NCBI GenBank assembly: GCA_012719415.1
Contig: JAAYAK010000025.1
Span: 1 to 43,312 of the forward strand
Reading direction: 5' to 3'
Length of the DNA stretch: 43,312 nt
Source: Syntrophorhabdus sp.
GTDB lineage: Bacteria; Desulfobacterota; Syntrophorhabdia; Syntrophorhabdales; Syntrophorhabdaceae
The notes beneath the pieces were generated by a model, which saw only the letters and a program-made list of their open reading frames with translations, made no database searches and was not told the DNA's origin. The position numbers and the translations under genes are program-made. Shown one piece after another: positions 1 through 43,312 of this stretch (positions within the stretch are counted from its first letter, which is position 1; each line of letters begins with the position of its first letter).

Positions 1-184
1 ACCTCCCTTTCTTTTAATTGTGGTGTTCCTGCACCACTGTTAATGGTTCAAGAAAGATGGTAGCCTTTTAACTGTCTGTCGGGCAAGGGGCTTTTATAAC
101 ATAGTCACTCAAGCTGTTCAAGCGGTTCAAACCGTCTTTCCGTTGTCTTGATTTCTCCTGCTCATCTGTTTTATTCTTCCCCTT

Positions 185-907
185 ATGAAGCTGCTTGTCC
201 TTGGGACCGGGACGGCTATTCCGAGAATTGAGCGGGGGTCGTCGGCGTATCTCGTGACGGCGCGCAGGGTGAAGGTCCTTGTCGACGTGGGTCCGGCCGT
301 TGTGAGGCGGCTCCTGGAGAGGGGATATGAAGTCGACGACGTGGATGTCATAATCCTCACCCACTTCCACGTGGATCATACGGCGGACCTTTCCACATTC
401 TTTTTTGCCTGCAACTACGGGAGGGTTCCCCGAAGAAGGCCGCTCACGGTCATCGGCGGGAAGGGCCTCGCCCGGTTCTACCGGGGGCTGTGCGCGGTTT
501 ATCCCTGGATCGTACCGAAGACCTACGATTTGACCATGCTGAGGCTGGTCAATGATTCCCGGAAGATGGCGGGGCTCACCGTCACGACGGCTCCCGTGAA
601 CCACAATCCGGAAAGCATCGCCGTGAGGATCGACGAAAAGAGGTCCGTCACCTTTTCGGGTGACACCGACGTCTCCGCGAACCTTGTCCGGCTGGCCGAC
701 GGGACAGATACACTTGTTGCCGAGTGCGCCTTTCCCGAGCGGAAGGTGAAGGGACATTTGAACTTTGCCGCCCTGGACAGGATAGTAAGGAAGGCGGAGC
801 CGAAACGCGTCATTCTCACCCACCTCTATCCCGACTGGGACGACTGGACCGGTGTGCTCCACGCACCGTACCTCCTGGGGGAAGACGGGATGGAGATGGA
901 GGTGTGA
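185..907 (+). CDS. MBL-fold metal-dependent hydrolase, ribonuclease Z-like
   Basis: A 240-residue protein of the metallo-beta-lactamase superfamily. Near residue 60 it has the metal-binding signature THFHVDH. Further candidate ligands follow in order: a histidine in VNHNPES, an aspartate in SGDTD and a late histidine in LTHLYP. The overall size and the start LGTGTAIP resemble the RNase Z/ElaC and small phosphodiesterase branch, but the substrate cannot be told from the sequence. The protein has no signal peptide and is probably cytoplasmic. The ATG at 185 has no clear Shine-Dalgarno sequence, but the family motif LGTGT begins at residue 6, so the start is well placed. The next gene, an LPS-kinase-like protein, lies downstream on the same strand after a heptad-repeat tract; no functional link is evident. 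Confidence 0.85.
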   Translation: MKLLVLGTGTAIPRIERGSSAYLVTARRVKVLVDVGPAVVRRLLERGYEVDDVDVIILTHFHVDHTADLSTFFFACNYGRVPRRRPLTVIGGKGLARFYRGLCAVYPWIVPKTYDLTMLRLVNDSRKMAGLTVTTAPVNHNPESIAVRIDEKRSVTFSGDTDVSANLVRLADGTDTLVAECAFPERKVKGHLNFAALDRIVRKAEPKRVILTHLYPDWDDWTGVLHAPYLLGEDGMEMEV

Positions 908-912
908 AGACC

Positions 913-975
913 GTTGCAGGTTTCAAGTTTCAGGTCTCAAGTTTCAGGTCTCAGGTCTCAGGCTAAAGACAAAGA
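913..975 (+). repeat. Heptanucleotide tandem tract 1
   Basis: Nine consecutive seven-base units with an exact 7-nt period. They begin at 913 with GTTGCAG, continue with GTTTCAR and GTCTCAR variants, and end GCTAAAG then ACAAAGA. The tract lies between two plus-strand genes. The same terminal pair (GNNAAAG, ACAAAGA) closes similar tracts at 10462-10560, 38274-38315 and 39094-39128. Confidence 0.8.
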
Positions 976-1085
976 AACAGAATGTTCCTGATGGCTGGCA
1001 TGTGCCCGCCAGGCATATAGACGTCCGGGGGGCTTTTCTCTTGTTTCCGTGGAAAAATGTGCTTGCATCGTATACAATCAGGAAA

Positions 1086-1886
1086 ATGGGAAAACTCAAG
1101 AGGGAACGGGAAGGGAGGTATGCCTTTGTTCACCGGGGGGAGTCGGTGGATATGGCAGAGCTTGTTGCCGGGATCGAGAGGCCCGCAAGGAGGTTCACCG
1201 GGGGGCGGGGCGCGCCGGGGGTCTTCGAGTTTGGGGGCAGGACGGTGGTTTGCAGGCAGTACTTCCATGGCGGCTGGCTCCGGGGGGTGACGGGTGCCAA
1301 CTTCCTCGGCGAGGAAAGGGCTCTCAGGGAACTTGAGGTGACGGCCTACCTGGAGGAAAGAGGATTTCCGGTGATCAGCCCGGTGGGCTATGTTGTCGAA
1401 AAGCAAGCGTCTTGCAGGAAACTTTACTTTCTGTCCCTCTTTCTGCCCGATGCCCGTGATCTCGTGGCATACTTTTTTTCTGCCGGTGTGAGGGAACGAC
1501 TGAGGATGGCGAAGAAGCTCGCCTCCACACTTTTTGAGATGGGTCGGCTGGGGGTCTATCATCCCGACCTGCATCTCAGGAACGTCCTCGCGACCTCAAA
1601 CGGGGGGCTTTTCCTGCTCGACTTCGACAAGGCATACCGCAAGGAAGTGGCATCGAGCGATTACGAAAGGATGTTCTGGCGCCTCGACAGATTCGTCAGG
1701 AAGTACGCCTCTCTCTTCGGCCGCCCCATAGACGACAGGGAACGCCTCATCTTCCTGCGCACATACGAACGTCTCTCCGGCGACAGGATCACAAAAAGGA
1801 TGTCCCAAAAACGCGACCAAATGAACCGCACCTCAAAACTGGGCTGGACCATAGACCGTTTGATCTATAGAAGAAAGAAGACCTGA
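1086..1886 (+). CDS. Kdo/WaaP-family lipopolysaccharide kinase-like protein
   Basis: About 266 residues from the chosen ATG. The protein has the minimal protein-kinase-like fold seen in Kdo kinases (KdkA) and WaaP. The catalytic-loop sequence YHPDLHLRNVL is followed by LLDFDKA, which matches the HxDLxxxN and DFD elements of that family. Family members phosphorylate the inner-core sugars of lipopolysaccharide at the inner membrane. The open frame runs upstream to 852, but that part overlaps the heptad-repeat tract and reads like non-coding DNA, so I start at the ATG at 1086. An ATG at 1152 with a GGGGGGAG stretch upstream is an alternative. The gene converges with a lipid A acyltransferase gene 63 bp away, so two LPS genes lie side by side. 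Confidence 0.75.
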   Translation: MGKLKREREGRYAFVHRGESVDMAELVAGIERPARRFTGGRGAPGVFEFGGRTVVCRQYFHGGWLRGVTGANFLGEERALRELEVTAYLEERGFPVISPVGYVVEKQASCRKLYFLSLFLPDARDLVAYFFSAGVRERLRMAKKLASTLFEMGRLGVYHPDLHLRNVLATSNGGLFLLDFDKAYRKEVASSDYERMFWRLDRFVRKYASLFGRPIDDRERLIFLRTYERLSGDRITKRMSQKRDQMNRTSKLGWTIDRLIYRRKKT

Positions 1887-1949
1887 AAAGCCAGCGCCAC
1901 ATCCTGCCGACAAGCGGCAATGCCCGTCGGCGGTGCCCCTTCAAGCGAT

Positions 1950-2837
1950 TCAAGCGGGTCTTTTCCTTCCCCACCGCTGGTGGACCCAGAACCATTCGTC
2001 GGGGTACTGGCGGATGATGTCTTCGAGGAAGGCGTTGATCTTGCGGGTGTTCTTCGCGATGAGGTCGTCGATGTCGCCGTCGCGTTCCATGAGGATGGGC
2101 TGGCCGCACATGATGGTGTAGCGAAGGAATCCCTTGCGCACGGGATAGCAGGGGACGACCTGGCAGCCGGTCTTCATGGCGATCATGGCGGTGCCCTTCG
2201 ATGTGGGGACCTTGTGGCCGAAGAAATCGACGAAGACCCCGCGGGACCGCTTTTCGCGCTGATCTCCGAGGATGGCGATGATGGCGTTCTTCTTGAGCAG
2301 GCGCATGACCTCCCTCGCGGTGTTGGCGTTGACGATGATGGTCAGGCCCGTCGATTCCCGGAGGCGATTGAGAAAGGTGTTGAGACGGACGTGTTTCTTG
2401 AGGGGCCGGGCGAGGGCCACGACGGGTTGGTTGAGGAGCCTGGAGGTTATGCCCATGATCTCCCAGTTGGCGAAGTGGAAGGTGAGCGCGATGACACCGC
2501 GGCCTGCCCCGAGGGTTGTCTCGACGATGTCCTTCGGCTCGAGGGAGAACCGCTCCGGGACCTCGCGGAGAGGGAGAAAGGGGACGAGAATGAGCTCTAT
2601 CATGTTGGTGCCGAGCTTCTGGAAACAGGAGAGGGCAATGTCTTTGGCCTCGCCGGGGGCGAGATCGGGGAAGGCCCTGCGTATGTTGGAGATGGCAATG
2701 TTCCGACGTCTCCTCAGCAGGGTGAAGCCCATCCTTCCGAGCCATCGACCGGTGCCCCGGCGAGCGCTCTCGGGCAGGGCCATGAGGCAAAGCTGCAGTG
2801 CCTTGATAAGAAAGATGATTGCGATATCCGCGATCAC
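1950..2837 (-). CDS. Lipid A late acyltransferase, LpxL/HtrB family
   Basis: A 295-residue member of the lysophospholipid/lipid A acyltransferase superfamily. The catalytic H-x4-E motif is HFANWE, with H121 and E126, and the later GDQ segment is typical of LpxL-like enzymes. Known family members transfer an acyl chain from acyl-ACP to Kdo2-lipid IVA or a later intermediate, on the inner face of the inner membrane. The hydrophobic N-terminus (residues 2-20) would be the membrane anchor. The gene starts 6 bases after the stop of the Trm112-like gene, so it is the last gene of the cmk-ispH-rpsA transcription unit. Whether it adds the first or second secondary chain cannot be decided here, so no gene symbol is given. 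Confidence 0.9.
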   Translation of the reverse strand: MIADIAIIFLIKALQLCLMALPESARRGTGRWLGRMGFTLLRRRRNIAISNIRRAFPDLAPGEAKDIALSCFQKLGTNMIELILVPFLPLREVPERFSLEPKDIVETTLGAGRGVIALTFHFANWEIMGITSRLLNQPVVALARPLKKHVRLNTFLNRLRESTGLTIIVNANTAREVMRLLKKNAIIAILGDQREKRSRGVFVDFFGHKVPTSKGTAMIAMKTGCQVVPCYPVRKGFLRYTIMCGQPILMERDGDIDDLIAKNTRKINAFLEDIIRQYPDEWFWVHQRWGRKRPA

Positions 2838-2843
2838 ACGAAC

Positions 2844-3029
2844 CTATTTCGGATCGTCGCCGTTGATCGGCAGGGCTTCCTCGATGAGCATCACGGGTAT
2901 GCCGTCCCGGATGGGATAAAGAAGACGGCAGGCGGCGCATGTGAGACCGTCCCCGGAGGCCGTCAGGACAAGGTCGCCCTTGCATTTGGGACAACAGAGG
3001 ATATCGAGCAGATCCTGGCTAATGGTCAT
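2844..3029 (-). CDS. Trm112-family small zinc-binding protein
   Basis: A 61-residue protein with two cysteine pairs. One is C12/C13 with C16 in LLDILCCPKC; the other is C31 and C34 in LTCAACR. The LYPIRDGIPVML segment that follows is the hallmark of the Trm112/YcaR family. Members are small zinc-ribbon proteins that stabilise methyltransferases in eukaryotes and archaea; the bacterial role is less clear. In many proteobacteria this small gene lies beside lipid A genes, and here it lies directly before an LpxL-like gene and 18 bases after rpsA on the same strand. Confidence 0.9.
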   Translation of the reverse strand: MTISQDLLDILCCPKCKGDLVLTASGDGLTCAACRLLYPIRDGIPVMLIEEALPINGDDPK

Positions 3030-3047
3030 TCTTCTCCTTCCTTCGGA

Positions 3048-4763
3048 TCAATCCGTGGTATCGCCGCCATTCTTCTTCATGGCCGGTTCAAGAATGTCGC
3101 CGAGAGTTGAGAAAGCACCTGTATTCTCCTCGCGCGTCTCCGTGATCACCCGGTTCTCTTTCCTGCGAAGCACCCTGGTGCTGAGCGCTATCCTCTTGTC
3201 CTTTTCGTCTATGTTGAGGATCGCTGCCTGTATGGTGTCGTCGAGGGTGAAGACCTCCGAAGGCTGTTTACCCTGGAGTTCGTCCATCTCGGAGACGTGG
3301 ACGAGGCCTTCGATCCCCTCCTCTATCTCGACGAAGACACCGAAATCGGTGATGCTCGTTATGTGGCCTTCGATGACATCACCCGTGGAATAGCGGCTCG
3401 CCACCCCTTTCCAGGGATCTTCCTTCAGACGTTTGATGCTGAGGGAGAACTTTTTCTGTGTCTTGTCGATGTTGAGGACAAAGGCGTCTATGGTGGTGCC
3501 CTTCTTGAACTGCTCCTGGAACGTCTTTTTCCTCCGGGACCAGGAGAGCTCCGACATGTGCACGAGTCCGTCGATGCCGTTGCCTATACCGACGAACATG
3601 CCGAATTCGGTGAAGTTCTTGACCTTGCCTTTCACGATGGAGCCGGGCGGGTAATTCACCTCGAGATCGTCCCAGGGATCAGGGGCCAGCTGTTTGAGGC
3701 CCAGGGAGATGCGTTTCTTCTCGAGGTCGATCTTGAGGACGACGAGTTCCAGGTTGTCGCCTTTGTTGACGAGCTTCGCGGGGTTCTTGAACTTCTTGTC
3801 CCAGCTCATCTCGCTGACGTGAAGCAGTCCCTCGAGTCCCTGCTCCAGTTCCACGAATGCGCCGTATTCCACGATCCCGACGACCTTGCCCTTGACCTTG
3901 CTTCCGACGGGGTATTTCTCGTCTATCTTCAGCCATGGGTCGGTCTTGAGCTGCTTCATGCCTATGGAGACACGTCCTTTCTCGGTGTCGATGGCTATGA
4001 TCTTGACCTTCACTTCGTCCCCGATCCTCAGGTATTCCTTGGGATGGGTTATCTTTCCCCATGTCACGTCGTTTATGTGGAGAAAACCGTCGACACCGCC
4101 GAGGTCGACGAAGGCCCCGTAGTCGGTGATGTTCCGGACGAAGCCATACAGGATCTGTCCGTCCTTGACGTTCTTCCAGAATTCCTGCCTTTTCTTATCC
4201 CGTTCCTCTTCGAGGAGCACACGCCTCGAAACGATGATGCTGCCCTTTCTCCGGTTGGACTTGATGACCTTGAATTTCAGGTTCCTTCCCACGAAGGATG
4301 CCGGGTTCTTGACGGGTTTGATGTCTACCTGCGAAAGCGGAAGGAAGGCGTTGATACCCATATCGACGATGAATCCGCCCTTGACCTCGTTCAGGATATG
4401 GCCTTCCAGGGGTGTCCCGTCTTCGAGGGACCTGTCGATCTTTTCCCAGGTCTTTATCTCGTCGACCCTCCTCTTCGAGAGTCTCAGGAGACCCGACTCC
4501 TTTTCCCTGCCGACGACCATCACTTCCACTTCGTCGTCGACGCTGACAGGCTGGGCCTCTCCTTCTTTCGGAGGGAATTCCTGGAGGGAGACTATGCCCT
4601 CGGACTTCAAACCCACATCCACAATGACCGAATCGCCGGTGATGTTGATCACCCTGCCTTTCAGGACATTGCCTTCCTGCAGGCTTTTCATCGACGTTTC
4701 GTACAGGGCCTGCATGTCCTCCTGTGAGTTATCTTTCGGTGTCCCGGAATCTGTCTCCACCAT
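3048..4763 (-). CDS. rpsA: 30S ribosomal protein S1
   Basis: A 571-residue protein with six S1 RNA-binding repeats, roughly at residues 33-98, 112-180, 200-270, 287-355, 373-443 and 458-528. The later repeats keep the pattern GxVxxIxxFGxFVxL...GLVHxSE. The length and six-repeat layout match full-length proteobacterial S1, which recruits mRNA to the 30S subunit. The order cmk-ispH-rpsA is conserved in many Desulfobacterota and Clostridia, where ispH and S1 can even be fused. Here they are separate genes 13 bases apart. The frame has no break. Confidence 0.97.
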   Translation of the reverse strand: MVETDSGTPKDNSQEDMQALYETSMKSLQEGNVLKGRVINITGDSVIVDVGLKSEGIVSLQEFPPKEGEAQPVSVDDEVEVMVVGREKESGLLRLSKRRVDEIKTWEKIDRSLEDGTPLEGHILNEVKGGFIVDMGINAFLPLSQVDIKPVKNPASFVGRNLKFKVIKSNRRKGSIIVSRRVLLEEERDKKRQEFWKNVKDGQILYGFVRNITDYGAFVDLGGVDGFLHINDVTWGKITHPKEYLRIGDEVKVKIIAIDTEKGRVSIGMKQLKTDPWLKIDEKYPVGSKVKGKVVGIVEYGAFVELEQGLEGLLHVSEMSWDKKFKNPAKLVNKGDNLELVVLKIDLEKKRISLGLKQLAPDPWDDLEVNYPPGSIVKGKVKNFTEFGMFVGIGNGIDGLVHMSELSWSRRKKTFQEQFKKGTTIDAFVLNIDKTQKKFSLSIKRLKEDPWKGVASRYSTGDVIEGHITSITDFGVFVEIEEGIEGLVHVSEMDELQGKQPSEVFTLDDTIQAAILNIDEKDKRIALSTRVLRRKENRVITETREENTGAFSTLGDILEPAMKKNGGDTTD

Positions 4764-4776
4764 GGTCCTGTGCCCC

Positions 4777-5598
4777 CTAAAAGTTTTTTACACGCCCCTC
4801 AACAATATCTATGATAAGGTCGGGAGTTGATGCGCCTCCCGTCAAACCCACGCGGGATACGTTCTGAAACCATTCCGGCCGGAGATCGTCAACGGTTTCG
4901 ATATGATGGGTGTTTGGTTGTACCTTGTGAACGACCTTGTAGAGTTTTGTGGTGTTGGAACTGTTCTTCCCCCCTACTACCAACATCATATCGACACTGC
5001 CCGATAACTCTATGGCCTCATTTTGTCGTATCTGGGTGCTTTCGCAAATTGTATTGTAGATCCTCAGCTCCTCCACGCCTGCGATGAGCTCCTTGACGAT
5101 GCCGACGAAGGTGCCTTTATCGAGGGTGGTCTGGCTTACAACTCCCACCTTCCTGGCGGCCAATGTTGTTGGTTCCTGTAGTACAATACCATCGTTATCC
5201 AAATAACTCAAGACACTTTTGACCTCGGGGTGGTTCCTGTCGCCGACGATCACGACCTGGTAGCCGCTCTTCTCGAGGTACTTTGCGTGCTTTCGAACGC
5301 GCTTCACGAAGGGGCACGTCGTGTCTATGATCTTGAGGCCCGTTGTCCGGGCATACTCCTCTTCATCCTTCCGTATGCCGTGGGTCCTGAAGACGATGGT
5401 TCCGTCCGTGACCTCGCGGACATCATCGACAGGGGTGACGCCCTTTTCCTTCAGGAGGTTCACCATCTGCGGATTGTGGATGATGGGTCCCAGCGTGAAG
5501 ACCTTTCCACCCGTCTCCCCGGCGGCCTTGAGGACCATCTTGATGGCGCGCTTGACCCCGAAACAGAAGCCGATGTTCTTCGTTTTGACCACCTTCAT
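4777..5598 (-). CDS. ispH: 4-hydroxy-3-methylbut-2-enyl diphosphate reductase
   Basis: A 273-residue IspH, the last enzyme of the MEP isoprenoid pathway, which makes IPP and DMAPP from HMBPP using a [4Fe-4S] cluster. The three cluster cysteines are C12 (GFCFGV), C95 (TTCPFV) and C185 (NTICEST). Substrate-site histidines are visible at H41 and H123. The frame stays open to 5658, but the 20 extra residues overlap cmk and precede the canonical N-terminus MKVVKTKNIGFCFGV, so I start at 5598. That leaves one base between this start and the cmk stop. IspH depends on reduced ferredoxin or flavodoxin, which suits an anaerobe. Confidence 0.96.
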   Translation of the reverse strand: MKVVKTKNIGFCFGVKRAIKMVLKAAGETGGKVFTLGPIIHNPQMVNLLKEKGVTPVDDVREVTDGTIVFRTHGIRKDEEEYARTTGLKIIDTTCPFVKRVRKHAKYLEKSGYQVVIVGDRNHPEVKSVLSYLDNDGIVLQEPTTLAARKVGVVSQTTLDKGTFVGIVKELIAGVEELRIYNTICESTQIRQNEAIELSGSVDMMLVVGGKNSSNTTKLYKVVHKVQPNTHHIETVDDLRPEWFQNVSRVGLTGGASTPDLIIDIVEGRVKNF

Positions 5599-5599
5599 T

Positions 5600-6268
5600 C
5601 TACGAGCCGTCCTCCTTATCGATATGCGCGAGGACCATCCTGAGGACGCCCTGCACATCTGTTCCCGTTGTGTCGAGGACTATGGCGTCGGACGGGACGA
5701 CGAGGGGGGCGATGGCCCGTTCGGAATCGTTCCTGTCCCGCTTTTCCATGTCTTCCCTCACTGCGGACAGGGCGTGGCCCGGGTCCCTCGACACAAGTTC
5801 GTTATATCTGCGGTTTGCCCGTTCATCGGGACGGGCGTCGAGGTAGAATTTGATATCGGCGTCAGGGAAAACGACGCTGCCCGTGTCGCGCCCTTCCAGG
5901 ACCACCTTCCCCTGTCCGGCCAGCTTGCGCTGGATCGCGTTCGCGTAATCCCTCACGACCTGTTTTTGTGACAGAGAGGATGCGAGCAGTGAGATATCGG
6001 GCTGCCGGATCTCGCCGGAGATGTCCCTGCCCGCCAGGGCGACCCGCGTATCACCACCGAACTCGAAGGATAGAGGGAGCGTCTGGAGGAGTTCCTCGAT
6101 GGTCTCCTCGTTCTTCCTCGTCTTGTAGGCGTATGCGATGCCGCGGTAAATGGCGCCGGAATCGATGTACGTGTATCCGGCCGTCGAAGCGAGGAGCCTG
6201 GCAATGGTCGACTTGCCGGCACCGCTCGGACCGTCTATGGTGATGATCTTGTTCTTTCTCGGAGTCAC
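5600..6268 (-). CDS. cmk: Cytidylate kinase
   Basis: CMP/dCMP kinase, an NMP kinase with the P-loop GPSGAGKS near the N-terminus, then the SGAIYRG and EGRDTGSVVFPDA substrate-site segments typical of CMK. The frame is open to a GTG at 6319, but that gives an unusual 17-residue N-terminal extension with no ribosome-binding site. The internal GTG at 6268 gives 222 residues (VTPRKNKIITIDG), the usual family length, with a GGGA upstream, so I prefer it with moderate certainty. It is the first gene of a cmk-ispH-rpsA-trm112-acyltransferase unit. The 640 bp upstream are filled by repeats. Confidence 0.92.
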   Translation of the reverse strand: MTPRKNKIITIDGPSGAGKSTIARLLASTAGYTYIDSGAIYRGIAYAYKTRKNEETIEELLQTLPLSFEFGGDTRVALAGRDISGEIRQPDISLLASSLSQKQVVRDYANAIQRKLAGQGKVVLEGRDTGSVVFPDADIKFYLDARPDERANRRYNELVSRDPGHALSAVREDMEKRDRNDSERAIAPLVVPSDAIVLDTTGTDVQGVLRMVLAHIDKEDGS

Positions 6269-6373
6269 GTTGTTTCCCGCAGCCTGAAAAACTGATGCCA
6301 GGTAGTCAGTATATACCACTTTTCAGTGAAATTCAAAGCCGAACCCCGCAACACCGCGCGGGGAGAGGGGTGG

Positions 6374-6476
6374 GAGCGGGGGCAAGCTCAAAGACCTTAT
6401 CTCACGCCCGTTCGTTGTATTCATCGTGCGGTAAGAGCGGGGGCAAACTCAAAGATATTATCTCTCGCCCGCTTCG
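6374..6476 (+). repeat. Pair of ~42-bp imperfect direct repeats
   Basis: The stretch GAGCGGGGGCAARCTCAAAG followed by a TTATCTC-CGCCCG-TTCG segment occurs at 6374-6414 and again at 6435-6476, 61 bases apart. The second copy runs into the left end of the large symmetric element that starts at 6458. The first therefore looks like a duplicated fragment of that element's border. Confidence 0.75.
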
Positions 6477-6891
6477 CTCAAGACCGCAGAGGACGCAGAG
6501 AGAGGAGAAAAGAAAGAAAAGATTGCCGCCGGATTTCGAAGCCTACCAAAATCCGGCGGCCTTCTCGTCCCGCCGTCCCGGCGGGAGAGAAACAATATGG
6601 GCTCTTTATCCTGAAGAAGTTATCCCCTCTCATCCCCCCCTGTAGTCATAGGTCCTATAAGTCCTATATGTCTCATAGGTCCTATACCCCATCCTCCAAC
6701 CCCCATACTACCTTACCCCCCAAGACTTCCATCCCCCCACCTGGAAAGGATTCTTTTCATGTCCCTCCCGTCGCAGACGGGATGCAAGGCCGGCTGGATC
6801 TTGGAAGGCTTCGAAATCCGGCCGGATCTTTTCTCTGCGTCCTCTGCGGGCTTGAGAGACGAGCGAAGTGAGGAACGGGCGAGAGGCAAGG
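6458..6891. repeat. Large mirror-symmetric intergenic element, copy A
   Basis: A 434-bp element filling most of the hisC-cmk gap. The outer arms are inverted copies: CTCTCGCCCG plus CTTCGCTC and CGCAGAGGACGCAGAGA on the left, with their reverse complement on the right. Inside each arm lie two hairpins. On the left, GCCGCCGGATTT pairs with AAATCCGGCGGC (6525-6560) and TCCCGCCG with CGGCGGGA (6568-6586). On the right, TCCCGTC pairs with GACGGGA (6766-6782), and a 10-bp stem lies at 6790-6825 followed by TCTTTTCTC. The centre holds a nine-base tandem tract (GTCCTATAN) at 6643-6687. A second copy lies at 25143-25579. No credible gene was found in it. Confidence 0.85.
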
Positions 6892-6907
6892 CTGTTGTTG
6901 AGGCGGC

Positions 6908-7972
6908 TTAAAGGAGTCTTTTCAGCTCTTCGATGCAGCGAGTGTTCTCGTGGGGGGTGCCGAAGGAGATGCGGATGGAGTCGGGCAGGCCGTAGGCTCC
7001 CATAAAGCGCACGAGGACCTTTCGCTCAAACAGCCTTTTCGTGATCTCCTCGGCCCGGGGACCAAGCTTGACGAGGACGAAGTTGGCTTCCGTGGGTGTG
7101 TATTCGAGGTTGAGCGCCTTCAGGGAGTCGTAGTAGAAGCTTTTCGCTGCCCTGTTGTTGGCGAGGACGGCGGCGAGGCGAACGTCGTCGTTGAGCGCGG
7201 CGCGGGCGGCGAGAATGGCGATGAGGTTGATGCTGAAGGGTTGCTTCGTCCTGTCGAGAAAGGAGACAAGCTCTGCGTCGCCTATCCCGTATCCGACTCT
7301 GAGGCCGGCGAGACCGTAGGCCTTGGAAAAGGTCCTCAGGATGAGGACGGGGTGCTCTTCTACAAAGGCGAGTGTTCTGGGGAAGGTCTCGATCTCGGCG
7401 AACTCGGCGTAGGCCTCATCGACGACGAGGAGAACGTCGGGCGGGATGGAACCGATGAAGCGTTCGAACTCCTCCTGGTGGTATATGGTGCCCGTGGGGT
7501 TCAAGGGGTTGTTGAGGAAGATGATCCGGGTCCGGTCGTCCATCGCGGCCGCTATCTTCCCGAGGTCCGTGGAGAGGTCCGTCAGGGGCACCTTTGTCGT
7601 CTCGTACCCGTAGATCCGGGCGGCGATGTCATAGAAGGCGAATGAGGACTCGGTGACGATGACGCCCGTGCGTGTGGCATGCTTCATGGCCCTGAAGGTC
7701 ATCTCGATCAGTTCGTTGGAGCCGTTGCCGATGAGGAAATTGTCCCCTTTGAGGCCGTAGAGGCCCGCAAGGTCGTCCTTGAGCTCTTTTTCTCCTCCCG
7801 GATACCGGTTGATCGCGAAGAGGGCGTCGAGTATGGATTCGAAGACCTTCTCCGAAGGGGGATAGGGGTTCTCGTTGGACGACAGGCGGACCCATCCGTC
7901 CTCGTGGCCGTACATGAGGGCCTTCGGGTAGTACGGTATGTTCCTGACACTGTCACTGATGGAGAGCTTCAT
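6908..7972 (-). CDS. hisC: Histidinol-phosphate aminotransferase
   Basis: A 354-residue fold-type I PLP aminotransferase. It has the HisC N-terminal signature LSSNENPYPPS, NPLNPTG around residue 155-161, D185 in VVDEAYAEF for the pyridine nitrogen, and K217 in TFSKAYGLAGLRVGY as the PLP-binding lysine. The C-terminal RISFGTPHEN segment carries the phosphate-binding arginine. HisC converts imidazole-acetol phosphate and glutamate to histidinol phosphate. The gene directly downstream of a PHP phosphatase gene fits the next histidine step. No other his genes are present here, so this is a detached part of the pathway. Some HisC-like enzymes act on aromatic amino acids instead, and that cannot be excluded. 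Confidence 0.93.
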   Translation of the reverse strand: MKLSISDSVRNIPYYPKALMYGHEDGWVRLSSNENPYPPSEKVFESILDALFAINRYPGGEKELKDDLAGLYGLKGDNFLIGNGSNELIEMTFRAMKHATRTGVIVTESSFAFYDIAARIYGYETTKVPLTDLSTDLGKIAAAMDDRTRIIFLNNPLNPTGTIYHQEEFERFIGSIPPDVLLVVDEAYAEFAEIETFPRTLAFVEEHPVLILRTFSKAYGLAGLRVGYGIGDAELVSFLDRTKQPFSINLIAILAARAALNDDVRLAAVLANNRAAKSFYYDSLKALNLEYTPTEANFVLVKLGPRAEEITKRLFERKVLVRFMGAYGLPDSIRISFGTPHENTRCIEELKRLL

Positions 7973-7977
7973 TGTCC

Positions 7978-8628
7978 TTACCTTGTTATCTTCCGGATGA
8001 GCGCTTCCGCGTTCTGCTGCATGGCGGTGAAATCCTCTTCGCCGAGTCCCGCCCCCAGTGCCACCCTCAGGGCCTCCGCGTCGGTGACGAGGTCCGATGG
8101 ACTGTGTGAATCGGTGTTGAGGACGAGTTTGGCCCCCGCGGCCTTCGCCAGCTTCGCTACATGACCGTTCGTCAGGGAATGCCCCTTCCTCGTTGTTATC
8201 TCCAAAAGGACCCCCCGCTCTTTCGCCGCCTCCACCTCTTTCGGCGTGATGAGGCCGGGATGGGCGAGGATGTCGACACCCGCCTCGATAGCCGCGGCGT
8301 TGGTCCCTTCCTCCACGGGCTCCGCGATGGTCTCTCCGTGGACGACAACGTAGGAAAAGCCGAGCCTGCGTGCCAGCGCCGTCAGCTCACCGATCTGCTT
8401 CGCCGGACAGTGGGTGAGCTCGGCCCCCGCCACGATCCTCAGGCCCTCGTGCAGCTCGGCGTATTTCAGGAGTTTCAGGATGGATACGGCGACATGCTCT
8501 ATGGTCGTCTGGTCCACATGGTCCGATATGCCGAGTACCCGATAACCTTTGACCTTTGCCCGGCGGGCGAGTTCGAGGGGGAGGAGTTCGCCGTCGCTCA
8601 ACAGCGTATGTGTGTGCAGATCGATCAT
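7978..8628 (-). CDS. PHP-domain phosphatase, probable histidinol-phosphatase
   Basis: A 216-residue protein of the PHP phosphoesterase family. It has the metal motifs IDLHTHTLLSDG at the N-terminus, GISDHVD, AGAELTH, DILAHPG and the C-terminal NTDSHSP. All expected metal ligands are visible. It matches the class often labelled histidinol phosphate phosphatase domain protein, and its place 5 bases before hisC supports removal of phosphate from histidinol phosphate. The family also includes unrelated phosphoesterases, so the substrate is inferred from context. The frame is open to 8649, but I start at 8628 because MIDLHTH is the usual N-terminus and leaves one base after the upstream stop. Confidence 0.85.
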   Translation of the reverse strand: MIDLHTHTLLSDGELLPLELARRAKVKGYRVLGISDHVDQTTIEHVAVSILKLLKYAELHEGLRIVAGAELTHCPAKQIGELTALARRLGFSYVVVHGETIAEPVEEGTNAAAIEAGVDILAHPGLITPKEVEAAKERGVLLEITTRKGHSLTNGHVAKLAKAAGAKLVLNTDSHSPSDLVTDAEALRVALGAGLGEEDFTAMQQNAEALIRKITR

Positions 8629-8629
8629 G

Positions 8630-9130
8630 CTACATCTTGTACTTTCCAAAATCGTCCTGAGAGAGGTTCTCCAGTATGTCCTCCCAATCGGAGCTTTCCG
8701 TGACCACCTTGTCGCCTTTCTGAGTGGCGAGGTCCACCTTCGCCGAGCGCTGGATGACGCTTTCCTCGACGAAGATGGGGGCGTTCGTGCGAAGAGCGAT
8801 GGCGATGGCGTCGCTGGGACGCGAGTCTATGACCATCCTCTTCTTGTTCACGTCGAGGTGGATGAGGGCGTAATACGTGTTGTCCTTGAGGTCGTTCACC
8901 TCGATCTTGAGGATCTTTACCCCGAGGCTGTCGAGCAGGTTCTTGATAAGATCGTGCGTCATGGGTCTCGGCGTCTCAATGTTCTCCAGGGCTGTTGCGA
9001 TGCTTGATGCCTCGAGAAGCCCGATCCAGATGGGGAGGACGTCCTTTTCCTCCGAATCCTTCAGGAGAACGATGGGCGTATTGGTAAAAGGGTCGACGGT
9101 TATTCCGGCGACCTTCATCTCTTTGAGCAT
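8630..9130 (-). CDS. Bifunctional nuclease (BFN/DUF151) family protein
   Basis: A 166-residue protein of the BFN/DUF151 family. The family core is visible: LLKDSEEKDVLPIWIG, then EASSIATALE, PRPMTHDL and RPSDAIAIALR. Family members have been described as nucleases or stress-linked proteins, and the structural core is well conserved while the cellular role is not settled. Here it lies between miaB (3 bases upstream) and the PHP phosphatase, all on the same strand with almost no spacing, so it is probably co-transcribed with miaB. The acidic C-terminal tail (after residue 145) is the variable part of the family. Confidence 0.9.
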   Translation of the reverse strand: MLKEMKVAGITVDPFTNTPIVLLKDSEEKDVLPIWIGLLEASSIATALENIETPRPMTHDLIKNLLDSLGVKILKIEVNDLKDNTYYALIHLDVNKKRMVIDSRPSDAIAIALRTNAPIFVEESVIQRSAKVDLATQKGDKVVTESSDWEDILENLSQDDFGKYKM

Positions 9131-9133
9131 CGT

Positions 9134-10450
9134 CTACCTCCCCGGGGTATCCGGTAGTTCTCCCCGTAATGAATTAGCATACCCTTTTATTATATCCACT
9201 TCCACTAATTTGTAAACCAGCCCGGGGTCGCCCCTGAAGTTGACGATCTTGCCTGTCCGCGTCCTTCCTGACAGTTCATCGGTGGAGTTCTTGCTCTGGC
9301 CCTCAACGAGGACCTCGACACGGGTTCCCTCCATCGCCCTGTTGGAGTCGAGCGTTATCGCCCTCTGTCTCTTCTGGAAACGGCTGAGCCTCTCGTGGGC
9401 GATGGCCGGGGGCACCCTGCCGGGGAGGAGGGCCGCGGCGGTGGATCTCCGGGCCGAGTATATGAAGGAGAAAACCCCGTCGAACCGCACGGTCTCCATG
9501 AGCCTCATGGTCGCCTCAAAATCGCCCTCGTTCTCGCCGGGGAAGCCCACGATGCAGTCGGCCGTGAAGGCGATCCCGGGACATTGTTCTTTGAGGGCCT
9601 CGACCCTGGCAAGATACTCCGAGGAGGTGTAGCCTCTGTTCATGAGGGCGAGGACCCTGTCGGAGCCCGACTGGAAGGGAAGGTGGATCGATTCGCAGAG
9701 CGTCTTCAAGGTGCCGAAGCAGGCGATGAGCTCCGGTGAGATGTCCTTGGGGTGCGACGTGACGAAACGGAGCCTGGATATCCCCGGTATCGCGTCTATC
9801 TCGCACAGGAGCTCCGAGAAGGAGAGGTCATCACTACCATTGTTATAGGAGTTGACGTTCTGGCCAAGGAGTGTTACCTCCACGATGCCCCGCTCCGCCA
9901 TTTCGCGGACCTCGGCAAGGACGTCCCCGCTTTTCCTGCTTTCTTCCCGCCCCCGCACGTAGGGCACCACGCAGTAACTGCAAAAGTTGTCGCACCCCTT
10001 CATGATGGTCACGTAGCCCTTGACCCCCTTGCGGGTGTTATGGGGCCTGATAAGAAGGGACGGCGAGCGCCCGTTGTCGCCGAACGCGGACGTGCGGATG
10101 CGGTCCGCGGCGTTCTTGACCGCCTCGGCTATCAGGTGAATGCTGGAGGGGCCCAGGGAAAAATCGATGAAAGGCAACCGTTCGAATACATTTTCCTTCT
10201 CCTGCTGGGCGATGCACCCCGTCACGCCCAGGATGGTCCCCTTTTTCCTGCGCAGATGCTGGAGCCTCCCCATGAGGCTGTAGAACTTCTGCTCCGCTTT
10301 TTCCCTGATGCAGCACGTATTGACGATGACGACGTCGGCATCGTCGACGTCCTTCGCCGCCACGTGCCCGTGATCGATGAGGACGGACCCCATCTTCTCC
10401 ATATCATGGTCATTCATCTGGCAACCGAAATTTTCGATAACAAATTTCAT
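9134..10450 (-). CDS. miaB: tRNA-2-methylthio-N6-dimethylallyladenosine synthase
   Basis: A 438-residue methylthiotransferase with three domains. The N-terminal UPF0004 domain has the three cluster cysteines C10, C46 and C79. The radical-SAM domain has the CxxxCxxC motif at C153, C157 and C160 within MKGCDNFCSYCVVPYVRG. A TRAM domain follows from about residue 370. MiaB adds a methylthio group to i6A37 in tRNAs reading UNN codons, using two [4Fe-4S] clusters. The VVPYVRG sequence after the radical-SAM cysteines favours MiaB over RimO or MtaB. The gene follows a large inverted heptad repeat that separates it from the fructose-bisphosphatase gene. Confidence 0.95.
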   Translation of the reverse strand: MKFVIENFGCQMNDHDMEKMGSVLIDHGHVAAKDVDDADVVIVNTCCIREKAEQKFYSLMGRLQHLRRKKGTILGVTGCIAQQEKENVFERLPFIDFSLGPSSIHLIAEAVKNAADRIRTSAFGDNGRSPSLLIRPHNTRKGVKGYVTIMKGCDNFCSYCVVPYVRGREESRKSGDVLAEVREMAERGIVEVTLLGQNVNSYNNGSDDLSFSELLCEIDAIPGISRLRFVTSHPKDISPELIACFGTLKTLCESIHLPFQSGSDRVLALMNRGYTSSEYLARVEALKEQCPGIAFTADCIVGFPGENEGDFEATMRLMETVRFDGVFSFIYSARRSTAAALLPGRVPPAIAHERLSRFQKRQRAITLDSNRAMEGTRVEVLVEGQSKNSTDELSGRTRTGKIVNFRGDPGLVYKLVEVDIIKGYANSLRGELPDTPGR

Positions 10451-10461
10451 ATCAAAAGCTC

Positions 10462-10560
10462 GTGTTAAGTTTTAAGTGAAAGACAAAGACCATGTCAAGC
10501 CTTGAGTGGTTGAGGCCTGACACGGTCTTTGCCTAAAACTTAACACTTAAAACTTAAAAC
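10462..10560. repeat. Inverted heptad tracts bracketing an 18-bp stem
   Basis: A ~100-base dyad. The plus-strand tract reads GTGTTAA, GTTTTAA, GTGAAAG, ACAAAGA (10462-10489). The minus-strand tract reads GTTTTAA, GTTTTAA, GTGTTAA, GTTTTAG, GCAAAGA from 10560 down to 10526. Between and overlapping them is an 18-bp stem with two mismatches (10485-10502 with 10513-10530) and a 10-base loop. It lies between the fructose-bisphosphatase and miaB genes and could form a strong RNA hairpin. No long U-run follows, so it is not a classic terminator. Confidence 0.8.
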
Positions 10561-10564
10561 GTTT

Positions 10565-11665
10565 TTATCCTCTAACCTTGAACTTTGGTTCCAGTTTCTC
10601 CATTTTCTTTACGATGCCGCCGTACTCCAGCTCGCTGTAAGGGAGCATTGCCGCGCCGGAGAAGCCCTGCTGTCTGATCTCGGTGGCCTTCCGCGAGACG
10701 TTGTTCCTGATGTAGTCCCAGTAGGGATGATCGAAGCAGTCGGCCGCTTCCGTCAGCTTGCCTTCGTGGACGCAGAAGCCCATGGCGGATACGACGGGCG
10801 GGCCGTCGAAGTAAGACACACTGGAGTTCATCTTGACGGGCATGAGCGGACCCGTGTGGCTTCCGCGCATGAAGCCGGCAACGTAGTGGCCGATGTTGAA
10901 GGGCGCGAGCACCTCGCCCGTGGCGGGGAAGGGACCCTGGCAGCGGACGAGCATGACGGGGTCGTCCTTGCCGGTGTACTTGCCGGCTATGTTGTGGAGC
11001 CGGGAGGTGCAGGCGGAAGCGGCGATCTCGCCGGTCTCCCGGGAATAGACCGATTCGACGACGTAGCGTTCGTTGTCCCTGAGGAGGGCGGCTATATCAT
11101 ACAACTCTTCAGGAGCATTGAGCTCGATGACCTTGTCGCCCTCGGTGTGCTCCACGTCCATGATGACGAACTTGAAACCCTTCGCCATGTTGGGCGAGAG
11201 AATGAGCCCCGAGTTGTACATGGGGTCGCAGAACATGAGGTAAAGGGGCAGGTTATAGGCGCCGGGATCCGTCTTGTCAGCCGCGAACATGACGAAGGGC
11301 TCGTTCGGCCTCTCCTCGAACTCCATCTCCGCGACGGCCGGCCCCATGCCCTTGACGTTGCCCGAAAAGGAGTCTTTCAGAAGGTCCTGGCCCGCCCCGT
11401 AGAGTCCCTGCTTCTTTGCCACCTGGGTTCCCGCGAGGAAGGCGTCCCAGGCAAGTTTGTGGAGTTTCTCGAAACCGACTCCGTTCGTGTGGGCGAAGAG
11501 TATGGCGATGTCATCACCGGTGTGGCTCACGAAAAAGTCGCTCATGAGATCTTTGCCTTCGGACTCTACGAATTCTATCACCCGCTTGATCAGTTTCTTG
11601 CTGGGCTTGATATGCCCGCCGATGCTACCGATGTCAGCTTTGATAATGGATAACGTCATCTTCAT
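10565..11665 (-). CDS. fbp: Fructose 1,6-bisphosphate aldolase/phosphatase, archaeal type
   Basis: A 366-residue class V fructose-1,6-bisphosphatase. This type also acts as an aldolase, so one protein turns triose phosphates into fructose 6-phosphate. The family pattern is clear throughout: ADIGSIGGH at the N-terminus, SHTGDDIAI, FCDPMYNSGLILSPNM, DVEHTEGDKVIELNAPEELY, NIGHYVAGFMRGSH and SYFDGPPVVSAMGF. It is common in archaea and in deep-branching or strictly anaerobic bacteria. The ATG at 11665 follows a good AGGAGG and overlaps the surE stop as ATGA, so the genes are translationally coupled. It works in the gluconeogenic direction in known cases. Confidence 0.95.
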   Translation of the reverse strand: MKMTLSIIKADIGSIGGHIKPSKKLIKRVIEFVESEGKDLMSDFFVSHTGDDIAILFAHTNGVGFEKLHKLAWDAFLAGTQVAKKQGLYGAGQDLLKDSFSGNVKGMGPAVAEMEFEERPNEPFVMFAADKTDPGAYNLPLYLMFCDPMYNSGLILSPNMAKGFKFVIMDVEHTEGDKVIELNAPEELYDIAALLRDNERYVVESVYSRETGEIAASACTSRLHNIAGKYTGKDDPVMLVRCQGPFPATGEVLAPFNIGHYVAGFMRGSHTGPLMPVKMNSSVSYFDGPPVVSAMGFCVHEGKLTEAADCFDHPYWDYIRNNVSRKATEIRQQGFSGAAMLPYSELEYGGIVKKMEKLEPKFKVRG

Positions 11666-12411
11666 AACAACCTCCTGAAGTGTTTTTGGTAAATCTTCAT
11701 CGAACCGGCGTCCGTTATATCGAGACCCAGGGGTGTGATGGAAACGTAGCCCTTCTCTACGGCGTAGAAGTCAGTACCGCGCCTGCGTTCGTATCTTTCA
11801 CCGTTGCCGCCTATCCAATAGTATTTCCGGCCCCGCGGATCGACCCTTTCGTGAACAATATCATTATATATCCTTTTGCCGAGCCTTGTCACGGAAAAAC
11901 CTTTGAGCCTTTCCCGCGGAAGGTTGGGAATATTGACGTTCACGACGGTGCCCTCGAGAAAGACCCCTTCCGTCAGTCTCTCCACGACGATGCACGCGAC
12001 CCCCGCCGCGTCGTCGAAGAGGAACCCCTCCCGTGCGCAGACGGAAACGGCCATCGACGGGATCCCCAGGAAGCCCCCTTCCCTCGCTGCCGCGACCGTG
12101 CCGGAATAGTTCACGTCCCGGCCCATGTTCGGTCCCGTGTTTATCCCCGAGACGACGAGATCGGGTCGCCGGGGGAGGACGGCGTGGACGCCGAGGAGAA
12201 CGCAGTCAGCGGGCGTGCCGTTCGTCGCGTACACGCCGCGGGAAAGCTCGCGGACCCTCAACGGTTTGTGGAGCGTCACCGCGTGGGCGACGCATGTCCG
12301 TTCACGCTCCGGGGCGACCATGTACACGTCGTGTTTTTCCGACAGATGCCTGCCGAGGGTGACGATCCCCCTTGAATGGATACCGTCGTCGTTGGTGAGA
12401 AGGATAAGCAA
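11662..12411 (-). CDS. surE: 5'/3'-nucleotidase SurE
   Basis: A 249-residue SurE. It has the metal-binding start MLILLTNDDGI (D8, D9), the SGINTGPNMGRDVNYSGTVAAAREG core and the GTDFYAVEKGYVSITPL C-terminal segment. SurE removes phosphate from nucleoside monophosphates and is linked to stationary-phase survival. The family length is about 250 residues, so the gene is complete. It is the first protein gene of the minus-strand run, about 30 bases downstream of tRNA-Pro, and overlaps the archaeal-type fructose-bisphosphatase by four bases. Many Desulfobacterota place surE beside pcm, but no pcm is present here. Confidence 0.95.
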   Translation of the reverse strand: MLILLTNDDGIHSRGIVTLGRHLSEKHDVYMVAPERERTCVAHAVTLHKPLRVRELSRGVYATNGTPADCVLLGVHAVLPRRPDLVVSGINTGPNMGRDVNYSGTVAAAREGGFLGIPSMAVSVCAREGFLFDDAAGVACIVVERLTEGVFLEGTVVNVNIPNLPRERLKGFSVTRLGKRIYNDIVHERVDPRGRKYYWIGGNGERYERRRGTDFYAVEKGYVSITPLGLDITDAGSMKIYQKHFRRLL

Positions 12412-12439
12412 GAAGTACCCGGTCTCGAGAAATAGAATA

Positions 12440-12515
12440 TCGGGGCGACGGGATTTGAACCTGCGGCCTCCTGCACCCCAAGCAGGTGCGCTAAACCATG
12501 CTGCGCTACGCCCCG
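12440..12515 (-). tRNA. tRNA-Pro (anticodon GGG)
   Basis: A 76-nt cloverleaf on the minus strand. The acceptor 5' strand CGGGGCG pairs with CGCCCCG and is followed by discriminator A. The D arm is GCGC...GCGC. The anticodon stem is CCTGC/GCAGG with loop TTGGGGT, giving anticodon GGG. The T loop is TTCAAAT. The C1-G72 pair and A73 are typical proline identity elements. The T stem GCAGG/CCCGT has one A-C mismatch in the middle. No CCA is encoded. surE follows on the same strand. Confidence 0.93.
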
Positions 12516-12592
12516 ATGCACATCAATATAACGGATAGCGGGCCAAAAGTCCATAGTTTTGGGTGGGGCCATGGGCAAGGTACTCCTTTCTA

Positions 12593-12622
12593 TTGACTTT
12601 TTCCGCGTCCTTATCATAATAT
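12593..12622 (+). promoter_or_regulatory. Putative sigma-70 promoter for rplU
   Basis: TTGACT (12593-12598) is followed at 16-18 bases by CATAAT (12615-12620) or TAATAT (12617-12622), about 40 bases before the rplU start. This is the only clear promoter-like stretch before the long plus-strand run that starts with rplU. A strong AAGGAG lies before the rplU ATG. Confidence 0.55.
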
Positions 12623-12660
12623 ATGTAGTTTTTTTCAGAACCTAAGGTAAGGAGTATCAC

Positions 12661-12978
12661 ATGTACGCGATCATTGAGAACGGCGGGAAGCAGTATAGGA
12701 TCGAAGAAGGTAAGAAAGTGAGGCTCGAAAAGTTCGCCGGAGTGGAAGGCGACGAAGTGAAGATCGAAAACGTTCTTGCCGTCAATACGGGAGAGACCAC
12801 ACTCATTGGAAGCCCCTATGTCTCAGGTGCATATATCAACGGAAAGGTTGTGGCGCAGGGCAGGGACAAGAAGGTCACGGTCTTCAAGTACAAGAGAAGG
12901 AAAGACTACAAGGTCAAAAGAGGCCACAGGCAGCCTTTCACGGAACTGCTTGTAGAGAAGATCACAGTGGAGGCATAA
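12661..12978 (+). CDS. rplU: 50S ribosomal protein L21
   Basis: A 105-residue L21. It starts [17 protein letters not shown] and ends in the [16 protein letters not shown] segment, both typical of the family, and its full length is normal. It sits next to domain structures of 23S rRNA in the large subunit. The start is supported by AAGGAG seven bases upstream. It begins the rplU-rpmA-obgE run found in most bacteria; rpmA starts one base after its stop. Confidence 0.97.
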
Positions 12979-12979
12979 C

Positions 12980-13231
12980 ATGGCGCACAAGAAAGCGGGC
13001 GGAAGCTCACGCAACGGCAGGGACAGCAAGGGTCAGAGACTCGGCGTCAAGATATACGGCGGCCAGGCCATAAAGGCCGGAAGCATCATCGTCAGACAGC
13101 ACGGAACGAAGATCCATCCCGGACAGAATGTCGGCATCGGCAAGGACGACACCCTCTTTGCCCTGATAGACGGGATCGTGAGGTTCGACATGGCAGGTGA
13201 CAGAAGAAGGGCGCATGTCGTACCTGTTTGA
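12980..13231 (+). CDS. rpmA: 50S ribosomal protein L27
   Basis: An 83-residue L27 with the start [21 protein letters not shown], whose N-terminal tail reaches the peptidyl-transferase centre. It begins with MAHKKAG directly and has no Firmicutes-type cleaved leader, which fits a proteobacterial lineage. It lies one base after rplU, and its TGA shares its last base with the obgE ATG. Confidence 0.97.
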
Positions 13232-14241
13232 TGAAGTTCATAGATGAAGCGATCATATATGTTGAGTCCGGAAAAGGTGGGAGTGGCTGTGTAAGTTTCC
13301 GACGAGAGAAGTTCATTCCGCGAGGCGGACCCGACGGCGGTGATGGCGGGAAGGGAGGAGACGTTATCATAGCAGGGAAGAAAGACCTCGCAAGCCTCCA
13401 CGATTTCAGATACAAGCGCAACTACAAAGCTGAGAACGGAAAAGCCGGAGCGGGAAAGAACAAGACCGGCAGGGAAGGCAGGGACGTCATAATAAGCGTG
13501 CCCCTCGGCACCGTTGTTTACGACCGTGATACCTCGGAGCTTTTGTTCCAGGTTCTCAAGGACGGTGAGACCCGCGTCGCGGCGAGCGGCGGCAGGGGCG
13601 GCAGGGGAAACACGAGGTTCGTCACCTCCACCCACCGGGCCCCCCTTGAGTTCGATGCCGGAGAGCAAGGGCAGAAGCGCTGGCTTCACCTTGACCTCAA
13701 GCTCCTCGCCGATGTCGGCCTCGTCGGCCATCCCAACGCAGGGAAATCAACGCTCATCTCCCGCCTCACCCAGGCGAGACCCAAGGTCGGCGATTATCCC
13801 TTCACGACCCTCACCCCTGCCCTGGGGGTCCTCGATGACAACGAAAAGACCTTCGTCATCGCCGACATCCCGGGCATCATCGAGGGGGCGTCGAGCGGCA
13901 GGGGCCTGGGGCTTGCCTTCCTCAAGCACATAGAGAGGACGAACGCGCTTCTCATCGTTCTCGACCTCTCCTCCGGCGACGTGAAGGGAGACTACAGGAC
14001 CCTTCTCGAGGAACTGGGAAGCTACAGCGAGGCGATGCTTGAGAAGCGAAGGCTCGTGGTGCTCAACAAGGCCGACCTCGTGACCCCGGACGTGGCCGCC
14101 CGGTGGAGGTCATATCTCACGAGGAAGGGAGAGAAGGCGGTCGTCGTCAGCGCCCTCACCCTCGCAGGAATTGACGATCTCGTCTCGGCGATCTCCGGGG
14201 GTGTCGAGGCGCTGAGGCAGAACCTCACCCGGGCGGTCTGA
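13231..14241 (+). CDS. obgE: Obg-family GTPase
   Basis: A 336-residue Obg GTPase. The glycine-rich Obg domain covers about residues 1-158. The G domain follows, with GHPNAGKST (G1), DIPGI (G3), NKAD (G4) and SAL (G5). The protein ends soon after the G domain and lacks the long C-terminal extension of E. coli ObgE. Obg binds the 50S subunit and links GTP or ppGpp level to ribosome assembly. The frame could begin at a TTG at 13228, but the ATG at 13231 matches the family N-terminus [14 protein letters not shown] and overlaps the rpmA stop by one base. Confidence 0.96.
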   Translation: MKFIDEAIIYVESGKGGSGCVSFRREKFIPRGGPDGGDGGKGGDVIIAGKKDLASLHDFRYKRNYKAENGKAGAGKNKTGREGRDVIISVPLGTVVYDRDTSELLFQVLKDGETRVAASGGRGGRGNTRFVTSTHRAPLEFDAGEQGQKRWLHLDLKLLADVGLVGHPNAGKSTLISRLTQARPKVGDYPFTTLTPALGVLDDNEKTFVIADIPGIIEGASSGRGLGLAFLKHIERTNALLIVLDLSSGDVKGDYRTLLEELGSYSEAMLEKRRLVVLNKADLVTPDVAARWRSYLTRKGEKAVVVSALTLAGIDDLVSAISGGVEALRQNLTRAV

Positions 14242-14244
14242 ACC

Positions 14245-15360
14245 ATGAAGAAAAGCGGCGCGCACATGAACCGTCTCGTTATCAAGATAGGGACCTCCGT
14301 CCTGCTCGACGAAAAGAAGAGGATCTCCACCGGCAGGATCGGGGACATCGCCCGGCAGGTAAGGAAGGTCAAGGAGAAGGGCATCGACGTCATCATTGTC
14401 TCCTCGGGAGCGATCGGCTGCGGCATGGAGACCATCGGCCTCGTCCGAAAGCCGAAAGAGATCGCGAAGCGGCAAGCCCTGGCATCGATCGGCCAGGTGC
14501 TCCTCATGAAAATGTACCGCGAGAACTTCGAGAAGAAAGGCATGAAGGTGGGCCAGATACTGCTCACCCATGAAGACATAAAGAACAGGACGCGCTGTCT
14601 CAACCTGACGAATACGCTCGATACCCTCCTCAAGATGGACATCGTCCCCGTCATCAACGAGAACGACGCCCTCTCCTTCACGGAGATAAAGTTCGGCGAC
14701 AATGACAACCTGTCGGCCCTTATCGCCCAGATCGCGACGGCGGACCTTCTTCTTATTCTCTCCGACGTGGAAGGGCTCTTCGACCGCGATCCCAACCGCT
14801 ATTCCGACGCGAAGATGATCCCCGTTGTCCACAGGATCGACGAGGAGATAGAAGGGACGGCGGCACAGTCGGCGAGCGAGAAGAGCGTCGGCGGCATGGT
14901 GAGCAAGCTTGAGGCCGCGAAAAAGGCGGGGTTGTACGGGATACCCACGCGCGTCGTCCTCGGGGGCAGCAAGGACGTGATCCTGAGGGTTGTCGACGGG
15001 CGTGAGGTCGGTACCCTCTTCCTCCCCGGGCGGAAGCTTGCCCGCCGCAAGTGGTGGACCGCTTTCGCCTTCAAACCGAAGGGCGTCATAGTGATCGATG
15101 AAGGCGCCGAGCGTGCCGTGGTGGAGAACGGCAAGAGCCTTTTGCCGTCGGGCGTCGTCCGGACCGACGGCCATTTCACGAGCGGCGACTGTGTGGAGAT
15201 GAAGAGCGTTTCGGGGACTGTCGTCGCCCGGGGCATCGCGAACTACTCCTCCTCCGAGATGGACAGGATAAAGGGCCTGAAAAGTCTTGATATAGAGAAG
15301 GAGCTTGGATATAAATACACGGAAGAAGTGGTCCACAGGGACAACATGGTGGTGATATGA
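14245..15360 (+). CDS. proB: Glutamate 5-kinase
   Basis: A 371-residue ProB that phosphorylates glutamate in the first step of proline synthesis. The amino acid kinase domain shows VIKIGTSVLLDE, SSGAIGCGM and VINENDALSF. A C-terminal PUA domain of the full-length type spans about residues 280-360. The start at 14245 is three bases after the obgE stop; a second ATG at 14266 (MNRLVIKIG) is also possible. The gene overlaps proA by four bases (ATGA), so the labile glutamyl phosphate product could be handed over between co-made proteins. Confidence 0.95.
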   Translation: MKKSGAHMNRLVIKIGTSVLLDEKKRISTGRIGDIARQVRKVKEKGIDVIIVSSGAIGCGMETIGLVRKPKEIAKRQALASIGQVLLMKMYRENFEKKGMKVGQILLTHEDIKNRTRCLNLTNTLDTLLKMDIVPVINENDALSFTEIKFGDNDNLSALIAQIATADLLLILSDVEGLFDRDPNRYSDAKMIPVVHRIDEEIEGTAAQSASEKSVGGMVSKLEAAKKAGLYGIPTRVVLGGSKDVILRVVDGREVGTLFLPGRKLARRKWWTAFAFKPKGVIVIDEGAERAVVENGKSLLPSGVVRTDGHFTSGDCVEMKSVSGTVVARGIANYSSSEMDRIKGLKSLDIEKELGYKYTEEVVHRDNMVVI

Positions 15361-16601
15361 GACCGGAAAGGCTTGCTCAGAAGGCGAAAGGCGCGTCCGA
15401 TGTACTGGCACACGCGTCCACGGACGAGAAGAACGGCGTGCTTGAGCGCCTTGCCGACGCGCTCGGGAAGAACCAGGACTACCTGTACGAAGAGAACATG
15501 AAGGACGTCCGCGCCGCCGAGAAGGAAGGCATGGCGAAGAGCCTCATCGACCGTCTCCGCATCGACGACAAGCTGATAAGGGAGATGCAGGGGAGCTTGA
15601 GGGATGTGGCGGCCCTTCCGGACCCCGTCGGGGAGATCGTCAAGGTCTGGAAAAGGCCCAACAATCTTCTCGTGGGCAGGATGAGGATCCCCATCGGCGT
15701 CATCCTCATCATCTACGAGTCCCGCCCCAACGTGACCATAGAGGCCTTTTCCCTCTGCTTGAAGAGCGGCAACTGCGTCATCCTGAAAGGGGGGTCGGAG
15801 GCGTACCATTCCAACAGGGCCCTTTACCGGCTCATCGTGGAGACGCTGAAAGGATCGAAGATATCCCCGGATGCCGTCCAGTTCGTGGATACCGCGGACC
15901 GCGACTACATCTACACCCTTCTCGAAAGGGAGGAAGAGATAGACCTCGTCATACCGCGGGGAGGCGAGGCCCTTATCCGCAACATCGTGGAACGTTCCCG
16001 CATACCCGTTCTCAAGCACTACAAGGGTGTATGCCACGTATACATCGACGACGAGGCGGACCTCAAGATGGCCGTCGACGTCGTCGTCAACGCCAAGGTC
16101 CAGAAGCCGGCAACGTGCAACGCCCTCGAGACGCTCCTCGTCCATGAGAAGATCGCGAAGGCCTTCCTCCCGAAGGCACACAGGGAACTCGCCCGGCAGG
16201 GTGTGACGATGAGGGGTTGTCCGGGGACGGTGGCCATTCTCAAGGACATCGGCAGGGCGACGAAGGAAGACTGGTCAGCGGAATATCTCGACCTCACCCT
16301 GGCAATCAGGGTCGTCGCGGACATGAACGAGGCCATCGACCATATCAGAAAGTACGGGTCGAGCCACACGGAGGCGATCATAACGGCGAACTACGACAGG
16401 GCCTGGAGGTTCCTCCGCGAGGTCAATTCCTCGCTGGTGCTCGTCAACGCCTCGACGCGGCTCAACGACGGTTTCCAGCTCGGTCTCGGCGCGGAGATGG
16501 GGATCAGCACCACGAGGCTCCACGCCTTCGGGCCCATGGGCCTCGAGGAACTCACAGTGACGAAATTCATCGCCTTTGGTGATGGGCAATTGCGGACGTA
16601 G
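15357..16601 (+). CDS. proA: Glutamate-5-semialdehyde dehydrogenase
   Basis: A 414-residue gamma-glutamyl phosphate reductase, the second step of proline synthesis. The catalytic cysteine lies in KPATCNALETLLVHE. The ESRPNVTIEAFSLCLKSGN segment and the C-terminal LGAEMGISTTRLHAFGPMGLEELT are family hallmarks. The length is normal. Its ATG overlaps the proB stop, and nadD follows 10 bases after its end on the same strand. Confidence 0.96.
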   Translation: MRPERLAQKAKGASDVLAHASTDEKNGVLERLADALGKNQDYLYEENMKDVRAAEKEGMAKSLIDRLRIDDKLIREMQGSLRDVAALPDPVGEIVKVWKRPNNLLVGRMRIPIGVILIIYESRPNVTIEAFSLCLKSGNCVILKGGSEAYHSNRALYRLIVETLKGSKISPDAVQFVDTADRDYIYTLLEREEEIDLVIPRGGEALIRNIVERSRIPVLKHYKGVCHVYIDDEADLKMAVDVVVNAKVQKPATCNALETLLVHEKIAKAFLPKAHRELARQGVTMRGCPGTVAILKDIGRATKEDWSAEYLDLTLAIRVVADMNEAIDHIRKYGSSHTEAIITANYDRAWRFLREVNSSLVLVNASTRLNDGFQLGLGAEMGISTTRLHAFGPMGLEELTVTKFIAFGDGQLRT

Positions 16602-16611
16602 GGACGGTACA

Positions 16612-17259
16612 ATGGCGACAGGCGTCTTCGGCGGAACCTTCAACCCGGTGCATATGGGGCATTTGCGCGTCGCCGAGGAGATCAGGGAGGATTTTCACCT
16701 GGACAGCGTCTATTTCATCCCCTCCCACGTCCCTCCCCACAAGGAAGCCGCGGGCGGGCTCCCCGGCGAGCGCCTGAGGATGCTGAGGGTTGCCGTCAGA
16801 GGCAATGCCTTTTTCAAGGTCTCCGACATGGAGATACGAAGGGGAGGGGTATCCTACACCATCGATACGCTGAAAAGACTGGAGAGGCGTTTCGATGATA
16901 TCTATTTCATCATCGGTGTCGATGCCTTCCGGGAGATACACACGTGGTACCATTACGAAGAGCTCTTCTATCATGCCGGTTTTATCGTCATGACTAGGCC
17001 AGCCTCGCCCCCGTCCGGTATTCCGGAGATGCTGCCCGGGGCCGTGCGCGGGAAATTGACGGTTCTCGGAGATGGTGTGTACCGCCACGAATCGGGCAGG
17101 AAGATACACCTTTACCCGGTGACGAAGATGGACATCTCTTCGACGAAGATAAGAGATCTCCTCAGGGGCGAACGGTCCATCAGGTACCTCGTGCCGCCCG
17201 GTGTGGAGAAGATAATAATTGAAAGGGGGTTGTACAGGTTCTCAGATGAAAACCGATGA
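16612..17259 (+). CDS. nadD: Nicotinate-nucleotide adenylyltransferase
   Basis: A 215-residue NadD that makes NaAD from NaMN and ATP. The nucleotidyltransferase motif GGTFNPVHMGH (residues 7-17) and the late ISSTKIRDLLRGE motif are both present. The frame is open from 16576 inside proA, but I start at 16612 because MATGVFGGTFNPVH is the usual N-terminus. A weak AGGGA lies upstream. The order proA-nadD-rsfS is conserved in many Gram-negative anaerobes. Confidence 0.94.
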   Translation: MATGVFGGTFNPVHMGHLRVAEEIREDFHLDSVYFIPSHVPPHKEAAGGLPGERLRMLRVAVRGNAFFKVSDMEIRRGGVSYTIDTLKRLERRFDDIYFIIGVDAFREIHTWYHYEELFYHAGFIVMTRPASPPSGIPEMLPGAVRGKLTVLGDGVYRHESGRKIHLYPVTKMDISSTKIRDLLRGERSIRYLVPPGVEKIIIERGLYRFSDENR

Positions 17260-17620
17260 CATGGTGGAGATATGCGGAAGACTGGCGGATGACAAAAAGG
17301 CCCTTGATGTTGTCATAATGGACTTAAGCGGTCTCACGGACATCGCCGATCACTTCGTCATCGCCGGAGGCACCAGCGAACGCCACGTGAGGACCGTCGC
17401 GGACGGGATACGGGAAGGCATGAAACAGCAAGGAGTGAGGCCGCTCGCAGTGGAAGGGTACGACGAGGGCCGCTGGGTCATCCTCGATTATCAGAGCGTC
17501 ATCGTCCACATCTTTCTCGAACCGCTCAGGGAACTCTACGACCTGGAAAGCCTGTGGATCGAAGCAAAAAGACATAGGGTCAAGAACGAAAATAAGAACA
17601 CAGAGGTGGGGAATGAATAA
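17246..17620 (+). CDS. rsfS: Ribosomal silencing factor RsfS
   Basis: About 124 residues of the RsfS/Iojap family. The conserved core is visible: DLSGLTDIADHFVIAGGTSERHV, then GYDEGRWVILDYQSVIVHIF and YDLESLW near the C-terminus. RsfS binds L14 of the 50S subunit and blocks subunit joining when nutrients are short. I chose the ATG at 17246, which overlaps the end of nadD by 14 bases; the ATG at 17261 is an alternative. It ends eight bases inside the next gene. Confidence 0.93.
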   Translation: MKTDDMVEICGRLADDKKALDVVIMDLSGLTDIADHFVIAGGTSERHVRTVADGIREGMKQQGVRPLAVEGYDEGRWVILDYQSVIVHIFLEPLRELYDLESLWIEAKRHRVKNENKNTEVGNE

Positions 17621-17966
17621 GGAAAAAGTTGAATTCTACCGCAAGAGACTTCTCAAAATGCGAGAGAACATACTCAACAAGGCGAAGAAGCTCAAAGAGG
17701 ATTCATATAACCTCGGGACGGATGGGATCCAGGACATGGCCGACGCGGCGAGCAACACTTACAACGCGGACATCCTGATGAGCATCAGCGACAACGATCT
17801 CACCATCCTCAAGGACATCGACAACTCCCTCGACAAATTGAGCAAGGGGACCTATGGGATCTGCGAGGAATGCGAGGAGAAGATCAGCGAGAAAAGACTT
17901 GAAGCAAATCCCGTGGCACGGTATTGTATAACCTGTAAGCGACAAATGGAGGAGAAAGGTTTATAA
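17613..17966 (+). CDS. DksA/TraR-family C4 zinc-finger protein
   Basis: A 117-residue protein with an N-terminal coiled-coil region, a conserved DMADAAS element and a C-terminal C4 zinc finger of C-x2-C-x17-C-x2-C form (CEEC ... CITC). This is the layout of DksA and its short homologues, which insert a coiled coil into the secondary channel of RNA polymerase and modulate it with ppGpp. It is shorter than E. coli DksA (151 residues), so it may be a DksA-like paralogue. It overlaps rsfS by eight bases and is followed 3 bases later by the LapA-LapB gene. Confidence 0.9.
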   Translation: MNKEKVEFYRKRLLKMRENILNKAKKLKEDSYNLGTDGIQDMADAASNTYNADILMSISDNDLTILKDIDNSLDKLSKGTYGICEECEEKISEKRLEANPVARYCITCKRQMEEKGL

Positions 17967-17969
17967 CGG

Positions 17970-19343
17970 ATGCGGTATAAGATATTCTTTTTCGTTCTGG
18001 CGCTTTTTCTTGTCTTCTATTTCTACATAGCGCATCTGAACCCCGAGAATGTGAAGTTCTACTACGGAGGGGCGCGGCCCGTAGAACTGTCGCTGGCCGA
18101 GTTCATCATCGCGTCCTTCTGCCTTGGTGTCATCATATCCATCATCATCAGCTTCTTCTATGACGTGAAGACCACGATAACGTCCTGGATGGCGAAGCGC
18201 TCCGAGCGCAAGAGCGAGGAGTACCTCGGACTCCTGGAAAAGGCGCGACACTACGATCTCAAGGGGGACCGGGAGAAGGCCATCGAACAGCTTGACAGGC
18301 TCTCCCGCAGGAACCCCGGCCGCGAGGAAACATACATAGCCCTTGCCGACATCTACGTCTCCATGGAGGACTACGAGAAGGCGAGGGAGACCCTGGATCT
18401 TGCGGAGGCGGCCCTGGGGAAGACGGAGAACGTCCTTTTCAAGAAGGTCAAGGTGAACATGGTCTCCAGGGAATACACCAGCAACGAGGGCATACTGAAG
18501 GAGATCCTGCGGCTGAACGAATCGAGCCTCAAGGCAGCGCGGCTGCTTCGGGACCTCTACATATGGAAGAAGGACTGGGACGGCGCCTATGACGTGGAAG
18601 TAAAGATCAGGCGCCACGTCAAGACCGATGAAGAGACGAGGCGCCTGATAGGCATCCGCTACGAGAAGGTCTGCACCCTCTTCAACGAGCGGTTCTCCGC
18701 CAGCGCGGAGAAGATCATCGACGAGCTCAAGGAGATCATAAGCGAGGACAAGCGTTTCATACCCGCCTACATCCTCCTCGGCGAGGCATACAAGAAGACG
18801 GGCAGGCTCAACGAGGCCGGTCGGGTCTACGGAAGGGGTTATACAAAGACGGGCCATGTGGAATTCCTGCTGAAAATGGAAGATCTTTACATAGACAGGG
18901 GCGATCCGGAGGTCATCCTCAAGATCTACCGCAGGGTCCTTGACATCTCTCCCGAGGACCACCTCATCTCTTTTCTCTACGCGCGGCTTTGCCTGCGCCT
19001 CGAGATGATCGACGAGGCGATCGATACCCTCAACACCCTCGTGGCCGAGGGTGAAGATTTCAAGGGCCTTCACCGGGCGATGGCCGAGGCCTACATCCAC
19101 CGGGGAGAGCTGGAGAACGCCGTCGAGGAATTCCGGGGCGCCTTTCCGATGGAGCAACAGGCGTACATACCTTTCGTCTGCACCAAGTGCCAGGCCATCA
19201 AGGAGGAGTGGAGCGACTTCTGCGAGAGCTGCTACAGCTGGAACACGATCAATGTGAAGAAGGAGGAATTCCTCCACGCCGATATGAACGAACTGCGCAC
19301 GCTCTACGACGAGGCAGAATGGACCCGAGGTGAACCATCATGA
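17970..19343 (+). CDS. lapB: LapA-LapB fusion: membrane-anchored TPR protein of LPS assembly
   Basis: A 457-residue protein that joins two E. coli proteins in one chain. Residues 1-100 form a LapA-like (DUF1049) unit with two membrane segments (about 5-22 and 45-65). This is followed by a basic stretch and about nine TPR-like helix pairs to residue 395. The C-terminus has a rubredoxin-like metal knuckle of C-x2-C-x10-C-x2-C form (VCTKC ... CESC), as in LapB/YciM. In E. coli, LapB helps FtsH degrade LpxC and so balances lipopolysaccharide against phospholipid. It lies just before apgM with a four-base overlap. Function is inferred from architecture. Confidence 0.88.
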   Translation: MRYKIFFFVLALFLVFYFYIAHLNPENVKFYYGGARPVELSLAEFIIASFCLGVIISIIISFFYDVKTTITSWMAKRSERKSEEYLGLLEKARHYDLKGDREKAIEQLDRLSRRNPGREETYIALADIYVSMEDYEKARETLDLAEAALGKTENVLFKKVKVNMVSREYTSNEGILKEILRLNESSLKAARLLRDLYIWKKDWDGAYDVEVKIRRHVKTDEETRRLIGIRYEKVCTLFNERFSASAEKIIDELKEIISEDKRFIPAYILLGEAYKKTGRLNEAGRVYGRGYTKTGHVEFLLKMEDLYIDRGDPEVILKIYRRVLDISPEDHLISFLYARLCLRLEMIDEAIDTLNTLVAEGEDFKGLHRAMAEAYIHRGELENAVEEFRGAFPMEQQAYIPFVCTKCQAIKEEWSDFCESCYSWNTINVKKEEFLHADMNELRTLYDEAEWTRGEPS

Positions 19344-20536
19344 TGGACGAGCTTCTCTTATCGAACGATAACAAGATCATTTTTCTCATACTCGACGGCC
19401 TCGGGGATATCCCGAACCCCGGCTTCGATCTCAAGACGCCCCTTCAGGCCGCCTCGAAGCCGAACATGGACGGACTGGCCATGCAAAGGGGTGTGCTCGG
19501 CAGGATCACACCCGTCGGCACGGGCATCACTCCCGGCAGCGGTCCGGGACACCTCAGCCTCTTCGGATACGATCCCGTGGCCAACGAGATCGGCCGCGGC
19601 GTTCTCGAGGTCCTCGGTCTCAACATGGACCTCCGTGACGGGGACCTTGCCGCGCGCGCCAATTTCTGCACCATCAGGGAAGACGTGGTGACCGACCGCA
19701 GGGCGGGCAGGATCCCGACGGAGGAGACGGAAAGGCTCTGTGCCCTCATTGCCGCCTCGGTGAAAGAGGTCGAAGGTGTCGAGGTGATCATCAAACCGGG
19801 CAAGTCCCACCGGTTCGCCGTCATATTCAGGGGCAAGGGTTTGAGTGACAAACTTGCCGACGCCGACCCCCACAAGGACAACAAGCCCTTCGCGTATACT
19901 GCCGCGAAGCAGACGGGCGCGGAATTCGCCGCCAGCGTGGTCAACGGTTTCATCGACAGGGTCAGGGACCTGCTCAAGGCCGAGCCGGTGGCCAACGGGG
20001 CCCTGCTGCGCGGTTTCTCCCAGAAACCGGACATAACGCCCTTCGCGAACAAATACCGGATGAAGGCGCTCGCCATCGCGACGTACCCCATGTACCGGGG
20101 CATCGCGAAGGTCCTTGGCATGGATGTCAAGGAGGAACCCGGCAGTTACGAGGAGGCCGTCAATATCCTGAAGAAGAACTACAACGACTACCAGTTCTTC
20201 TTCTTCCACGTGAAGGAGACGGACCTTGCCGGCGAGGACGGCAATTTCAAGGAGAAAGTGAAGGCGATCGAGGATGTGGACAGATTCCTGCCCGGGATAT
20301 CGGCCCTCGATCCCCAGGCTCTCGTCATCACGGGCGACCACTCGACCCCCTGCCCGCTGAAAGGACACAGCTGGCATCCCGTTCCCCTTCTCATCGTCAC
20401 CAAAACGGGTGAGACGGACGGCCTTGCCTTTCACGAGAAGAACTGCATTGTCGGGAGCGCGGGAACCATATACAGCAAGGAACTCATGCCTCTGGCCCTT
20501 GCCCATGGAGGGCGGCTCGACAAGTACGGTGCTTAG
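19340..20536 (+). CDS. apgM: 2,3-bisphosphoglycerate-independent phosphoglycerate mutase, archaeal type
   Basis: A 398-residue member of the alkaline-phosphatase superfamily, aPGAM branch, interconverting 3- and 2-phosphoglycerate. Metal and catalytic residues lie in FLILDGLGD near residue 20, in GSGPGHLSL (nucleophile serine) and in the C-terminal TGDHSTPCPLKGHSWHPVP. The length (~400) and the order of these motifs separate it from the ~510-residue bacterial GpmI. The ATG overlaps the previous stop as ATGA. Together with the archaeal-type fructose-bisphosphatase it gives this genome two archaeal-type steps of glycolysis/gluconeogenesis. A phosphonopyruvate decarboxylase-related function, also found in this family, is less likely at this length. 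Confidence 0.92.
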   Translation: MMDELLLSNDNKIIFLILDGLGDIPNPGFDLKTPLQAASKPNMDGLAMQRGVLGRITPVGTGITPGSGPGHLSLFGYDPVANEIGRGVLEVLGLNMDLRDGDLAARANFCTIREDVVTDRRAGRIPTEETERLCALIAASVKEVEGVEVIIKPGKSHRFAVIFRGKGLSDKLADADPHKDNKPFAYTAAKQTGAEFAASVVNGFIDRVRDLLKAEPVANGALLRGFSQKPDITPFANKYRMKALAIATYPMYRGIAKVLGMDVKEEPGSYEEAVNILKKNYNDYQFFFFHVKETDLAGEDGNFKEKVKAIEDVDRFLPGISALDPQALVITGDHSTPCPLKGHSWHPVPLLIVTKTGETDGLAFHEKNCIVGSAGTIYSKELMPLALAHGGRLDKYGA

Positions 20537-21221
20537 CCTCTTCAACTGCGCGTTAGCCCTCTTCTATCCCGAATCCTGTGTCGTCTGCGGCGCGGATGGC
20601 AGCATCCTTTGTTCACGATGCATCGACGATCTGAGGACCGTCAAGGAGACCGAAGTGTGCCCTGTGTGCGGCAGATGGCTGGGAAGGCGCATTCCATGCG
20701 CGGCCTGCAGCGCGGCGGAGATGGGTTTCTCCCGGGGCATCTATGGTTTCTATTACGAGAGGGGTCTGCGGGATGCCGTTCATGCCTTCAAGTTCCGGGG
20801 CAGGAAGGATGTCGGCAGGCGGCTCGCCCGGCTCGCCGGGGAGAAGGTCCGCCCCTTGAGGGGCGCCTTCGACCGTATCGTGCCCGTACCCGTTTCGGGC
20901 AGGCGGCTCAGCGAGAGAGGCTTTAACCAGTCCTACATCATCTCCGAGGAAATATCGTCCATCACGGGTGGAACCCTCGATCACCGGACGCTCGTCAAGC
21001 GCGGCGGTACCCGGGACCAGTTCACCCTGTCGCGGAGGGAGCGCAGGAGGAACGTGAGGGGCGCCTTTCATGTGCGGGACGGGTCGTCCATCGAAGGGGA
21101 GCGCGTCCTGCTCGTCGACGATCTCTTCACGACGGGATACACGGCCTCGGAGGCCGCGCGGACCCTTAAGGCGGCAGGCTCGGCCGACGTCACTCTTTTC
21201 GCCCTCGCAAGGACACCGTGA
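20505..21221 (+). CDS. ComF-family phosphoribosyltransferase-like protein
   Basis: About 238 residues. The N-terminus has a double zinc-ribbon (CVVCG, CSRC, CPVCG, CAAC), followed by a type I phosphoribosyltransferase domain. The PRPP-binding loop is LLVDDLFTTGYTASEAA, and VPVPVSGRRLSERGFNQSYI is a ComF hallmark. ComF proteins are needed for natural DNA uptake in some bacteria, but the domain is also widespread in non-competent species, so competence is not implied. The start is uncertain: I use the ATG at 20505, inside apgM, while a GTG at 20529 is possible. Its stop overlaps the next gene's ATG by one base. Confidence 0.85.
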   Translation: MEGGSTSTVLSLFNCALALFYPESCVVCGADGSILCSRCIDDLRTVKETEVCPVCGRWLGRRIPCAACSAAEMGFSRGIYGFYYERGLRDAVHAFKFRGRKDVGRRLARLAGEKVRPLRGAFDRIVPVPVSGRRLSERGFNQSYIISEEISSITGGTLDHRTLVKRGGTRDQFTLSRRERRRNVRGAFHVRDGSSIEGERVLLVDDLFTTGYTASEAARTLKAAGSADVTLFALARTP

Positions 21222-24200
21222 TGAAGAAGGTCGTTGCCGTACTCTCCCTGTGCGTTGTGGCCGTGGTCCTCGGGATCGTCGTCGTGACCCACAACCTGCC
21301 CGCGGTCCTGTCCCATGTCCTTGCTCGGTCAACGGGGATCGCCGTCAGGATCGAAAGAGCGGACATGTCTTTCAGCGACGGCACGGTGGGCCTGACCCTG
21401 GGGGACATGCAGTTCAAGGGGGCCATATCGGGCAAGGTCGGGACCCTTGCCGCCCGCATGTGGTTCTCGCGGGGAATATTCCTCGAGCGTCTGACGGTCA
21501 AGGACTTCGAAGTCGTCGTCGGCAAGGTCGAAATGGACCGCGGAAACCTCTCAACCGCCATCGGGCTCCTCGAGGTATCGAACGGTACCGTGAGCGTCGG
21601 GAACCGCAAACTGGTGATCGGATCCATAGTCGCCGAGAATATCAACACGAAGAAACCCCTGCGTTTCGTTGCGTCCATCACCGATCCCGACCATGCCGGC
21701 AAGGTCAGGGTGGTCGGGGACAGTATTGTCGACAGGGGAAAACACCGCGTCAAAGGCTCCGTCGAGGTCGACGCCTTCGGTCTCGAGAAGATAGACCCTA
21801 TTCTGGGCGGGGTCGTGAACGGGAAAGGGGAGTTCGTCTTCTACGAGGGAGCCCTCACCCTGACGGGGAAATGCGATTCACCGAGGCTCACCATACGGGA
21901 CACCTGGCTCAAGAAGCCCCTTGTCGTCAACAGGGTGACGGCGAAGTCCACGATCACGACGAAAGGACCCGATATTCACATAGCTGTGTACGACACGAAA
22001 TACGGGGACGCCCCCTTCACCATCGACGTGAGTATGAAGAACATCCTTTTCTCCCGTCTCGATATCACCTCGGGCCTCATACCTATGAGCTCCGTGAGGG
22101 AATACCTTAAGATGGACGGGGTGGGGTATGACGTCTGGGCATATGTCAGGGACGGGTCCCTGAAGATCAGGAAGTTGACCTATGAGAAGAAGAAACCCCT
22201 TGTCGCCGAACTGGAACTGAAGGGTATCACGGGCGAATACGAGGGCAAGCGCCTCACCGATGTCTCCGGTGTCCTTGAGATGATGGATGACAAGGGGATC
22301 CTGTCGGACGGCAAAGGTTTCTTCAAAGCCAGTTCCTTCCACGACCTCAAGGGGACCATGGAGTTCGGGAAGAAGCCCCGTATGCAGTTGGCGGGAAAGT
22401 ACGTCATCGATCTGCAGCACGTCGGTGAGTTTGTGGACATAAGGGATGTCGTGGTCCACAGGGGAACCGCGGAGGGCACGGTCGAGGTCGACAGCGGACG
22501 GGGGAAGGACCCGCTGAAACTGGGAGGGTTGGGCAGAATAAAAGGCGCCGAGCTCTCCTGGAGGGGGCAGTCCTTTGCGGTGGACGGCCCCTTCAAACTC
22601 GCCGGCCGGGAGATGACCTTCGACTCCGTGGTGGTGACGGGCAGGGAAACCCACGTGACCATGCAGGGTAAGTGGGGCCCCGAAGGCCTTGCCGCCTCCC
22701 TGAAAGGCCACATCGATCCCGGACTGCCCGGCAGGATGGCGGGAAGGACCGTCCGGGCATCGGGAAAGGCCCTCGTCGACGTCCATGTGACGGTGGCCGA
22801 CGGGCAGATAGGAGCGAACGGGAACGTCAACATGGATGATGTGGTCTTCGCCGTCCCGGGTTTCATACGGAAGACGAAGGGAGTCCAGAGCAGGGCGGCG
22901 GTGAGATTCACGCGGAAGCGGACGGGCGAGATAGTTGTGGATGAGATCTCGGGCAACCTCGACACGATCAACCTCCGTGCCTCGGGAAGGATAAGCGACG
23001 AGGGCAGGATCGACAGCCGTGTAACCTTGCGCGCAAAGGACACGGGAAAGGCCGCATCGCTCTTCTCCCTCGGTGAGGACGTGAGGGGCGGCGAGGTCTC
23101 CCTCGACCTCACCGTCAACGATCTCCGTTTCCCCGTGACGAAGCTTCCCTGGGTCGTCGGGTCCGCATCGATGAGGAAGGGTTTCATGAAGGTGCCCGGG
23201 ATCCCGAAGGTCCTTGCCAACATCGACCTCACGGCAGGTTTCCGCGGCCACGAGTTCGACGTCACCGTCAGTGGACTGAAAACGGGTGAGAGCGTTCTCA
23301 AGACGGCATCTCTGAAGGTCACGGGCTTCGAGCGGCCGAAGTTCGACCTGCTGGTGAGCATGGACAGGCTCAAGATGGCGGATTTCGGGGGCGGCAAGGA
23401 GTTCAAACTCGAGAGCATGGGCAAGGATGGTGTCCTCGCACGGTCGAGCGGAAACCTGTCTCTGAGGGCAAAGGAGGTCAGCTTCGGCAGCATTCCGGCC
23501 AGGGACCTCGAGGTAAAGGCCTTCATGACGGACCGGAAGATAAACGTGTCCGACATGAAGCTGCGTGTCTTCGACGGCGAGATGGACATGAAGGGCATGC
23601 TGGACCTTTCCGGGCGGGTCCCGTCCCTGTATACGAACGGGAGGATGACGCGGGTCAGGGCAGGGCTCTTCATGGCAGCGTTGGGGGGCACGTCGCAGGA
23701 GATATCCGGCGAGGCCTTCATCACGGGCACCCTCAAGACGGAGGGAAGGACGATGAAGGACTTCAAGGCCAATCTCGGCGGCGACACGGCCGTGTACAGC
23801 AGGGACGGGGTCATCAAGAGGTGGAAGCTTCTTTCCAAGATATTCGCCCTTCTCAACGTGTACGACCTTGTGCGCGGCAAGATCGATTTCGGCAAGGACG
23901 GTCTGGCCTATAACAAGACGGGTGCATCCTTCACCATCAATAAGGGGGTCTATCACACGAGCAACTTTCTCCTCGACAGTCCCTCCATGGTCATAACGGG
24001 AACGGGCGACATCGACATCAACAAGGAGACGATCACCGGGACGCTCGAGGTGTCGCCGCTTGTAGCGCTCGACAGGACGATCGACAAGATACCCGTCCTG
24101 AGGAGCATCCTCAAGAACAAGAACAAGGGATTCCTCTATGTCACATACAACATCTCAGGGTCATTTGACGATCCCGATATCAGCACGAACTACGTGGGAA

Positions 24201-24274
24201 CGGTGGGCACTAAATCACTTGAGATCCTGAGGAACATACTCGTTTTTCCGAGAGAGGTCTTTGAGAAGAAATGA
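21221..24274 (+). CDS. AsmA-like periplasmic repeat protein
   Basis: A 1017-residue protein with one N-terminal membrane anchor (residues 4-24). A very long, beta-rich body rich in alternating hydrophobic residues and glycine turns follows. The C-terminal AsmA-like region is recognisable in FKANLGGDTAVYSRDGVI, IDFGKDGLAYNKTGASFTI, GTGDIDINKETITGTLEVSP and ISGSFDDPDI. AsmA, YhdP and TamB proteins span the periplasm and are implicated in moving phospholipids to the outer membrane. This is inferred here from architecture only; which branch it belongs to is not clear. The frame also opens at a GTG at 21218, but the ATG at 21221 sits at the comF stop. Confidence 0.85.
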   Translation: MKKVVAVLSLCVVAVVLGIVVVTHNLPAVLSHVLARSTGIAVRIERADMSFSDGTVGLTLGDMQFKGAISGKVGTLAARMWFSRGIFLERLTVKDFEVVVGKVEMDRGNLSTAIGLLEVSNGTVSVGNRKLVIGSIVAENINTKKPLRFVASITDPDHAGKVRVVGDSIVDRGKHRVKGSVEVDAFGLEKIDPILGGVVNGKGEFVFYEGALTLTGKCDSPRLTIRDTWLKKPLVVNRVTAKSTITTKGPDIHIAVYDTKYGDAPFTIDVSMKNILFSRLDITSGLIPMSSVREYLKMDGVGYDVWAYVRDGSLKIRKLTYEKKKPLVAELELKGITGEYEGKRLTDVSGVLEMMDDKGILSDGKGFFKASSFHDLKGTMEFGKKPRMQLAGKYVIDLQHVGEFVDIRDVVVHRGTAEGTVEVDSGRGKDPLKLGGLGRIKGAELSWRGQSFAVDGPFKLAGREMTFDSVVVTGRETHVTMQGKWGPEGLAASLKGHIDPGLPGRMAGRTVRASGKALVDVHVTVADGQIGANGNVNMDDVVFAVPGFIRKTKGVQSRAAVRFTRKRTGEIVVDEISGNLDTINLRASGRISDEGRIDSRVTLRAKDTGKAASLFSLGEDVRGGEVSLDLTVNDLRFPVTKLPWVVGSASMRKGFMKVPGIPKVLANIDLTAGFRGHEFDVTVSGLKTGESVLKTASLKVTGFERPKFDLLVSMDRLKMADFGGGKEFKLESMGKDGVLARSSGNLSLRAKEVSFGSIPARDLEVKAFMTDRKINVSDMKLRVFDGEMDMKGMLDLSGRVPSLYTNGRMTRVRAGLFMAALGGTSQEISGEAFITGTLKTEGRTMKDFKANLGGDTAVYSRDGVIKRWKLLSKIFALLNVYDLVRGKIDFGKDGLAYNKTGASFTINKGVYHTSNFLLDSPSMVITGTGDIDINKETITGTLEVSPLVALDRTIDKIPVLRSILKNKNKGFLYVTYNISGSFDDPDISTNYVGTVGTKSLEILRNILVFPREVFEKK

Positions 24275-25137
24275 AGATCGGAATCATAGGAGCTGGAAAA
24301 GTAGGCATTTCCCTGGGTTATGTTCTCCGGGGCAACGGGGTTGACGTCTGTGCCATCGCCGACAGGCTTCCTTCGGCCCTGGAGACGGCCCGCGGTTTCC
24401 TGGGTGCCGACATGGTCTACACGGCGGACGTGATGGAGGTTGTGGGAAGCTGCAACGTCGTGGCCATTGCGACGCAGGACAGGGAGATAAGCAGCCTCGC
24501 GCGGGCCATATTCGAGGCGGCCGATGACGTGACGGGAAAGCTTTTCTTCCACACGAGCGGCGCCGATCCCTCGTCGATCCTCTCCCCTCTCGACCGAAAG
24601 GGGGCCCACCTGGGATCACTCCACCCGCTGCAGACCTTTCCCGACATCGAAAGCGCCATCGAGGTCCTTCCCGATACGAGCATATTCATCGAAGGTGACG
24701 AGAAGGCCCTTGCCGTGCTCCGGGTCATTGCCGGAAACCTCGGGGCCGCGGTCCACACCATCGCGGGAAAGGACAAGGTCCTCTACCACCTTGCCGCCGT
24801 CTTCGTCTGCAATCTCCTGTCGGCCCTCATGTACTCCGGGACGGGTGTCATGGACAGGATAGACGTCGGCCTCGATCCTTTCCTCCCCATCATACGGGCA
24901 ACGATGAAGAACATCGAGACGCGGGGCCCCCTCGCGGCGCTGACAGGTCCCGTCGTGCGGGGAGACGACAAGACCGTCCGTTCCCACCTTGCCGCCATGG
25001 AAGACATGCCGCTCCACAGGGAGATCTACCTGGCGCTCTCGAAGATGGCCCTCGAGATGGTAAAGCAGAGGAAGACCCTCACCGAAACCGAAATCGAAAC
25101 CCTCCGCCGCGCGCTTGAAGGCGGGGAAAAGACTTAA
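24271..25137 (+). CDS. Rossmann-like and DUF2520 domain protein
   Basis: A 288-residue protein. The N-terminus is an NAD(P)-binding Rossmann fold starting MKIGIIGAGKVGISLGYVL. A second conserved part has FHTSGADPSSIL, GSLHPLQTF and the helical DUF2520 C-terminal half with HLAAVFVCNLLSALMYSG and LTGPVVRGD. Its overall plan is like ketopantoate or pyrroline-5-carboxylate reductases, but no substrate is established for the family. It overlaps the AsmA-like gene by four bases (ATGA) and ends the long run that began at rplU. A 636-bp gap with the second symmetric repeat element follows. Confidence 0.88.
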   Translation: MKIGIIGAGKVGISLGYVLRGNGVDVCAIADRLPSALETARGFLGADMVYTADVMEVVGSCNVVAIATQDREISSLARAIFEAADDVTGKLFFHTSGADPSSILSPLDRKGAHLGSLHPLQTFPDIESAIEVLPDTSIFIEGDEKALAVLRVIAGNLGAAVHTIAGKDKVLYHLAAVFVCNLLSALMYSGTGVMDRIDVGLDPFLPIIRATMKNIETRGPLAALTGPVVRGDDKTVRSHLAAMEDMPLHREIYLALSKMALEMVKQRKTLTETEIETLRRALEGGEKT

Positions 25138-25142
25138 ATACA

Positions 25143-25579
25143 TTATCTCTCGCCCGCTTCGCTCAAGACCGCTTAAGGACGCAGAGAAAGACTGAAATGA
25201 GAGAAAAGACTGCCGCCGGATTTCGGAGCCTCCCAAAATCCGGCGGCCTTCTCATCCCGCCGTCCCGGCGGGAGAGAAAGAGAATATCCTTATTCTGAGC
25301 AAGCTGTCCCCCTCATCCCCCCTGTAGTCATAGGTCCTATAAGTCCTCTATGTCCCATAGGTCCTATAATCATCCTCCAACCCCCATAGTGCCTCAACCT
25401 GCAGATTCCCCTCCCCATCACTCCCACCTGAAGTCACAACTTTTCTTTTGCCTCCCGTCTCAGACGGGATGCAAAGCCGGCCGGATCTCGGGAGGCTCCG
25501 AGATCCGGCCGAATCTTTTCTCTGCGTCCTCTGCGGGCTCGAGAGAGGAGCGCAAGCGACGAACGGGCGAGAGGCAAGG
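25143..25579. repeat. Large mirror-symmetric intergenic element, copy B
   Basis: A 437-bp homologue of the element at 6458-6891, in the same orientation, between the DUF2520 gene and the aldehyde oxidoreductase operon. It has the same order: arm, a stem of GCCGCCGGATTT with AAATCCGGCGGC, a TCCCGCCG stem, a nine-base tandem tract (25325-25369), a TCCCGTC stem, then a perfect 11-bp stem GGCCGGATCTC/GAGATCCGGCC followed by TCTTTTCTC, and the inverted arm. The last hairpin could end transcription from the rplU run. No credible gene was seen in it. Confidence 0.85.
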
Positions 25580-25660
25580 TCTTTCGCCTTTGCATGGGAC
25601 TATTTTCCCCTTCCGGAAGTAATAAAACAGGGAGAATCGCTGCGCCGGTGATGGGAGGGG

Positions 25661-25689
25661 TAAACAAATTCGTAAGAGTGTGTCATAAT
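25661..25689 (+). promoter_or_regulatory. Putative sigma-70 promoter for the mop operon
   Basis: TAAACA (25661-25666), a 17-base spacer, then CATAAT (25684-25689). The match is four of six for -35 and five of six for -10. It lies about 85 bases before the mop start, in the only stretch between the repeat element and the gene. A strong AAGGAGG precedes the mop ATG. Confidence 0.45.
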
Positions 25690-25773
25690 TGTTTTGAAAG
25701 CGTTGGATCATGTCGGGCGGATGCCCTGGGTAGAAAGATGATAGAAAGGATCACGTAAAAAGGAGGAGCCTCA

Positions 25774-28503
25774 ATGATCAAGAAAACGATAAATGTCAAC
25801 GGCGTCAATCGGACCATCATTGCCCCTGCCGATGAGACCCTGGCGAATGTGTTGCGGGAGCAGCTTGGGTTGACAGGGACAAAGATCGGCTGCGGGCAGG
25901 GTGAGTGTGGGGCGTGCAACGTGATCGTGGACGACAGGCTGGTGCGCTCCTGCATCACGAAGGTGGGGAAGGTTCCCGACGGGGCGCGGGTGACGACGAT
26001 CGAAGGGGTAGGAACGCCGGACAGCCTGCATCCGTTGCAGCTGGCCTGGATCGCCCACGGCGGCGCGCAGTGCGGGTTCTGCACGCCGGGGTTCATCGTT
26101 TCGGCAAAGGCGCTCCTGGCACAGAATCCGAACCCATTCAGGGACGAGGTGCGTGAGTGGTTCAATACGCACCGGAATGCATGCCGGTGCACGGGGTACA
26201 AGCCGATCGTCGACGCGGTGATGGACGCTGCGAAGGTGATGCGGGGCGAAATGGACGCGTCGGAGCTCCTCTTCAGGATGCCCGCGGACGGCGAGATCTG
26301 GGGCAGCAAGTACCCGAGGCCGTCGGCTGTGGCCAAAGTGACGGGCACAATGGATTACGGCGACGACCTGGGTATCAAGATGCCCGCCGATACCCTTCAC
26401 CTGGCGCTTGCCCAGGCAAAGGTGTCCCATGCGAACATCAAGAACATCGATATCTCGGAGGCCGAAAGGATGCCGGGGGTCTTCAAGGTGGTCACCCACA
26501 GGGATGTGAAGGGCAAGAACCGCATCACCGGCCTTATCACCTTTCCCACCAACGCCGGAGACGGATGGGACCGCCCTATCCTGTGTGACGACAAGGTGTA
26601 CCAGTACGGCGACGCCATCGCGATCGTCTGCGCCGACACGCAGGCTCACGCGGACGCCGCGGCCGAAAAGGTCAGGGTCGACCTCGAGGAACTGCCGGGA
26701 TACATGAGCGCGCCTGCCGCCATGGCGGAGGACGCCCTTGAGATCCACCCGGGGACGCCGAACATCTATTTCCGGATCCCCATCGTGAAGGGAGAAGAGA
26801 CGGCGCCCATCATGGCCTCGGCGGCCCACGTTGTGGAAGGGGAGTATTACCTGCAGCGTCAGCCCCACATGACGATGGAGACAGACGTGGGTTTCGCGTA
26901 TTACGACGACGAAGACCGGCTCACCATCCATTCCAAGAGCATCGGGATCCACCTCCATCACGCCATGATCGCCCCGGGGCTCGGAGTTGAACCGGAGAAA
27001 CTGCGTCTTATTCAGAACCCCTCGGGAGGCACCTTCGGATACAAGTTCAGTCCCACCATGGAGGCCCTCCTCGGTGTGGCCTGCATGGCAACGAACCGAC
27101 CCGTCTTCCTCCGTTACAATTACTATCAGCACCTCACCTACACGGGCAAGCGTTCCCCCTTCTGGATGAAGGTGAGATACGGGGCCGACAGGGAGGGAAA
27201 ACTCCTTGCCATGGAAAGCGACTGGAGCGTCGACCACGGGCCCTATTCCGAGTTCGGGGACCTGGTGACCGTGCGCGGGGCCCAGTTCATCGGCGCCGGT
27301 TACGGGATCCCCAACATCAGGGGCGAGGGCAGAACGGTCTGCACCAATCACGCCTGGGGATCGGCCTTTCGGGCCTACGGTTCACCCCAGAGCTTTTTTG
27401 CCGGGGAGAGCCTGATGGACGAACTGGCGGCGAAGATGGGAGAGGACCCGCTGGAGCTCAGGGCGCGCAATGTCTACCGGTCGGGGGACACGACGCCGAC
27501 GGGTCAGACGCCCGAGGTCTTCTGCTTTGCCGAGATGATCGATAAGCTGCGTCCCCTCTACCAGGAAGCAAAAAGGAAGGCGAAAGCGGACTCCACCGGG
27601 GACGTCAGGAAGGGTGTCGGCATCTCCCTTGGTATTTATGGTTGCGGCCTCGACGGGCCTGACAGCTCCGAGATCCGCGTGGAGTTGAACCCCGACAACA
27701 GCGTGACGGTCTTCAACGCCTGGGAAGACCACGGTCAGGGGGCCGACATGGGTGCCCTGGGCACGGCGCACAAGGCCTTGAGGCCCTTGGGGCTCACCCC
27801 GGAACGGATACACCTCGTCATGAACGACACGGCCCTTACGCCCAACGCCGGTCCCGCCGGGGGCAGCCGCTCCCAGGTGATGACGGGAAACGCCATCAAG
27901 AATGGCTGCGAAATGCTGGTGGCCGCCATGAGAAAACCTGACGGCACCTATCGCACCTACCAGGAGATGGCGGCCGAGAAGCTGGCCGTTTCCTATTCCG
28001 GCGTCTGGACGGCGTCCATGTGCACCGCCTGCTCGCTGGAGACCGCGCAGGGAGCACCTTTTCCCGTTTACATGTACGGCATGTTCATGGCCGAGGTCGC
28101 CGTCGATACGAATACGGGGAAGACCGCCGTGGAAGGGTTCACCGTCATGGCCGACGTGGGCAGTATCAACAACAAACTGGTCGTCGACGGCCAGATCTAC
28201 GGAGGCATAGCACAGGGTATCGGTCTTGCCCTCACCGAGGACTTCGAAGACCTGAAGAAGCATACGACCCTTCACGCCTGCGGACTCCCGTATCCGAAGG
28301 ATATCCCCGACAGGATCGATATCCATTATATCGAGACACCCCGTGAGAACGGGCCGTTCGGCGCCGCCGGGGTGGGCGAGCTTCCCCTGACGTCGTCCCA
28401 CGTGGCTGTCATCAACGCCATATACGATGCCACGGGGGTGCGCATCAGGCATCTTCCGGCGCTGCCGGGAAAGGTCCTCGCGGGACTTAACGCCCTGAAA
28501 TAG
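25774..28503 (+). CDS. mop: Molybdenum aldehyde oxidoreductase (Mop type)
   Basis: A 909-residue single-chain enzyme of the xanthine oxidase family, closely resembling Desulfovibrio gigas Mop (907 residues as recalled). It oxidises aldehydes to carboxylates, and homologues may reduce in reverse. The first [2Fe-2S] centre uses C40, C45, C48 and C60; the second uses C100, C103, C137 and C139. These are the same numbers as I recall for D. gigas. The molybdopterin-cytosine-dinucleotide domains follow from about residue 190. The catalytic glutamate of GVGELPLTS is E869. No FAD subunit is present, so electrons must leave through a separate partner; the next two genes are the candidates. Confidence 0.96.
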   Translation: MIKKTINVNGVNRTIIAPADETLANVLREQLGLTGTKIGCGQGECGACNVIVDDRLVRSCITKVGKVPDGARVTTIEGVGTPDSLHPLQLAWIAHGGAQCGFCTPGFIVSAKALLAQNPNPFRDEVREWFNTHRNACRCTGYKPIVDAVMDAAKVMRGEMDASELLFRMPADGEIWGSKYPRPSAVAKVTGTMDYGDDLGIKMPADTLHLALAQAKVSHANIKNIDISEAERMPGVFKVVTHRDVKGKNRITGLITFPTNAGDGWDRPILCDDKVYQYGDAIAIVCADTQAHADAAAEKVRVDLEELPGYMSAPAAMAEDALEIHPGTPNIYFRIPIVKGEETAPIMASAAHVVEGEYYLQRQPHMTMETDVGFAYYDDEDRLTIHSKSIGIHLHHAMIAPGLGVEPEKLRLIQNPSGGTFGYKFSPTMEALLGVACMATNRPVFLRYNYYQHLTYTGKRSPFWMKVRYGADREGKLLAMESDWSVDHGPYSEFGDLVTVRGAQFIGAGYGIPNIRGEGRTVCTNHAWGSAFRAYGSPQSFFAGESLMDELAAKMGEDPLELRARNVYRSGDTTPTGQTPEVFCFAEMIDKLRPLYQEAKRKAKADSTGDVRKGVGISLGIYGCGLDGPDSSEIRVELNPDNSVTVFNAWEDHGQGADMGALGTAHKALRPLGLTPERIHLVMNDTALTPNAGPAGGSRSQVMTGNAIKNGCEMLVAAMRKPDGTYRTYQEMAAEKLAVSYSGVWTASMCTACSLETAQGAPFPVYMYGMFMAEVAVDTNTGKTAVEGFTVMADVGSINNKLVVDGQIYGGIAQGIGLALTEDFEDLKKHTTLHACGLPYPKDIPDRIDIHYIETPRENGPFGAAGVGELPLTSSHVAVINAIYDATGVRIRHLPALPGKVLAGLNALK

Positions 28504-28516
28504 AAAGGGCTAAAAG

Positions 28517-30838
28517 GTGGACCAGCAAGAACTGCGTCAACGGGAAGAACAGTGCATTCAGGACGAGCCGCCGTGGTGTTCGGCGGCCTGTCCTCTGCAC
28601 GTCGATGTCCGCGCCTTTGTCGGGTGCCTGGCACGGGAGGACGAAACGGGGGCGCTCAAGGTCCTTGAGAGGACCATGCCCCTGCCCGGCATCCTCGGTC
28701 GCGTCTGTGACGCTCCCTGCGAGGTGCCCTGCAAGCGGTCTTGCGCGGGAGAGGTCATACGCATCGGCGCCCTGGAACGCTTTTGCGTGTGCCGCCGGGG
28801 TTCGGCAGAGACTCAGAAGCTTTTCCTTCTGCCTCCCCGGGGCAAGCGAGTGGCCATAGGCGGCAGCGGCCTCAGCAGCCTCGCCGCCGCGTGGGACTGC
28901 CTGCGCAAGGGATACGGGGTCCGCGTCTTCGAACCGCGGGAGAGGCCGGGAGAGGCGCTGGCCCGTCGCTATCCGGACCTCCTCCCCTGGGAGGTCATCG
29001 ATGAAGAGATAGCCTTCCTCGTGAAACTGGGTATGGAGATCGAGACGGGTGCCGCGACTGCGGAGAGGGATTTTCCGGAGAGGTGCCTCGAGGCCTTCAA
29101 TGCCGTCTACCTGGGCCTCGACTCCCTGCACGACGGGGCCTGGGACCTCGAAAGGGATGACTCCGGAGGTATACGGGTCGAAGCGGGGACGCAAAGGACG
29201 AGCCGCGAGGGGGTCTTCGCGGGCGGGCTGCCCCGCGGGGGGCGGGTATCGCCCGTCTGGCAGGCGGCCGAAGGGCGCTTCGCCGCCAATTCCATGGACC
29301 GCTCCATGCAGGGAGTGTCTCTTACCGCGGGACGGGAAAAGGAAGGCCCGGTATCGACGCGCCTTTTCACCAGCATTGCCGGCGTCATACCCCTACCCGC
29401 CGTGAGGCCGGCGGACCCGTCGAAGGGATACTCCGGGGAGGAGGCCCTCCGCGAGGCCCGGCGGTGTCTCCAGTGCCAGTGCCTGGAATGTGTAAAGGTC
29501 TGTGTTTACCTGGAGCGGTTCGGCGCATATCCCAGGAAATACACGCGGGAGATCTACAACAACGAATCCATCGTGATAGGGGCGCACCAGGCAAACAGGC
29601 TCATCAACTCCTGCAGCCTCTGCGGGCTCTGCGAGGCTGTCTGCCCCGAGGGTTTCGCCATGCAGGACCTTTGCCGCGAGGCGCGCAGGGGCATGGTGGA
29701 AAGGGGTAAGATGCCCCCGTCGGCCCACGAGTTCGCCCTCGAGGACATGGCTTTCAGCTTGAGCGAACGGTTCATCCTGGCCCGGCATGAGCCGGGACAT
29801 ACCGCAAGCGCCCGGGCCTTCTTCCCCGGTTGCCAGCTTGCCGGCTCCCGCCCCGACAAGGTCATCGCGGTCTACGAGCACCTCCGTTCCCGGCTTGAGG
29901 GAGGGGTAGGACTCGTCCTGGGGTGCTGCGGGGCACCTGCCTTCTGGGCCGGCTCGGATGAGCGCCTTGCCGCGGGCCTCGAAGCCGTGAGAGGACAGTG
30001 GAACGCCCTCGGCAGGCCCCGGATGATCCTTGCCTGCTCGACATGCCTTCGGATGTTCAGGGACCACCTGCCGGAGGTCCCTGTCGTCTCCCTGTGGACG
30101 GTCATCGACGAGATGGAAGGACCCGTATCGCACGGGGTCCCCGACAAACCGTTCCTCATCGTCCACGATCCCTGCACCACGAGGTCCGAGCCGGGTATCC
30201 AGACGTCGGTGCGGCACATACTGGGCCGGCTGGGGGTGAGGGCCGGAGAGCTGGAACTCGGCCGGGAGAAGACGGAGTGCTGCGGGTTCGGGGGGCTCCA
30301 GTACAATGCCAACGCGGAGATAGCCCGCGAAACGGCGCGCGTGAGGGCCCACAGGAGCGACGCCGACTACCTGGCCTACTGCGCCATGTGCCGGGACAGA
30401 CTGGCATCGGCGGGCAAGAGGGTCCTCCACCTCCTGGACCTTCTCTTTCCGGACCCGCGGGTGTCCGATCCGGCGGCCCTCGAGGACCCCGGCTGGTCCG
30501 AGCGGCAGGAAAGGCGCTCACTGCTCAAGGAGGGTCTCCTCCAGGACCTCTGGTCCGGGAAGCCATCGAAGGCCGAAGAGCACCGGAGGATCAAGTTGGA
30601 GATGCGGCCCGGGGTGCGGACCCTCCTGGAGGAGCGGCGTATTCTCGATGAAGACCTGCAGCGGGTCATTCATCATGCCGAGACGAGCGGGAAGAAGTTC
30701 CGCCATCCCGGGACGGGCCGCTTCAAAGCCTCCTTCAGACCGCGCGCGGTCACCTTCTGGGTGGAGTATGACAGGACCGCCGAAGGGTTCATTGTCCACA
30801 GCGCCTACAGTCATCGCATGGAAGTGACGGTCTTATGA
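28517..30838 (+). CDS. Iron-sulfur/nucleotide-binding redox partner with CCG domains
   Basis: A 773-residue multidomain protein starting at a GTG 13 bases after mop. The N-terminal cysteine-rich unit (SAACPLH, then CDAPCEVPCKRSC) resembles the DPD/GltD-type ferredoxin domain. Residues ~110-250 form a truncated nucleotide-binding domain (IGGSGLSSLAAAW; VFAGGLPRGG resembles the GltD VFAGGD). A dicluster ferredoxin follows (CLQCQCLECVKVC; CSLCGLCEAVCPEG), then two CCG-type cysteine-rich domains as in heterodisulfide reductase subunits (FFPGCQ, LGCCGAP; HDPCTT, ECCGFGG). It probably carries electrons to or from the aldehyde oxidoreductase. The same pairing is found in Desulfovibrio beside the Mop gene (recalled around DVU1558-1559). 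Confidence 0.85.
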   Translation: MDQQELRQREEQCIQDEPPWCSAACPLHVDVRAFVGCLAREDETGALKVLERTMPLPGILGRVCDAPCEVPCKRSCAGEVIRIGALERFCVCRRGSAETQKLFLLPPRGKRVAIGGSGLSSLAAAWDCLRKGYGVRVFEPRERPGEALARRYPDLLPWEVIDEEIAFLVKLGMEIETGAATAERDFPERCLEAFNAVYLGLDSLHDGAWDLERDDSGGIRVEAGTQRTSREGVFAGGLPRGGRVSPVWQAAEGRFAANSMDRSMQGVSLTAGREKEGPVSTRLFTSIAGVIPLPAVRPADPSKGYSGEEALREARRCLQCQCLECVKVCVYLERFGAYPRKYTREIYNNESIVIGAHQANRLINSCSLCGLCEAVCPEGFAMQDLCREARRGMVERGKMPPSAHEFALEDMAFSLSERFILARHEPGHTASARAFFPGCQLAGSRPDKVIAVYEHLRSRLEGGVGLVLGCCGAPAFWAGSDERLAAGLEAVRGQWNALGRPRMILACSTCLRMFRDHLPEVPVVSLWTVIDEMEGPVSHGVPDKPFLIVHDPCTTRSEPGIQTSVRHILGRLGVRAGELELGREKTECCGFGGLQYNANAEIARETARVRAHRSDADYLAYCAMCRDRLASAGKRVLHLLDLLFPDPRVSDPAALEDPGWSERQERRSLLKEGLLQDLWSGKPSKAEEHRRIKLEMRPGVRTLLEERRILDEDLQRVIHHAETSGKKFRHPGTGRFKASFRPRAVTFWVEYDRTAEGFIVHSAYSHRMEVTVL

Positions 30839-31047
30839 GCGGTGAAGAAACAGGACAGGATGAATTGAAATGGCAGTGCGAGCGATGCCGGCGGGACCTG
30901 GTGACGGGACCCGTCACCGTCACCTACATGGGAAATCGTTTCACCACCGATCTGCCCCACTGCCCCTCTTGCGGGATGGTCCTTGTCTCCGAGGAGATCG
31001 CCCTCGGCAAGATGGCGCAGGTGGAACAGATGCTGGAAGACAAGTGA
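30835..31047 (+). CDS. Small zinc-ribbon/redox protein of the Mop operon
   Basis: A 70-residue protein with two CxxC pairs (C15/C18 in CERC, C43/C46 in CPSC) around a beta-rich middle. It overlaps the preceding gene by four bases, so it belongs to the operon. It resembles small redox or rubredoxin-like proteins annotated next to Mop-type aldehyde oxidoreductases in Desulfovibrio (recalled as the DVU_1557 family). A metal-binding or electron-carrier role is inferred; there is no direct evidence in the sequence beyond the cysteines. Confidence 0.8.
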   Translation: MSGEETGQDELKWQCERCRRDLVTGPVTVTYMGNRFTTDLPHCPSCGMVLVSEEIALGKMAQVEQMLEDK

Positions 31048-31075
31048 CACCGACAAGACAGAAGGCGACGGTCCT

Positions 31076-31102
31076 TTAAGTATTCGGATTGCCCGCCGAA
31101 AA
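31076..31102 (+). promoter_or_regulatory. Putative sigma-28 (FliA) promoter for the chemoreceptor gene
   Basis: TTAAGTAT (31076-31083), an 11-base spacer, then GCCGAAAA (31095-31102). Against the consensus TAAAGTTT-N11-GCCGATAA this is 13 of 16 positions, with exact spacing. It lies about 110 bases upstream of a methyl-accepting chemotaxis gene, the standard target of this sigma factor. Confidence 0.65.
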
Positions 31103-31214
31103 TATCCTAGTACGACGCGCAACCATCTCTGAGACTTCATAGGGTCGTACGAAAGGGCTTCTGCTCGGCAGGATGGGTGTGCGCACCGATTACCGACGAG
31201 GAGGAACCTTCAGG

Positions 31215-32822
31215 ATGAGACTGCATGATCTGAAAATAGGCAAACGGCTGGCGATCGGATATGCCATTCTGTTTTGCATCATCGCGGCGCTGTGCGTCAT
31301 CAGCTTCAACAATCTGACCAACACGGACAGACGTGTGGACGAGATCACCGATGTCAGTTTCCGGAAGGCGACACTCGCCAGTTCCGTGCTCGCGAACCTT
31401 CTGGTCATCAACAAGGACCAGGCAAAAGCTGTCTACACCAGGGACAGGTCAGCCCTTGAAGGGTCCGGGGAGAGGAGAAAAGCCTACCAGGCGGACCTTG
31501 AGAAACTCGAGAAGATGGAAACGAGCAAAGAGGGCAAGGACATCATCGCCCGGTACAGGGCTGGTGCCGCCGAGGCCCGGGAGATCAACGGGAAGATGAA
31601 CAAGGCCATCGATGAGGGCAATTGGGACGAGGCTCTCAAGTTCATGAAGATGAAGGCCGACCCGCCTCCCTATATGAAGACCGTCGATGAGCTTATCAGA
31701 TTCCAGGTGGATGGCGTGCAGAAGAAGTACAGGGAGATCCGCGACGCGAACAGGAACCTTAAGTTCGTCCTCATCATCGCGGGGGTCATCGGCCTTGCCC
31801 TGTGCGTTTTCGTCAGCATCGTCACCACGAGGAGCATCACCAGTCCCATCCGGAAGAACATCGAGACGGCAAAGACCCTTGCGGACGGCAACCTGGCGGT
31901 GGAGGTGGCGTCGGGCCGCGGCGACGAATTCGGCGATGAGGCTGAGGCATTCAGGACCATGGTCGACAAGTGGCAGAGGCTCATCTCGGGTGTGAAGGGT
32001 TCGGCCGCGAGTGTTGCCTCCGCGAGCCACCAGCTGAGCGCAAGCGCCGAGCAGCTGGCGAGAGGCGCCGCGGCCCAGGTCGAGCGGACCATCCAGGTCT
32101 CGACGGCGTCGGAAGAGATGTCGCAGGCATCTCTCGATATAGCGAAGAGCACATCCAACATCTCCGATTCCGCGAAGGAAATGCTTTCCACTGCCGAGAA
32201 GGGGAGCACCATTGTCAACAGGTCCGTTTACGAGGTGAGGGAGATAGCGGAAACGGTAAAGAAGTCCTCGGAGTTCGTGAAGGCCCTCGGGGACCAGTCC
32301 GAGGAGATCGGGAAGATCATAAACGTCATCAACGACATAGCGGACCAGACCAACCTTCTCGCCCTCAACGCTGCCATAGAGGCCGCGCGGGCGGGCGAGG
32401 CGGGCCGGGGTTTCGCGGTCGTAGCCGACGAGGTCAAGAAGCTTGCCGAGAGAACGAGCAAGTCCACCCAGGAGATAGCCGGGATGGTGACGTCCATAAA
32501 GCAGGGTGTGGACGGGGCCGTCGGGTCCATGGGAGAGGTCACGGAGAAGGTGGCGACCGGTGTCGAGCTCTCCAATGAGGCGGGTACGGCGCTCAATGAG
32601 ATAGTGGGAAGCGCCTCCAACCTCCAGTCCATGCTCCACCAGATAGCGGCCGCCATCGAGGAAATGAACTCGACGACCGCCGAGATCGCGAAGGATATCG
32701 AACAGGTGGCGCTGGTCACCAAGGAATCCTCCGGCACCGCGGAGCAGGTGACCCAGGCCGCCCTCGAGCTCTCCACGCTTTCCGTTTCGCTGGAGGGTGC
32801 GGTATCGGAGTTCAAGGTGTGA
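31215..32822 (+). CDS. Methyl-accepting chemotaxis protein
   Basis: A 535-residue transmembrane chemoreceptor. It has TM1 at about residues 13-31, a periplasmic four-helix-bundle-type sensor of about 150 residues, TM2 at about 183-204, a HAMP domain, and a long coiled-coil signalling domain. The conserved hairpin tip is [20 protein letters not shown] with [18 protein letters not shown]. No NWETF-type pentapeptide ends the protein, so CheR/CheB would reach it another way. The frame is open from 31173, but I start at 31215 ([12 protein letters not shown]) after a GAGGAGG. A sigma-28-like promoter lies upstream and a strong hairpin downstream, so it seems to be transcribed alone. The ligand is unknown. 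Confidence 0.93.
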
Positions 32823-32846
32823 AGGGACTGAAAGCGTAGGGACCTG

Positions 32847-33000
32847 TCTCACGCCCCTTCGTCGCCTTCGCTCCTCACGTGAGCCCGCGGAGGATGGAAA
32901 GAGAAAAGACCGCCCCGTGTTCCCGGCACCCGCCGGGAGCGCGGGGCATTTTCGTCCTGACCTCCCCGGATATGCCCGGGACGGGTTGTTTTTTCTTTGG
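32847..33000. repeat. Half-copy of the symmetric intergenic element
   Basis: Bases 32847-32911 align with the reverse complement of the right arm of the copies at 6458 and 25143: GCCC, TTCGTCGC, TTCGCTCCTC, GAGCCCGC, GAGGA and AGAGAAAAGA in the same order. Two hairpins follow, as in a full half-element, but with different stem sequences. No nine-base tract or second half is present. Confidence 0.65.
32912..32954 (+). terminator. Probable intrinsic terminator after the chemoreceptor gene
   Basis: A 16-bp stem (32912-32927 with 32932-32947), all paired if two G-U pairs are allowed, with a four-base loop ACCC and then ATTTTCG. A second weaker hairpin follows at about 32963-32981 with a run of T residues just after it. 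It lies 90 bases after the chemoreceptor stop and before the acyl-CoA synthetase genes. Confidence 0.7.
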
Positions 33001-33053
33001 CGGCATGCTAGAGAATAGTGGGGATCACATTCGATCTGTTAACGGGGGGTTGC

Positions 33054-34469
33054 ATGATGAATGAGAAGCTTTCCCGGCTCTTTTCTCCCGGCTCCGTTGC
33101 GGTCATCGGGGCCTCCAACAGTTTCGACAAGCTTGGCTACCACGTGATGAAAAGCCTTGTCGGCAATTACCGGGGGAGGATCTTCCCGGTAAATCCGAAG
33201 GGCGGGAAGGTCTGGGATATCTCATCCTACCCTTCCCTGGAGTCGATACCCGGCGATGTGGACCTCGCGGTCATCGCCGTGCCGGCGGGTATGGTGGCCG
33301 GGACGCTGCACGCCTGCGGGCGCAAGAATGTGAGCGGCGTGGTGCTCATCACGGCGGGTTTCAAGGAGATCGAAGACCCCGGCGGCGCTTCCCTCGAGGG
33401 AGAGATAAGGGACATCGCCGGGCAGTACGGTCTGCCGATCATCGGGCCCAACACCTTCGGTTTTGTCAACCTGAGCTCCTCGGTGAACGCGTCATTCACC
33501 TCGGAGTTTTCCAGAATAGAGAAAGGGGGCGTCGCGCTCGTCAGCCAGAGCGGGGGCATCTGCCACCTCTGCGGTTTTCTGGCCATCGAACAGAGGGTGG
33601 CCATGTCGAAACTCATGAGCCTCGGCAACCGGTGCAACGTTGATTTCCCGGAGCTCCTGACGTACCTGGTCGACCATGACGACTCCACGAAGGTGATCGC
33701 CCTGTACATAGAAGGTCTTGACGAGCCAAGGAAGCTTCTCGATGCCGCGAGGGCGCTTCAGGGGAGGAAGCCCATCGTAGCCCTGAAGGCGGGCAAGAGC
33801 GAAAAGGGCGATAGTGCGAGCCGCTTCCATACCGGATCGCTCGCCGGCAGCCACGCTATCTGGAAAGGCGCCCTGCGCCAGGCTGGTATCCTGGAGGTCG
33901 CCACGGCGGAAGAACTCCTCGATACGGCAAAGGCCATAGACTCGTGTCCCCTTCCACGGGGAGGGCGTGTTGCCGTCCTCTCGGGTCAGGCGGGTCCCGG
34001 GATGATCGCCTCCGATGCCCTCGAGCCTTGCGGGCTCACCCTGTCACGTTTCTCGGAAGAGACCCAGCGGAGGATCAATGACCTCCTGCCTCCCATCGCC
34101 ATCCGCACGAATCCCGTGGACATGGGACCTGCGTGGTATAATCCGCGGAACATCATTGAGATACTGAGGGCGGTCCTCGATGACGAAGGGACGGACGGTG
34201 TCATCTTCCTCGCCATGTACGCGTCGGCAAACCTGAGGCTGGCGGACGGAATGGTCGAGCACATGAAGACGGCCGATCCCTTCGGGAAGCCTGTCATTGC
34301 CTGTTTCACCGCTCCTCCCGGCATATGGGACGGACCGATAGGCGCCCTCGACAGGAAAAAGGGGATTGCGATCCTTCCGACGCCTGAGCGGGCCGCGCGG
34401 GCCATGGCCAACCTGTGGAGGGTGAACGCGCTGGTAAACGGGAAAGGAGTGAAGACATGGGATCATTGA
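33054..34469 (+). CDS. ADP-forming acyl-CoA synthetase, alpha subunit
   Basis: A 471-residue protein of the NDP-forming acyl-CoA synthetase family. The N-terminal CoA-binding Rossmann domain starts SVAVIGASNSFDKLG. Two succinyl-CoA-synthetase-like ligase domains follow. The phosphohistidine loop is FHTGSLAGSH, matching the HTG motif of archaeal acetyl-CoA synthetases. The enzyme makes ATP from ADP, phosphate and an acyl-CoA, or runs in reverse. The frame is open from 33018, but I start at 33054 after GGGGGG. The beta subunit gene overlaps its end, so the enzyme is split as in Pyrococcus rather than fused as in many bacteria. The acyl substrate is not visible. Confidence 0.88.
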   Translation: MMNEKLSRLFSPGSVAVIGASNSFDKLGYHVMKSLVGNYRGRIFPVNPKGGKVWDISSYPSLESIPGDVDLAVIAVPAGMVAGTLHACGRKNVSGVVLITAGFKEIEDPGGASLEGEIRDIAGQYGLPIIGPNTFGFVNLSSSVNASFTSEFSRIEKGGVALVSQSGGICHLCGFLAIEQRVAMSKLMSLGNRCNVDFPELLTYLVDHDDSTKVIALYIEGLDEPRKLLDAARALQGRKPIVALKAGKSEKGDSASRFHTGSLAGSHAIWKGALRQAGILEVATAEELLDTAKAIDSCPLPRGGRVAVLSGQAGPGMIASDALEPCGLTLSRFSEETQRRINDLLPPIAIRTNPVDMGPAWYNPRNIIEILRAVLDDEGTDGVIFLAMYASANLRLADGMVEHMKTADPFGKPVIACFTAPPGIWDGPIGALDRKKGIAILPTPERAARAMANLWRVNALVNGKGVKTWDH

Positions 34470-35104
34470 TGCTTTCCGTGGATGCCGTCACGTTCCTTGA
34501 GAAGGAAGGGTTCCCCGTCCTCAGGAGCCTTCTGGCGGCAACCGAGGACGAGGCCGCCGCGCGGGCGGCGGAAATAGGTTTTCCGGTCACGCTCAAGCTC
34601 TCGTCACCGGACGTGATACACAAGACGGAGGCCGATGGCATACGGGTGGCCTTGAGGGATGCCGCCGAAGTAAGGCAGGCTTTCAGGGAGATCGTCGGGT
34701 CCTTCACCACGGGCAACCCCGGTAAGGGACTCGACGGGGTAATGGTGCAGGAGCAGGGCTCCGGCGCCGAGGTGATCGTGGGGATGCTCACCGACGCGCA
34801 GTTCGGCCCCGTTCTCATGTGCGGGCTGGGAGGCATCTTCGTGGAAGCGATGAAGGACGTGACCTTCAGGCTCGTTCCGATAGAGCGCCGTGACGCAAGG
34901 GAGATGCTGGAAGAGCTGAAGGGGTACGGAGCGCTCAGGAATCCCCGAAAAGGCCCCATCGACCTTGCGGAGGTCGAGGACTTCCTGCTCGGGGTCTCCG
35001 CTTTTCTCAGAGACCATCCGGAGGTCCGTGAGATGGACCTCAACCCCGTGTTCATCTCCACCCGGGGCGTCAGGATCTGCGACGCCAGGATAAAAACAGG
35101 TTGA
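34457..35104 (+). CDS. ADP-forming acyl-CoA synthetase, beta subunit (ATP-grasp)
   Basis: A 215-residue ATP-grasp protein. It shows FPVTLKLSSPDVIHKTEADGI with the second conserved histidine, VMVQEQGSGAEVIVGM and the late EMDLNPVFIS metal site. This is the short beta subunit type that pairs with the alpha subunit encoded just upstream. I chose the ATG at 34457 because AAGGAG lies seven bases before it and it overlaps the alpha stop by 13 bases. Together the two subunits would conserve energy from an acyl-CoA. Confidence 0.88.
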   Translation: MGSLMLSVDAVTFLEKEGFPVLRSLLAATEDEAAARAAEIGFPVTLKLSSPDVIHKTEADGIRVALRDAAEVRQAFREIVGSFTTGNPGKGLDGVMVQEQGSGAEVIVGMLTDAQFGPVLMCGLGGIFVEAMKDVTFRLVPIERRDAREMLEELKGYGALRNPRKGPIDLAEVEDFLLGVSAFLRDHPEVREMDLNPVFISTRGVRICDARIKTG

Positions 35105-35203
35105 CGGCGCTTTTTCGCCTGCGCTATCCTGTTATACTGCGGGTGTGTGGCAGGCGGGCGAACCGATGGCCGCATACCCTTCCACAACACTCACGGTACT
35201 GTA

Positions 35204-36997
35204 ATGCCCATGATAGTCAGGATCCCAGAACCATTCACCCCGCGGCGCATCAAACGTATCTGGACGGGTACCCTGCTGGGGATCGCGGTGGGCATCGTGT
35301 CGGGTCTGGGCGGGATCGTATTCAACTGGGCGATCAAGACGGGTACGAATTTCTTCACCCATGACCTTGTCCTGTACCTCACGCCGGGCCGCCTCCCGGA
35401 CCTCACCTTTCTCGGTTTCCCTTTCAGTCGATGGATGATGCTCTGGATCCCCGCTCTCGGGGGACTCATCTCGGGCTTTATCGTGTTCCGCTTTGCCCCG
35501 GAGGCGGAGGGACACGGCACGGATGCGATGATCGACAGTTTCCACAGGAAAAAGGGCTTTGTGCGCAAGCGTGTGCCGGCCATCAAGACCGTGGCCTCGG
35601 CCATCACGATAGCATCGGGAGGATCGGCAGGCAAGGAAGGGCCCATCGCGCAGATCGGGTCGGGGTTCGGGTCCATACTCGCGTCCTTTCTCAAGCTCAG
35701 TGACAGGGAGCGGCGGATCCTGCTCCTTGCCGGGGCAGCGGGCGGGATAGGGGCCATATTCAAGGCGCCCCTGGGCGCAGCCCTTTTTGCCGCCGAGGTC
35801 CTTTACAGCAGCGCCGATTTCGAATTCGAGGCGATCATCCCCTGCATCCTGTCCTCTGTTGTGGGGTTCATGGTCTTCACGCTCTACGACGGGACGGCGA
35901 CGATCTTTCAGATCCCCGCCTTCGCGCTGGCAACCCCCGGGCAGTTGCCGTTCTATGCCGGACTGGGGCTCCTGTGCGCCTTTGTGGGGTATCTCTACGT
36001 CAATACGTTCTACGGCACGAGAGACCGGTTCTTCAGGCGCCTTGAAATGCCGAAGTGGCTGAAGCCCGCCCTGGGGGGGCTCATGCTCGGCGTGCTCGCT
36101 TTCTTCCTGCCGGGCGTGCTCGCGGGAGGCTATCAATGGGTCCAGTCGGCCATCGACGGGCAGCTTGCCCTTGGACTGATGGCCGCCCTCGTGTTTGGCA
36201 AGATCGCGGCCACCACTCTCACCATCAGTTCCGGGGGGAGCGGTGGCGTCTTCGCCCCGTCCCTTTTCATCGGTTCCATGCTCGGAGGTTTTTACGGGAA
36301 TCTCTGCGGAAGGATATTCCCGGAGATCGTGACCCAACCGGCAGCCTTTGTCCTCGTCGGCATGGGGGGCTTCTTCGCCGGGGTGGCGAAAACCCCCATT
36401 GCGGCGCTCATAATGGTCGCCGAGATGACGGGAGGCTACAGCCTCATTCTCCCCATGATGATCGTTTCCGCCCTCGCGTACCTTCTTCTCGGGAAGACGA
36501 CCCTCTACGAGAAGCAGGTGATGACGCGCGTCGATTCACCCGCTCACGTGGGGGATTACTCCGTGGACATCATGGACCACCTCCTGGTGCGGGACGCGGT
36601 GGTGCCGGGCAGAAAGGTCGAGACCATCCCCGAAGAGATGGGTTTCGAGGACATGGTCGATCTCATGGGGGATTCCTATCAGCAGGATTTCCCCGTGGTG
36701 GACAGGAACGGCAATCTTTCGGGGATCATATCCATGACCGATCTTCGCACGGCCATGGCGGACACCTCCCTCCACCGCCTCCTGGTGGCGCGGGACATAG
36801 CCGTGACGGGGGTGACGGCGATTACCCCGGAGGACTCCCTGAACACGGCCCTGCAGCTCATGGCTGACATGGATGTCCGGGAGCTTCCCGTGGTGGAGAG
36901 GGAAAACCCGGGCAAGATCGTGTCAATGGTCAGCAGAAGGGACATCACCCGTGCGTACCACAACGAAATGGAACGAAGAAGCACCCGCAGGGCATAA
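35204..36997 (+). CDS. ClC-family chloride channel/transporter with CBS pair
   Basis: About 597 residues with some ten or more membrane helices in the ClC pattern. The anion pathway motifs GGSAGKEGP (containing the gating glutamate) and SSGGSGGVFAPSLFIGS are clear. A C-terminal pair of CBS domains lies at about residues 470-590 (VVDRNGNLSGIISMTDLRTAM; VVERENPGKIVSMVSRRDITRAY). The gating glutamate is compatible with a chloride/proton exchanger. CBS pairs often sense adenine nucleotides. The frame is open from a GTG at 35147; I use ATG 35204, but ATG 35210 is possible and neither has a clear ribosome-binding site. It converges with the next gene. Confidence 0.9.
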   Translation: MPMIVRIPEPFTPRRIKRIWTGTLLGIAVGIVSGLGGIVFNWAIKTGTNFFTHDLVLYLTPGRLPDLTFLGFPFSRWMMLWIPALGGLISGFIVFRFAPEAEGHGTDAMIDSFHRKKGFVRKRVPAIKTVASAITIASGGSAGKEGPIAQIGSGFGSILASFLKLSDRERRILLLAGAAGGIGAIFKAPLGAALFAAEVLYSSADFEFEAIIPCILSSVVGFMVFTLYDGTATIFQIPAFALATPGQLPFYAGLGLLCAFVGYLYVNTFYGTRDRFFRRLEMPKWLKPALGGLMLGVLAFFLPGVLAGGYQWVQSAIDGQLALGLMAALVFGKIAATTLTISSGGSGGVFAPSLFIGSMLGGFYGNLCGRIFPEIVTQPAAFVLVGMGGFFAGVAKTPIAALIMVAEMTGGYSLILPMMIVSALAYLLLGKTTLYEKQVMTRVDSPAHVGDYSVDIMDHLLVRDAVVPGRKVETIPEEMGFEDMVDLMGDSYQQDFPVVDRNGNLSGIISMTDLRTAMADTSLHRLLVARDIAVTGVTAITPEDSLNTALQLMADMDVRELPVVERENPGKIVSMVSRRDITRAYHNEMERRSTRRA

Positions 36998-37042
36998 GGG
37001 GCAGGGGATGCGGCCCGGGTTTGCGAGGGGGGCAGACGAATG

Positions 37043-38047
37043 TTACCGGGGCCCCTTCTTTTCTTGAGCTCCTGAACTCTGAAACTCTTGAACCGTCTTT
37101 TCATCTTTGACGATCTCTATTTCATTCGATATGGTCGATGTCGGCATCTGTTCGAAAGGTCTCTGGCAGAAATCGAAGCGGACCCTGTATCGGCCCGGTG
37201 CCAGGCCCGCGGGGAGGGTTGCGTGGATGGATCGCGACGCGTTCCGGTCCTTTATCATAACGCACTCTTCCCCGTCCCGCCCTTCGACCGTCAGCGCCGT
37301 CGTGCCGTTCTTCCCGTCACCGTCCTTGAGCAGCCCGGCGGTCTTCCGGACCCCGAAGGCGAGATCACTCAATGATGTGAGGAAGAAGCGGACCCTTTCC
37401 CCCTGCCTGTAGCGGTCGTATTCCGCCGAGAGATAGAGCTTGCGGTTGAATTCGCTCTCCTTTGTGCCCGTCTTCGACGTCGCCGCTTCCCAGAAGCGGG
37501 GCCTTCCGGAATCGAAATGGATGTATTTGCCTCCATAATGACCGACGCCGCAGCAGTTTTCCCTGCGGATCATCTCCCAGAGGACCTTGCCGTCAACCCC
37601 GTCCAGGTAGAAGTCAAGCGCCATGCCGTCCATGTGGGTGCTCGTCCTCGCCACGTTGCCGCCGGACTTCTTCAATTTCAGGTTATAGGCGGGGCTTCTG
37701 TACCCGGAAATGAGGTGGATCGTCTCGCCCGGGGCGATCCTGTCGGTGAAATAGTCGAGCAGGACGAGAAGTCTCAGGGAAATATGCTCTCCCCTCCGGC
37801 TGCCGGCAAAACCGAAGACCCTGTCGATGGCATCGAGAGCGTTTTCATTGAACCCGCCATCGGCATCAAAAAGGTTCACCGTCGCCTCCCGCCCGTTGTG
37901 CTCGTTCCGTATGCTCATCTTTCCGTCCCCCATCCGGAAGAAGCGGACAGGGTCGGACGATGACATACCCGGGCAGGGGAAGAGTATGAGCAATGAAACG
38001 GCGATCAACAGAGACCGGTTCAACAGTGAAAGGCGCGAAGCTGCCAT
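37043..38047 (-). CDS. DUF882/YcbK-like peptidase (M15 fold) with C-terminal extension
   Basis: About 334 residues with a hydrophobic signal peptide at the N-terminus. Residues ~90-190 are a YcbK-like DUF882 domain of the zinc peptidase M15 type. It shows ISGYRSPAYN, RTSTHMDGMALDF (histidine and aspartate ligands) and KYIHFDSG (histidine). Related proteins cleave or remodel peptidoglycan crosslinks. The ~130 residues after it are beta-rich, not recognisable, and absent from E. coli YcbK. I use ATG 38047, but the frame starts at 38062. The gene converges with the ClC gene, 45 bases apart. Confidence 0.85.
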   Translation of the reverse strand: MAASRLSLLNRSLLIAVSLLILFPCPGMSSSDPVRFFRMGDGKMSIRNEHNGREATVNLFDADGGFNENALDAIDRVFGFAGSRRGEHISLRLLVLLDYFTDRIAPGETIHLISGYRSPAYNLKLKKSGGNVARTSTHMDGMALDFYLDGVDGKVLWEMIRRENCCGVGHYGGKYIHFDSGRPRFWEAATSKTGTKESEFNRKLYLSAEYDRYRQGERVRFFLTSLSDLAFGVRKTAGLLKDGDGKNGTTALTVEGRDGEECVMIKDRNASRSIHATLPAGLAPGRYRVRFDFCQRPFEQMPTSTISNEIEIVKDEKTVQEFQSSGAQEKKGPR

Positions 38048-38124
38048 GTCGGACAAAATCATGGAGAATTATAATAGGTTACCAGGGGATATGCAACCCA
38101 AAGGCTGTTCAAGGGATAACAAAT

Positions 38125-38166
38125 GTTCCAGGTTCCCGGTTCCAGGTTCCAGGTTTCACGGAACAG
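38125..38166 (+). repeat. Heptanucleotide tandem tract (left arm of inverted pair)
   Basis: Tandem seven-base units with exact period: GTTCCAG, GTTCCCG, GTTCCAG, GTTCCAG, GTTTCAC, then a degenerate unit GGAACAG. It lies in the gap between the DUF882 gene and the TPR gene. The reverse-oriented partner starts 107 bases downstream. Confidence 0.75.
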
Positions 38167-38273
38167 ACAGTTGCGGGTTCCGGTTGCGTAGTGCGAGTCA
38201 AAGCCAAAAGAGTGCAGTTCTGACCCGATCGGTTGCACTGGTCAATAATTGTGTTGACAGGCGCCCGGTACGG

Positions 38274-38315
38274 AGTTTGTCTTTTTCCTGGAACCTGAAA
38301 CGTGGAACCTGGAAC
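38274..38315 (-). repeat. Heptanucleotide tandem tract (right arm of inverted pair)
   Basis: Read on the minus strand: GTTCCAG, GTTCCAC, GTTTCAG, GTTCCAG, GAAAAAG, ACAAACT, from 38315 to 38274. It is inverted with respect to 38125-38166 and encloses about 107 bases with no gene. The closing GAAAAAG-ACAAACT pair matches the ends of the other tracts. Confidence 0.75.
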
Positions 38316-38459
38316 CGCTTTCCGGTTTTGCCTCTTGCAATAAGTCGGCAATTCATGGACAATGGAGAGAAATCTGGGGCATGAGCAGGGTTCCCGAAGA
38401 TTCATTTGCCTGCCAGGGAACATCTCAGTCCCAAGACACCCTGGAAGGAGTGCCCGAAT

Positions 38460-39053
38460 ATGAGAAAGAGATACATCATCCTTGTCGTTCTTGCGTTTCT
38501 CGTGTGCCTTGCCCCGGCGGTTCGGTCTGCGGATGAAAAGGTACAGGACGCTTCCTTCTGGAGGACTGAAGGCGACAAGTATGTCCAGATGCGGGAATAC
38601 GACAAAGCGGTCGAATGCTATAAGAAGTCCCATGCTATGGACCCCCTGCATGCCCGGACCGTTTTTCGCATAGCGTTCTCCTATGATGCGCAGGGAAAAT
38701 TCGGTGAGTCCCCGCCTTATCTTGACAAGGCGCTGGAACTTGTCAAGTCGGGGAAGGACAGTTCAAAGCTTCCCATCGGCGACATTTACGCGGAGAAAGG
38801 CTACATATTGACATTGACGGGAAAGTACAGGGACGCCTTGCCTGTCTACGACCTTGCCATCGAGAGCGATCCGAAATGGTCCTATCCGGTATTCTGGAAA
38901 GCCTACGCGCACTTCAAACTGAATGATTACGGAAAGGCCCTTGAGCTGTGCAACAAGGTGCTTCAGATGGAACCGAACCACAAAGATGCCCTGAAGCTCA
39001 AAGGGATGATAGAGCAGCAGCAACCAGCACCGCCGTCATCACCGAAGAAATAG
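38460..39053 (+). CDS. Secreted small TPR protein
   Basis: About 197 residues. It has a signal peptide (MRKRYIILVVLAFLVCLAPAVRSA), then four TPR-like repeats containing EYDKAVECYKKSHAMDPLHA, YRDALPVYDLAIESDPKWSY and YGKALELCNKVLQMEPNHK. A proline-rich tail ends the protein. It is exported, probably periplasmic, and would bind another protein; no partner can be named. I chose ATG 38460 because GGAAGGAG lies upstream and the hydrophobic leader follows directly. Confidence 0.8.
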   Translation: MRKRYIILVVLAFLVCLAPAVRSADEKVQDASFWRTEGDKYVQMREYDKAVECYKKSHAMDPLHARTVFRIAFSYDAQGKFGESPPYLDKALELVKSGKDSSKLPIGDIYAEKGYILTLTGKYRDALPVYDLAIESDPKWSYPVFWKAYAHFKLNDYGKALELCNKVLQMEPNHKDALKLKGMIEQQQPAPPSSPKK

Positions 39054-39093
39054 GGGCTGGAGCCACGCTTCGGACTACGCCCGGGGAGAGACG

Positions 39094-39128
39094 GTTTAAA
39101 GTTTCAGGTTCCAGGTTAAGGACAAAGA
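39094..39128 (+). repeat. Heptanucleotide tandem tract 5
   Basis: Units GTTTAAA, GTTTCAG, GTTCCAG, GTTAAGG, ACAAAGA with exact seven-base period, just after the TPR gene. It is a short single tract of the dispersed heptad family. Confidence 0.75.
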
Positions 39129-39160
39129 AAAGAAGCCGGCGGCATCCCGCCACGCAGCAT

Positions 39161-39189
39161 TTGATAATAGTCCGACGTCATGCTATAAA
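39161..39189 (+). promoter_or_regulatory. Putative sigma-70 promoter for the ABM gene
   Basis: TTGATA (39161-39166), a 17-base spacer, then TATAAA (39184-39189), about 37 bases before the start of the next gene. The two hexamers match five of six each. Confidence 0.65.
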
Positions 39190-39225
39190 CTTCACCTCAT
39201 CCATACAGAAAGAGGAGGTATTGGA

Positions 39226-39519
39226 ATGGTCACACTTATCGCCAGGCTGCCGATCGTGGAAGGAAAGATGGATGAAGCGTTGGCGGCGTTCAAGGCATTG
39301 ATGTCTGAAGTAGCCAAGGAAGGAGGTACGGTCCTGTATTCTCTCAACGTGGAGAAGGCCAACCCGAACACCCTCGTCGTGGTCGAGCAATACAAGGACA
39401 AGGAGTCTCTGAAGTTCCACTCGTCGACGCCCTACCTGAAAGAGTTCTTTGAAAAGAGCGCTTCATTCACCAGAGGAAAGTCGGACGTCGCCATTATGGA
39501 AGAGATAGACAGGGTTTGA
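39226..39519 (+). CDS. ABM-domain (antibiotic biosynthesis monooxygenase-like) protein
   Basis: A 97-residue protein of the ABM/YgiN fold, seen in MVTLIARLPIVEGKMDEALAA, LYSLNVEKANPNTLVVVEQYKDKESLKFHSSTPYLKEF. Relatives act as quinol monooxygenases or heme-degrading enzymes, but many are uncharacterised. In an anaerobe an oxygenase role would be surprising, so the true function is open. A good AGGAGG and a near-consensus promoter lie upstream, so it is likely transcribed alone. Confidence 0.8.
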   Translation: MVTLIARLPIVEGKMDEALAAFKALMSEVAKEGGTVLYSLNVEKANPNTLVVVEQYKDKESLKFHSSTPYLKEFFEKSASFTRGKSDVAIMEEIDRV

Positions 39520-39567
39520 GAGCCTGCGGGTTTTCCCGACGCAGTGTCACCCCGTCTGCCGCCCCGG

Positions 39568-39873
39568 CTACTCCATGATCGTTCCTTTGCCCGTCTTCTG
39601 GTATTCGAGGACAACATGCTCGGCGAAGGCCGTTCTCGCCTGGGAATTGGGTATGAATCCCCGCGATCTGCACCAATCGAGAAACGTTTCCGGATCGAAG
39701 TCCGCGCGGATGGCTATATTGCCGGCTCGCCTGATCTCTTCGAGCTCCCTCCTGACGAGGGTCTTCCAATCTTCAAAGGTGTCGGGCATGTCCTTCGAAT
39801 CGGTAAACATCTCCCGCGCCCTGCGGTAGGCAGACTCATCCTTGAAGAACACAATACCTACGATATAGCTCAA
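39568..39873 (-). CDS. Uncharacterised small protein downstream of the ATPase
   Basis: A 101-residue protein that I do not recognise as a named family. The frame opens at 39942, but the only good ribosome-binding site, AAGGAGGTGG, lies just before a TTG at 39873, so that TTG is the likely start. The product begins LSYIVGIVFFKDESAYRRAR and is rich in charged residues, with predicted helices around residues 35-55. A distinct motif DPETFLDWCRSRGF occurs near residue 65. It lies 72 bases after the stop of the P-loop ATPase on the same strand and may be its partner. Confidence 0.7.
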   Translation of the reverse strand: MSYIVGIVFFKDESAYRRAREMFTDSKDMPDTFEDWKTLVRRELEEIRRAGNIAIRADFDPETFLDWCRSRGFIPNSQARTAFAEHVVLEYQKTGKGTIME

Positions 39874-39945
39874 TGTGCCACCTCCTTCACTATTCTTGCA
39901 GACGGGAACCGTCACGAGGACCCGTACCGCACACAGGAGCATCCT

Positions 39946-41127
39946 CTAGCCGTCCCGGTCCGTCCCCTGCCCGTTCACATCACTGACAACAACCCCTGAC
40001 AGACGATTCAGCCAGAGACTGAATAAGGGATCGACGATGCGGAACGTCCCTTGAGCGTCCTTTTCGATATAGTCGAGACCGGTCAGCTTCCCCAGGGCCC
40101 CCTGGACACCTCCGATGGAACCGAGGTTGTGACGCGTCATGTACTCCGTGGAATAAGGGCTGGCGGTAGGCTCTTTCGCTATGGCGGTGAGAAGCCTTAT
40201 CTGCATGGGGGCGATCGTCTGGAGATAGGATTCATAGACAGGCTTCTGCTCGCCATGGACCTCCTCGATGCCCTTCGCCAGGTCTTCGCGGGTGATCGTG
40301 CCGCCTTCCGTCAGTTCCCGGATGGCATAGGGGATCTTCTGGATGTAGTAGGGGTATCCACCTACAAGGTCATAGATCCTCGCGGCGATATCCTCCGGGC
40401 AGGTCTTTCCGTCGGTCCGGAACCTTTCCATGACAAATTGCACCGCCTCCGCCTTCGGCAGGGGGCCAAGTTCGTAGTTGATCGCGCTTTTGTAGAACGG
40501 GCGTTTGCTGAGATTGAAGATATCCATCAGGATCCGGCGCCGGCTTCCCACGAAGAAGTAGGAGACGTTGGAATGCCCCTGAATGTGGGAGCGCATCGCC
40601 CCTTCTATCTTCAGGGAATCAGGCAGCTGCGTGATCTCCTGGAACTCATCGAAGACCACATGGAAACCCTCCTCGTGCCCTTCGGTGAACTTCCCGAACT
40701 GGGAAAGCGTCTCCTCGAGAAGGTCCGTGCCCCGGGAGCGAACCAGCGGCTCGGCTGTGATGATAAAGCCCGGATCCGGATCGGGTCTCACGGTGATGAC
40801 CGGCCGCCAGGAAGACAGAACGCGGGAGACCTTTGTGAGAAGGGACATCTCTCTGGCGTAATGGGAATACAAAGCCCCGGCAAGCTTCTGTGCCGCCGTC
40901 TCCACGGAGTCCACCCCGAAGAAGTCGATATATATCGTGATGGCACCCTTGCCGGTGAGACGGGACTGCACCCGTCTGACCAGCGACGTCTTGCCGTACC
41001 TCCTGGGAGAATAAAGGACCACATCGGCCCGGTTGACGGCGTGTGATTCGAGTTCCTTCAGTTCCTTTTCCCGGTCGCAAAACGGCGCCGTGACCGGCAA
41101 CTCCGTCGCGTAAAAGGGATTTCTCAC
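39946..41127 (-). CDS. P-loop ATPase of the archaeal-ATPase/AAA type with wHTH-like C-terminus
   Basis: A 393-residue ATPase. The Walker A is YSPRRYGKTSL (about residue 39-49) and Walker B is FHVVFDEFQE. A VGSRRRIL segment may be the sensor region. The C-terminal ~100 residues look like a winged-helix domain (MQIRLLTAIAKEPTASPYS ... LDYIEKDAQGTFRIVDPLFSLWL). This is the layout of the ATPase family first named from archaea, whose functions are mostly unknown; some are toxin or defence-like. The GTG start follows AAGGAG. Its promoter carries a symmetric operator-like site. It could work with the small protein downstream. Confidence 0.85.
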   Translation of the reverse strand: MRNPFYATELPVTAPFCDREKELKELESHAVNRADVVLYSPRRYGKTSLVRRVQSRLTGKGAITIYIDFFGVDSVETAAQKLAGALYSHYAREMSLLTKVSRVLSSWRPVITVRPDPDPGFIITAEPLVRSRGTDLLEETLSQFGKFTEGHEEGFHVVFDEFQEITQLPDSLKIEGAMRSHIQGHSNVSYFFVGSRRRILMDIFNLSKRPFYKSAINYELGPLPKAEAVQFVMERFRTDGKTCPEDIAARIYDLVGGYPYYIQKIPYAIRELTEGGTITREDLAKGIEEVHGEQKPVYESYLQTIAPMQIRLLTAIAKEPTASPYSTEYMTRHNLGSIGGVQGALGKLTGLDYIEKDAQGTFRIVDPLFSLWLNRLSGVVVSDVNGQGTDRDG

Positions 41128-41153
41128 AACCCTTCTCCTTATTACTCCATCGT

Positions 41154-41174
41154 AGTTACTACACTATAGTAACT
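41154..41174. promoter_or_regulatory. Operator-like dyad over the -10 of the ATPase promoter
   Basis: An 8-bp perfect inverted repeat: AGTTACTA at 41154-41161 and TAGTAACT at 41167-41174, with a five-base spacer. It overlaps the -10 hexamer of the ATPase promoter. A related half-site TATAGTA occurs twice, at 41165-41171 and 41179-41185, 14 bases apart. Confidence 0.6.
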
Positions 41175-41191
41175 CTCTTATAGTATGTCAA
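41163..41191 (-). promoter_or_regulatory. Near-consensus sigma-70 promoter for the ATPase gene
   Basis: Read on the minus strand: TTGACA (41191-41186), a 17-base spacer, then TATAGT (41168-41163). The -35 is a perfect match, the -10 is five of six, and the spacing is ideal. It lies about 36 bases before the GTG start of the ATPase. Confidence 0.75.
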
Positions 41192-41324
41192 GAAAGATCA
41201 GTTGCCCCGCTTTTTTTGATATCGGCATTGCAGGAGAGAACTCACCTTCGATGGCCCTGGTCATCCAGTCAATATCGCCGGCAGACATATCAAGTTCCGG
41301 CGTTCGGACCACCTTGACCGTCAT
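41178..41324 (-). CDS. Possible 48-residue protein upstream of the ATPase
   Basis: An ATG at 41324, nine bases after GGGGAG, opens a 48-codon frame ending at 41178. The N-terminal half reads like a normal protein (MTVKVVRTPELDMSAGDIDW); the C-terminal ~15 residues look less ordered. Its stop lies in the spacer of the ATPase promoter. It is unrecognised and may be a leader peptide, a small regulator or the remnant of a truncated gene. Confidence 0.35.
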   Translation of the reverse strand: MTVKVVRTPELDMSAGDIDWMTRAIEGEFSPAMPISKKAGQLIFLDIL

Positions 41325-41423
41325 CGGTGTGTTCTCCCCTGTATCTTCCTGCCGCCTCCTCAGCCCGCGGGCCCTTTCAAGTCTGCCGTATGGCCTCGGG
41401 CACTCGTTGCGTTCCCTGTGTCA

Positions 41424-42122
41424 TCAGTCCGCCTTCTCGATCTCCCATCCGTTGGCATCGCACCAGGCCTTCGCTGCTGCGTACCAGAACTCGTTGTACG
41501 GCGTGATCTCAGTGACTGGAGTTATTACCTTTGGCCTGACGTAAACAGCCTTCATGTTGAAAACGCCGAGCGTTGACAGGGAGATAGTCCTTATTAGAGG
41601 GATGTGCCCGCAAAGGACGGTGACGTACTTGCTATAGATCGTGGGGCCGTCAGTATATTCGGTCAAAACCAACCAGTGGTTCAGGTCGTAGGACAGTATC
41701 AGGACCGGACGCCCCGCATTCAGTTCGGACTTGATATCCGCCCATTTCACCGTGGATCTGGTCAGAACCACCTCCGCCTCATATCCTTTGTCTGCAAAGT
41801 ATCTTGCAAGTCCGCTTCTCATGGTGTCGGGGTACGTATAAGTCCCGGTGTAGCCGCTGTAGACGAGCATTGTCCGGAACAGTTCATACATCGCGGCCGA
41901 CGTGTCCGGGATCTCCCCTGAGGGTTGCCCGTTCATCAGATTGGGGTATCCGTTCCGGGCCCAGTAGGCGACAAGCTCCGTCGCAACCGTGGGTCCGCAG
42001 ATGTACCTGTAACCCAGTGTGGCGGTGAAGATGTCCTGATCGATTGCCGGGACATCCAGAGCCGCGTTCCCGACCGTTACCATCGCCAATGCTATGGCAA
42101 TCGCGAGCAATACACTCTTCAT
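41424..42122 (-). CDS. Secreted C39-like cysteine peptidase
   Basis: A 232-residue protein with a signal peptide (MKSVLLAIAIALAMVTVGNA) and a papain-like C39 domain. The catalytic cysteine lies in YICGPTVATELVAYW and the histidine in YDLNHWLVLTEY. The domain is of the stand-alone C39_2 type, exported and not attached to an ABC transporter. Proteins of this kind are secreted and of unknown substrate. The frame is open to 42179; I start at 42122 after GGGAGG. The ATG overlaps the stop of a doubtful upstream frame as ATGA. Confidence 0.8.
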   Translation of the reverse strand: MKSVLLAIAIALAMVTVGNAALDVPAIDQDIFTATLGYRYICGPTVATELVAYWARNGYPNLMNGQPSGEIPDTSAAMYELFRTMLVYSGYTGTYTYPDTMRSGLARYFADKGYEAEVVLTRSTVKWADIKSELNAGRPVLILSYDLNHWLVLTEYTDGPTIYSKYVTVLCGHIPLIRTISLSTLGVFNMKAVYVRPKVITPVTEITPYNEFWYAAAKAWCDANGWEIEKAD

Positions 42123-42748
42123 GATCGCTTTGCCTCCCTGATGTTGCTTCTTGTCCCTGGATGTTCTCCACCGGAACAAAACGGGGACGCTTCCGTTGTG
42201 CCAATAGCGTGTGTGCTATCCTGTTTGTCTTCTGTGATACGTTCTTGACGGCATGTATGTGTCAGCCTGGTTGTCTTTCCCGGGACTCCGTAGCCTTCAA
42301 GCGTGACCTGGCAACACGAACGAGAACAAGCAGAAGGAAAAGATCTGCAACTGGACGGGTTTCCGTTGTGCGCTGTCGTTCCCTTGCCTCGTTTCCGTTT
42401 TTCACATCCAACTTGCGGACCTTCGAGGAGACGGGCAGACGTTCTCCCACGAAACTTCATCATGGCCCGCGTTCCGAGAAGGCGGCGTTCGATCGCTTCC
42501 GGTCGTGTACGGGTATACCTCACGCCATTATTCTTATTTTGTCGCTGATCGGTCCCTACAAGATCTAAATGGTGGTCGTGCTTCTGTGCCTCACCGGGCC
42601 TGAACGAAAATGACACTGCGGCTGGATACTGGGAAATTCCTGCAACCGAAGGTTCCTGGAGGGTAAAGCCATATTGAGAAGGTGCTGCTGCGATAGCTGT
42701 CATCAATGCCGCAATAACGATGAGCGACAGGCCTGCTGCATAACGCAT
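42119..42748 (-). CDS. Doubtful frame with signal peptide, possibly a degraded gene
   Basis: The frame starts at an ATG after AAGGGG with a convincing signal peptide (MRYAAGLSLIVIAALMTAIAAA) and about 30 plausible residues. It then turns into a basic, cysteine-scattered sequence that looks non-coding. It may be a secreted-protein gene damaged by a frameshift. However, its stop overlaps the start of the C39-like gene as ATGA, the usual form of translational coupling, so a real operon cannot be excluded. No family was recognised. Confidence 0.3.
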   Translation of the reverse strand: MRYAAGLSLIVIAALMTAIAAAPSQYGFTLQEPSVAGISQYPAAVSFSFRPGEAQKHDHHLDLVGTDQRQNKNNGVRYTRTRPEAIERRLLGTRAMMKFRGRTSARLLEGPQVGCEKRKRGKGTTAHNGNPSSCRSFPSACSRSCCQVTLEGYGVPGKTTRLTHTCRQERITEDKQDSTHAIGTTEASPFCSGGEHPGTRSNIREAKRS

Positions 42749-43312
42749 TCCTTTCCCCTTCGGTGGAGTGCTCGTTTCCGAAACCTCCATCTTCTCAACG
42801 CCAGACAACAATCTCGATGATCTCTTCGTAATCTCTGCGATGGTATTTGTTATCCCGGGGAAGAGATGACGGGCAAAGCGCGTTTGTTCTCCCTGATGGC
42901 TGCAACACCAACCGGCGCGGAGATGCTTGCTCAAGCAAAGCAACCGGAGCCTCCCGCGCAACGCGCAAAGATCCTTATGTCTTATCCGCTTTCCTATGGA
43001 TCCAAATACTCACTGCGCCCGACTGATACTGCCCCTGATGCGCTCGATTGGATATAATTGAAGGACGGATACCGTTGACCCGTCTCTGTGGTGGCAAAAC
43101 CAGATGAAGAGTTCTTCGTGACTGTCCTTATGCTATCAAGGTATCATGGACGGTATAGCACCTAATTCTCTTGCTGTCAAGGGGGCCACAAACCGGCAAG
43201 CACAAGCCGGTAAGACCGCTCCAGAGTTCAAGGGCCAGAGATGAAGAAGGGGATTACGGGGTGCTGACCGGAATGGACAGGTTTCGCTCGGGCCGTGCCT
43301 GTCAATGTCGTC
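42749..43312. other. Region without a recognised gene
   Basis: I see no credible gene here. A small plus-strand frame at 42866-43057 (63 codons) has no ribosome-binding site and no family resemblance. A perfect 6-bp stem ACCGGC/GCCGGT occurs at about 43193-43212. The window ends here, so a gene or regulatory RNA beginning further right would not be recognisable. Confidence 0.5.

Follow-up and report, generated by a model that had tools for sequence, protein, structure and literature searches.

Seven-base tandem tracts in the window

The window, i.e., the whole stretch of 43,312 nucleotides analysed here, corresponds to contig 25 in an assembly of 3.7 Mb from Syntrophorhabdus sp. Another contig of the assembly (contig 150, locus L042) has 91% identity over 2.9 kb to a contig of Syntrophorhabdus sp. 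PtaB.Bin184, which places the organism close to Syntrophorhabdus. From its letters alone, an earlier note had reported seven-base tandem tracts at several places, and period-7 sequence was found at all of them: at 913-975, at 10461-10478 with 10534-10560 as an inverted pair, at 38287-38316 on the minus strand, and at 39094-39128. One more tract, at 38125-38155, had been overlooked; it faces the 38287 tract, forms a second inverted pair with it, and is without the kept end motif. The tracts and their parts are as follows.

908-975, plus strand: single arm directly 3' of the stop codon of gene 185-907, made of AGACC, then seven heptads (913-961), then GCTAAAG ACAAAGA (962-975)
10461-10478, plus strand: outer arm 1 of the first inverted pair, GTTTTAA-type heptads
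10479-10533, minus strand: inner stem-loop between the arms, with the minus-strand sequence AAAGACCGTGTC...GACATGGTCTTT
10534-10560, minus strand: outer arm 2 of this pair, 4 bp past the stop codon of the minus-strand gene 10565-11665
38125-38155, plus strand: left arm of the second inverted pair, GTTCCAG heptads, in a gap between divergent genes
38156-38286: spacer of the second inverted pair; its sub-sequence near TTGTCAACACAATT is also present in other spacers
38287-38316, minus strand: right arm of the second inverted pair, its inner edge being GAAAAAGACAAA on the minus strand
39094-39128, plus strand: single arm, GTTTAAA GTTTCAG GTTCCAG, then GTTAAGG ACAAAGA; the seven-base part is 39094-39121

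In a search of Rfam, only a tRNA was matched. Other repeats were noticed in the same genome. A spacer sub-sequence near CCGGTTGTCAACACAATT occurs at 38260 (minus strand) of the window and in four other loci (L186:12231, L026:1472, L033:1603, and L036:1533), with 1 occurrence in the reversed control, and is present even within a period-8 pair. Period-9 arrays of the ATAGGTCCT type lie in two intergenic gaps of the window (6648-6686 and 25330-25389), and elsewhere in the genome the same word makes facing pairs (L188:8004-8174 and L193:5622-5729). A GC-rich hairpin, GCCGCCGGAT...ATCCGGCGGC with the tail TCTTTTCT, is repeated at 6525-6560, 25212-25247, and 25478-25511 of the window, and its copies sit within longer dispersed repeats that have GCGGAGGACGCAGAG and GCCCGTTCG pieces. 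At L048:1308-1450, an arm occurs twice together with its inner flank, as a head-to-tail duplication with a distance of about 105 bp.

Genome-wide distribution and place at gene ends

Three GTTYYAR units in tandem (pattern GTTYYARGTTYYARGTTYYA) were matched 56 times on the forward and 55 times on the reverse strand of the assembly; its reversed version gave 1 and 2 matches. These 111 matches against 3 are far above chance. The location is mostly intergenic: in 443 kb of unbiased sequence, 19 of 24 period-7 arrays were found in intergenic DNA, which makes up about 8% of that sequence, and 14 of 16 unbiased tracts lay outside called genes (called using our own codon-usage script, not a published caller). 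In the same 443 kb, 32 of the 133 gaps of at least 60 bp held arrays with a period of 7, 8, or 9. The same facing layout was observed with periods of 8 (GGTTCAAG) and 9 (GCTTGAACC, TATAGGTCC).

For the comparisons within the own genome, we used 61 loci, comprising 21 unbiased stretches (the window included) and 40 loci picked for holding tracts; 4 of the 44 loci originally selected in this way (L040, L046, L047, and L059) were dropped as they lay inside unbiased stretches. These 61 loci hold 101 tracts, of which 98 have full flanks and the remaining 3 were excluded from the flank counts.

Among neighbouring tracts not more than 300 bp apart in the own genome, 28 face inward, none outward, and 9 and 8 run in the same direction. 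The 47 gaps that hold tracts (mostly from loci picked for holding tracts, not for their position) comprise 26 co-directional, 13 convergent, and 8 divergent gaps; both orientations are present in 25 and one orientation only in 22. The distance from the element edge to the 3' end of a gene has a median of 11 bp and is at most 15 bp in 30 of 52 cases, as against a median of 70 bp to a gene start, with at most 15 bp in 6 of 42. In co-directional gaps, the element is nearer the upstream stop codon in 21 of 26 (Wilcoxon p 0.0013), with a median of 7.5 bp to the stop versus 53.5 bp to the start. The spacer between facing tracts can itself form a hairpin.

Motif at the tract edges

The earlier note had all tracts ending in ACAAAGA or a close variant. 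The end is kept above chance, though not in every tract: ACAAAGA itself was found in the first 21 nt on the inner side of only 5 of 98 tracts (background 0.1-0.2%; 0.1% in intergenic sequence), and of its six occurrences on the plus strand of the window, three are at tracts and three elsewhere. Shorter or different forms are more frequent on this side: AAAGA in 44 of 98 (background 2.4% in the genome and 4.3% in intergenic sequence), AAAGAC in 28 of 98 (1.2% intergenic), and AAAGACAAA in 11 of 98 (0.0% intergenic). On the outer side, within 14 nt, AAAGA was found in 26 and AAAGAC in 21 of 98, against 1.5% (genome) and 2.8% (intergenic) for AAAGA and 0.8% (intergenic) for AAAGAC; AAGA, which is TCTT on the facing strand, lies not more than 14 nt outside 46 of the 98 arms. 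The kept end is thus not ACAAAGA; it is (A)AAGAC, on both sides of the tract, and a typical arm has the order (A)AAGAC, one or two bases, heptads, and GNNAAAGAC. The composite AAAGRCAAAGA occurs 27 times in the assembly versus 5 in the reversed control.

The edge motif is complementary on the facing arm and therefore lengthens the inverted repeat. As AAAGAC is found on both sides and is absent from over half of the tracts, the proposal that the end is the recognised part is not supported in the form given; AAAGAC may simply be part of the stem. Inward pairing, a position just past the stop codon, and arms that complement each other are the features kept best.

Complementarity and folding of the arms

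The 28 inward pairs were selected by pattern and strand alone, disregarding complementarity; a test on pairs that complementarity itself had picked out (0 of 20000) was discarded for its bias in favour of this selection by pattern and strand. Arms of the same locus match at 0.74 versus 0.61 between loci, a value reached in 3 of 20000 permutations. The dominant unit is shared by both arms in 15 of the 28 pairs, where 8.8 were expected (144 of 20000).

The fold z-score was -10.0 for 10451-10564 and -4.2 for the pair in 38115-38330. In an alignment of 10451-10564 from six species, 48 pairs were 97.8% standard, five of them being changed on both sides, and 0 of 500 shuffles were as high; four of the five two-sided changes are in the outer, heptad stem. 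These changes come mostly from one species versus five close ones, and in the folding program the term for covariation came out slightly unfavourable (+1.59); hence the covariation is support and not proof. The excess of G-U over A-C mismatches that is expected of a sense RNA stem was not significant (61 vs. 43, p 0.095). A simple terminator scan gave no excess in positions 1-20000 of the window (17 vs. 19.3 in shuffles) and 22 vs. 15.7 in positions 24000-43312, with no clear excess overall; it left the 10451 hairpin unflagged, and its loop limit of 8 hides long-spaced pairs.

Replacement of the unit word at orthologous sites

We compared the same sites across 12 genomes of the genus (G000 to G011). 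The gene 10565-11665 is present in 10 of the 12, and the arms behind it (10451 site) are built of GTTTTAR in G000, G001, G002, G005, and G010, of GTTTCAG in G003, of GTAATAG/GTTATAG in G011, of GTTATAG in G008, and of GTTCTAC in G007; in G009, GTYTCAR arms are parted by an insertion. The stem of the inner hairpin at this site is recognisably kept in most relatives, and the 10461-10478 arm is exactly 14 bp, i.e., two units, shorter than in four relatives. None of the units GTTYYAR, GTTCTAC, and GTTATAG has a GGG run. Repeats of the CGTCATCCCGGC...GCCGGGATGACG type were seen inserted in or beside the 10451-type heptad element in G009 (L209) and G007 (L210).

The TPR gene has an ortholog in 6 of the 12 genomes, the rest having distant TPR proteins only. 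The site before it carries GTTCCAG in G000 and G001, GTTTCAG in G010, a period-8 pair in G005, and no arms in G002 and G007. At a site on contig 50, the arms are GTTTTAR in G000, G001, G002, and G005, CGTAAGG in G004, AAGTCGT-like in G009, and GGGATCA-like in G011; G010 and G006 have no ortholog of this site.

At these three sites, which are the examined ones with pairs and not a random draw, right arms were swapped between genomes, using one genome per unit and the outer 48 nt as arms (or half of the region if shorter). A match as good as that of the true right arms was reached in 1 of 120 permutations at the 10451 site, 1 of 6 at the site before the TPR gene (38063), and 2 of 24 at the contig-50 site. 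The 10451 test covered 5 of 10 genomes, leaving out G001, G002, G005, and G010 (which have the unit of G000) and G009 (insertion); the 38063 test covered 3 of 6 ortholog genomes, leaving out G001 (like G000) and the armless G002 and G007; and the contig-50 test covered 4 of 10, leaving out G000, G001, and G005 (like G002), G003 (reduced), G008 (none), and G007 (stop codon only). At two further sites, on contigs 69 and 187, the pairs in other units did not add up to a full set.

Some orthologous sites are empty. The tract behind gene 185-907 is found in five more of the 12 genomes, with another element in one, and is absent in G011, G008, G004, and G009; the contig-69 element is absent in five genomes, where another gene follows. 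Each species was seen to have its own words in stretches not picked for tracts, the samples of G004 and G006 being only about 40 kb; for these words, tandem-repeat scans were run with a threshold score of 36 in one scan and 30 in another. The idea that G007, G008, and G011 are without the family, which their low GTTYYAR counts had suggested, was rejected, as tandem-repeat scans and one orthologous site show other units in them.

The earlier note was right in describing a variable unit next to something constant, and the case is stronger than the window alone could show: at the same site, a sister species may have a quite different unit, and AAAGA can still adjoin the arms. Arms of other units have AAAGA at 6 of 13 left edges and TCTTT at 6 of 13 right edges (background 4%). 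Both arms jointly receive a new word and the layout stays, which suggests that the hairpin matters and not the word.

Tracts in other phyla

A four-unit pattern was matched in at least 119 stretches of named genomes, including Flavobacterium, Bacteroidales, Desulfobacterales, Acidobacteria, Cyanobacteria, Shewanella, candidate phyla, and others. Among the matches listed, neighbouring tracts were inward in 26 cases, outward in 1, and in the same direction in 45. In the listed stretches, arrays without the searched word are likewise mostly of period 7, with 189 of them versus 11 of period 6, 31 of period 8, and 40 of period 9. A facing copy accompanies 64 of these period-7 arrays, versus 7 in the reversed control. 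As the stretches were picked for holding a heptad tract, this is evidence of a tendency shared by such genomes, and no evidence on bacteria as a whole. The outer edges in Flavobacterium are T-rich on the left and A-rich on the right, a polarity opposite to that found here, and a U-tail is therefore not general. Nine stretches from outside the own genus, of 1.8-20 kb each, were too short for judgement.

Possible nature of the elements

Taken together, place, facing order, and matching arms speak for a stem that folds back at the end of gene transcripts and is readable from both sides. We give about even chances to the elements being fold-back hairpins at gene ends, whose tandem-heptad arms are altered by slippage and by copying from one arm to the other, with pairing as the constraint. 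The outer stem would be formed by two facing tandem arms (of 7-base, less often 8- or 9-base units) around a spacer that may hold a stem-loop of its own, and the AAAGAC/GTCTTT edges would prolong it, giving each strand an A-rich lead and a U-rich tail. Behind stop codons, such an element would most likely act at the 3' end of the transcript as a two-way terminator or an end shield. The unit word would be free provided both arms pair. Arm length would change by whole units, as in the one 14 bp difference, and the change could reach the other arm via template switching across the inverted repeat or via selection for pairing, so that the unit would drift as a pair until each lineage has its own word. 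Layout, place, matching of the arms, joint replacement, and one length change by whole units are observed; formation of the hairpin in RNA, a role in ending or shielding transcripts, and the transfer of changes by copying between arms are inferred. Evidence against this reading comes from the single arms, the elements in divergent gaps (the 38125-38316 pair of the window among them), the lack of a clear excess in the terminator scan, and the non-significant G-U excess.

Alternatively, the tracts could be a functionless by-product of replication, where slippage makes the units, template switching at quasi-palindromes makes like arms, and the gaps behind stop codons tolerate growth. The unit-wise 14 bp difference between species, the rapid gain, loss, and change of units, and the similar arrays with other words and periods are in agreement with this; nevertheless, we consider it rather unlikely, given that outward order never occurs (0 of 45 neighbours), that AAAGA edges adjoin different words, and that the elements cluster at stop codons and not anywhere in the gap. 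A small REP- or MITE-like mobile element that inserts behind genes, the arms being its terminal inverted repeats, is distinctly unlikely. There are at least 100 copies with words limited to species, and orthologous sites can be empty; however, at the 10451 site the arms are replaced and the inner hairpin stays, neither a fixed-length core nor a target duplication was seen by eye, and the REP-associated transposase family does not track the tract counts.

It would be highly improbable that the tracts are an array bound by a protein, such as the IHF/HU proposed in Geobacter metallireducens, or that they signal the species in DNA uptake. Inverted pairs of tandem words, and words that are common across one genome and different in sister species, speak for such an array. 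Against it, several unrelated words (GTTYYAR, GGTNATR, and the period-8 GGTTCAAG) coexist in one genome and arms within a locus match unit by unit, neither of which binding alone would predict. A dedicated copying process that writes seven-base words into both arms of hairpins at gene ends, rewrites them genome-wide upon a change of word, and runs in many phyla we consider very unlikely, although the predominance of period 7 and the facing copies in other phyla would agree with it; if true, species would each have their own dialect, with the period, facing order, and edges fixed.

Comparison with known repeat systems

Repeats of several kinds resemble these tracts in part. The REP/BIME elements comprise about 100 or more inverted pairs behind genes, are not known to have tandem heptads, and are tied to RAYT; in contrast, the tracts described here do not follow RAYT. 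RAYT (PF01797) was tried as a trans factor and rejected: G002 has 0 matches with 167 tract matches, and G003 and G004 have four each with 10 and 3. The cyanobacterial STRR unit is CCCCART and its relatives. Literature searches on the letters of the heptad unit or on STRR heptanucleotides returned nothing relevant.

The earlier note had taken the likeness to heptad repeats elsewhere as one of form only, but the Xanthomonas pairs share place and orientation as well. The GGGAATC heptads of two Xanthomonas species form about 185 tracts per genome, are about 90% intergenic, lie on average 28 nt from the upstream gene and 160 nt from the downstream gene, make 70 and 75 convergent pairs, and have their prominent repeats at different genes in the two species (Rehm et al., 2015, PMC4692102). 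Tandem structure, mostly intergenic location, closeness behind the upstream gene, and convergent pairs are common to both systems. In contrast, the Xanthomonas unit is G-rich and has been studied as a quadruplex former, whereas GTTYYAR has no GGG run, and the part of the account consulted holds neither an arm-to-arm comparison nor a unit replacement at orthologous sites (PMC4692102). The same source, citing a 2007 survey, describes heptad repeats as over-represented in many bacterial genomes and states that, as of 2015, no detailed literature was available on them.

In Geobacter metallireducens, the sections consulted describe predicted sites of a global regulator in classes 1-3. Their units of 7-9 bases (GTTGCTYN, TCTCCGTS, and MTYCTGA) stand three to five in tandem and are paired on opposite strands at variable distance; they are putative IHF/HU sites with predicted binding, and these sections give no placement relative to stop codons (PMC2700814). 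Class 3 is of heptads; its unit MTYCTGA is not matched here, our units on that strand being RACYTRA or AACTTGA-like. The TAACTGA heptads of marine Beggiatoaceae, found in Cyanobacteria and Bacteroidetes too, are intergenic and tandem but, as far as the consulted part of the source goes, differ in being direct, with a single inverted case in 170, and in lying mostly a short way 5' of start codons (PMC4679880).

In the literature searched, which covered few subscription journals, we found no account of both arms having their unit replaced jointly. Convergent heptad pairs behind genes (Xanthomonas) and paired tandem repeats (Geobacter metallireducens) are known, and the coordinated replacement of the unit appears to be new. 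The replacement of the word with the layout kept points to pairing and to a process of copying and not to a recognised word. In essence, comparison of orthologous sites makes the question of heptad repeats testable; the sites are natural experiments in which the word changes in both arms and the layout and the neighbouring genes do not.

Follow-up and report, generated by a model that had tools for sequence, protein, structure and literature searches.

The 43,312-nucleotide stretch of Syntrophorhabdus sp. DNA analysed here (contig JAAYAK010000025.1 of assembly GCA_012719415.1; hereafter, the window) carries two copies of a hairpin-rich inverted repeat, copy A at 6458-6891, between an aminotransferase gene and a cytidylate kinase gene, and copy B at 25143-25579, between a DUF2520 protein gene and a molybdopterin-dependent oxidoreductase gene. 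Our reading of the sequence confirms both at the places given by a preceding sequence-only reading of this DNA. The element is about 430 bp long, its inverted arms match over at least 100 bases in both copies, and an ORF check found no transposase-sized open reading frame inside it. No Rfam family matched the element at the gathering score, the sole match of the window being a tRNA, and a literature search for the word of its outer stem, CGCAGAGGACGCAGAG, returned nothing relevant. A whole-genome search with copy B found about 20 full or partial copies in the same genome, several of them at contig ends, and many further copies are present in relatives of the same genus; 53 distinct two-armed elements from Syntrophorhabdus genomes, with all of their arms aligned, made up the set compared below.

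Each half of the element has, from the outside inward, a fixed block (CTCWCGCCCG), an end module, the word CTCRAG, an outer stem, a local hairpin, and a smaller inner hairpin (Table 1). The end module takes either a short form (CTTCGCTC) or one of several longer types, and the outer foldback stem, centred on CGCAGAGGACGCAGAG, pairs the left arm with the right arm. The stem of the left local hairpin is CCGCCGG and that of the right one is CGGCCGG, and the centre of the element is asymmetric and carries ATAGGTCCTAT repeats, which are also found solitary at about 10 places of the genome and which, in relatives, form arrays between genes (L212, L213). A second type of right arm (L013-L016, L063-L067, L074, L085) has a longer outer stem (e.g., GGTTTTGAGGAGAGCACACAGAG) and mostly GC-rich loops, and takes the place of the first type at orthologous sites. 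In another genus of the family, we also observed elements of about 250 bp whose ends are the same but whose inner hairpins are unrelated (L202, 1501-1802; L201, 1501-1800), one of which, in L202, directly abuts another left end.

Table 1. Features of the two copies of the element in the window.
Feature	Position	Strand	Remarks
Copy A, foldback element	6458-6891	+	
Copy A, left end module and outer stem	6462-6500	+	end module of the short form
Copy A, left hairpin	6525-6560	+	loop GAAGCCTACC at 6538-6547
Copy A, left inner hairpin	6568-6586	+	
Copy A, centre repeats	6642-6686	+	
Copy A, right inner hairpin	6766-6782	+	
Copy A, right hairpin	6790-6825	+	1 G-T wobble, 1 C-A mismatch
Copy A, right loop	6803-6812	+	GGAAGGCTTC; reverse complement GAAGCCTTCC
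Copy A, right outer stem and long end module	6833-6885	+	second long type
Copy B, foldback element	25143-25579	+	
Copy B, left end	25147-25167	+	conserved CTCTCGCCCG and short end module (CTTCGCTCAAG)
Copy B, left outer foldback stem (M segment)	25168-25186	+	rare CTTAAGG variant
Copy B, left hairpin	25212-25247	+	loop GGAGCCTCCC at 25225-25234
Copy B, left inner hairpin	25255-25273	+	TCCCGCCGTCCCGGCGGGA
Copy B, centre repeats	25324-25368	+	ATAGGTCCTAT
Copy B, right inner hairpin	25453-25469	+	TCCCGTCTCAGACGGGA
Copy B, right hairpin	25477-25511	+	perfect 14-bp stem (CGGCCGGATCTCGG/CCGAGATCCGGCCG)
Copy B, right loop	25490-25499	+	GGGAGGCTCC; as left-type reading GGAGCCTCCC
Copy B, right outer foldback stem (M segment)	25520-25537	+	
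Copy B, right end	25538-25573	+	long end module and CGGGCGAGAG

The site of copy A is occupied in three species (genomes G000, G002, and G005), and the element is absent there in the sister species represented by G001, G010, and G003; counterpart sites without the element were also found in relatives for L016 and L002. The copies are found a short way behind stop codons: under a rough reading-frame rule, 44 of 50 have the 3' end of a gene on one side or on both. By eye, no consistent direct repeat appeared at the junctions or against the empty sites, the exact ends of the element being uncertain, and a search of its own genome with exact patterns in the draft assembly showed that paired end motifs bound short elements only, with no autonomous partner among them. 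Because neither a target-site duplication nor an autonomous partner was identified, the MITE label is given by resemblance only. By that resemblance, namely a short element without a transposase gene, terminal inverted repeats, dispersed copies, and empty sites, copies A and B are a MITE-like, gene-free, non-autonomous, hairpin-rich mobile foldback element of Syntrophorhabdus, and this foldback family is of an ordinary kind that is uncatalogued in the sources searched.

Many copies have a companion repeat (GGTRRGAGCGGGGG...CTCAAAGAC; 6369-6471 in the window) directly beyond their left end. At the copy A site, this repeat is present in G010, where the site lacks the element; hence the repeat is separate from the element, and it may indicate where insertion is preferred. 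At 38276-39126, the window contains two CCTGGAACCTGAAAC-type words in inverted orientation, separated by 783 nt, and words like these also lie between genes in G001 and G010 (L207, L209).

Within each of the local hairpins, pairing is preserved by changes that occur on both sides of the stem. In the right hairpin, 98.1% of the cells are paired and both sides have changed in 9 of the 12 pairs, and in the left hairpin, the values are 97.9% and 7 of 13; none of 500 shuffles reached as high, and slid controls fell to 14–60%. In several stem pairs, a double transversion has turned G-C into C-G or T-A, and no mismatched intermediate was seen. The folding is very stable (z of -8.5 and -11.6), and the predicted single-stranded DNA fold gives separate local hairpins on each side in copy B and one long foldback in copy A. 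The maintenance of pairing that had been suggested from the two copies is, in this way, strongly supported inside each local hairpin by the compensatory changes, but not between the left and right arms. Most likely, the pairing is kept by template switching or quasipalindrome correction inside the hairpin, and selection on the fold may help to keep it. Template switching at inverted repeats is a documented process that makes arms alike and maintains hairpin pairing (PMC8604942, PMC8794818), and the known process of replication template switching at imperfect palindromes is the likely cause of the pairing repair in this family. We consider it unlikely that the pairing is selected for a function in the host, for instance as a two-sided 3'-end structure for mRNAs in the intergenic space, with hairpins that the transcripts need. 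The strong compensatory changes, the very stable folding, and the frequent gene 3' ends beside the copies speak for such a role, but a position after genes is also expected of tolerated insertions, the element is absent at some orthologous sites, and hairpins are deleted, with the rest of the element kept, in several copies (L010, L016, L109).

The agreement between arms is a different matter. The loop letters are those reported in the sequence-only reading (GAAGCCTACC on the left and GAAGCCTTCC on the right of copy A, and GGAGCCTCCC on both sides of copy B), from which it had concluded that the halves of one copy agree where the copies differ. Our comparison of the four arms contradicts this: among 22 informative sites, 21 group the arms by side, 1 by copy, and 0 are crossed. 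The sole site grouping the arms by copy is loop position 2, and at loop position 8 copy A's own arms differ (A vs. T). The right stem of copy B is perfect, as had been said, but it measures 14 bp instead of 11, and the G-U pair noted in the right stem of copy A is there as a G-T wobble, together with an additional C-A mismatch. The loop agreement in A and B alone is no more than chance would give; it is mainly one base, and no special process is needed for it. We also considered the pairing of loop bases 2 and 8 as compensation within one hairpin and found no rule, given that in the right-arm loops A-C (8) and G-G (8) are as common as A-T (10) and G-C (8).

Across the 53 copies, hairpin identity is 0.915 between left arms, 0.789 between right arms, 0.776 between the left and right arms of the same copy, and 0.759 between those of different copies. 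Left arms, therefore, cluster with left arms in the all-copy alignment that had been proposed as the check, which is the pattern named beforehand as speaking against homogenisation of the hairpins, and the distinction between left and right halves is an old one. The small within-copy excess gave P values of 0.001 for the hairpin and 0.003 for the loop under free permutation, and of 0.008–0.009 for both when shuffling was restricted to within genomes. With stratification by right-arm subtype, P rose to 0.24 for the 22-base hairpin core, and other windows and strata gave 0.002–0.07 (0.002–0.012 for the loop); loop base 2 by itself gave a Fisher P of 0.07. Given that the copies are related, permutation alone is insufficient, and we therefore adopted an ortholog swap test, in which right arms are exchanged among orthologous copies of different species, recognised by flanks that are mostly 80–93% identical. 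If the left-right split predates the species split, swapping among orthologs removes shared descent. In the first set, the swap test found no significant within-copy excess in the hairpin (P 0.21) or the loop (P 0.33), nor did it with added copies (hairpin core P 0.10, loop P 0.17), and there was no within-copy left-right excess in the end modules or inner hairpins. At the copy A site, both orthologs have arms that disagree at loop base 2. Across all of these controls, the loop P runs from 0.002 to 0.33, a range that leaves room for a weak loop effect.

The outer stem gave a positive result. Its ortholog swap P was 0.022 in the first set and 0.0037 in an extended one, consisting of the first set plus one group and three copies, typed by hand; with any one group dropped, P stayed between 0.002 and 0.011, and in a scramble control, 0.05 was reached in 4.5% of trials, as expected of a calibrated test. 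It is a small effect: in 32 copies, 428 matches were counted where 411 would be expected, and since some six zones were tried, the corrected P is near 0.02. At the copy B site, the ortholog in G001 has the rare TTAAG in both arms and that in G010 has CGGAG in both, while copy B itself has TTAAG on the left arm alone; L004 and its ortholog L083 likewise agree internally in the outer stem and differ from one another. The positive swap test means that some arm homogenisation is real, faint and in the outer stem only. This is the segment where both arms pair directly, and the small statistical trace there points to arm-to-arm copying within a copy as the probable mechanism.

That subfamilies simply carry matching left and right variants by chance and shared descent, without any within-copy process, would fit the loss of the hairpin-core association once right-arm subtype is controlled, as well as the weak result for loop base 2 alone. 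Nevertheless, the outer-stem excess survives the ortholog swap, the leave-one-out analysis, and the scramble control, and shared descent should not give such an excess if left-right divergence predates the species split; we regard this explanation as improbable. Lower still we place the opposite one, a strong homogenisation in which hairpin-templated repair or gene conversion regularly copies arm onto arm within a copy, loops included. It can call on the low permutation and stratified loop P values, on the identical left and right 22-base hairpin cores of four copies (L061, L067, L074, L104), on the rare end module that the two sides of L061 share as well, and on L219 (in G005), where both hairpins are of a different class than in its ortholog L009, a case that favours more arm exchange than our preferred explanation allows. 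Against it stand the hairpin identities, higher between left arms than within copies, the grouping of the A and B sites by side, the swap tests of hairpin and loop (P 0.10–0.33), and the end modules and inner hairpins. The homogenisation idea holds in part as a principle, and it largely fails for the loops, the site that it named.

Copies also exchange pieces. The end-module type differs between species in 12 of the 12 orthologous groups tested, and at the copy B site, the arrangement is short-left/long-right in the window and long-left/short-right in G010 and G001. L007 and L066 share an identical flank and left arm as far as the end of that arm, followed by a diverged centre, a right half of another type, and then a near-identical right flank. 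Orthologous copies resemble each other more than non-orthologous ones do in the inner hairpins (P 0.01–0.02), but not in the end, outer-stem, and hairpin zones. We weighed independent insertion at each of these sites and favour shared insertion instead, because of the more similar inner hairpins and because the junctions coincide at the copy B site. Inversion of the interior through the arms was ruled out, since the orientation of the centre is constant relative to the orthologous flanks in matched groups. The pattern is one of end modules turning over at the same site and of whole right halves being replaced, for which ectopic recombination is a plausible source. Very unlikely, in our view, is the further proposal of an element that travels and sustains itself as a single-stranded foldback, its paired segments templating each other's repair, with end modules swapped as cassettes between arms and copies and ends evolving faster than the interior at every site.

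Taken jointly, the data are probably best explained by a MITE-like foldback family with distinct halves, pairing repair inside each hairpin, exchange of pieces among copies, and a faint arm-to-arm copying in the outer stem. The family offers a natural set of orthologous imperfect palindromes across several species, in which a simple swap test separates copying between arms, correction within a hairpin, and exchange among copies. It also teaches that a homogenisation suggested by a two-copy comparison may find itself mostly unsupported by a family-wide test.

Bacterial MITEs such as Correia, ERIC/IRU, and RUP resemble this element in being short, gene-free, dispersed, and intergenic, with terminal inverted repeats and insertions present or absent between relatives; unlike them, it has neither a target-site duplication nor a parent transposon found, each of its sides carries several nested hairpins, and its end modules are exchangeable. 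REPINs and BIMEs, which are REP doublets mobilised by RAYT Y1 transposases (PMC3116915), are likewise found behind genes and likewise consist of imperfect palindromes in inverted pairs, and Y1 transposase genes are present in most genomes of this genus. However, the present element has about 430 bp against about 100, and about 20 copies against a very high copy number, and ten Y1 loci of the genus, one per genome, gave no arm match up to an E value of 1; on these grounds, we place it outside the REPIN/RAYT group. Quasipalindrome correction and template switching (PMC8604942, PMC8794818) differ in being a known mutation process and not an element, and the between-arm trace here is faint and in the outer stem only, but in both cases imperfect inverted repeats converge by multi-base changes and stems change in pairs.
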